DNA of 34,479 bases from assembly GCA_900313115.1 (NCBI GenBank), contig OMPX01000224.1, forward strand, positions 1-34,479, written 5' to 3'. Positions within the stretch are counted from its first letter, which is position 1, and each line of letters starts with the position of its first letter. The translations under genes were made by a program, and so were the position numbers. This document shows positions 1 to 34,479 of this stretch, piece by piece. The stretch comes from an uncultured bacterium. Its GTDB lineage: Bacteria; Cyanobacteriota; Vampirovibrionia; Gastranaerophilales; Gastranaerophilaceae. A model generated the notes under the pieces. It was not told the origin of the DNA. It did not search any database and was given only the letters and a program-made list of their open reading frames with translations.

Positions 1-10
1 GTATAGAGAA

Positions 11-3000
11 ATGGTAAAGGGGCAATATAATATAATGGCAGAAGTATTAGAAAATAAAAGAACAGCGCAACAAGACTGTATAGAACAACATGATGAAAAC
101 TGGCTTGTTATAGCAGGTCCAGGTACAGGAAAAACTTATACAATTACAAAACGTATTCAAAAAATGCTTGATGATGGGATAAAGCCTGAATCCATTTTAT
201 GTCTGACATTTTCTGAGACTGCCTCAAAAGAGATGAAGAATCGTGTTGGAAACGGACAGAATATTGATATCTTTACCTTCCATAGTTTTTGTAAAAGAAT
301 TATGGATGAATACAGAGAAGAATTTGATACGGAACAGCCAAAAATCATCTCCGATTCCTACAAAAGAACCCTGATTTCAGAGTGTATTTCAGAACGAGAA
401 CCTGTTAAATACAACAACGAAAAAGGAAACCCTTACCGTTTTGTAGAGGATATCTTGAACGGGATAGAGGAAATTAAAAAGAGCAGACTGAAAGATAAAG
501 AAACTCTTGATAAATATATAGATTATAACCCTATGTGGCGTCCAAGATTAGAAGATTTAAAAATAAAAGCAAAAGAAGAAAAAGAAACTAAAGAACAAAA
601 GAGAAAAGAAAAAATTGCAAAAAATGAAAATAAGATAGAGGCACTGCTTGCTAAATCTAATCCGACTCAAAAAGATATAGATGAGATTGAAAGAATAAAA
701 AAAATCATAATCCACGACAAAAATGCCCCAATAAACCTTGAATATACAAAGGCGCTTCAGACACACCAATTAAAGATAGAAAGAATGGACGAACTATGGG
801 ATTTCTATGAAATGTATAAATCCAAAATGGAGGAACTCCACTATATCGACTTTAACGATATGATAAACAAAGTGCTTGAACGCTTTGAAGATAATACAAG
901 CAGCCTTTTAGAAACAGTTGCAAGCAAGTATAAATATATTATTGTTGATGAATACCAAGACACAAACACCGCTCAAAACGATATTGTGTTTAACTTGGCT
1001 AAATATTGTCCTAACGTGTTTGTTGTGGGTGACGATGATCAGATTATTTACACTTTCCAAGGTGCTCATTTAGACACATTAGAAAAGTTTAATAAAACCT
1101 TAAGCCCACATATAAGATGTTTTGATAAAAACTTTCGTTCTACTCAGCCGATACTTGATGTTTCTATGAAACTGGCTGAACTTCAAGACACAAGTTTTAA
1201 CGAGTTCATGAGTACAAAAAAGGATAACGAACTTGCAGATTATTATGAAAAACACGTTTATGAACCGTCTAATCTAAGATTCAATATGACAGATGATGAG
1301 GGGAATAAAATAACAAAAGAACTCATCTCCTCAAAAGCGGAACTTCAACCGTTATCAAAACCTGTTGAACTGTACGGGTTCAAAAAAGCAGACGAAGAAC
1401 GGGATTATATTGTCAAGAAGATTATCTCAATAAAGAAGGAAATAGATGAATACAACGAAAAAGAAAGAGAATTGGCAAAAAAAGAAAACAGAAAACCTAA
1501 TCTCAAAAAGTTATCAGAAATTGCAATCCTCACAAGAAAAAATAAAGAACTCAAAGACTATGCTGATTACTTAAAAGTAAACAAAGTTCCTGTTGAAATA
1601 ACAGGGGGTAAAAACATTTTTGAGATTACTCCTGTTAATCTTTTAATCAGTTATATGCAGGCACTAACGAACCCTGAACGATATAAGGATAAATTGTTAT
1701 CCTTTATGCTTGCTCAACCTTTCCATATCAATCCGAAAGATTACGAAGGGATTTGGAAAGTAAGAACGCATTATTCAACCCTTGTTGATTGTATTGAAGG
1801 GTATCTTAAAAATTCAGAACAGGAAGTTGAAAAAGAAGAAGAACTGAGGGAATTTGTTAAAACCTATAGAGAACTTCGCAGATTTATTTATAGTGAAGAT
1901 TATAAAATGTCTATCTTTGAGATAGGGGACAGAACAGGTATCTTTAACTATTATCTGAATGAAGAAGTAAATAAGTTAGAAAATATAAAAGGTATTAAAA
2001 AACTCATAGATACGACAGATGTGTATTTTGAGGTAAACAAAAACGACGGGAACAGTTTTACTCTCTTTGTTGAATACTTATCAAACCTTATGGATAGTGA
2101 GTCAGAAATCAGACTTGATAAAGAAGATGAACCATTGAATGCTGTTCAACTATCTACTTATCACTCATCAAAAGGGAGAGAGTTTGATTATGTATTTATG
2201 CCGTATCTGACATCAGATAAACTTGATACACTTAAGCTTGATAAAGACATTATCCCGACAAAACCAAAAGTCGGAGAAATGTACGAAGATGTGCTGAAAC
2301 AACAACATCAGGCATTTTTCTTAGATAGAATTAAATTGCTCTATGTTGGTATGACAAGGGCAAGACATACTCTTGTACTTTCTTATACAGGGGAACCTAA
2401 AGACAATGATAAATACAACGGACTTAGTTGGTTTATTAAGCAGATAGTCGAAAATCATAAAAATAAAAATGATGAAATCGTCTTAATTGAGTCAGAACCT
2501 GAAGAATTTGAGATAGATTTTTACAGACCAAAAATAGATTACAAATATGATGAAGAATTTAAGGATTTCATAGAAATAAATATTCCGAGCAAGTTCTCAA
2601 TAACTTCGCTAAATACATACAGAAACTGCCCTAAGCAGTATTTCTTTGACAAAATTTTAAATCTGAAAGTCCGTTCAGGGAACAAGGACGATATGTCGTA
2701 CGGCTCTGCTCTCCACTCTGCGTTTGAAAAAGCGATTCAGAACGTTATGACAAAAGATGAAAACGGGAAACGCTCTTATCTGACAAATGAAGATGCACTG
2801 AAAATATTTGAAAATAGTCTGAAAACAATGGAAATAACTAATCCGCAAGGTGCAAAAGCATCTGCAGGAATAAATGTGTTCAGCAAAGACGGGTTCTATG
2901 AAAAATTCAAAGCATTAGTTAATCCTAATGACATAGAAAAAGATGCCGTGTTTGAGAAAAACCCTGTTCTTGATAATAAACCGAGCGGGAAATATAAAAT

Positions 3001-3472
3001 TTATGCAGAAGTTCCGCTAAATGTGGGGGTAAAAATAAATGATAAAGAAGTTTTTCTGATAGGGTTTGTGGACAGATTAGACAAAAAACCTGATGGAACA
3101 TACACAGTTTATGATTACAAAACAAAAGAAAATTGTCAGGATATTGCCCCAAGTGAAGATTATTTCTATCAAATGGTGTTCTATAAATATGTTCTTGAAA
3201 AACAGTACCCTGGGGTAGAAGTAAGCGATGCCTGCTTTATCTTACCGATAGAAAAGAATGGTAATAACTTTATTAAAGTTCACTACAAAATGATGGAGAA
3301 AAAACGGAACTATGGTGGGGTTGAATACACATGCTCTAACTACGAATATTCTGTTGATGAGATAAATAAAGCGATGGAAAACATTTTAGACGGTCAATTT
3401 GACGAACCTGAAAAACCTGACTGCCAATACTGTGGGTATAAATATATCTGCAAAGACAGAAAGACAATGTAA
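11..3472 (+). CDS. UvrD/PcrA-type helicase fused to a C-terminal Cas4/AddB-like Fe-S nuclease
   Basis: Predicted ATP-dependent DNA helicase-nuclease of the RecB/AddA/AddB type, probably processing DNA ends. Visible: Walker A GPGTGKT at residues 36-42, Walker B DEYQD at 313-317, a second RecA-like domain with a long charged insertion, and GMTRAR-type motif VI (here VGMTRARHT). The C-terminal nuclease has GFVDRLD (1018-1024) and D1035-x-K1037. Four cysteines (C873 in NCPKQYFF, then C1138, C1141 and C1147) match the Fe-S cluster of Cas4/AddB nucleases. The start is uncertain: the ATG at 11 has no clear ribosome-binding site, the ATG at 35 is preceded by AAAGGGG, and no in-frame stop lies between base 1 and 11, so the gene could begin outside the window. 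Its last 20 bases are repeated after the next gene. The family assignment is firm; a role in defence rather than repair is inferred from the neighbours. Confidence 0.92.
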   Translation: MVKGQYNIMAEVLENKRTAQQDCIEQHDENWLVIAGPGTGKTYTITKRIQKMLDDGIKPESILCLTFSETASKEMKNRVGNGQNIDIFTFHSFCKRIMDEYREEFDTEQPKIISDSYKRTLISECISEREPVKYNNEKGNPYRFVEDILNGIEEIKKSRLKDKETLDKYIDYNPMWRPRLEDLKIKAKEEKETKEQKRKEKIAKNENKIEALLAKSNPTQKDIDEIERIKKIIIHDKNAPINLEYTKALQTHQLKIERMDELWDFYEMYKSKMEELHYIDFNDMINKVLERFEDNTSSLLETVASKYKYIIVDEYQDTNTAQNDIVFNLAKYCPNVFVVGDDDQIIYTFQGAHLDTLEKFNKTLSPHIRCFDKNFRSTQPILDVSMKLAELQDTSFNEFMSTKKDNELADYYEKHVYEPSNLRFNMTDDEGNKITKELISSKAELQPLSKPVELYGFKKADEERDYIVKKIISIKKEIDEYNEKERELAKKENRKPNLKKLSEIAILTRKNKELKDYADYLKVNKVPVEITGGKNIFEITPVNLLISYMQALTNPERYKDKLLSFMLAQPFHINPKDYEGIWKVRTHYSTLVDCIEGYLKNSEQEVEKEEELREFVKTYRELRRFIYSEDYKMSIFEIGDRTGIFNYYLNEEVNKLENIKGIKKLIDTTDVYFEVNKNDGNSFTLFVEYLSNLMDSESEIRLDKEDEPLNAVQLSTYHSSKGREFDYVFMPYLTSDKLDTLKLDKDIIPTKPKVGEMYEDVLKQQHQAFFLDRIKLLYVGMTRARHTLVLSYTGEPKDNDKYNGLSWFIKQIVENHKNKNDEIVLIESEPEEFEIDFYRPKIDYKYDEEFKDFIEINIPSKFSITSLNTYRNCPKQYFFDKILNLKVRSGNKDDMSYGSALHSAFEKAIQNVMTKDENGKRSYLTNEDALKIFENSLKTMEITNPQGAKASAGINVFSKDGFYEKFKALVNPNDIEKDAVFEKNPVLDNKPSGKYKIYAEVPLNVGVKINDKEVFLIGFVDRLDKKPDGTYTVYDYKTKENCQDIAPSEDYFYQMVFYKYVLEKQYPGVEVSDACFILPIEKNGNNFIKVHYKMMEKKRNYGGVEYTCSNYEYSVDEINKAMENILDGQFDEPEKPDCQYCGYKYICKDRKTM
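3452..3471 (+). repeat. 20-bp direct repeat, copy 1 (3' end of the helicase gene)
   Basis: AAAGACAGAAAGACAATGTA, encoding the KDRKTM end of the helicase. An identical copy lies at 4398-4417, so the intervening nuclease gene is bracketed by direct repeats. Confidence 0.95.
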
Positions 3473-3484
3473 GGATAATGACAA

Positions 3485-4393
3485 ATGGATAAAAAAGAAT
3501 ACATAGTAAATCAATTAAGAAGAACATTTAACAAAAAATATGAAAATTACTGTATAACAAGAATTTATCATTTACTAAACAGAAATGATGTTCAAATTAT
3601 TACACAACAAATGTTCAAACGAGAGAAAGATAAAGAGATTGCATTAGCAGATTTATATTTCCCTCAAATAAATTTATCCATTGAAATAGATGAACCACAT
3701 CATTTTTCACAAAAAGATGCTGATAGACAGAGAGAACAAGAAATAAAAGAAAAGAAAGCACTTATTGACCAAAAACTTATTGCTCTTGGAGAAGTTATAT
3801 ATCATGACCTCGAAATAGAAAGAATTGATGTATCTAAAAGTATAGAAGAAATTAATTCACGAATTGATGAAATCATTTCAATCATTAATAAAAAGATATC
3901 TGAACTGGGAGATGAGTTTATACCTTGGGAAAATTGTGATAAAACACCAGAAGATTATATAAAATTGGGGGAAATAAGTTGTAGAGATAATGTAGGTTTA
4001 CATACTATTCAAGAAGTATCTGAATTATTTAATAAAGGTTACAGAGGAACTCAAAAATGTTTCTTTTCAACTAACGATGATAAGTTTTACATTTGGTGTC
4101 CTAAACTAAAATTAGAGGATACTGATTTTATCGATAATCATTATCAGAATGAAATTAGTCTTGATGGCAAGTTTATATATGAAACTGAAAAAGATAATGA
4201 TGAATTTTATACTTATGAAAGACCAAGAGAACGAATAGTTTTTCCTAAATATAAAGATGAAACAGGATGTTGGAGATACAAATTTAAAGGTATTTACCGA
4301 TTTAATAAAGAATTATCTGATAAAACCAAAAAAGCCGTTTGGGAAAAAGTTGGGGAAACTATCGATTTGAAACAATATTTCCCGAGTAAATAA
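3485..4393 (+). CDS. Putative Vsr/DUF559-like PD-(D/E)XK endonuclease
   Basis: A 302-aa protein whose N-terminal half carries a nuclease-like core: D56 (ALADLYFP), then IEIDEPHHF with E67, D69, H72 and H73, followed by a D-x-x-R-x-R-E helix (residues 78-84). This resembles the E-x-D-x-x-x-H core of Vsr-like and DUF559 nucleases. The C-terminal part ends in a WRYKFKGIYRF segment that resembles the base-recognition domains of modification-dependent enzymes; I hold that only weakly. The gene starts 12 bases after the helicase stop and has no promoter of its own that I can see, so it is probably co-transcribed with the helicase. It lies exactly between two copies of a 20-bp repeat, which suggests it entered as a cassette behind the helicase. 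The exact substrate is unknown. Confidence 0.7.
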   Translation: MDKKEYIVNQLRRTFNKKYENYCITRIYHLLNRNDVQIITQQMFKREKDKEIALADLYFPQINLSIEIDEPHHFSQKDADRQREQEIKEKKALIDQKLIALGEVIYHDLEIERIDVSKSIEEINSRIDEIISIINKKISELGDEFIPWENCDKTPEDYIKLGEISCRDNVGLHTIQEVSELFNKGYRGTQKCFFSTNDDKFYIWCPKLKLEDTDFIDNHYQNEISLDGKFIYETEKDNDEFYTYERPRERIVFPKYKDETGCWRYKFKGIYRFNKELSDKTKKAVWEKVGETIDLKQYFPSK

Positions 4394-4397
4394 TCAT

Positions 4398-4417
4398 AAA
4401 GACAGAAAGACAATGTA
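4398..4417 (+). repeat. 20-bp direct repeat, copy 2 (duplicated helicase 3' end)
   Basis: Identical to 3452-3471 but non-coding here, starting five bases after the nuclease stop codon. The bases beyond the repeat differ on both sides, so it is a bounded duplication or recombination scar. It lies in the convergent gap between the nuclease gene and the WG-repeat gene. Confidence 0.95.
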
Positions 4418-4450
4418 GAAATCTTTGCATGTTTTATTGATTCTGTATAA

Positions 4451-5194
4451 CTATAATATTTTCATACCATCTTCATCAAATATGGCAAATTTGTTTTGAA
4501 ATAACACTCTGAAGATATGTTTTCCGTTGACTTGTTCGATATCAATATTATCAAACATAAAATCGAGAATTACATTTCCGTTAAAATCAATAACACCCCA
4601 TTTGCCGTCTTTTAATGCATTCATAAATTTGTCAGAAGATATTGCACCTAAAAATTCATATTCAAACGGGATTATAGTTTTAAAATTACTGTCAATCACA
4701 CCGTTTATGTTGTTTCTTGTCACAATTGCATATTGTGAACATAGGCATATCTCATCAAAGTTTAACTCTGCGTGGATATTTTTATTTTTATCCATAATAA
4801 AATATGTCAAATGGGTTTCGCCTGATATTTCTTTCTCTAATGTGATTATAAAATTTTCGCCCCATTCCTGTACAGGATTGGAATATTTGAAATCGACTAC
4901 AACGTTTCCGTTTTTATCTAATAATCCCCACTTACCGTTTAGTCGCATTCTGCAATATTTTTTATTATCATTCCACCAAAATATCCAACCTCTGTCATAA
5001 CCTATGTCATAAGGAAATTCGTCAGATAAATCGTCATATATAAAATCTGTTATTTGGTTGCCTTTGTAATCAATAATCCCCGATTTACCGTTTAAAATAG
5101 CAACAGTGTATTCCCTTCCGTCAAATTGAAGTATTCTGTCGAATTTGAAGTTTAAATCATTTAATTTAATAACATCATTCTGTAATTTTGCCAT
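4451..5194 (-). CDS. WG-repeat protein (short)
   Basis: A 247-aa protein with at least four units of the WG repeat type: a G-K-W/S-G-hydrophobic-D stretch, then xxGNxxxDF and an aromatic-D end (for example GKWGLLDKNGNVVVDF and GKWGVIDFNGNVILDF). No signal peptide or membrane segment is visible. WG repeats probably form a beta-rich binding scaffold; no catalytic role is known for them. The ATG at 5194 is preceded by AAAAAGGATAAAATT, a reasonable ribosome-binding site, and by shared-promoter site A. Convergent with the nuclease gene and divergent from the glycosylase gene, with which it shares a two-promoter intergenic region. Related proteins lie at 16224-17471 and at the C-terminus of the 19149-21296 product. 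Confidence 0.85.
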   Translation of the reverse strand: MAKLQNDVIKLNDLNFKFDRILQFDGREYTVAILNGKSGIIDYKGNQITDFIYDDLSDEFPYDIGYDRGWIFWWNDNKKYCRMRLNGKWGLLDKNGNVVVDFKYSNPVQEWGENFIITLEKEISGETHLTYFIMDKNKNIHAELNFDEICLCSQYAIVTRNNINGVIDSNFKTIIPFEYEFLGAISSDKFMNALKDGKWGVIDFNGNVILDFMFDNIDIEQVNGKHIFRVLFQNKFAIFDEDGMKIL

Positions 5195-5215
5195 AATTTT
5201 ATCCTTTTTGTTTTT

Positions 5216-5247
5216 ATTATAAAAAACTAATATGTCATATATGGTCG
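5216..5247 (-). promoter_or_regulatory. Shared-family promoter, site A (WG-repeat gene)
   Basis: On the minus strand: CGACCA, 20 bases containing TGACA at the fixed position, then TATAAT. The expected transcript start is near 5209, leaving a 15-base leader with the ribosome-binding site. Divergent from site B, 44 bases away. Confidence 0.85.
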
Positions 5248-5291
5248 TCTATTTTTTTTATAAAAATAATGATATAATAGATGAACCACAC

Positions 5292-5323
5292 CGACCAAAT
5301 CTGACGGGGGTAAATAGTATGAT
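5292..5323 (+). promoter_or_regulatory. Shared-family promoter, site B (glycosylase gene)
   Basis: CGACCA, AATCTGACGGGGGTAAATAG, TATGAT. The element takes the place of a normal -35 box; no TTGACA lies at 17-base spacing. The transcript would start near 5330, leaving AAGGAG almost at the 5' end. Confidence 0.85.
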
Positions 5324-5342
5324 TGGATAAAAGGAGAGAATT

Positions 5343-5939
5343 ATGGAAAATAAATTAGTACATTGTAAAGGTTTTGACCCTGAACTCAACATAAATTCAA
5401 AAGTTCTTATACTTGGAACACTACCTCCAATAGAAAGAGATTGGTACTATAAGAACGATTGGATGTTTTGGCGGATAATAAGAAAATCAGTTAATACTGA
5501 TTATAATCTTACACAAAGTTCTCCAATTGATCTAAAAAAACAAATTTTATTAGAAAATAAAATTGCATTATGGGATATTATCAATTCTGCTGATAGAGTA
5601 AATGGTTCAAGAAAAGACAAGGATATTAAAAATAGAATACCTAATGATATAAAACAAGAATTAGAAAAAAGAAAATCTAATATATCTGCAATAATAATTA
5701 ATGGATACAATAAAAAAGATAAAAACTCTGCATTCAAATGGTTTAAGGAATTTAATAATGATGTTAGTGATAAACCAATTATTGATAAGGAAATATCAGA
5801 AGAATCATTTTATTTTGAATGGAACAATATAAAAGTATATCCATTACGTGCAACAAGTGCAATTAATCAACTTAAGAATTCAACCCCTATAGACTATGAA
5901 GATTTATGGATTAAAACAATAAAGAAATATATAAAATAA
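5343..5939 (+). CDS. Uracil-DNA glycosylase superfamily protein (HDG/family 6-like)
   Basis: A 198-aa predicted DNA base-excision enzyme. Motif 1 is VLILGTLPP (21-29), followed by YYKNDWMFWRII (35-46), which aligns with the YYG-x-P-x-N-x-FW stretch of hypoxanthine/uracil glycosylases. LWDII is at 76-80, IIINGYNKK at 117-125, and YPLRATSAIN aligns with the LPSTSPAN motif near the C-terminus. The usual asparagine of the YYGxPRN stretch is replaced, so the substrate may differ from uracil or hypoxanthine. The ATG follows AAGGAGAGAATT. First gene of a plus-strand run under site B. Glycosylases of this superfamily are known to defend against phages with modified bases, which fits the setting; that role is inference. 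Confidence 0.78.
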   Translation: MENKLVHCKGFDPELNINSKVLILGTLPPIERDWYYKNDWMFWRIIRKSVNTDYNLTQSSPIDLKKQILLENKIALWDIINSADRVNGSRKDKDIKNRIPNDIKQELEKRKSNISAIIINGYNKKDKNSAFKWFKEFNNDVSDKPIIDKEISEESFYFEWNNIKVYPLRATSAINQLKNSTPIDYEDLWIKTIKKYIK

Positions 5940-5955
5940 TAAAAGAAGGATATCA

Positions 5956-6186
5956 ATGAAAATTTTTGAAAAAATTAACTCAAACAGTGACCAATGTTGG
6001 GAGCCGACAGAGGAAGAATTAAAAAACATGGATTGGGGAAAGTATGTTGCAAGATGCAATAATACTGACCCAATGTCACAACGTCCAATGTCAAAGTTTG
6101 AGTGGCGAGTAAAATGTTTTATCCACAGACTTAAAGTGAAATTTGACGCTATCATATCTTTTTTTCACCCTTATGATGAAATATAA
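5956..6186 (+). CDS. Small hypothetical protein, 76 aa
   Basis: Starts 16 bases after the glycosylase stop with AGAAGGATATCA before the ATG, so it is probably in the same transcript. The product has an acidic, tryptophan-containing N-terminal half and a more basic C-terminal half (FEWRVKCFIHRLKVKF) that could be an amphipathic helix. I do not recognise the family. A partner or accessory of the glycosylase is possible from position alone. Confidence 0.6.
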   Translation: MKIFEKINSNSDQCWEPTEEELKNMDWGKYVARCNNTDPMSQRPMSKFEWRVKCFIHRLKVKFDAIISFFHPYDEI

Positions 6187-6207
6187 ATAATTTCAATAAT
6201 TTATATA

Positions 6208-6239
6208 CGACCTGATATGTCATAGTAACTTTATATAAT
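6208..6239 (+). promoter_or_regulatory. Shared-family promoter, site C (PIF1-like helicase gene)
   Basis: CGACCT, GATATGTCATAGTAACTTTA, TATAAT. One of two sites with TGTC in place of TGAC. It starts 22 bases after the stop of the 76-aa gene. Confidence 0.85.
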
Positions 6240-6267
6240 ATAGAAAGTTACGGAGAGATTAAGGGTT

Positions 6268-7770
6268 GTGAAACAGGCAGAAATAGAAAAGAATATTATA
6301 TCCTGCGTAAAAGATATTGGGAAGGTTAAAAAACTAAAACTTGCCAATATCTTATGCGGTAATGAAGATTGTATGGGAACAAAGTTTTGTGGCATTTATA
6401 AAAAAATGCCGTTATCCGATGTTTTGTACTACATTGATGAACTTGTCAGGAAATCTTTTTTGAACTCACAAGGTCTGTTTGAAATTCTCAGCGTAAATAT
6501 TCTGAAATGTGAAAAACCTGATGAATCACTACCTATAAAAACAGACGATATTACTGATAAGAATTTGTTAAAAATAATCCGTCTTATAAAAAAGGGCAAA
6601 AATATATTTATAACAGGTCATGCAGGCACAGGCAAAAGTTATATTTTAGACAAACTAAAAACAATTGTCCCAAAACTGACCGTAACAAGTACAACAGGTA
6701 TTGCAGCAGTAAATATGAACGGTCAGACCATACACTCTTGGGCAGGGGTAGGGATTTGCAATAAACCAGTATCAAGTGTTGTTGAAAAGATTTTGGATAA
6801 CCATACTCAGTATACCCAAATCAAAAACTGTGAAATTCTTGCACTTGATGAGGTTTCTATGCTGAATTTTCAGACCTTTGAATATATAAACGAAGTTTTG
6901 AAACAAGTCAGAGAAAATGATGAGCCGTTCGGTGGGATTCAACTGATATTTATCGGTGATTTCTTTCAATTGCCACCTGTCGAAAAAAGAATGGAACAGG
7001 AAAAGAAATACTGTTTTGAATCTGATTTGTGGAAAGAATTAGACTTTCACTCTGTAATACTCAACCAAAATTACAGGCAAAACGAAAAAGATTTAATAAA
7101 AGCACTATCACATATAAGAACAAATAATCTGACCCAAAAAGATATAGAACTTCTGAAAACAAGAGAAGTAAAAGATAGTAAATACTTATCCGATATGCTC
7201 CATATTTTTTCTACAAATGAAGAAGTCAGACAGTATAATCAGCAACGGTTTAATTTGTTAGACTCGGTTCGATATGATTTTGAATCAATAGATACCCTGT
7301 ACCAAAATACAAATATTTTGAATTATTGCAAAGTAGAGGAAAAGATTTCCCTAAAAGTCGGCTCAAGAGTTATGCTGCTAGTTAATCTTAATTTTGAAAC
7401 AGGACTTATCAACGGTTCTTGTGGCACCGTAATTGAGATTAATAATGATGATATTTTGATACGGTTTGATAACGGAATAAATGAACATATCCAAAGATAC
7501 GAGTTTGAGTTCTATAAGAATGATAAACTCATTGCAACCAGAAAACAATTTCCGTTGAGTCTTGCGTATGCTATTACTACTCACAAATCGCAAGGGATGA
7601 CACTGGACAGACTCTTTGTTGATTTTTCACGATTTTTTGAGAACGGGCAAACCTATGTTGCTCTCAGCAGAGTAAAAACATTAGAAGGGTTGCATATATC
7701 AAACTTTAATCCGCAGAAAATAAAGGTTGATAAAAAGATTGTAGATTTCTATAAGAGTCTAAAAGCATAA
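6268..7770 (+). CDS. PIF1/RecD-like superfamily 1 helicase with N-terminal RQC-like domain
   Basis: A 500-aa predicted 5'-3' DNA helicase. Walker A GHAGTGKS (117-124), Walker B LDEVSM (D194, E195), GDFFQLPPV at 230-238 (the PIF1 motif III signature), YAITTHKSQGMTLD from 434 and YVALSRVKTLEGL from 463 are all intact. The first 70 residues include CGNEDCMGTKFCGIYK and resemble the winged-helix RQC region of RecQ helicases; this is common in small bacterial PIF1 proteins but is only a resemblance here. The start is a GTG with GGAGAGA nine bases upstream. It has its own shared-family promoter (C). Its role in the island could be unwinding DNA for the nucleases or glycosylase nearby. Confidence 0.9.
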   Translation: MKQAEIEKNIISCVKDIGKVKKLKLANILCGNEDCMGTKFCGIYKKMPLSDVLYYIDELVRKSFLNSQGLFEILSVNILKCEKPDESLPIKTDDITDKNLLKIIRLIKKGKNIFITGHAGTGKSYILDKLKTIVPKLTVTSTTGIAAVNMNGQTIHSWAGVGICNKPVSSVVEKILDNHTQYTQIKNCEILALDEVSMLNFQTFEYINEVLKQVRENDEPFGGIQLIFIGDFFQLPPVEKRMEQEKKYCFESDLWKELDFHSVILNQNYRQNEKDLIKALSHIRTNNLTQKDIELLKTREVKDSKYLSDMLHIFSTNEEVRQYNQQRFNLLDSVRYDFESIDTLYQNTNILNYCKVEEKISLKVGSRVMLLVNLNFETGLINGSCGTVIEINNDDILIRFDNGINEHIQRYEFEFYKNDKLIATRKQFPLSLAYAITTHKSQGMTLDRLFVDFSRFFENGQTYVALSRVKTLEGLHISNFNPQKIKVDKKIVDFYKSLKA

Positions 7771-7817
7771 ATTAAATAATATTGATAATAACCAAAAAAT
7801 TTGATAAAATTTTTATA

Positions 7818-7849
7818 CGACCTTATCTGTCGGATAAAAATTGTATAAT
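7818..7849 (+). promoter_or_regulatory. Shared-family promoter, site D (WYL regulator gene)
   Basis: CGACCT, TATCTGTCGGATAAAAATTG, TATAAT. The -10 box ends six bases before the ATG at 7856, so the mRNA would begin at or next to the start codon. A site of this family in front of the regulator implies autoregulation. Confidence 0.87.
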
Positions 7850-7855
7850 AGGAGT

Positions 7856-8830
7856 ATGGAAATGGACGATAAACCAAGATATTCAAGAGTCAGCGATATA
7901 ATAGAACTAATAACACTAATGCAATCAAAGGTGTTGGGGATTACTCTGACCGACATACAAAACGAGTTCAGTGTTTCACGCAGAACTGCTGAAAGGTTGC
8001 GTGATACTATGCTAAATGTTATGCCGCAGATTAACGAGATTGAAACCTCTGGCAAAGAAAAACATTGGGGATTTATCTCAGGTTATATGAACGAAATTAT
8101 TTCGTTTACTCCCGATGAAATTGCTATTCTTGAATCAGTAAAAGATGGGTTGCCGTTTGACGATAAAAAGAAATCGGTTGATAAAGTCATTACCAAACTG
8201 AAAGCACTATCGAGAAAACAATTGGCAAAAATAGATGATGCAATAGAGATTATCCTGAAATCAGAAGGTGTTGCCGTTTCTCAAAAGCCAAGTTATAAGG
8301 TTGATGTGGATGTTTTAGATATAATAAGACGCGGGATAAAAGAGAATCTGAGAATAAAATGCAAATATGATAACAAAGATAAAATACTTTCTCCTTACGG
8401 AATTATTTATGGTGCCAATGTTTATCTGATAGGTGTTGAAGGGGAACACGCAAATCCTTATGTATATCGTATGCATAAGGTTAAAAATGCCGAACTTACA
8501 AAAGATACTTTTGATAAAGGGGATTTTGATATTAAAGAATATGCTAATCATTCCTTTGGGGTTTATCAGAATGAAACTATAAAAGTTGAACTCTTATTCA
8601 ACCCTGACGTTGCAGAAGATGTTTTGAACTATAATTTCCACCCGACACAAAAAGTAAAACAGAATGATGACGGAAGTGTAACCGTAAAATTCAAGGCATC
8701 AGGTGAACTTGAAATCCTGTGGCACTTGTTCCGCTGGGGAGATACCGTTCAGATTGTTTCACCAAAAAGTCTTAAAAAACAGTATATTGAAATGCTGAAA
8801 GGTGTTCTAACTAAACAGGAAAAGAAATAA
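7856..8830 (+). CDS. HTH-WYL domain transcriptional regulator, candidate controller of the island
   Basis: A 324-aa DNA-binding regulator. A winged helix-turn-helix occupies about residues 28-58, with recognition helix SRRTAERLRD (41-50). A WYL domain lies at about 146-225 (SPYGIIYGANVYLIG at 179-193, PYVYRMHKVKNAEL at 201-214), and a WCX-type C-terminal domain at about 242-320 (RWGDTVQIVSP at 293-303). WYL domains sense nucleic acids or nucleotides; relatives include PafB/PafC and the defence regulators BrxR and CapW. The ATG at 7856 sits at the predicted transcript start; the ATG at 7862 has AGGAG seven bases upstream but that sequence would not be in the mRNA. The shared promoter in front and the WYL-less paralogue at 11969-12307 make it the likely regulator of the ten-site promoter family; that link is inference. 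Confidence 0.9.
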   Translation: MEMDDKPRYSRVSDIIELITLMQSKVLGITLTDIQNEFSVSRRTAERLRDTMLNVMPQINEIETSGKEKHWGFISGYMNEIISFTPDEIAILESVKDGLPFDDKKKSVDKVITKLKALSRKQLAKIDDAIEIILKSEGVAVSQKPSYKVDVDVLDIIRRGIKENLRIKCKYDNKDKILSPYGIIYGANVYLIGVEGEHANPYVYRMHKVKNAELTKDTFDKGDFDIKEYANHSFGVYQNETIKVELLFNPDVAEDVLNYNFHPTQKVKQNDDGSVTVKFKASGELEILWHLFRWGDTVQIVSPKSLKKQYIEMLKGVLTKQEKK

Positions 8831-8845
8831 ATATAAGAAACTCAA

Positions 8846-9067
8846 ATGAAAAACAAACAATTAAATGAATCTGAAATATGTAAAAGTCTTAAAGAAAAAT
8901 TAAAAGAAATCTGGGATGATTCTGAATTTATCAGAGGTGTGTCTGATACTTTAAAAACAGATGAAAATAGACTAAAAATGGAAAACCTTTTGGCAAAGGG
9001 ATTTATTGACAGGAGTAAAATAGTTCTTTTATCATTAGCAATCCAAAAAGGATTAGTACAGTTTTAA
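8846..9067 (+). CDS. Small IWD-motif protein, paralogue 1 (73 aa)
   Basis: No known family recognised. It is clearly related to the products of 13621-13851 and 17482-17730: all three share LKxIWDxxxF, then T-D/E, K-M, a glycine and an A-x-x-x-G end (here LKEIWDDSEF, KTDENRLKM and AIQKGL). Predicted all-helical and soluble. It follows the WYL gene by 15 bases with only a weak ribosome-binding site (AAGAAACTCAA), so translation may depend on the upstream gene. Being encoded next to the regulator and at the ends of two other operons, it may be an adaptor or immunity-like partner; function unknown. Confidence 0.68.
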   Translation: MKNKQLNESEICKSLKEKLKEIWDDSEFIRGVSDTLKTDENRLKMENLLAKGFIDRSKIVLLSLAIQKGLVQF

Positions 9068-9083
9068 ATATTAATCAGAATAC

Positions 9084-9120
9084 ATTTACCCCAACCCGAC
9101 CATATCTGACAGGGGTAAAT
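9084..9120. repeat. 9-bp inverted repeat bracketing promoter E
   Basis: ATTTACCCC (9084-9092) and GGGGTAAAT (9112-9120) are exact inverted copies flanking the CGACC and TGAC halves of site E. It could be a second operator or a weak hairpin at the end of the preceding transcript; there is no clean T-run after it. Confidence 0.7.
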
Positions 9121-9128
9121 AATATAAT
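9097..9128 (+). promoter_or_regulatory. Shared-family promoter, site E (82-aa gene)
   Basis: CGACCA, TATCTGACAGGGGTAAATAA, TATAAT. Nearly identical to site B through the TGAC half and the GGGGTAAAT that follows. The transcript would begin near 9135, directly at AAAGGAGG. Confidence 0.88.
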
Positions 9129-9149
9129 ATTACCAAAGGAGGTAATACT

Positions 9150-9398
9150 ATGGAAAGAACAAAAAGTATTGTACACAACGAAGTCAGATTATTTGGGATA
9201 AAAATATTTAGTTCTGATTATACAGTTACGGAAGTAAATGAAACCGATGAATATGAAGAAGTACCTGTACCGCAACTACCGTCTTGGCGTGATGTAATTA
9301 ATGATTCGAAATCAAGACGCAGGGAACGGATAATATTTTTAGAAAAACTCTTTAATCAGGACAATGACAAAAACAATCTTGATGACGAATTATCTTAA
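9150..9398 (+). CDS. Small hypothetical protein, 82 aa
   Basis: A strong ribosome-binding site (AAAGGAGGTAATACT before ATG) and shared-family promoter E support a real gene. The product begins with a possible beta hairpin (NEVRLFGIKIFSSDYTVTEV), then an acidic linker with a proline cluster (EEVPVPQLPSW), then a basic helix (SRRRERIIFLEKLF). I do not recognise the family. It lies 109 bases upstream of the large nuclease gene and could encode its partner or inhibitor; only position supports this. Confidence 0.7.
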   Translation: MERTKSIVHNEVRLFGIKIFSSDYTVTEVNETDEYEEVPVPQLPSWRDVINDSKSRRRERIIFLEKLFNQDNDKNNLDDELS

Positions 9399-9421
9399 CA
9401 ATTTTTTCTTTATGCTGATAA

Positions 9422-9430
9422 TGTTATAAT
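9422..9430 (+). promoter_or_regulatory. Extended -10 promoter for the 720-aa nuclease gene
   Basis: TGTTATAAT is an extended -10 box without a convincing -35 and without the shared-family element. The leader that follows carries a perfect 8-bp hairpin, AGAACTTT-CAG-AAAGTTCT, at 9448-9466. Confidence 0.45.
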
Positions 9431-9507
9431 CAAAGAAATAATAATAAAGAACTTTCAGAAAGTTCTAAAAAAATATTTTGGAATTAAGTGATTAAAGGAA
9501 TAGGTTA

Positions 9508-11670
9508 ATGGCAACACAACGATCAAATGAAGCAAGTGAAAATGATACTATTTTAATAAACATAATGTATACGGGAGATTATACAAATAAGAATATCGGA
9601 CATGAAATAATAAATTTGTATAAAACGGATAATGGTGAGAATTATATTTATATTTCACCCTATGGGACACTTGCAAAAGAGAAATATAAAAGGGTAGATT
9701 CCGTATTATTAGCAAGACCTGCAGAGAAAGGGCGATTACAAATTATTGCAAAAGCAATAGGTTTAACCCCACAAAATAAGAGTGGAGATGAAGAAGAATT
9801 AAAATTTAATGAAAAAGAAAAAATCAATCAAATTCTAAAAGAAAAGAATTTATTAGGGTTGACTTCTACACAGATTAAACAAAAATTATATTATGATTGG
9901 ATTATAAAAAAAGAAAAGGATAATGGTATAAAAACAATAACAGATAAATTTATAATGAGCAGAAAAATTGTTACCATAGAGGAAATGAAAAACATTCAGT
10001 GTGCTTTTGTATTAAAACAATTGTCAAATGATAAAAATGAAGAATTTAAGGCGATAAAAAACAAGTCTGTAAAATGGAATTCACCAAAAGTAACACAACT
10101 GAAAGAAAAATTTATCCAAAAATATGAAACTAGTAATGTTGAAAATATAGTAGAAAAATTAGAAAAAAAATGTGAAAACAATGAAGATGATTTTATCAAA
10201 GAAGTTAAAAAACTTTCTAAATATGCAGAAGAGGAATATGACGAAACACAATTGAATAGCGATTTTGAAAAAACAAAATTCAGAAAAGATTGGAAAAGGA
10301 TTACTCCAATGCACGCCCCTCAAATAGATGATATTAAAACCAATGGAATTATATATGGCAATATTCCTATCAATGAAATATTAGATGTAAATTATCACCG
10401 TGTTCCACCTGTATATTTAACTTTTAAAGCAAAAAACGTTGTGCGTCCAAATAAGCATATTTATATTGAATACTTATCATCTAAAAAAGAAGATAATAAG
10501 CCTGATAATAATGAAAATCAAACGGAAAAAACAGGTGAATTAAGTAAAAAAGAAAAAGAAAATGCAAAATTTATTGATATAGATTCTAAGGGAAATTCCA
10601 TAACATATAAGTTTCAAGATATAAAGTTTCGAAACCAAAAATGTATGACATATGTTTCTAAAACAGAGAAATATAATTCTATAGCTAAAGAAATAGAAAA
10701 ATTAAAAAATCAAAAAGGTGAGGACATTGTATATGCAGTATTACAAAATATCATAAATAATTCTGATTATTGGGTTAATGAAAATACCAACAATAATGAC
10801 AAAGAAAAATTAAAAATAAAATCTGTGAATATTGACGAAAAATCTGATTATGAACCATTTTTCTTGGATATAACAGGTAATCAATATGATGAATTGTCCT
10901 ATTCAAATATGTTTGCTTATTTCTTTAAGAAATATCCTGAATTATTTGAAGAATTTGCAAAAGAGAAATTATCTCAAAAAGATAATACCCTTGAAAATTT
11001 TAAAATAGGTAAATTTTTTGAAATTACTCGTGAAGAAAATAATATTGATATTTTAATTGAAACAGAGAATGATATTTTTGTTATAGAAAACAAAGTAAAA
11101 TCTCATATTAACGGTGAAAAATATATTGGTACTGTAGATGCTCAAGAGAATGAGAATTCTGATAATGAAGAGAAGAAAGATAAAAGTATTGAATATACAA
11201 ATCAACTTATAAAATATTATAATTACGTTGAAAGTAAATACCCAGATAAAAATAGACACTATTTCATTTTCAAACCTGATTATAATAATACTAAAGCAGA
11301 ATTAGATGCAAAAATAAATGAAGTAAAAGCAAGTGAAGATATAGAGAAAACAATAAATAAGTATCACCATATAAATTATTCTGATATACACAAATTTTAT
11401 GAAAAAAAACCAGATAAATGGTTAGAAGAAAAAATTCAAGCAAAAATGAAAAAAGATGAGAGAGACAGAATAACAGAAGATAAAAAAAACATATGTGATT
11501 ATATAAAAAATAATGATAAAATGCTAATGGAATATGTTTATTTTAAAGATTTTGTCAAAGCATTAAAGAGACACATTAATTCAACAGATAACACAAATGA
11601 ATTACTAATGGAGTATAAATTCAGGCAAGCAATAAAAGATGCTATAAAAAGAAAAGAAAACAAAAAATAA
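9508..11670 (+). CDS. Large PD-(D/E)XK nuclease, PDDEXK_4-like C-terminal domain
   Basis: A 720-aa predicted nuclease. The catalytic core is at about residues 488-600: NIDILIE with D514, FVIENKV with E527 and K529, and a downstream NQLIKYYNYVESKYP helix, matching the D, E-x-K, Q-L-x-x-Y pattern of the PDDEXK_4 family. The N-terminal 70 residues (MYTGDYTNKNIGHEIINLY, PYGTLAKEKY) form a separate compact domain I do not recognise; the middle (about 300-480) contains a PVYLTFKAKNV segment that may be beta-rich. Start ATG follows AAAGGAATAGGTTA. It is driven by its own extended -10 promoter and may also receive read-through from site E. Modular nucleases like this usually sense something with one domain and cut with the other; the trigger is unknown. 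Confidence 0.72.
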   Translation: MATQRSNEASENDTILINIMYTGDYTNKNIGHEIINLYKTDNGENYIYISPYGTLAKEKYKRVDSVLLARPAEKGRLQIIAKAIGLTPQNKSGDEEELKFNEKEKINQILKEKNLLGLTSTQIKQKLYYDWIIKKEKDNGIKTITDKFIMSRKIVTIEEMKNIQCAFVLKQLSNDKNEEFKAIKNKSVKWNSPKVTQLKEKFIQKYETSNVENIVEKLEKKCENNEDDFIKEVKKLSKYAEEEYDETQLNSDFEKTKFRKDWKRITPMHAPQIDDIKTNGIIYGNIPINEILDVNYHRVPPVYLTFKAKNVVRPNKHIYIEYLSSKKEDNKPDNNENQTEKTGELSKKEKENAKFIDIDSKGNSITYKFQDIKFRNQKCMTYVSKTEKYNSIAKEIEKLKNQKGEDIVYAVLQNIINNSDYWVNENTNNNDKEKLKIKSVNIDEKSDYEPFFLDITGNQYDELSYSNMFAYFFKKYPELFEEFAKEKLSQKDNTLENFKIGKFFEITREENNIDILIETENDIFVIENKVKSHINGEKYIGTVDAQENENSDNEEKKDKSIEYTNQLIKYYNYVESKYPDKNRHYFIFKPDYNNTKAELDAKINEVKASEDIEKTINKYHHINYSDIHKFYEKKPDKWLEEKIQAKMKKDERDRITEDKKNICDYIKNNDKMLMEYVYFKDFVKALKRHINSTDNTNELLMEYKFRQAIKDAIKRKENKK

Positions 11671-11675
11671 TCCCA

Positions 11676-11707
11676 CGACCTAATCTGACGGGGTGGCATG
11701 ATAAGAT
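11676..11707 (+). promoter_or_regulatory. Shared-family promoter, site F (short structured RNA)
   Basis: CGACCT, AATCTGACGGGGTGGCATGA, TAAGAT. It begins six bases after the nuclease stop codon and points into a region without a credible reading frame that ends in a strong terminator. Confidence 0.83.
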
Positions 11708-11713
11708 AAAATT

Positions 11714-11850
11714 ACAGGCGGGTGTTTCGCCCAGCCACGAAGAATAACAGACGGGATACAGATTTTGATTTCTTGTATTCACTTCGTTCAACAAGCAATC
11801 AAAATCGCTTATCTCTACTCCAAAAAACCGACCACACAGGTCGGTTTTTT
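11714..11850 (+). ncRNA. Candidate structured small RNA F, about 137 nt
   Basis: The start is set seven bases after the -10 of site F and the end at the terminator. The RNA has a small 5' hairpin (GGCG-GGTGTTT-CGCC). A long hairpin follows in which GATTTTGATT (11761-11770) pairs with AATCAAAATC (11797-11806) and CTTG (11772-11775) with CAAG (11792-11795) across a single mismatch, closing a 16-nt loop. A 12-bp terminator hairpin ends it. No reading frame here has a usable start signal. It matches no family I can name. As it shares the regulon promoter, it is probably induced with the neighbouring defence genes; it may act as a base-pairing regulator or as a component of an effector. Confidence 0.65.
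11822..11850 (+). terminator. Strong intrinsic terminator, probably bidirectional
   Basis: AAAAAACCGACC, loop ACACA, GGTCGGTTTTTT: a 12-bp perfect stem with a T-run on either strand. It ends RNA F and can also end the minus-strand recombinase operon. Confidence 0.93.
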
Positions 11851-11968
11851 GGTGTCAAACTATCTCAAATCTCGGTTACAATACTTCCCAATAACCACCT
11901 TTATTAGTACCTAACCATAATTAAACCATAACATATTTTTAGGATAATATTCATGATTTTACATTTAA

Positions 11969-12307
11969 TTATTTTTTCTTTCTGAGTGCTTTCATTTTTA
12001 TAATTATTGAATTTACTTTCGGTATATGCAGATTTTGCATTACCTCTATTTCTTCATCAGTGAACTCAACTATCTCTTTCATTGAATAGTTGATAAACCC
12101 CCACCGTTTAATCTTATTTTCTTCACATATTACATCTACCTGTGAAAATCCATTAAGGACGGCATCCCTCATTCTTTCAGCAGTTCTTCTTGATACTCCA
12201 AATTCAGCACAAATATCATCGAGGCTGATACCTTTTGGTTCTGCCATCATCATGTGCAATAATTGCATAAAATCTGTCATTCTGGAATATCTTATTGTTT
12301 CGCTCAT
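11969..12307 (-). CDS. WYL-less paralogue of the HTH regulator (112 aa)
   Basis: Aligns with the first 120 or so residues of the WYL regulator at 7856-8830: same YSR start region, same HTH (SRRTAERMRD against SRRTAERLRD), same RWGFI and F-T-x-E-E-I segments, then stops at KMKALRKKK where the full protein continues into its linker and WYL domain. It is an intact frame with AAAGGTGAAACA before the ATG, so it looks like a maintained short form rather than a decaying copy. The second gene of an operon with the recombinase (start 12 bases after that gene's stop). With the recognition helix kept and the sensor missing, it could compete for the same promoters or control the recombinase operon. This is inference. 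Confidence 0.82.
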   Translation of the reverse strand: MSETIRYSRMTDFMQLLHMMMAEPKGISLDDICAEFGVSRRTAERMRDAVLNGFSQVDVICEENKIKRWGFINYSMKEIVEFTDEEIEVMQNLHIPKVNSIIIKMKALRKKK

Positions 12308-12318
12308 TGTTTCACCTT

Positions 12319-12954
12319 TTATAAATTCAAACTATTGAACGCATTATCAACATTCTCTTGGGTTAGACCAATATATCTCATTGTTACTGCAACGGAGGAA
12401 TGGTTAAGTGCGTGCATTACAAGAGTTATATCTTTCGTACTCTGATAGAGCCAGAAACCACAGGTCTTTCTTAATACGTGGGTAGAAAAATGTATATTAG
12501 AATATAACCCCTCAACAACCTCTTTCAGTTTTCTGTATGCTTGTGACTGGTCTATATATTTCACATTTCTCAACCCGTCTTTTCTGTTGCTGAAAAACAG
12601 ATAATCGTCATCTTTCAGGTTGTATTCTTTAATATAGTTTTTCAGTACCGCCATTAAAGCATCATTTATCGGGAACTGTTTGCTCTTACCTGTCTTTGTT
12701 TCTTTGGTGTGGACATACCCGCTTTCAACGTCAGATACTCTCAATTTCAGAACGTCTGATATTCTCAATGCAGTATTTATACCTGAACAGAATAGAACAT
12801 AATACTTTCTTGTCTTTTTTGTGTTGAGTACCGTTTTAATTCCTTCTATGACGGATCGATCCTTAATAGGTTCAGCGGCAGTTGCAGTATTTATTTCTGA
12901 TTCTTTTCCTGTGTTTTTATCCACTCTTATAAATGTACTTTTTTTCTTGACCAT
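12319..12954 (-). CDS. Tyrosine recombinase, catalytic domain with a minimal N-terminus
   Basis: A 211-aa XerC/D-type site-specific recombinase. All catalytic residues are visible: R64 (ALRISDVL), a lysine in the TKTGKSK hairpin (about 87-90), H159-x-x-R162 (THVLRKT), H185 (LNHSS) and nucleophile Y194 (MRYIG). The normal core-binding domain of about 100 residues is nearly absent, so it is much shorter than phage integrases and resembles compact plasmid or invertase-like recombinases. I chose the ATG at 12954, which has AGAGG six bases upstream, over the ATG at 12990. It lies between the two convergent arrays of regulated genes, and the sequence upstream of it carries several inverted repeats that could be its substrates. 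Confidence 0.9.
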   Translation of the reverse strand: MVKKKSTFIRVDKNTGKESEINTATAAEPIKDRSVIEGIKTVLNTKKTRKYYVLFCSGINTALRISDVLKLRVSDVESGYVHTKETKTGKSKQFPINDALMAVLKNYIKEYNLKDDDYLFFSNRKDGLRNVKYIDQSQAYRKLKEVVEGLYSNIHFSTHVLRKTCGFWLYQSTKDITLVMHALNHSSVAVTMRYIGLTQENVDNAFNSLNL

Positions 12955-13248
12955 GATTACCTCTTTTTTGGCTTTATTCTTCAGTCTCAATATAACGCGC
13001 TTTTGTCGAATTACAACCTCAATACTATGAGTTTTTTACATTTCGACGCAATCTCATTATGACTAAAATGGCATCAAAGTCAGACGGGATAACTGATTAA
13101 CCCATTTTAGCAAAACTCATTAAAATTAAAAAAGAATGAGTTTTTGGATAAAAGCATATTTTATAAGAATTAGTTTGTTAAATTTTTTTCAACGAAAAAT
13201 AATACCAAATCAACATTTTTTACAAGCATTTTGTTTGTAATTAAATTC
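12955..13248. other. Non-coding region upstream of the recombinase with several inverted repeats
   Basis: No gene is seen here. It holds a possible minus-strand promoter for the recombinase (TTGTAA at 13016-13011, 16 bases, TATATT at 12994-12989), inverted copies of GTCGAA (13005-13010 and 13042-13047), CTAAAATGG/CCATTTTAG (13063-13071 and 13102-13110) and AAAACTCATT/AATGAGTTTT (13112-13121 and 13135-13144). ATGAGTTTTT also occurs at 13027. Such a cluster next to a tyrosine recombinase may be an attachment or arm-site region; alternatively the last hairpin is a weak terminator. Confidence 0.5.
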
Positions 13249-13275
13249 AAAAAGCACCAATTACTCGGTGCTTTT
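13249..13275 (-). terminator. Intrinsic terminator of structured RNA G
   Basis: On the minus strand AAAAGCACC, loop GAGTAATT, GGTGCTTTTT: a 9-bp perfect stem ending in T's. It also closes the 13-kb minus-strand block. Confidence 0.92.
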
Positions 13276-13575
13276 CTTTATCCTCGGTTCCGTATAAACG
13301 GTGCAGTTCCTTTGTGCCTTTACCTGCTTTCAACCAAGCCAGCCAATCGTTCATAGAACGAAGTGGATTTCTGTGGTAGGACCACCAGCCTCCGATAGTG
13401 CACTTTATAGTCGCACTATCACGACTTTTGGAAAATGTCTGTTAAACCATTAAGGCTATTGCCAACATTTAAGGGTGCTTACAATATTTAATTAACCAGC
13501 CCCCGATTGGTTACGGTACTATCTCCCCACTATGATTTCTCATGTGGTTATCGACTTCCTGATATTTCTATCATT
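13249..13575 (-). ncRNA. Candidate large structured RNA G, about 327 nt
   Basis: Bounded by shared-family promoter G and an intrinsic terminator, with no reading frame longer than about ten codons. Stems visible include GATAGTGC/GCACTATC (13420-13413 with 13401-13394, 11-nt loop), TAACCA/TGGTTA (13513-13508 with 13498-13493), GTGGT/ACCAC (13385-13373), TCGTTC/GAACGA (13361-13347) and a CCGT/ACGG hairpin near 13301-13290. GC content looks higher than in the surrounding intergenic DNA. I checked for tmRNA, RNase P, SRP and 6S landmarks and did not see them. Length and density of stems suggest a complex fold. Function unknown; the shared promoter links it to the island's response. Confidence 0.62.
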
Positions 13576-13581
13576 ATTAGT

Positions 13582-13613
13582 ATCTTAACATGTGTGCCCG
13601 TCAAATCAGGTCG
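13582..13613 (-). promoter_or_regulatory. Shared-family promoter, site G (large structured RNA)
   Basis: Minus strand: CGACCT, GATTTGACGGGCACACATGT, TAAGAT. It begins eight bases beyond the stop of the preceding operon. Confidence 0.83.
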
Positions 13614-13620
13614 TGAATGA

Positions 13621-13851
13621 TTAAACTAAACCTTTTCTGATTGCAATACCGTATGGAATCACATCATCGGAATCGGTTGTACCTGTTTCTATTAGAAAAT
13701 CAAGCATTTTTTGTAAGGATTTCTCTGTTTTTAAGTTGTTCATTGTACAAATCAAAAAATCTTCTTGATCCCATATCTTTTTTAGTCGGTCAAAGACTTC
13801 TTTCACTATTTCTGAATAATTTTCTCTGTTTAAATATTTATCACCAATCAT
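13621..13851 (-). CDS. Small IWD-motif protein, paralogue 2 (76 aa)
   Basis: Shares LKKIWDQEDF, KTEKSLQKM, a central glycine and AIRKGL with the small proteins at 8846-9067 and 17482-17730. Last gene of the operon from promoter H, starting two bases after the stop of the 236-aa gene. Its first codons (IGDKY) also repeat those of that upstream gene (IIGDKYD), a short duplication at the two start sites. Function unknown. Confidence 0.7.
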   Translation of the reverse strand: MIGDKYLNRENYSEIVKEVFDRLKKIWDQEDFLICTMNNLKTEKSLQKMLDFLIETGTTDSDDVIPYGIAIRKGLV

Positions 13852-13853
13852 TA

Positions 13854-14564
13854 TTAATCATCCTCATCCCACAAACTTTTCATCATTTCTTCTGTTGAAT
13901 CAAAAGTCCCTGCTATATTTTCAGGTTTAATCATTTCTTTTGTCCATTCCCCCAATTCTTCTTTTGCATTTTCCTGAATGGTTTCTTCTATTATCTTCTT
14001 TTCTTCACTCGTCATATTTTTATTAATATATGATTTAATTATACTCATATATTTCTTCGCCTGTTTTAAATGAAATCCGAGAAATTCAGCATAGTTCTCA
14101 TCATAATTTGTTAAGTAAGGATATAAGATAATATAAAACTTTCCCAACAACTCTTTTTTGCTTACTAAAATATCAAACTCCGTTTTGTATAATTGTAAAT
14201 AATCTTTATCGGCATCATCGCTGTCATATAGGTGATAGTCGTGAGCAAACAAAAATCTGATGGTGTCTTTATCAATCTTCTTTGCATAAAGCATAGGTTC
14301 ACTTCCCTCGTAATCAAGAAAGATTGTAATCTCATCTTTTAAATCCGCTAATTCTGCAAAAAATTGTATAAATACTGCTGTGTCAAAAACCTGCGAACTG
14401 TATTTTATAGAAAATTCTTTTTTATCAATATGACCTCCCACGTGTACCCAACCTGCCATTTCTGAAAAATCTTTAAAGGTCAGATTAGTTTCTGTCGGAG
14501 TTGATTTATTGATAAGTTTTAAGATATTTTCTTCCGTATCGTATTTATCACCTATTATTTTCAT
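13854..14564 (-). CDS. Hypothetical protein sharing an N-terminal domain with the large WG protein (236 aa)
   Basis: I chose the ATG at 14564, which follows the stop of the upstream gene and has GAAAGTGAAACT before it; the frame could begin at 14603 but that overlaps the neighbour. Residues about 15-150 (TPTETNLTF, the YEGSEPM region, DTIRFLF, DILVSKKELL) align with the first 180 residues of the 19149-21296 product (LTPTEVEKV, EYEGYITAF, DKIRVSVF, DIIIKKDTFL), so the two share an unnamed domain. The C-terminal third is a charged helical tail ending in an acidic DEDD. No signal or membrane segment. Function unknown. Confidence 0.75.
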   Translation of the reverse strand: MKIIGDKYDTEENILKLINKSTPTETNLTFKDFSEMAGWVHVGGHIDKKEFSIKYSSQVFDTAVFIQFFAELADLKDEITIFLDYEGSEPMLYAKKIDKDTIRFLFAHDYHLYDSDDADKDYLQLYKTEFDILVSKKELLGKFYIILYPYLTNYDENYAEFLGFHLKQAKKYMSIIKSYINKNMTSEEKKIIEETIQENAKEELGEWTKEMIKPENIAGTFDSTEEMMKSLWDEDD

Positions 14565-14568
14565 AGTT

Positions 14569-14763
14569 TCACTTTCTGTATGCCTTTGGATTATCAGGTT
14601 CATAACTCAACCAATCACATATTTCATAAGAATCGTTATGTTTCTTGTATTCGTTATTGTTCCCGATATCAATATTTTGTCGTCTTAACTGTCTGTTATA
14701 GACTTTTTTCATTGATTTATTTGTTGCAAGTTGTAAGTATGGCTTTTTTCTGCTTCTGCTCAT
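14569..14763 (-). CDS. Small basic protein, SRSRKKPY family-like (64 aa)
   Basis: Begins MSRSRKKPYLQLATNKSMKK, with a very basic first half and a more acidic C-terminus containing WLSYEPDNP. Short proteins that open with S-R-S-R/Y-K-K are common in bacteria as small hypothetical, probably nucleic-acid-binding, proteins. The ATG at 14763 has GGGAGA 11 bases upstream overlapping the end of the 461-aa gene, and its stop lies four bases before the next start, so translation is likely coupled. The frame extends further upstream but that would overlap the neighbour for no reason. Confidence 0.7.
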   Translation of the reverse strand: MSRSRKKPYLQLATNKSMKKVYNRQLRRQNIDIGNNNEYKKHNDSYEICDWLSYEPDNPKAYRK

Positions 14764-14770
14764 AATTATA

Positions 14771-16156
14771 TTAAATCTCCCTGATATAGTTATGATAAAC
14801 GTAAGACGGAATTTCACTAAACTGTGTATAATCACAGTGGTCCGTTGTGAGTTCAAGCACATATCCGTTCTCAAATATGAACCATATCTGCTCAAACATA
14901 TCATCACTGTCTTTGCGGTCTATTCCTAAATGACTAAAGTTCATAAAATAAACTTTATCCGTTTTATGAACTTTAATATCAACAAGTTTTTGTCCGATAA
15001 TATTTATACTAAAATGTTTGCTGATATCTGCACCGTATTTTTCTAAATCAATAGAATTCATATTTACATTGACCAAACTACCTGTCCAATATCCTATCTC
15101 TAATCTTTCCCCCTCAAAATCTAATATAACAGGGGAATCCAAACTCATTGATACATCTCTTTCTTTCCATTGATAGAACGGCGGTGGGTTTGTAGTCCAT
15201 TCCCCATCTTTGTACTCATAATCGCCCATATCCCAATCTTTAAAATACAAAGTACCTGTATAGAAAATTCTGTCTATAGTTTTACCCATAATTTTAGGTT
15301 TTATGGAATTAAAATATTCTTCCAACGGCTTTGTATGAATTATTCTTGTAGATTCCCAATCTTTGTCTATCTGACAATAAGGAGAAACTACTGATAAAGT
15401 CCTGATTAATTCTAATGTGTCAGAAGAATATTTAAGCCCTGTCCAATGCATTAGAATAGCCAGTTTATTTATCTCTATCCATTCTTTTAGTTCAACCAGT
15501 TCACATTCTTTTTCAAAGATTAATTCTGTATTACCAATAACAGTACCGTCTAACCTTAATCTTACCCAATTCATATTGTGTTTATCTGCATAATCGTTCT
15601 GAACAATAATATACGGCAATTCATTTGAGCCCTTCGGTTGCAGGACGAGTTCTACATTCATAACAAGTCCCGTCTCTTTTTTGCTCAAAGGTGTGTTCGT
15701 CCACCTCTGTTCCTGATTTGGTGTTTCATAGAGATAAAACTTTTCTCTGTCGTTGAGTTTTTCCCACAAAATGAGAGCATAATCATAATATGGAATTTCT
15801 TCATTTTCATAAGTCAGAGTATCTTTGATTATTGCCTTTTTAATCTCTTTTCTGTATACGGGTTTCAAATCTTTCATTTTGTTAGGGCTGGTTTTACAAG
15901 TGGTTAATCTCATATAATTTGGCTGATGTCTTAAAGAAAGTTTTATCTGCATTATAACTTGCAGACCAGAAGTTATATCCTCAAAATAATTTTCAAACAT
16001 AAAATATGCACTAATCGGTCTGGCACCTACATTAAAATACCATTCGCTATCTTCATCGTTTTGGGTAACAAAATAAATAAAGTTTTTACTTTTAGTTATT
16101 ATTTTGAAGTTCTTATTTTCTACCATACTTTCCCGCAATATATTGTTATTTTTCAT
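14771..16156 (-). CDS. Modular hypothetical protein with FEG/IGQKL domain (461 aa)
   Basis: First gene under promoter H, with AAAGGAATAAAA before the ATG. The C-terminal part, from about residue 277, contains YFNSIKPKIMGKTIDRIF, then VILDFEGERLEI, IIGQKLVDI and FENGYVLELTTDHCDY. The same ordered elements occur in the N-terminal half of the 17717-19147 product (YINSIKKDLIGKTLDKIL, VVLQFEGNNLEI, IIGQKLIKI, FENGYGCTIYTDTCGDY), so this is a transferable domain of about 190 residues. The N-terminal half is rich in aromatic beta-like segments and is not recognised. No catalytic motif is visible. Might be an immunity-type or binding protein; no firm assignment. Confidence 0.75.
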   Translation of the reverse strand: MKNNNILRESMVENKNFKIITKSKNFIYFVTQNDEDSEWYFNVGARPISAYFMFENYFEDITSGLQVIMQIKLSLRHQPNYMRLTTCKTSPNKMKDLKPVYRKEIKKAIIKDTLTYENEEIPYYDYALILWEKLNDREKFYLYETPNQEQRWTNTPLSKKETGLVMNVELVLQPKGSNELPYIIVQNDYADKHNMNWVRLRLDGTVIGNTELIFEKECELVELKEWIEINKLAILMHWTGLKYSSDTLELIRTLSVVSPYCQIDKDWESTRIIHTKPLEEYFNSIKPKIMGKTIDRIFYTGTLYFKDWDMGDYEYKDGEWTTNPPPFYQWKERDVSMSLDSPVILDFEGERLEIGYWTGSLVNVNMNSIDLEKYGADISKHFSINIIGQKLVDIKVHKTDKVYFMNFSHLGIDRKDSDDMFEQIWFIFENGYVLELTTDHCDYTQFSEIPSYVYHNYIREI

Positions 16157-16182
16157 TTTTATTCCTTTTATAAAGTTCTTTT

Positions 16183-16214
16183 ATTATAAATTACATGTAT
16201 GTCAGTTTTGGACA
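16183..16214 (-). promoter_or_regulatory. Shared-family promoter, site H (461-aa gene operon)
   Basis: Minus strand: TGTCCA, AAACTGACATACATGTAATT, TATAAT. The first hexamer departs from CGACC but the TGACA half and the 20-base spacing are kept. It begins ten bases after the stop of the WG gene, with no terminator between. Confidence 0.78.
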
Positions 16215-16223
16215 TATATATTG

Positions 16224-17471
16224 TTAGATTTTTATTTCTACAATTTCACCTTTATTATTTATATAGGCATTTTCTGTTTCTTTTGACCAAATAGGAGTTA
16301 ATCCGTCATTAAAACCAAAAGAACTAAGATAATATTTTCCGAAAGGTACTATAACATCACCTTTTTTGTTGATATACCCTTCATTTCCGTTTAAATCGGT
16401 TGCTAATAATAATCCGTCGCTGCAATCTCGTATATTTTTATAAATACAAGGTATAATCAGATTTCCGCTTAAATCTATCACTCCTGCTTTATTGTCCTTG
16501 AACATAACGGCAACATCTTCTGAATATACATTATAGTTGGTATTGTCATATATAGCAGGTGCAACAACTTCTCCATAAGTATCTATACAGCCAACTTTTT
16601 TATCCTTTCTGATCATAAATCTGCCACAGGATAAGTGTCCAATTTGGTTATATATAAAATCGGTTAAAAACTTGTTCTCCACTGCCGAATACAATGCCCT
16701 TTTCCCATCTTTTTCGACACTCATACTGATAAACTGCCCTATATTATTATCTTCATCGGATATTGCTTCCATATATTCATATTTGAAATCTTCTATAATA
16801 TTGTTATCCCTGTCAATAAGCCCCCATTTATTATCTTTTAGTGAGGGAAAAACAAGACAATCTCTTGTGCAATATGAATCGATTTCATCATAGAGGAAAT
16901 CGACAACTACTTCGTTATTTTTATTTATTAATCCCCATTTGCCATTCTTTTTAGCGTTAATAAGCCCGTTTTTACAAATAAAAATATCTTCATACTCAAA
17001 CGGTATGACGGTATTATTGAAATAATCAACCATTCCCCATTTGCCTTTTAGACATTCAGCGGCAACACCTTCTGAAAAATAATGTCCGTTTTCATACATA
17101 CAGGGAATAACCTCTTTTCCTTTAATATCAAGATGTCCATGTTTACCGTTTCGTTTTGCCTCAAACAGCCCTTCCTCACTCCCGCCATAAATAGTGTCAT
17201 ATATAAAATCTGTAAGAAACTCACCTTTATTATTAATCACGGCGTACTTACCTCTATCATTTACCCCTTTACCCCCACCCATAACGAAGGCAACATCTTC
17301 TGCTTCAAACTCATTGACTATCATATCTCTGTCTGGGAGTTCAAACAGTTTCTCACCTTTATTATTTATACAAATACGAGGACCGTAAGTAAATTTATTA
17401 CATTTACCCCTTCCGTCAAAATGTATAAATGCTTTTCCGTTTACAAAATGACCTAAATCATAGCCTTTCAT
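16224..17471 (-). CDS. WG-repeat protein (415 aa)
   Basis: Nearly the whole length is made of about ten WG-type repeats, each with a W/Y/A-G-hydrophobic-D/N core, a xxxGxxV turn and an aromatic end (KWGLINKNNEVVVDFLYDE, KVGCIDTYGEVVAPAIYDN, KAGVIDLSGNLIIPCIYKN). No signal peptide, so probably cytoplasmic. Such repeats are thought to build a binding surface. The ATG follows AAAGGAGCAACA. Last gene of the operon from promoter I, starting ten bases after the small IWD-motif gene. Related to the WG proteins at 4451-5194 and 19149-21296. Confidence 0.88.
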   Translation of the reverse strand: MKGYDLGHFVNGKAFIHFDGRGKCNKFTYGPRICINNKGEKLFELPDRDMIVNEFEAEDVAFVMGGGKGVNDRGKYAVINNKGEFLTDFIYDTIYGGSEEGLFEAKRNGKHGHLDIKGKEVIPCMYENGHYFSEGVAAECLKGKWGMVDYFNNTVIPFEYEDIFICKNGLINAKKNGKWGLINKNNEVVVDFLYDEIDSYCTRDCLVFPSLKDNKWGLIDRDNNIIEDFKYEYMEAISDEDNNIGQFISMSVEKDGKRALYSAVENKFLTDFIYNQIGHLSCGRFMIRKDKKVGCIDTYGEVVAPAIYDNTNYNVYSEDVAVMFKDNKAGVIDLSGNLIIPCIYKNIRDCSDGLLLATDLNGNEGYINKKGDVIVPFGKYYLSSFGFNDGLTPIWSKETENAYINNKGEIVEIKI

Positions 17472-17481
17472 TGTTGCTCCT

Positions 17482-17730
17482 TTATAACCATTTTGCTTTA
17501 AGTTGATTTATATCTTTCCCACTACATAAACTTATAGCCCATAAAGTTATTTCATTTTTATTAGTAACACCACTTTCAATAACTTCTATCATTTTTTGTT
17601 GTTGTTCATCTGTTTCACAATGTTCCATTATACCAAAAATAAATTCTTCATTATCCCAAATGTTTTTCAATAAAGAGTAGAGTTTTTTATTCGTGTCTGT
17701 TTTTAGATAGACATCCTTATTTATTGTCAT
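17482..17730 (-). CDS. Small IWD-motif protein, paralogue 3 (82 aa)
   Basis: Shares LKNIWDNEEF, ETDEQQQKM, SGVTNKNEI and the alanine-glycine end with the proteins at 8846-9067 and 13621-13851. It overlaps the end of the 476-aa gene by 14 bases and has AAAAGGAGTTAAAAA before the ATG, so it is co-translated with it. The C-terminal NQLKAKWL extension is unique to this copy. Confidence 0.72.
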   Translation of the reverse strand: MTINKDVYLKTDTNKKLYSLLKNIWDNEEFIFGIMEHCETDEQQQKMIEVIESGVTNKNEITLWAISLCSGKDINQLKAKWL

Positions 17731-19147
17731 TTTTTAACTCCTTTTTTATTCTTTTGTTTACCTCATATTGTATTTTTTGGGCTTTATTAAATCCTTTTTT
17801 AAACTGTTTTATAAAACTGTCTTTTTCAGTTGTATAATCAAAAATATATCTTGCTCCACACAAATAATCCCCCCTTATAACAATACGGAGTTGGTTATTT
17901 TCTTTAGGATAAGCAAATAAAATATCTTGCTGTATTTGAAAATCTTTTATTATTGCAGGAAGATTATTTTCAATATTTTTTATAAATTTTTTAGCAGCAT
18001 AACGAAGTCGGGAACCGTGATCAATATTTGGTTTTATACTTTTTTCATTTACTTCAAGTTTTAACTGACAATACACGTCATAATCTGCATTATCTTGGCT
18101 GATGCAGTTTTCAAAATAAGATTCTATCCCCTTTAAATCAATATCAAAACTTACTTTTATATCCGCCTTTTTTGATTCTGTTTTCGGCTCGGGAACAATT
18201 TCGTCTTTATAATAAAATTTATCGGTATCTTTTATATAAATCCAATCGTTATACCCGCTTTCAAAATAGTTTAATATATCAAGGGCTATATCAGATATAC
18301 TCCACTTTTTCTTTTTTATCATTTTGGGGTCATAATCTATTGTAATTGGATTTTTCCAGAATTTGTATTTATCTTTATAATATTGGGATATAAATTTATT
18401 ATTAGTTTTATCTCCTTGTAAAATTTCCATTACCCAATCTGAATTTGCATCATTTTTATATGCACATAATCTGTATGGTATTCTTTTATATATTTCTGGG
18501 GTAATAACAGCAAATTCTGTGCCATAATCTCCACAAGTATCTGTATAAATTGTGCAGCCATAACCGTTTTCAAATTGAAATTCTATATTATTACATCGGT
18601 TTTCTGTCACGATTTTTATAAGTTTTTGTCCGATAATTTCCTTAAAACGAACACTATGATTAACCCCACAAAATCGTTTTTCTATTTTATCTGTCTCTTT
18701 TATTGTGTTATAACCTAATCTGACATAATTAGGACCATCAAAGCATCTTCCAGCATTTTCACTAACATCAATTTCTAAATTATTACCCTCAAATTGCAAT
18801 ACAACAGGTGGATTCGCTATATTTTTACAATACTCCCAATAAGATCCTTTATAATCTTTTGTTTTTGCTGAATATGATTGCCATATCCCATCACTAATAA
18901 TATAAATATAGTCGTTTAAGTAATTTAAAAACAATATTTTATCAAGAGTTTTTCCTATCAAATCTTTCTTTATTGAGTTGATATATTTCCTCAAATCTTT
19001 TAACCGCCTGAACTCTGTATAGTTCCAAAGTTCTTGTTTGAACTTGTATTTAGGATAAAAACTCTCATCAGTAATTTCTATACAAGAGAATAAAATATCT
19101 CCTGCTTTTTTATAAGATTCAACTTCTTTTTGTGATCTTGTTGTCAT
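17717..19147 (-). CDS. Modular hypothetical protein combining two shared domains (476 aa)
   Basis: I chose the ATG at 19147 (MTTRSQKEV), one base after the stop of the 715-aa gene, with AGGTG upstream supplied by the junction repeat; the frame extends to 19189 but would overlap. The N-terminal half carries the INSIKK-GKTLDKI, FEGNNLEI, IIGQKL, FENGYG domain found also in the 461-aa protein. The C-terminal half (from AYKNDANSDW, through WIYIKDTDKFYYKDEIVP to YIFDYTTEKDSFIKQF) aligns with the middle of the 19149-21296 product (AYKDLDNTW, WIYSKDTEKWYSSNEVMP, LIYSFTADKNKFVSCF). It is thus a chimera of modules used by its neighbours. Function unknown. Confidence 0.78.
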   Translation of the reverse strand: MTTRSQKEVESYKKAGDILFSCIEITDESFYPKYKFKQELWNYTEFRRLKDLRKYINSIKKDLIGKTLDKILFLNYLNDYIYIISDGIWQSYSAKTKDYKGSYWEYCKNIANPPVVLQFEGNNLEIDVSENAGRCFDGPNYVRLGYNTIKETDKIEKRFCGVNHSVRFKEIIGQKLIKIVTENRCNNIEFQFENGYGCTIYTDTCGDYGTEFAVITPEIYKRIPYRLCAYKNDANSDWVMEILQGDKTNNKFISQYYKDKYKFWKNPITIDYDPKMIKKKKWSISDIALDILNYFESGYNDWIYIKDTDKFYYKDEIVPEPKTESKKADIKVSFDIDLKGIESYFENCISQDNADYDVYCQLKLEVNEKSIKPNIDHGSRLRYAAKKFIKNIENNLPAIIKDFQIQQDILFAYPKENNQLRIVIRGDYLCGARYIFDYTTEKDSFIKQFKKGFNKAQKIQYEVNKRIKKELKNDNK

Positions 19148-19148
19148 A

Positions 19149-21296
19149 TTACACCTGAGAACATTTAGAGTCTGTTTCAGACTTAACATCTTTTATCTTC
19201 ATATCAATAACTTTACCCTTTTTATTGATATAACCCCATTGTTCAATATACTTAGCAGGAATAAAATCAAGATTATTTTTATCAGGGGTAATATCAGAAA
19301 AGATAAAGTCGATTTTTACTTTTCCTTTCCAATCAACTATTCCATATTTATCATCTTTAGAAATAATTATTATTTCATCAAACAGCCAAAACTTTTCTCC
19401 GACAGGGAAATCAAAAGTTAAAACATCTTCCCCTTTTGAATTAACGATATATGTTTTATTATAATCAACTGCAATAAACCATAATTCATCATTCAAATAT
19501 GTATAATAAATCTCATCAGAAACATGAGGAATCTTTATATCCCCGTTTATATCCATAACAAATTTTTTATAATCATCTTTCGTTGCAATAAAAAGTTTTC
19601 CGTCAACATTTTCAATCCAGCGATATTTTCTGACTATTCCACGTATTTCAACACCCCATTCAGGATGTTCTTTGCCTGTTATGGTTGCGTGTTCTGGTTT
19701 AATTACCCATTCAAAGTTTTTATTGATTATCCCAGCACCGTCTAAACATTCCTTACATACACAGGCATAATCTCCAATGAAATCACCTATATATTCAATG
19801 TCTTCGCCGTATCCACTGCCTAATTTGAACTTTTCTTCTATATTCAGAGTTTTACCGACTTCAAGAAGATGTTTTGTTACTTTTAATTTATGTTCTATTT
19901 CGTCTAATGCATTATTAAAACAACTGACAAATTTATTTTTATCAGCGGTAAAAGAATAAATCAGAGAATATTCATCATCATAACAAGCAACTATTATATC
20001 TCTTGATTCTATCGTTTTTGAATTATAATACAACTCTTGCCAGATGTGCATTTTTGAATATTTATATTCACCTAAATCGAACCTTGCATATTCACCGTTT
20101 TTTACTTTTTCCAATCCTTGTCTTATTTGTTTATAGTTGCTGTAATCGAACTCTATTTTTGCAAAAGTTTCATCATCACTTATAAGATTTAACCTGCAGA
20201 AAAGATAGCCCAAATTTTCTTCATCTAGTTCACCATCAACATCATAACTGCTTTCTATAAACCATTTTAATTTCTCATCTGCCCCAGAAGAAGAATCTTT
20301 AACCACCTCAACTTCACAATTAAAACGATTATGTATGGCATCAATAACTTTTTCGTTTAAATGTGGCATAACTTCGTTTGAAGAATACCATTTTTCTGTG
20401 TCTTTTGAATAAATCCAATTTCTGTCAAGCCTGTTATCCATATCAGGTTTCAGGTTTTTTCTTATATCCTCTTTTTCTTGTTTAATCAACCCTGTAAAAT
20501 CTTTATTCCAAATAAATAAATCATCCGAATATTGTTCAAAGAAATCATAATCTAAAATCTTTCCCATATTTTTATCTTTTGCCCAATACATAATATTTGC
20601 TTCATTATCACCTTCAAGAAGCGTCTTAAATTTCCAGGTGTTATCTAAATCTTTATATGCAGCATCAAACACTCTTATATGTCGTTTGGGTTCGTATTCT
20701 TTTTTAAATTTATCAGGGTTTTCAAAATATTTCTCTAAAACAGACAGGGTATAATTTATTTTATTCACCCACCTGTTTGGAGCATCATTTTCTTCAACGG
20801 TATTTTTTACAACTTTTTTAAAGAGTTCTGACATCTGTTTCAAAAAAGTATCTTTTTTAATGATAATATCTGCCCCAAATTTAGCTTCTTTATTGTATTT
20901 CCAAACATCACTTCCCTCAAAAACAGATACTCTTATTTTATCTGTATCAACAGGTGTTGTCATAAATGCAGTAATATATCCTTCATATTCAAAAGGACAA
21001 ATGAGTGATTTATTATCGGTATATGCTAAATGGGGTAAAAAGAATAATAAATCCTCAATAAGATTACTGACACAAGTGCTTGTTTCCATAACAGCACCAT
21101 TTATTGAGAGATTAAAATTATCATTATACTTGCCCCACAAATACCAATTAGTTTTGCTTAAATCCACTTTTTCAACTTCTGTCGGAGTTAAATTCTCCAA
21201 CATTTTAGAAAGGTTTTCTTTCTGTTCACAAAAATTGAAATCATAATCAGCGTAGTTCATACAACATACGTCATAAAATTTGTCTTTTAAAATCAT
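19149..21296 (-). CDS. Large modular protein with C-terminal WG repeats (715 aa)
   Basis: Three parts are visible. Residues about 1-180 match the N-terminal domain of the 13854-14564 product. The middle (about 200-480) matches the C-terminal half of the 476-aa protein, including WIYSKDTEKWY. The last 200 residues are WG-type repeats (KYGIVDWKGKVKIDFIF, QWGYINKKGKVIDMKI). The tail SETDSKCSQV is encoded by a repeat that recurs at two other junctions. Start: the ATG at 21296 has AGGTG upstream; a GTG at 21302 is also in frame. It follows the FtsZ-like gene and a gene remnant in the operon from promoter I. No catalytic motif recognised. Confidence 0.8.
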   Translation of the reverse strand: MILKDKFYDVCCMNYADYDFNFCEQKENLSKMLENLTPTEVEKVDLSKTNWYLWGKYNDNFNLSINGAVMETSTCVSNLIEDLLFFLPHLAYTDNKSLICPFEYEGYITAFMTTPVDTDKIRVSVFEGSDVWKYNKEAKFGADIIIKKDTFLKQMSELFKKVVKNTVEENDAPNRWVNKINYTLSVLEKYFENPDKFKKEYEPKRHIRVFDAAYKDLDNTWKFKTLLEGDNEANIMYWAKDKNMGKILDYDFFEQYSDDLFIWNKDFTGLIKQEKEDIRKNLKPDMDNRLDRNWIYSKDTEKWYSSNEVMPHLNEKVIDAIHNRFNCEVEVVKDSSSGADEKLKWFIESSYDVDGELDEENLGYLFCRLNLISDDETFAKIEFDYSNYKQIRQGLEKVKNGEYARFDLGEYKYSKMHIWQELYYNSKTIESRDIIVACYDDEYSLIYSFTADKNKFVSCFNNALDEIEHKLKVTKHLLEVGKTLNIEEKFKLGSGYGEDIEYIGDFIGDYACVCKECLDGAGIINKNFEWVIKPEHATITGKEHPEWGVEIRGIVRKYRWIENVDGKLFIATKDDYKKFVMDINGDIKIPHVSDEIYYTYLNDELWFIAVDYNKTYIVNSKGEDVLTFDFPVGEKFWLFDEIIIISKDDKYGIVDWKGKVKIDFIFSDITPDKNNLDFIPAKYIEQWGYINKKGKVIDMKIKDVKSETDSKCSQV
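19152..19249 (-). repeat. Junction repeat, copy 1 (intact, coding)
   Basis: Encodes the last 30 or so residues of the 715-aa protein and supplies CTCAGGTG just before the next start codon. Contains the short hairpin AGTCTG-AAA-CAGACT. About nine-tenths identical by eye to 21300-21393; a shorter core recurs at 22726-22757. Confidence 0.9.
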
Positions 21297-21299
21297 AAT

Positions 21300-21393
21300 C
21301 ACCTGAGAGCATTTAGAGTCTGCTTCAGACTTAACATCTTTTATCTTCGTATCAATTTACTTTTTTATTGACATAACCCCATTGTTCAATGTA
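21300..21393 (-). pseudogene. Remnant of a WG-gene 3' end (junction repeat, copy 2)
   Basis: Reads IEQWGYVNKK like the end of the 715-aa protein, then a five-base deletion shifts the frame and gives an immediate stop. The DNA of the SEADSKCSQ tail is still intact and runs into the ribosome-binding site (CTCAGGTG) of the 715-aa gene. It lies directly after the FtsZ-like gene, so a WG-type gene was probably lost here by recombination, leaving its last hundred bases as the spacer. Confidence 0.85.
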
Positions 21394-21410
21394 TTAGTTT
21401 AGTCCTCCTT

Positions 21411-22184
21411 TTAAATAACTTTTTCATTATCTAATCCTGTTGCAATTAGTGTAACCTTGATTTCATCTTGTAAGTCCTCATCAACTAAAGTACCAATAAT
21501 CATTTGTGAATTATCTTTTGTAGCATCACTAATTTCATTAACAATATCTGATACTTCATAAAGTGTCATATTTTGATTACCTGTAATATTGACGATAACA
21601 CCATTCGCATTGTTAATATCAGGTATAGAATTTAAAGCTGATTTTGCTGCTTTTAGTTCTTTTCCTTCACCTAAAACATGCCCAAATCCTGTTTGTATCA
21701 AACCTGAGTTTTTCAATATTTGTTTTATCTCAGCAAATTCGATATTTATAAGCCCCTGAATATTTATAAGGTCTGTAATAGATTTTATTCGTTGTAATAA
21801 ATTTTCGTTAACAAATTCATCTTCCGACATAACCATAAAACTTTCGGCAGATTCTTTGAGTTTTTCTATTTTTTTATCAATGTTATATGAAGAAGTCGAT
21901 TTAACCATTAATGCAACCGTCAAAATGTCCATTTCTTTGGTAGTTTCTGCAACAACTGAGAAAATATTCATATTAATTTCTTCTTCAATATTAACGACAA
22001 CAAAAACCATATCTGTAGAAACAGGAAGAGCCGTTACAATATTTGCTTTTAATATGTTTGGATTACTGTTATCATCAATGACAGAATATTCAACCTCTTT
22101 TAAATCTGAATCTTTCATTTTGTTTATAGCATTTTTACCAAATTCTCCAATACCAATAACACGAAAATTTACAGGTTCTGCCAT
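21411..22184 (-). CDS. Divergent FtsZ-like pseudoenzyme (257 aa)
   Basis: Clear tubulin/FtsZ homology over the whole length: FRVIGIGEFGKNAINKM at the N-terminus, AETTKEMDILTVALMVK (aligns with the AxxAKxxGxLTVAVVTxP of FtsZ), GLINIEFAEIKQILKNSG, a GVIVNITGNQNMTLYEV strand and EIKVTLIATGLD at the end. Key parts are altered: the GGGTGTG signature loop is replaced by NIEEEINM (about 65-72), the T3 region of about 50 residues is missing, both T7 aspartates are glutamates (E149, E152), and there is no C-terminal tail peptide. It should therefore not bind or hydrolyse GTP normally. First gene from promoter I with TGGAGGATAAACT before the ATG. It may cap or poison FtsZ filaments to arrest division, or act as a decoy for FtsZ-targeting phage proteins (inference). 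Confidence 0.85.
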   Translation of the reverse strand: MAEPVNFRVIGIGEFGKNAINKMKDSDLKEVEYSVIDDNSNPNILKANIVTALPVSTDMVFVVVNIEEEINMNIFSVVAETTKEMDILTVALMVKSTSSYNIDKKIEKLKESAESFMVMSEDEFVNENLLQRIKSITDLINIQGLINIEFAEIKQILKNSGLIQTGFGHVLGEGKELKAAKSALNSIPDINNANGVIVNITGNQNMTLYEVSDIVNEISDATKDNSQMIIGTLVDEDLQDEIKVTLIATGLDNEKVI

Positions 22185-22228
22185 AGTTTATCCTCCATAT
22201 TTTTTATCTTTCTTTTTCATATATTTCT

Positions 22229-22260
22229 ATATTAACATTTACTTCTGTCAGATTTGGTCG
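22229..22260 (-). promoter_or_regulatory. Shared-family promoter, site I (FtsZ-like operon)
   Basis: Minus strand: CGACCA, AATCTGACAGAAGTAAATGT, TAATAT. It controls the operon running from 22184 to 16224. Just upstream lie two tandem GGGGTAAATG copies (near 22292-22317) that may also bind a factor. Confidence 0.82.
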
Positions 22261-22315
22261 TGGTTGAATAATATAATGTAAAAATAAATACATTTACCCC
22301 TGTACTCATTTACCC

Positions 22316-22720
22316 CTATCCTTTCCATATTCTCCAAATAAGGTTAAGTAACAAGATTGAAAATAGTATTGTGATTACCCAACTCAACCCGTTAAATACC
22401 GTCGGGTTGAATATTGAAAACAATAATATCGAACCAAATACTGCTCTTGTAACGAGTTTATCCTGTTCTTTCAACATCATAAATAGAATAAAACTGAATA
22501 AGCAGGTCATAAAAACAACAAAGGAAATGTCATTATACCCGCATGGCAGTTTCCAATTCAACTTGAAGAAATAATCTGATATTCCATATATCAGTACACT
22601 TGTTGGATATATCACAAGAACCAATGATAACGATTTTATAATAATATCTAAAAAAGTACCCTTTTTGAAAAAATTGATTATCTTTGAAAATATTTTTTTA
22701 AGATTTTGCTTAAATGTCAT
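22316..22720 (-). CDS. Small integral membrane protein (134 aa)
   Basis: Four hydrophobic segments of membrane-span length are visible, starting near residues 24 (IIIKSLSLVLVIYPTSVLI), 65 (ISFVVFMTCLFSFILFMML), 92 (AVFGSILLFSIF) and 112 (SWVITILFSILLLNLIW). The basic N-terminus suggests it stays in the cytoplasm. Its start overlaps the end of the 216-aa gene by 11 bases, and its ribosome-binding site (ACAGGT) comes from the third junction repeat. Last gene of the operon from promoter J. Family not recognised. Confidence 0.75.
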   Translation of the reverse strand: MTFKQNLKKIFSKIINFFKKGTFLDIIIKSLSLVLVIYPTSVLIYGISDYFFKLNWKLPCGYNDISFVVFMTCLFSFILFMMLKEQDKLVTRAVFGSILLFSIFNPTVFNGLSWVITILFSILLLNLIWRIWKG

Positions 22721-23360
22721 TTTTTACCTGTGAGCATTTAGAGTCTGCTTCGGACTTGTCTATTCCGTAAGATATATTTAGTGGTTTTCTCTTAAATAGT
22801 TTTTCAAAAGTATGTCTGAATAACCCCTGTTGGACTGTTATATATACATATTTTGTAGTGTTTAAGGTTACGGTTATTTGATATCTTCTTTTTTTATTCA
22901 TACAAATCGTCATATGGCTTTTGACTGCTAAAATATTGGTATTATCATTCGTTTTTAAACAACTAAAACTTCTGTTCCGTACATCTTTATTCTCGGATTC
23001 TTTTTCTAATTTCTGAATTTTATCAACTATACCAAACAGGTTTGTATTAGTTTTGTTATAGATAGCAGGCAAGTTTAAAATATCAAGGAAATCTGCTTCC
23101 GAAAAACTGTTATCATCAATTTTAATTGTGTAATCGTTTATTCCGTTATTATTGACAGTACCAATATACAATGAAGTTATATATGGTTTTTCACCATCCA
23201 TTTTTATTCCGACTACACAAAGTCTGTTCTCTGACAAGAACAATTCTTTATCTTTATATCGACCTAAATAGTACAAATGTTTCTTTGTTTTTAATACTAA
23301 TCTGACAAGGTGTATGACTCTCGTTTCATAATCTGTTTGTGATTTTTCTTGTAATTTCAT
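22710..23360 (-). CDS. Hypothetical protein, third member of the MRLK/J-operon family N-domain (216 aa)
   Basis: The first 110 residues (KLQEKSQTDY, HLYYLGRYKDKELFLSENRLCVVGIKMDGEKPYI) resemble the N-terminal domain of the 406- and 428-aa proteins encoded upstream (FALDWWCDRYYFLSENKVYAVYFDYLGEKYPY), but the rest differs and ends in the SEADSKCSQV junction-repeat tail. Preceded by AAGGGGTAAATT, a usable ribosome-binding site. The C-terminal half is basic. Function unknown. Confidence 0.7.
   Translation of the reverse strand: MKLQEKSQTDYETRVIHLVRLVLKTKKHLYYLGRYKDKELFLSENRLCVVGIKMDGEKPYITSLYIGTVNNNGINDYTIKIDDNSFSEADFLDILNLPAIYNKTNTNLFGIVDKIQKLEKESENKDVRNRSFSCLKTNDNTNILAVKSHMTICMNKKRRYQITVTLNTTKYVYITVQQGLFRHTFEKLFKRKPLNISYGIDKSEADSKCSQVKNDI
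22726..22757 (-). repeat. Junction repeat, copy 3 (short core)
   Basis: AAGTCCGAAGCAGACTCTAA and the following TGCTCACAGGT match copies 1 and 2 with few differences. Again it encodes an S-E-A-D-S-K-C-S-Q-V tail and provides the ribosome-binding site of the next gene. Confidence 0.9.
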
Positions 23361-23382
23361 AATTTACCCCTTTACCCCTTTA

Positions 23383-23565
23383 CTACTGAAATACTTTTTT
23401 CATGAAAGGATATCGTGTAAGAAGTTGTATAACTACTAATTTTGCCATTTCTGGACTGTTATTGATTGTTAATGCTAATTCCGAGTTGCGTAACAGTTCA
23501 AGAAACCTGTCCCGTTCGTATTTTGGCATATATTTCAGCATAAAACTCAATTCTTTTTTATCCAT
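23383..23565 (-). CDS. Small hypothetical protein, 60 aa
   Basis: Overlaps the end of the 406-aa gene by eight bases and has GGGAGAAATATA before its ATG, good evidence for coupled translation. The product is probably two or three helices (MDKKELSFMLKYMPKYERD, a proline, then KLVVIQLLTRYPF). Not recognised. Confidence 0.65.
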   Translation of the reverse strand: MDKKELSFMLKYMPKYERDRFLELLRNSELALTINNSPEMAKLVVIQLLTRYPFMKKVFQ

Positions 23566-24778
23566 TATATTTCTCCCATATTTTTGTATAGTCAGGAATT
23601 GTTAAATCCAACGGTAAAACGTCATATTTCTCGTTTAATTTCCCTGTATTTCCGTTATATTCCTCTATCACTTTTTGCCAGTGAGTATATTCTTTATCGT
23701 GAGAAATTTTTCCACCGTACTGTTTATAATAAATAGTTTTCGTATAATCATATTTTTTCTTCAGATAAACCGTAAGTTTTTCTAATGTTTCTTTATCCAT
23801 ATCCCAATGCAGAAATTTTGTATAAGCATTTACATACGGTTTTATTGATTTATATTCTGGTTTATAAAAATCAAGTGCTGCAATTTTTGTGTGTTCTTTA
23901 TTTCTGACAAGGAAATAAGGTTTTTCGTCATAACCTAAAACATCATCAATCCATATTTCAAAATCATCAGACGGTTCTCCTGACGGTCTTGTAACAAACC
24001 AACCTCTGTCTATTTCTATTGGCTGAATACATTGTTTTACGAACTCTAACGCATAAAAATTTGGTGCATTGAGTTCTTCACATTTTTTATGACAGTATTC
24101 AAAGAATGCCTTTTTGCATTGTAATATCTGATAATCAGATAGTTTACCCGACAAATCTTTTACATATATTTCACTCAATTTTTCAGGGAAAGTAGTAATT
24201 ATATAGCAATCAACATATATCTTTAATTCCGTTTTAGTTCTTTTATCATAAGCATAGATAAAGTATAACCAAGTATAATCATTATCCCGTTTTGCATAGA
24301 ACAGGTATCTGCCCTGATTAAATGTATCTTTTCTGTAGTTTTGCAGAAATTCTATCGCTTTTTTGTGCGGGACATCAACAAACTTATTAACGCAACATAG
24401 AGAATCTAACCATAACTGAACGAGTTCTTTTGTCAGAATTTTTCTCGTTATATCAAACTTTACCCCACGCACTTCGTTAAATTTTGGCGTTGTATCATCA
24501 GGTTTAACGACCTCAAAATCGGCTATCTCTCCATTTTTAAGAGTGATAATATAAGCAGAATTTATTACTGGTTTGTATGGATATTTTTCTCCAAGGTAAT
24601 CAAAATAAACAGCATAAACTTTATTCTCACTCAAAAAATAATATCTGTCGCACCACCAGTCGAGAGCAAAAACTCGTTTGGAATTTGGTATGCTAAAATA
24701 TTTCTTGACGGCTTCAATTTGTGCAAGAACAAACTCTGTGCAATATTTATCTTTGTCTAATCTGTCTTTTAATCTCAT
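23558..24778 (-). CDS. Hypothetical MRLK-family protein 2 (406 aa)
   Basis: Paralogue of the 428-aa protein just upstream: same MRLK start, N-terminal sensor-like beta domain, a central FLQNYRKDTFNQGRYLFYAK region (upstream protein: FLNSYTKETFRTDRFLFYPK), CKKAFFEY, FVKQCIQPI, and the same end (LDLTIPDYTKI). It starts four bases after the upstream stop. No catalytic signature, signal peptide or membrane segment is visible. Tandem duplication followed by divergence is clear; function is not. Confidence 0.78.
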   Translation of the reverse strand: MRLKDRLDKDKYCTEFVLAQIEAVKKYFSIPNSKRVFALDWWCDRYYFLSENKVYAVYFDYLGEKYPYKPVINSAYIITLKNGEIADFEVVKPDDTTPKFNEVRGVKFDITRKILTKELVQLWLDSLCCVNKFVDVPHKKAIEFLQNYRKDTFNQGRYLFYAKRDNDYTWLYFIYAYDKRTKTELKIYVDCYIITTFPEKLSEIYVKDLSGKLSDYQILQCKKAFFEYCHKKCEELNAPNFYALEFVKQCIQPIEIDRGWFVTRPSGEPSDDFEIWIDDVLGYDEKPYFLVRNKEHTKIAALDFYKPEYKSIKPYVNAYTKFLHWDMDKETLEKLTVYLKKKYDYTKTIYYKQYGGKISHDKEYTHWQKVIEEYNGNTGKLNEKYDVLPLDLTIPDYTKIWEKYNG

Positions 24779-24782
24779 ATTA

Positions 24783-26069
24783 TTACCTTAATTTTGTATA
24801 ATCAGGAATTGGTAAATCAAAAGATAGTGCTTCAATTTCTGAAAGTCTGTCTGCTTCTTTTTCTGGTGGAGTGTCAAAATTATCTTCGCCCCAACCCCAG
24901 CCAGCAGTATTGTGGTTGTATTCAAATATCAACTGCTGCCAGTTTGTTTTTACATATTTTTTATAGCCCTCGTATAAACTACCCCCACCGTGTTCATCTG
25001 CTCGGTCGCTCGGTTTTTTGAAGAACTCTGTCAGTTCTATTTTCTCCTGCTCATTGAGTTCCCACCCTAATCGTTTTACATTATCCCTTTTGTAAATCCC
25101 TTTCGTATTATAAGTCGGAGATTTGAAGTTAATAGTGGCAATCTTTGTTGTTTCCCAAAGGTATTGACTATCCGTTATAAAGAATGACGGTTCTTCATCG
25201 TCAAACGGAAAATCATAAACCCAAATTGCACCAAACAATTCTGGGTGGCAAAAACATCTGTGACAACACCATTCGTGCAAATCATCAACAGGCTGAACAC
25301 ATTTTTTCACAAGTTCTAATAACCAATAATTCTTTATTCCGTAGGTTTCATTGTCTGAATTAGCCAATTCTAAAAATGCCTTTTTGCATAACCGTTTTTT
25401 ATAATCAGAAACATTATCAGCATCAATAGCAATATCTTCCAGTCGTTTTGGCGGGATTATTGTCCACCTATTATTAATCTTTTCCCAATTGTCAGGAAGA
25501 TACAATTTCATCTCAACATCGTTCTTCAAATCATAGGCATAAATATTAGTTATGAAATTAGGATCTCCGTCTGCTTTCGGATAAAACAGGAATCTGTCTG
25601 TTCTGAAGGTTTCTTTTGTATAACTGTTTAGAAAATTGATAATTTCGCTGTATGGCAAATCAACTTCTTCGTTTATTTCTGACGGTTCCTTTAGCCATAT
25701 ACTGAACAAATCTTCAGTAAATGGTTTAGGGGTAAATTTAGGGGCAGGGAGTTTTTGTGTAGCATTAATATTTTGGAGAACGGTTGATACTTTGATATTA
25801 TTTATCCCTACCTCTGTCATTTTGTGTAGTTCAGCAAGTTGCATATTTTCTAAAACAAGATATTTCTTTTCATCGTATTGATAATCAATTTTCAGGGTAT
25901 AAACAGTTTTATCGTTCATGAAAAACTGCCAATGATTAAACCACCCGAGAAAATAGAACGGCTTATCGTTATCTATATTATCGGCAGCCTTAATCAGGTC
26001 AATAGTCTTTGCTATCGATTTTACATATAATTCATCACTGCGTTTATCTTTAATAGTTTTTAATCTCAT
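24783..26069 (-). CDS. Hypothetical MRLK-family protein 1 (428 aa), from a leaderless start
   Basis: First gene under promoter J. The ATG is six bases after the -10 box, so the transcript would begin at the start codon; the start is confirmed by the MRLK beginning shared with the next gene. Contains FYFLGWFNHWQFFMNDKTV, FLNSYTKETFRTDRFLFYPK, LCKKAFLEL, LVKKCVQPV and the end LPIPDYTKLR. A CCHRCFCH cluster (about residues 255-265) might bind a metal and is absent from the paralogue. Family not recognised. Confidence 0.8.
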   Translation of the reverse strand: MRLKTIKDKRSDELYVKSIAKTIDLIKAADNIDNDKPFYFLGWFNHWQFFMNDKTVYTLKIDYQYDEKKYLVLENMQLAELHKMTEVGINNIKVSTVLQNINATQKLPAPKFTPKPFTEDLFSIWLKEPSEINEEVDLPYSEIINFLNSYTKETFRTDRFLFYPKADGDPNFITNIYAYDLKNDVEMKLYLPDNWEKINNRWTIIPPKRLEDIAIDADNVSDYKKRLCKKAFLELANSDNETYGIKNYWLLELVKKCVQPVDDLHEWCCHRCFCHPELFGAIWVYDFPFDDEEPSFFITDSQYLWETTKIATINFKSPTYNTKGIYKRDNVKRLGWELNEQEKIELTEFFKKPSDRADEHGGGSLYEGYKKYVKTNWQQLIFEYNHNTAGWGWGEDNFDTPPEKEADRLSEIEALSFDLPIPDYTKLR

Positions 26070-26075
26070 ACCTAA

Positions 26076-26107
26076 ATTATAATAGGTATATATGTCAGAT
26101 TAGGATG
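26076..26107 (-). promoter_or_regulatory. Shared-family promoter, site J (MRLK operon)
   Basis: Minus strand: CATCCT, AATCTGACATATATACCTAT, TATAAT. The first hexamer is weaker than in other sites, but AATCTGAC and the spacing match sites B, F and I. The -10 is followed by TTAGGT and then the ATG. Confidence 0.8.
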
Positions 26108-26166
26108 GATATATAATAATAAATGATAAAATAAATTCGAAAACGTTTTATAAACACGCATTTTAG

Positions 26167-26194
26167 TAGTTTTACTTTTATAAAAGTAAAACTA
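26167..26194. repeat. Perfect 28-bp palindrome upstream of the AAA ATPase gene
   Basis: TAGTTTTACTTTTA followed at once by its exact inverse complement. It abuts the -35 box of the next promoter, a place where a dimeric regulator would block or assist polymerase. Confidence 0.9.
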
Positions 26195-26223
26195 TTGAAT
26201 TTTTGAAAGTTTTATTGTATAAT
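26195..26223 (+). promoter_or_regulatory. Ordinary sigma-70-type promoter of the AAA ATPase gene
   Basis: TTGAAT, 17 bases, TATAAT. It lacks the shared element, so this gene lies outside the regulon. Confidence 0.7.
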
Positions 26224-26241
26224 ACATGTAACGGTGATTAT

Positions 26242-27450
26242 ATGATAAACAGACCAATATTTTTAAATCAACTGATAAATTTTAAAGATAAAGACCTGAT
26301 AAAAGTAATTACAGGGATTAGAAGATGTGGGAAATCCTCCTTGTTAGAGTTGTTTGCTCAATATTTAAAGAATCAGGGGATTAGTGATGATAACATTTTG
26401 AAGATTAATTTTGAGATGTTAGAATTTGCTGATTTGAGTTATAAAGAACTTCATAAAATGGTAAAAGATAAAGCCGATGCGCTGAATAGCAAGTTATATG
26501 TTTTGTTTGATGAGATACAAAAGGTAGAGGGTTGGGAGCTTGCAGTTAATTCTTTGCGAGTGGATAGTGATGTTGATATTTATATAACAGGTTCTAATGC
26601 TTATTTGTTATCATCTAAGTTATCTACTTATTTATCGGGCAGATATGTAGAGATAAAAATGCAGCCGTTATCTTATAAAGAGTTTTTGACCTTTTATGAA
26701 CTTAAAGATATGACGAAGGATGAAAAGTTTAAGTTATATCTAAAAATTGGCGGAATGCCAGGGTTAAGTAATCTTGATTTAAACGAAACAATGATAACCC
26801 AAACGCTGGACGGGATTTTTTCAACTGTCATAATGAAAGATGTAATCAATCAAGCATCTGTCAGAGACCCTGCTTTATTAAACAAGGTTACGATGTTTTT
26901 AGCAGATAATGTTGGAAACTCGACATCTGTCAATAATATCAAAAATGTACTTGTTTCTGATAAGGCAATAACAAAAGGTACAACGACAGGAGTTATTGAT
27001 AATTATATCAAATTTTTAGAAAATGCGTTCGTGTTTTACAATGTAAAACGATATGATATAAAAGGGAAAGAATATCTGAAAACACAAGGTAAATACTATA
27101 TTGTAGATTTGGGGATAAGAAATTATTTACTCGGAGCAAAAAATCGTGATAGGGGACATGTATTAGAAAATGTTGTTTTTATGGAGTTGAAAAATAGAGG
27201 ATATCGAATTTTTATCGGAAAAGTCGGAGATAAAGAAGTTGATTTCATTGCAGAGAAACAAGATGAGAAATTGTATATCCAAGTAACAGAAACAATGATG
27301 GACGAAAATATACGCAAAAGAGAACTCGCACCGCTAAAATCAATCAACGATAACTATGAAAAAATAATACTCACAACGGATACATTATTTACAAACACCG
27401 ATGATGACGGAATAAAGATTCTTAATCTTGTTGATTGGTTATTGAGTTAA
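26242..27450 (+). CDS. AAA_14/DUF4143 family ATPase with nuclease-like C-terminal domain (402 aa)
   Basis: N-terminal ATPase with Walker A GIRRCGKSS (25-33), Walker B LFDEIQ (88-93) and the ITGSNAYLLS sensor (115-124), all typical of the AAA_14 family. The C-terminal DUF4143 part has VLENVVFMELKNRGYRIF and KEVDFIA, then LYIQV where nucleases of this fold would have E-x-K, as is common in the family. These ATPases are scattered widely among bacteria and their job is poorly known. I chose the ATG at 26242 (GGTGAT upstream); the frame can extend to 26203 but that runs into the promoter. Monocistronic. Confidence 0.9.
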   Translation: MINRPIFLNQLINFKDKDLIKVITGIRRCGKSSLLELFAQYLKNQGISDDNILKINFEMLEFADLSYKELHKMVKDKADALNSKLYVLFDEIQKVEGWELAVNSLRVDSDVDIYITGSNAYLLSSKLSTYLSGRYVEIKMQPLSYKEFLTFYELKDMTKDEKFKLYLKIGGMPGLSNLDLNETMITQTLDGIFSTVIMKDVINQASVRDPALLNKVTMFLADNVGNSTSVNNIKNVLVSDKAITKGTTTGVIDNYIKFLENAFVFYNVKRYDIKGKEYLKTQGKYYIVDLGIRNYLLGAKNRDRGHVLENVVFMELKNRGYRIFIGKVGDKEVDFIAEKQDEKLYIQVTETMMDENIRKRELAPLKSINDNYEKIILTTDTLFTNTDDDGIKILNLVDWLLS

Positions 27451-27590
27451 TTTTTGGTACATTTTGAAAGTTTTTTATTATTTGTAAATTTTTGCATTGT
27501 ACTTAATATCTACATATTATTTTTTTAAGTATAAACGTAGTCAATGCTAAATATGGATGCATTAACATAATAACGCAGATGGCTTATTTC

Positions 27591-29771
27591 TCAAGCATTA
27601 TGTTTATTAACAGATTTTTCCATGTGTATTTTGCAAAGCAAATTTACATAATAGTCAAAATAAGGAAGAATTAAATATGTATCAAATGTAAGAAAGTCAA
27701 TAAGTTCACTAATATCGTTACTTAAATTTAATGCAGTGTAAAATTGCTGCAGAGTTTTAAACGTAGAACAGAAGAATAGGTCATCTTCTGTTAAATTATC
27801 CTTATGTCTTGTATATTCCTCAATAAGATTTCTAAATTTATTTGATAGGGCATTTAAATTCTTTAATTCTTTATCTCTACTTTTATCATATGCATTAAAA
27901 GTCATATTTGCTAAATTTTCCGTTAAACGTTTTGCAATAACCCCTGAAGTAAAAAATGCATATTCACTAGCACACAAGGAAATGGAATAAATTCTTTTTC
28001 CTTGAGTGTTATCTAATGCATAAGTTGATAATGCATCATTTTTATCTTTATATAATTGCATCTTTTGATTATTTTCAAGTAAATGCAGTCTATGATGTAG
28101 AATCTGCTGTTGAGCCTTTAACATACCTTCACCAAGGCATTTAAGTATAGTTACTATATCGGCAGATACAAATTCATATGGTAGCCCACAGTTTTTTATT
28201 TCAATAAAGACAATTCTTTTATCATCTTCTAATATTAAATCACATTCTCCCTCTTTTTTAGTGATTTTAGGAGCATACGTTCCATATTTATAACAGTAAT
28301 GTTTCTTCTCTAATAACTTTTTTACAAAGGAATCTAGCCTATTTCCTAATCCCCTGCTAAATTCTCTTGAATGAAGAGCATCTTGAATAGTGTTACAAAA
28401 GGCATAACTTGAAAAATGAGATGACACAAAGAAATAATTTTCAGAATCCAATTTTACAAGAGGAAAGTGCTGTGATGTGGTAGAACTATAAAGATTTTTG
28501 TATTCAACATTAGAATCCTTGGCTTCAATAGAAAAATGTTCTAAAAATTCGTTAATAATTGGTTTACTTAAATGTACTTTTGAAGACAGTTTTTTATAGT
28601 TGATAATACTGCAAGGAGGTTCCGATAGTATTGCAGAGATTAGTCTTAAAAAACTTTTTGACTTATACAATTGAGGACAATTCCCCTGATTTAGGTATTC
28701 AGGTTCGTAAATGTCCTTTAATATACACTCTATAAAGTGTTTACTATATTGACTTGGAATGCATAGGTTTTCAAAAACTGTATTGTCAGCAATGAAATCA
28801 ATCAGATACAAAGCATCAAATTGTGTTTCTGACATAGGATTTGTACTATATACCCCCAATAAATCTATAAAATACTGGCTAACATCTATTAGTTTCCGAT
28901 ATGCAGTTTCTATTTTGGTTGTAAGAAGTGGAGCAAAAGGCTTATCTAAATGTTTCAAACATATCTGAATCAAATAATTGTACGGAACAGGGGTTTCTAA
29001 ATCTTCTTTACCCAACTGTTTATTTTTGCAGATAATATAACGGTCTAATTCAGGAATATATCTATTTTGTAATTCATTTTCAAATAATAATTTTAAAACG
29101 GTTTTTCCACCAATATCAGAGATTATATCTTCAATTTGCTTATGTATTTTATTTTCAGCAACATCAGTTGTAGTAATTTCTCCATTTTTAATGTCGTAAT
29201 CCTCACCGTAATTTAGATTAAAGTAATTTACAGCCGATATTATTTTATCCCTTTCTTTTTTTAATATTGAGCATTTTACTCCTGTTAGCAGGTACAAATC
29301 TATTCCTAATTCAAAGAATTTTTGCAGTGTATTAATATCACAAGGATAATAGTTCCCATCCCCTGTATAACACCATAAGTTATATATTATTTTGTAATAC
29401 TTTTCTAAGTTTTCATCTATGAAGTGATATTCATAATACAATTGATAAGACAAAGCCATAATATCAGAACCAGTATAAACTTCCTCCGATTTTATTTTTT
29501 GATACATTGAATATACTTGTTCATTATGTTTTTGCTTTTCTTCATTGCTGTATTCATTATATTTTTCTGGGTTGCTTTCTAATATAGCAAGGGCTTTGAT
29601 TTTATTTGATAATTCTTTATCAAAATTATAAACATCAGAAAGATTATATTTTTCTTTTATGTAATTTTCTTTTTCATCTTTGGAATAATTCAAGTACAAA
29701 ATTTTATCTTTTATACTGTTCATAAAAGATTCTTTTAATTTATTCACGATGTTGCTATTTCTTAATGCCAT
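27591..29771 (-). CDS. Large orphan PD-(D/E)XK nuclease (726 aa)
   Basis: A helical, lysine-rich N-terminal region of about 480 residues is followed by a nuclease core: GECDLILED with D511, then IVFIEIKNC with E524-x-K526, and a long helix GEGMLKAQQQILHHRLHLL with the expected glutamine. E509 may be a further metal ligand. The C-terminal 130 residues are helical. No helicase or methylase partner is adjacent on the same transcript except the Type III system 111 bases upstream. The ATG has no recognisable ribosome-binding site and lies close behind an AT-rich stretch with TAGAAT, so the start is less certain than the gene. Probably a standalone defence nuclease. Confidence 0.75.
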   Translation of the reverse strand: MALRNSNIVNKLKESFMNSIKDKILYLNYSKDEKENYIKEKYNLSDVYNFDKELSNKIKALAILESNPEKYNEYSNEEKQKHNEQVYSMYQKIKSEEVYTGSDIMALSYQLYYEYHFIDENLEKYYKIIYNLWCYTGDGNYYPCDINTLQKFFELGIDLYLLTGVKCSILKKERDKIISAVNYFNLNYGEDYDIKNGEITTTDVAENKIHKQIEDIISDIGGKTVLKLLFENELQNRYIPELDRYIICKNKQLGKEDLETPVPYNYLIQICLKHLDKPFAPLLTTKIETAYRKLIDVSQYFIDLLGVYSTNPMSETQFDALYLIDFIADNTVFENLCIPSQYSKHFIECILKDIYEPEYLNQGNCPQLYKSKSFLRLISAILSEPPCSIINYKKLSSKVHLSKPIINEFLEHFSIEAKDSNVEYKNLYSSTTSQHFPLVKLDSENYFFVSSHFSSYAFCNTIQDALHSREFSRGLGNRLDSFVKKLLEKKHYCYKYGTYAPKITKKEGECDLILEDDKRIVFIEIKNCGLPYEFVSADIVTILKCLGEGMLKAQQQILHHRLHLLENNQKMQLYKDKNDALSTYALDNTQGKRIYSISLCASEYAFFTSGVIAKRLTENLANMTFNAYDKSRDKELKNLNALSNKFRNLIEEYTRHKDNLTEDDLFFCSTFKTLQQFYTALNLSNDISELIDFLTFDTYLILPYFDYYVNLLCKIHMEKSVNKHNA

Positions 29772-29882
29772 ACTGATATGTATTATTCTAATATGGGTTT
29801 TAAGAAATATATGAAAATTTAATTAAAAAATAATAATTTACTTAAACAGTAATTTCTATATATTATTTATTTTTTAAAATAG

Positions 29883-32564
29883 TTATCTAATATTGTTTTT
29901 CTCAAACATTTCCTGCAAACTTTCAGGGAACTTGTTATCTTTCTCTGTATAAAAAGGTAAACCGATTATTTTATACATACTTTTTCCATTCTTATTATCT
30001 TTAATTATCGCTTTTTCTTCAATATCTAATAAAAATCTTTGCTTCCATAAATCATTATCTTCGCCTTTCAGGTGTTCGCCTTTAGGCTCTATAAATATCA
30101 TATAATTTTGTGGTTCTTCATCTTTGGTAAAAAATAACAGAAAATCTGGCTCAAATCCCCTGTCCGAATTAAAATCATGTAATTTGCATATTCTTGCGTT
30201 ATTTCTAACTAATAAAAGGTTTTCACATTTATCAAATGGATATGTTTTGTCTTCTATTTTGCTGTTTATAAAATAAATTAATTCTTTTTCTAAAGAATCC
30301 CCATAGAAATCTTCAAAGGCATACCAATCTTTATTTTTTACATCTACAAAATGTCGTTCATCTGCTTCATAAATTGATAATCCATCGCTATTTCTATTAT
30401 TATTGTTAATCCTTTTTGATATGGTTTTTGGATAAGATTTAAGTACATCTTTTAACCATTTAGCCGTGAAATTATATGAACCTTTCTTCTTATAATTATG
30501 TGATTTTACAATTTTCTCTATTTTCTTTAATATATCAGCAAGTATCTTTAATTGATCTTTTCTTGAAAGTTCAGAGATTTCAAAAGATTTAACTGTATCA
30601 ATATTAATACTTATTTCTTTTTCTATAAAATCTAATAATTCATCTTTCGTTTTCATATTAGGCAAAAAAATTGAAAGATTCTTAAATGTATAAAAAGGAT
30701 TAGAATCCATTGCCTTCCTTAAAATTGCTCTATCTATTGACATTTTAGTTTGTATATATTCTTGCTTATTTTCAATATTTTTATCAATAAAGATATTTAT
30801 TGTAGATACAGATTTATCTTTTGTATTAACTTGTACATTGAACTGGCTTGGAACTGAATAATCAAATAATGTATTTTTATCTTTGTCTTTTACTTCTTCT
30901 AAATCATTTGAATACACAATTCTATTAGCCCAACGACTTTTAACTTCTTGTTGTGTCTTAAGTCTTACATTATGCGTTATTGGTTGCTCTAAATCGTCAT
31001 TATCTTTTAAACCAACCTCTACTAATCCATTTTGTAAACTACTGATATATTTATTATCATTCTTGCTATGATAGTAAAATTCTTCTAAACATCGTAAGTC
31101 ATTTTCAAGTTCATCATCAAATTTTCTTGTATATTTTTTGTCATCATAATTTTCTATAAAAAAGGGATTGTATCTGCATCCACGACCGATTAATTGTATA
31201 TCACTTGTAACGGTCTTTTTATCAGTTTTTTCATCAAGCCGTACTATGTCATATAAACATAATACGTCCCAACCTTCAGTCAGCATTTGTACCGCAAAGA
31301 TTATTCTAACATTATTTTTATCTGAATCAAGATTATTTAATTCAGATAGCATATTTTCGCTAGTATCTTTTGATTGAGAATTTATACAACGCATTGTAAT
31401 TTCTGAATTGCAAAATTCATTTTTTATTCTATTCGCTAATTCATCGTAATTCCTGAATTTATCTTTGAACCAATTAATTGCCTTTTGTACTCTGAAATCA
31501 TTTTTAGAATTATTAAAAATCATTTCAATATCCCTACCTTTAATATTTTTCAAATACTCAATGAATAAGGTCATATCTTCTTTTGATTGGTTAATATTTT
31601 TTGATTTTACTAATACAACAGGTTTAAATCCATTATTAAAAGATATTTTAACATTTGATGATTTAGCACTATAATATTCTGCTACACTTTGTCTGTAATA
31701 ACACATTATTAGTGCTGACAAGATTCTTTCATTATTATCTAAATCAGATTTGAATAAATATATATCTTTTGAATAACCGTTTTCTCTATACTCTTTCAAA
31801 CCATATTTCATTATAATTTTATCTTCATATTTTTCTTTTATATTTTCATCATTTAAATCAATTGTTGCAGAATACTCTAATAAAATATTTTCATTATTTA
31901 ATCTTAAAATCCCTTTAACAGTTTCTTCCCAACTTCTTTTTTCTGCATCATATTCTATTGTTTTTTTATGATTTTTTGTATCAGCCATCAAATGATGTGC
32001 TTCATCTGCAATCATGACAATTTTTGTATTTTTTAAAGATTCTAAAGACATTTTATTTTCTTGTGGAATATTTATATCATTATGCAAGCCTATACACGTT
32101 GTAAAAATAATATTAATATCATCTGTAGGAACATTAGAGAATGTTTCAACTTCTCTTATATTAATCTTCTTTGAATTAAAAATGATATCCTGAGCGAAAA
32201 GATATTTATTTGAATTTTTATTTAAAAAATTATCTTTAGTTTTGTTTAAAATGGCATTTTGATGAACAAAAAATATAAAATTTCTATATCCTTGTTCATA
32301 TAAAAACAGAATATTTTCTGCCATTATGAATGTTTTTCCGCTACCTGTGGCAAGGTTAAAGAAAAGGTGCCTATCGGTTTTCTGATCTTCTTCCCATTCT
32401 GAAAATTGATACTCAAAACGAGCAAAACAATCTAATTGATATGGACGAGGAACAAAATTTTTATTCAAATTATCAATATATGATAGTGGAATAGCATTAT
32501 ACTTTTCTTTAATTTTGTTTATTTCTTTTTGCAATATTTTTATATTAAATTCTTCATATAACAT
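29883..32564 (-). CDS. res: Type III restriction enzyme, Res subunit
   Basis: An 893-aa ATP-dependent translocase and endonuclease. Walker A ATGSGKT (72-78), DEAH box (187-190), a motif VI-like IGRGCRYNPF, and a C-terminal nuclease with D807 (GFEPDF) and E826-P-K828 (IFIEPKGEHL), all as expected for Res. It follows mod directly: the mod stop and the res start are adjacent. It works as a complex with Mod, cutting DNA when two unmodified sites face each other. Intact. Confidence 0.95.
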   Translation of the reverse strand: MLYEEFNIKILQKEINKIKEKYNAIPLSYIDNLNKNFVPRPYQLDCFARFEYQFSEWEEDQKTDRHLFFNLATGSGKTFIMAENILFLYEQGYRNFIFFVHQNAILNKTKDNFLNKNSNKYLFAQDIIFNSKKINIREVETFSNVPTDDINIIFTTCIGLHNDINIPQENKMSLESLKNTKIVMIADEAHHLMADTKNHKKTIEYDAEKRSWEETVKGILRLNNENILLEYSATIDLNDENIKEKYEDKIIMKYGLKEYRENGYSKDIYLFKSDLDNNERILSALIMCYYRQSVAEYYSAKSSNVKISFNNGFKPVVLVKSKNINQSKEDMTLFIEYLKNIKGRDIEMIFNNSKNDFRVQKAINWFKDKFRNYDELANRIKNEFCNSEITMRCINSQSKDTSENMLSELNNLDSDKNNVRIIFAVQMLTEGWDVLCLYDIVRLDEKTDKKTVTSDIQLIGRGCRYNPFFIENYDDKKYTRKFDDELENDLRCLEEFYYHSKNDNKYISSLQNGLVEVGLKDNDDLEQPITHNVRLKTQQEVKSRWANRIVYSNDLEEVKDKDKNTLFDYSVPSQFNVQVNTKDKSVSTINIFIDKNIENKQEYIQTKMSIDRAILRKAMDSNPFYTFKNLSIFLPNMKTKDELLDFIEKEISINIDTVKSFEISELSRKDQLKILADILKKIEKIVKSHNYKKKGSYNFTAKWLKDVLKSYPKTISKRINNNNRNSDGLSIYEADERHFVDVKNKDWYAFEDFYGDSLEKELIYFINSKIEDKTYPFDKCENLLLVRNNARICKLHDFNSDRGFEPDFLLFFTKDEEPQNYMIFIEPKGEHLKGEDNDLWKQRFLLDIEEKAIIKDNKNGKSMYKIIGLPFYTEKDNKFPESLQEMFEKNNIR

Positions 32565-34379
32565 TTACACACCCTCATAAAAAGATTTTGTAAATGCTTT
32601 ATCAGTTTCAGATATATCATTAGCATATTTACTATCATCTATTTCAGAATAGTTTATATACATATAATTCTTATCTATTAATTGCTTTAAGGCTTCTTTT
32701 TTCTGCTCTAAAGTTTCAAGTTTATATTCTTTTTCTTTCTTATTTTCAGAATATGTGAAAGACCAATCATCCGACTTTAGTGCTTTATCTTTATCATCTA
32801 CTTCGTATCTGATAATTGCATTATTAAATATTTCATCTCTTATCGAATTAATATTTTCTTCAGTTGCATTTTCAATCTTTTTAAGATATTGTGCATTTTC
32901 ATCTTCCGCTAATTCACAATATATAAAACTTCCTTGACCTTGACCATTAACATCTTTATCTTTTGAGATTCCAGATGTATCACCATTTAAAACATTAATT
33001 AATCTTGGTCTTGCAAAATCATTAATATAATCCATCTGCTCAATGCCAATATATCTTCTTTCAAGCTTATGTGCAACAGCACAAGTTGTCCCAGTTCCAA
33101 CATGGTAATCAAGTACTACATCATTTTTATTTGTAGAACATAAAATAATGCGTTGCAATAATCGTTCTGGTTTTTGTGTATTGAAACCAAGTCTTTCTGG
33201 ATCTTTTTGTTGTAAATGATTTATGCCTGTCCATACATCAGTAGGCGTAACTAAATCATCTTCATAATACTTATAAATTTTACCATTAGATTTTATTGAA
33301 AAGTATACCCTTCCATCTTCATCAATATTTTTTTTCATATTATTCTTTTTTTCATGCCCTCTGATTTCTCCAATGGAATCTTTATTAAAAATCCAATTTT
33401 CTTCAGAATTGCTATACCAAAAAATAGTATCATGCTTTTCTGCAAAGAATGTTTCAGGTATTCCGCCTGAATTGTAATTCCATATAATTTCATTTCTAAA
33501 ATGCTTTTTACCAAATATACTATCTAATAAAACTTTTAAATAATGACTTTGATTAGTGTCAATAGAAATAAATATTGAACCATTCTTCGTTAGTAATTTT
33601 TTAGCGGTTTTTAATCGATTGGTCATAAATATTAGCCAAGTAGATTGATTAAATTTATCATTGTAATTAAATTCATCCTTACCAGTATTATATGGTGGAT
33701 CTATAAATATAGTTTGCACTTTTCCTTCATAGCTTTTTAAAATACTAGATAAAGCAACTAAATTATTGCCTTTTATAAGCAGATTATCTTTTTCAATATC
33801 AAAAGTTGTAGGTTGTTCTTCTTTTAATGGAAATAAATCACCAGCACCCTCTTTCGAATATTTAATAACATTTTTGAATACTTTTGGGGAAAGAAGTCTA
33901 TCTATTTCATCTCTTGCTAATACTTCATTATAAAAAACTTCAAAATATTTTTGATCTTCCTTTGTCTGACCACCTTCTAAATAACAATCTTTATGTGGAA
34001 ATTGTAATACAACATCATTTGAATCTGATAAAAATGCTCCTGTTCTGTCTGTTAAACCAATTCTTTCGCAGAATTTTGTATAAGAATTTGGCATAAATTC
34101 ATAACTATCTATTACTTTTTTAAATTTTTCTTTTTCAAATACATAAATATTTTCTGATACTTTATTAAAAAAAGTTTCTTTTAATTGTTCATCTGCAGCT
34201 AATAAATTTATTAATTCATTATTTTCATTATCTGCTGCATCTTTAACAACGTTCCTCAAAATTTTACCGTCATTATTTATAAAATCATTTGATGTCTTGA
34301 TTAAATCATATAATTTGTTTAGTAAAGGTTTATTTGGTCCTGCATTATTAGTATCGTTATTTATTATATTTGCACTCAT
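32565..34379 (-). CDS. mod: Type III DNA methyltransferase, Mod subunit
   Basis: A 604-aa beta-class adenine N6-methyltransferase that also recognises the target site. Catalytic motif IV IDPPYNTG (226-233) precedes SAM-binding motif I VLDYHVGTGTT (422-432), the usual order for this class; the form DYHVGTGT is a variant of the common DFFAGSGT. A target-recognition region lies between them (about 300-390). Start ATG after TGAGGTAAAA. The preceding 100 bases show no shared-family promoter. Forms one operon with res. Confidence 0.95.
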   Translation of the reverse strand: MSANIINNDTNNAGPNKPLLNKLYDLIKTSNDFINNDGKILRNVVKDAADNENNELINLLAADEQLKETFFNKVSENIYVFEKEKFKKVIDSYEFMPNSYTKFCERIGLTDRTGAFLSDSNDVVLQFPHKDCYLEGGQTKEDQKYFEVFYNEVLARDEIDRLLSPKVFKNVIKYSKEGAGDLFPLKEEQPTTFDIEKDNLLIKGNNLVALSSILKSYEGKVQTIFIDPPYNTGKDEFNYNDKFNQSTWLIFMTNRLKTAKKLLTKNGSIFISIDTNQSHYLKVLLDSIFGKKHFRNEIIWNYNSGGIPETFFAEKHDTIFWYSNSEENWIFNKDSIGEIRGHEKKNNMKKNIDEDGRVYFSIKSNGKIYKYYEDDLVTPTDVWTGINHLQQKDPERLGFNTQKPERLLQRIILCSTNKNDVVLDYHVGTGTTCAVAHKLERRYIGIEQMDYINDFARPRLINVLNGDTSGISKDKDVNGQGQGSFIYCELAEDENAQYLKKIENATEENINSIRDEIFNNAIIRYEVDDKDKALKSDDWSFTYSENKKEKEYKLETLEQKKEALKQLIDKNYMYINYSEIDDSKYANDISETDKAFTKSFYEGV

Positions 34380-34479
34380 TTTTACCTCATATTATTCAAA
34401 ACGGTGGATAAGGCTTGTTGGGGTTGAAAAATAAAGAAATAAAACAACACAATACGAATTGTAACCAAATTTTATACAA

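Follow-up and report, generated by a model that had tools for sequence, protein, structure and literature searches.

DriD of Caulobacter is an activator that switches genes on when single-stranded DNA (ssDNA) appears. It binds ATACGAC-N7-GTCGTAT through two DNA-binding domains that flank the -35 region at a fixed distance from the -10 element, in promoters with poor -35 boxes, and it does not regulate its own gene; the preprint describes this mechanism as distinct from the sigma adaptation of PafBC (PMC12340889). PafBC, the mycobacterial WYL/WCX activator (PDB 7P5X, 9FND), is a heterodimer that recognises a single half-site, makes contact with sigma domain 4 and binds DNA only when polymerase is present; it works with a '-26 motif' (PMC11804915). 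SiwR of Mycobacterium smegmatis, a homodimeric WYL activator of a genotoxic-stress response, has a 19-bp imperfect palindromic operator between the -35 and -10 elements, and residues R204 and R207 of its WYL domain are needed for ssDNA binding and activation (PMC10693628). BrxR and CapW are WYL regulators in defence islands as well, acting as repressors on other operators, and defence-island WYL repressors that use inverted-repeat sites have been described (PMC9122601; PMC9122588).

The window considered in this study is the whole stretch of 34,479 nucleotides that was analysed, corresponding to contig C3 of a 2.05-Mb assembly (226 contigs, about 94% complete). Sequence comparisons covered 117 genomes of the family, from which 72 regions upstream of WYL homologues were taken. 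The features of the window are collected in Table 1.

Table 1. Positions of the WYL regulator, operator-bearing promoters and associated features in the window.
Feature	Coordinates	Strand	Basis
Operator-promoter of WG-repeat gene 4451-5194	5216..5247	-	pattern
Operator-promoter of DNA-deoxyinosine-glycosylase-like gene 5343-5939	5292..5323	+	pattern
Operator-promoter of Pif1/Dda-type helicase 6268-7770	6208..6239	+	pattern
Predicted promoter P1 of WYL gene, extended -10 TTTGATAAAAT	7800..7810	+	spacing, relatives' promoters
Promoter P2 of WYL gene: DriD-type operator (CGAC-N7-GTCG) and -10 TATAAT	7818..7849	+	pattern, alignment
WYL regulator (wHTH, three-helix linker, WYL, WCX)	7856..8830	+	domain, profile and fold searches
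Operator-promoter of 82-aa gene 9150-9398	9097..9128	+	pattern
Operator-promoter of non-coding RNA	11676..11707	+	pattern
Structured RNA ending in terminator-like hairpin	11708..11853	+	folding z=-7.8, relatives
112-aa paralogue of regulator, wHTH/linker part alone, no WYL domain	11969..12307	-	sequence
Operator-promoter, no ORF downstream	13582..13613	-	pattern; predicted second RNA
Relaxed operator-promoter (TGTC-N7-GACA) of 461-aa gene 14771-16156	16183..16214	-	relaxed pattern
FtsZ-like protein, 257 aa	21411..22184	-	FtsZ C-terminal domain 1.2e-19
Operator-promoter of FtsZ-like fragment gene	22229..22260	-	pattern

The WYL gene encodes a single wHTH-WYL-WCX unit of 324 aa, with the ATG at 7862 (MDDKPRYSR) as its likely start, as in homologues, and the in-frame ATG at 7856 also possible. 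Domain searches matched WCX (5.9e-14) and WYL (1.4e-5), and a profile search of the PDB aligned the protein with DriD (8tp8) at E=5.4e-59 over positions 5-314 of a 319-position profile and thus over its full length, whereas PafC (E=0.026) and PafB (E=0.5) aligned with the WYL part alone and BrxR/CapW were absent among the matches up to E=10. The AlphaFold monomer model was only moderate (pLDDT 69, pTM 0.40); global TM-scores are therefore low, and the Foldseek comparison was read by rank and E-value only: DriD came first (5e-25, 28-29% identity), with PafBC at 1.7e-12 (12% identity) and BrxR/CapW at rank 16 and lower (E about 1e-8, 10-13% identity). Compared with the DriD structures (PDB 8TP8, 9PFQ, 9PFV), the window protein showed full-length similarity at 28-32% identity with the same domain order, and the recognition-helix segment RRTAERxRD is common to both. 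The sequence similarity to PafBC was weak, and BrxR/CapW were distant in sequence. No second full wHTH-WYL-WCX unit, fused or adjacent, and no PafB/PafC gene pair was found at the locus. The named relatives of the regulator are mostly rumen or gut MAGs, several of them labelled Candidatus Gastranaerophilales or Cyanobacteria, so that the host most likely belongs to this order.

The promoter next to this gene reads CGACC TTATC TGTCG GATAAAAATTG TATAAT and ends 12 bp before the ATG at 7862. An earlier, sequence-only reading had proposed that TGWCR lies exactly 11 bases before TATAAT, that an upstream CGACC sits at the -35 position, that the element recurs across the island and that the HTH-WYL gene carries it at its own promoter; the letters agree on each point, with CGACC at about -38 to -34. 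The recurrence is far beyond chance: CGACCNNATNTGWC gave 8 matches in the window, none in the reversed sequence and a mean of 0.01 (maximum 1) over 200 dinucleotide shuffles, and TAnnAT falls exactly 12 bases past TGWC in all eight of these strict copies (0 in shuffles). Across the 2.05-Mb genome, CGACC-N2-AT-N-TGWC has 10 exact matches (reversed control 0), and the window, which makes up 1.7% of the assembly, contains eight of them (binomial p about 3e-13); the remaining two flank a WYL paralogue on contig C7.

Variants of the pattern were counted as well. The TGWCR-N11-TATAAT arrangement of the sequence-only reading occurs 6 times in the window (shuffle mean 0.22), and wherever TGWC-N12-TAnnAT occurs there it is accompanied by a second half-site, whereas the bare PafBC-style TGTCR-N11-TANNNT occurs 3 times against a shuffle mean of 3.27, which is chance level. 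With both half-sites included, YGWC-Nk-GWCR-N11-TANNAT gave 10 matches for k=7 (reversed 0, shuffles 0.03), one of them being the 22260 site in mirror reading and another a new site at 16214, and 0 for k=3-6 and 8-12. The significant feature is the pair of half-sites and not the single TGTC element. In the eight strict copies, the -10 agrees with TATAAT at 4-6 of 6 positions, but the hexamer located 17 bases ahead of it agrees with TTGACA at only 0-1 of 6, as expected for activator-dependent promoters.

This geometry is that of DriD. The didA, CCNA_03891 and bapE promoters (methods of PMC12340889) align with the window element in their half-sites, in the N7 spacer, in the placement over the -35 and in the distance to the -10, and placing the -10 at the window's spacing also brings the conserved G-14 of that study into register. 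Therefore, the element is a DriD-type operator, of which TGWCR is the downstream half-site. PafBC and the window have in common a WYL/WCX protein, an activator in PafBC and very likely one here, and a TGTC about 26 bases upstream of the start, and the sequence-only reading had named PafBC as the model; on the profile and fold searches, the two-half-site operator and the distance to the -10, DriD takes its place. PafBC membership was itself rejected on the profile search, the fold search and the chance-level count of TGTCR-N11-TANNNT. As a mechanism, sigma adaptation in which one wHTH would read the -26 TGWC, the other would contact sigma domain 4 and CGACC would be secondary is very improbable: the two half-sites are equally constant, with a fixed N7 between them, the downstream element alone is at chance, and PafBC is a heterodimer that the product of this single gene matches in the WYL part alone, even though TGTC-N12-TAnnnT equals the PafBC consensus given in the sequence-only reading and PafBC also uses a -26 motif (PMC11804915).

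As a whole, the observations are best explained, at a probability of roughly 0.7, by a homodimeric DriD-type activator that would drive its own gene and a regulon in response to a nucleic-acid trigger. That the WYL protein is an activator-type regulator, as had been claimed before, is supported and very likely; the single gene and the two half-sites suggest a homodimer. Two wHTH domains would bind CGAC and G(T/A)C(G/A), half-sites with a seven-base gap between them that flank the non-consensus -35, and the bound dimer would hold the housekeeping RNA polymerase on the good -10 located 12 bases past the second half-site. The trigger would probably be a nucleic acid arising from DNA damage or infection and read by the WYL domain, this being ssDNA for DriD. 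The Arg pair of SiwR reads R..K in the window protein, and most close relatives lack the first Arg of the pair; since this ligand-site pair is only partly kept, unlike in DriD, the ligand may differ and the trigger may not be ssDNA. Further differences from DriD are the operator at the gene's own promoter together with a second promoter P1, the clustering of many sites in a mobile-looking island, the frequent GAC in place of GTC in the second half-site and the near-consensus -10. The proposed autoregulation thus differs from what is reported for DriD (PMC12340889). The proposed regulator would resemble SiwR as a homodimeric WYL activator responding to genotoxic stress, whereas SiwR controls one neighbouring operon and no island of sites is described in the available text (PMC10693628).

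The operator is conserved among relatives. In ten close relatives, the element or a variant of it lies upstream of the WYL gene, with some copies imperfect, such as those of L044 (6-base spacer) and of L052 and L051 (altered upstream half-site). Upstream of the 72 homologues, [CT]G[AT]C-Nk-G[AGT]C[AG] was found with k=7 in 39 regions (reversed control 1), against 0-3 for the other spacings, and TAnnnT was commonest 12 bases past the second half-site (24 counts); about half of the 72 were without a clear N7 site. A PWM trained without WYL promoters scored above the 99th percentile of shuffles in 20 of the 72 WYL upstream regions and in 1 of 72 reversed ones. A looser pattern gave 38 matches in other genomes, compared to about 21 for the reversed control; 15 of the 38 have a WYL homologue no more than 8 kb away, against an expected fraction of 0.5%. 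Paenibacillus relatives (25-26% identity) had no such operator. Additionally, a second operator class was seen upstream of five WYL homologues (L142, L144, L145, L151, L174), consisting of palindromic YGAC-N7-GTCA with TATAAT at 9 and not 12 bases; promoters of this class are perhaps repressed rather than activated.

In another reading, the gene at 7856 would be a passenger and the sites would belong to one of its paralogues, be it that of C7, that of C33 or the 112-aa version with the wHTH alone. The genome holds at least three WYL-type paralogues plus the short wHTH-only version, and the C7 sites include CGACA variants; however, close orthologues in relatives carry the site directly upstream, and a 72% identical WYL gene in one relative is flanked by two sites, so that such an assignment is decidedly improbable. 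Cross-talk between the paralogues is possible, and those on C7 and C33 could share or compete for sites.

At the WYL gene itself, a second promoter was predicted. The extended -10 of P1 sits 7 bases upstream of the operator, and the start site of P1 would therefore fall at the operator edge. When 29 WYL promoters were compared, TAnn(A/T)T boxes were concentrated at positions ending 5-7 bases before the operator, with 18 counts, and the TTTGnTAnnAT arrangement was also seen in WYL promoters of close relatives and in none of the ten non-WYL operator sites listed. This suggests a switch from basal to activated transcription: by its overlap with the P1 start, the operator should let dimer binding swap basal P1 for activated P2 transcription. 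Judged from the spacing, the P2 start would fall almost at the ATG, and the dimer would block P1 and raise P2.

Repression, too, could act through a site over the -35. It is nonetheless unlikely that, in the manner of BrxR/CapW, a dimer over the -35 would silence the island until nucleic acid releases it on infection, because promoters with 0-1 of 6 positions matching at 17 bp would need help to be strong, DriD-activated promoters have the same fixed N12 to the -10, and BrxR/CapW stand far behind DriD in the fold search. Compatible with such a repressor are the overlap of the operator with the -35, the homologue subgroup whose palindrome has its -10 at offset 9, and the inverted repeats of WYL repressors in defence islands (PMC9122601; PMC9122588); repression may be a local effect at P1 of the WYL gene.

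Under the preferred reading, a DriD-type activator, the regulator would drive its own gene and at least eight other window transcripts. Nine promoters with the operator lie between about 4.5 and 22.3 kb. Among the predicted targets, the glycosylase-like gene matches TIGR04274 at E=1.6e-18 (67.3 bits, below the cut-off of 80), and the 82-aa gene belongs to a small family that is common to L046 and L053. The operator-promoter at 9097 probably also serves the 720-aa gene at 9508-11670, which has a weak NERD nuclease match (E=0.003). From the operator at 13582, about 330 nt lead to a terminator-like hairpin at 13276-13249, and the non-coding stretch 13582-13236 (minus strand) folds with z=-3.7. 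Control of the whole island, as the sequence-only reading had it, is too broad: it would apply to these nine promoters and would not extend to the type III R-M genes (29.9-34.4 kb) or to 26.2-27.5 kb, where no operator was found; the AAA_14/DUF4143 gene is likewise not covered. For the PvuRts1I-like enzyme and the UvrD/PD-(D/E)XK protein at the left end, no operator lies within the window, and the promoter of their operon is beyond the contig end.

Outside the window, the regulator would also drive an operon of a DnaB-like helicase and an RT as well as a gene for an AAA ATPase; both lie behind operators on contig C7, where the WYL paralogue carries a one-mismatch copy of the operator at its own start. 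The genes found behind operators in relatives are those for WYL proteins, DnaB-like helicases, AAA ATPases, UvrD-type helicases and the small family, whose members there span 59-82 aa. The WYL gene is followed directly in L047 and L053 by an AAA_5 (McrB-type) gene and a McrBC-family gene (McrC-type, 8e-56 and 9e-63), and in L045 by a UvrD/PD-(D/E)XK protein, an AAA ATPase, a DnaB-like helicase and an RT. The earlier description of the locus as a defence island is only partly right: it fits the McrBC and retron-type RT genes near the regulator in relatives, whereas the window's own predicted targets look more like repair, replication and division control.

The 257-aa FtsZ-like protein matched the FtsZ C-terminal domain and did not match the tubulin/FtsZ GTPase model. 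FtsZ-family fragments also lie behind operators in two relatives, at L052 4012-4578 (minus strand; Tubulin 5.7e-23, after a short ORF) and at L092 828-1388 (plus strand; 2.7e-10). The fragments behind operators consist of either the C-terminal part alone or the GTPase domain alone, and they are possible candidates for division inhibitors. DidA, the first target of Caulobacter DriD, blocks division; the parallel with the FtsZ-like fragments is suggestive only. More broadly, both regulons contain DNA-processing genes together with a cell-division gene.

The structured RNA of the window, the transcript predicted from the 11676 operator, belongs to a family of 120-145 nt with a short 5' hairpin and a long variable hairpin, and kinship was judged by sequence, structure and promoter. 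Copies were found at 11708-11853 in the window, at about 9017-9158 in L044, and in L045, L046, L047, L053, L191-L196 and L198-L200. In the 5' hairpin, compensatory changes occur at four pairs, with all but one cell of the alignment paired; this covariation was counted in a hand alignment. RNAalifold gave only 11 base pairs for the covariance model. That model recovered 12 strong copies, one of which (G108) was outside the training set and lies about 4 kb from a WYL homologue. In Rfam, the RNAs were without a match at gathering score, and weak E-value matches were judged to be chance.

Eleven RT loci were found in the 117 genomes. A DnaB-like gene stands directly before the RT in 11 of 11, and in nine of them the structured RNA lies on the opposite strand just past the RT 3' end, i.e., tail-to-tail. 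The RTs match retron RT models (PADLOC RT_II-A 7e-50 and others). In the window's own genome, the RNA is on C3 and the RT on C7, so that the window copy has no adjacent RT, and a search for a non-coding RNA beside the C7 RT found none. Retrons likewise pair a retron-type RT with a conserved structured RNA; unlike in retrons, the RNA here is convergent with the RT and not upstream of it, a DnaB-like helicase gene always precedes the RT, and the promoters carry the DriD-type operator. The set of RNA, RT and helicase looks like an undescribed retron-like type.

The 112-aa paralogue adjoins a tyrosine recombinase (integrase) gene at 12319-12990, and a 74% identical copy was found behind an integrase in L047 (1453-1788, plus strand). 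Degradation of a full WYL gene was considered as the origin of this ORF and dropped, because the 74% identical copy and the bias of the substitutions between the two toward third codon positions favour an intact short protein; by these comparisons, the paralogue appears to be under purifying selection. As its WYL domain is absent, it could sit on operators while sensing nothing, which would make it a candidate competitor for the operator and possibly a brake.

With both protein and site matching DriD, the system has the look of a switch that responds to damage or infection and serves a mobile island. Its output would comprise proteins for repair and replication together with the structured RNA of a retron-like module, and also an FtsZ-like fragment, which may stall division. 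A more far-reaching version, speculative and of low probability, would make the DriD-type switch part of a new defence module of retron-like type, with a DnaB-like helicase, an RT and a convergent RNA and often also an AAA ATPase or McrBC; the ligand that holds or flips the switch would be ssDNA made by the RT or freed on phage attack, and the integrase-linked wHTH-only copy would be its brake. A search of the window's own genome (assembly about 94% complete) for a LexA DNA-binding domain found none, which would leave room for a different damage response. Absence of LexA as a family-wide rule was rejected, as 20 of 60 family genomes had at least a weak match, five of them above the cut-off. 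A search of the open-access literature found no DriD-type regulon outside Caulobacter. The DriD-type regulators of Gastranaerophilales, having the same operator geometry, offer natural variation for testing site choice by WYL proteins and placement of the polymerase. Through the regulon, repair helicases, McrBC, FtsZ-like fragments and a retron-type RT with its RNA would be tied to a sensor of the ssDNA type, so that the question of what turns these systems on becomes directly testable.

Two further arrangements were observed. In L017 (contig C7), at 9447-12584, the WYL paralogue is divergent from a two-domain AAA ATPase gene, the intergenic region between them holding one operator for each, and this ATPase matches IetA/TRIP13 defence models in one relative. 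Within the window, the minus-strand block at 14600-21300 encodes mostly unannotated proteins with WG repeats and is part of an island that looks mobile.
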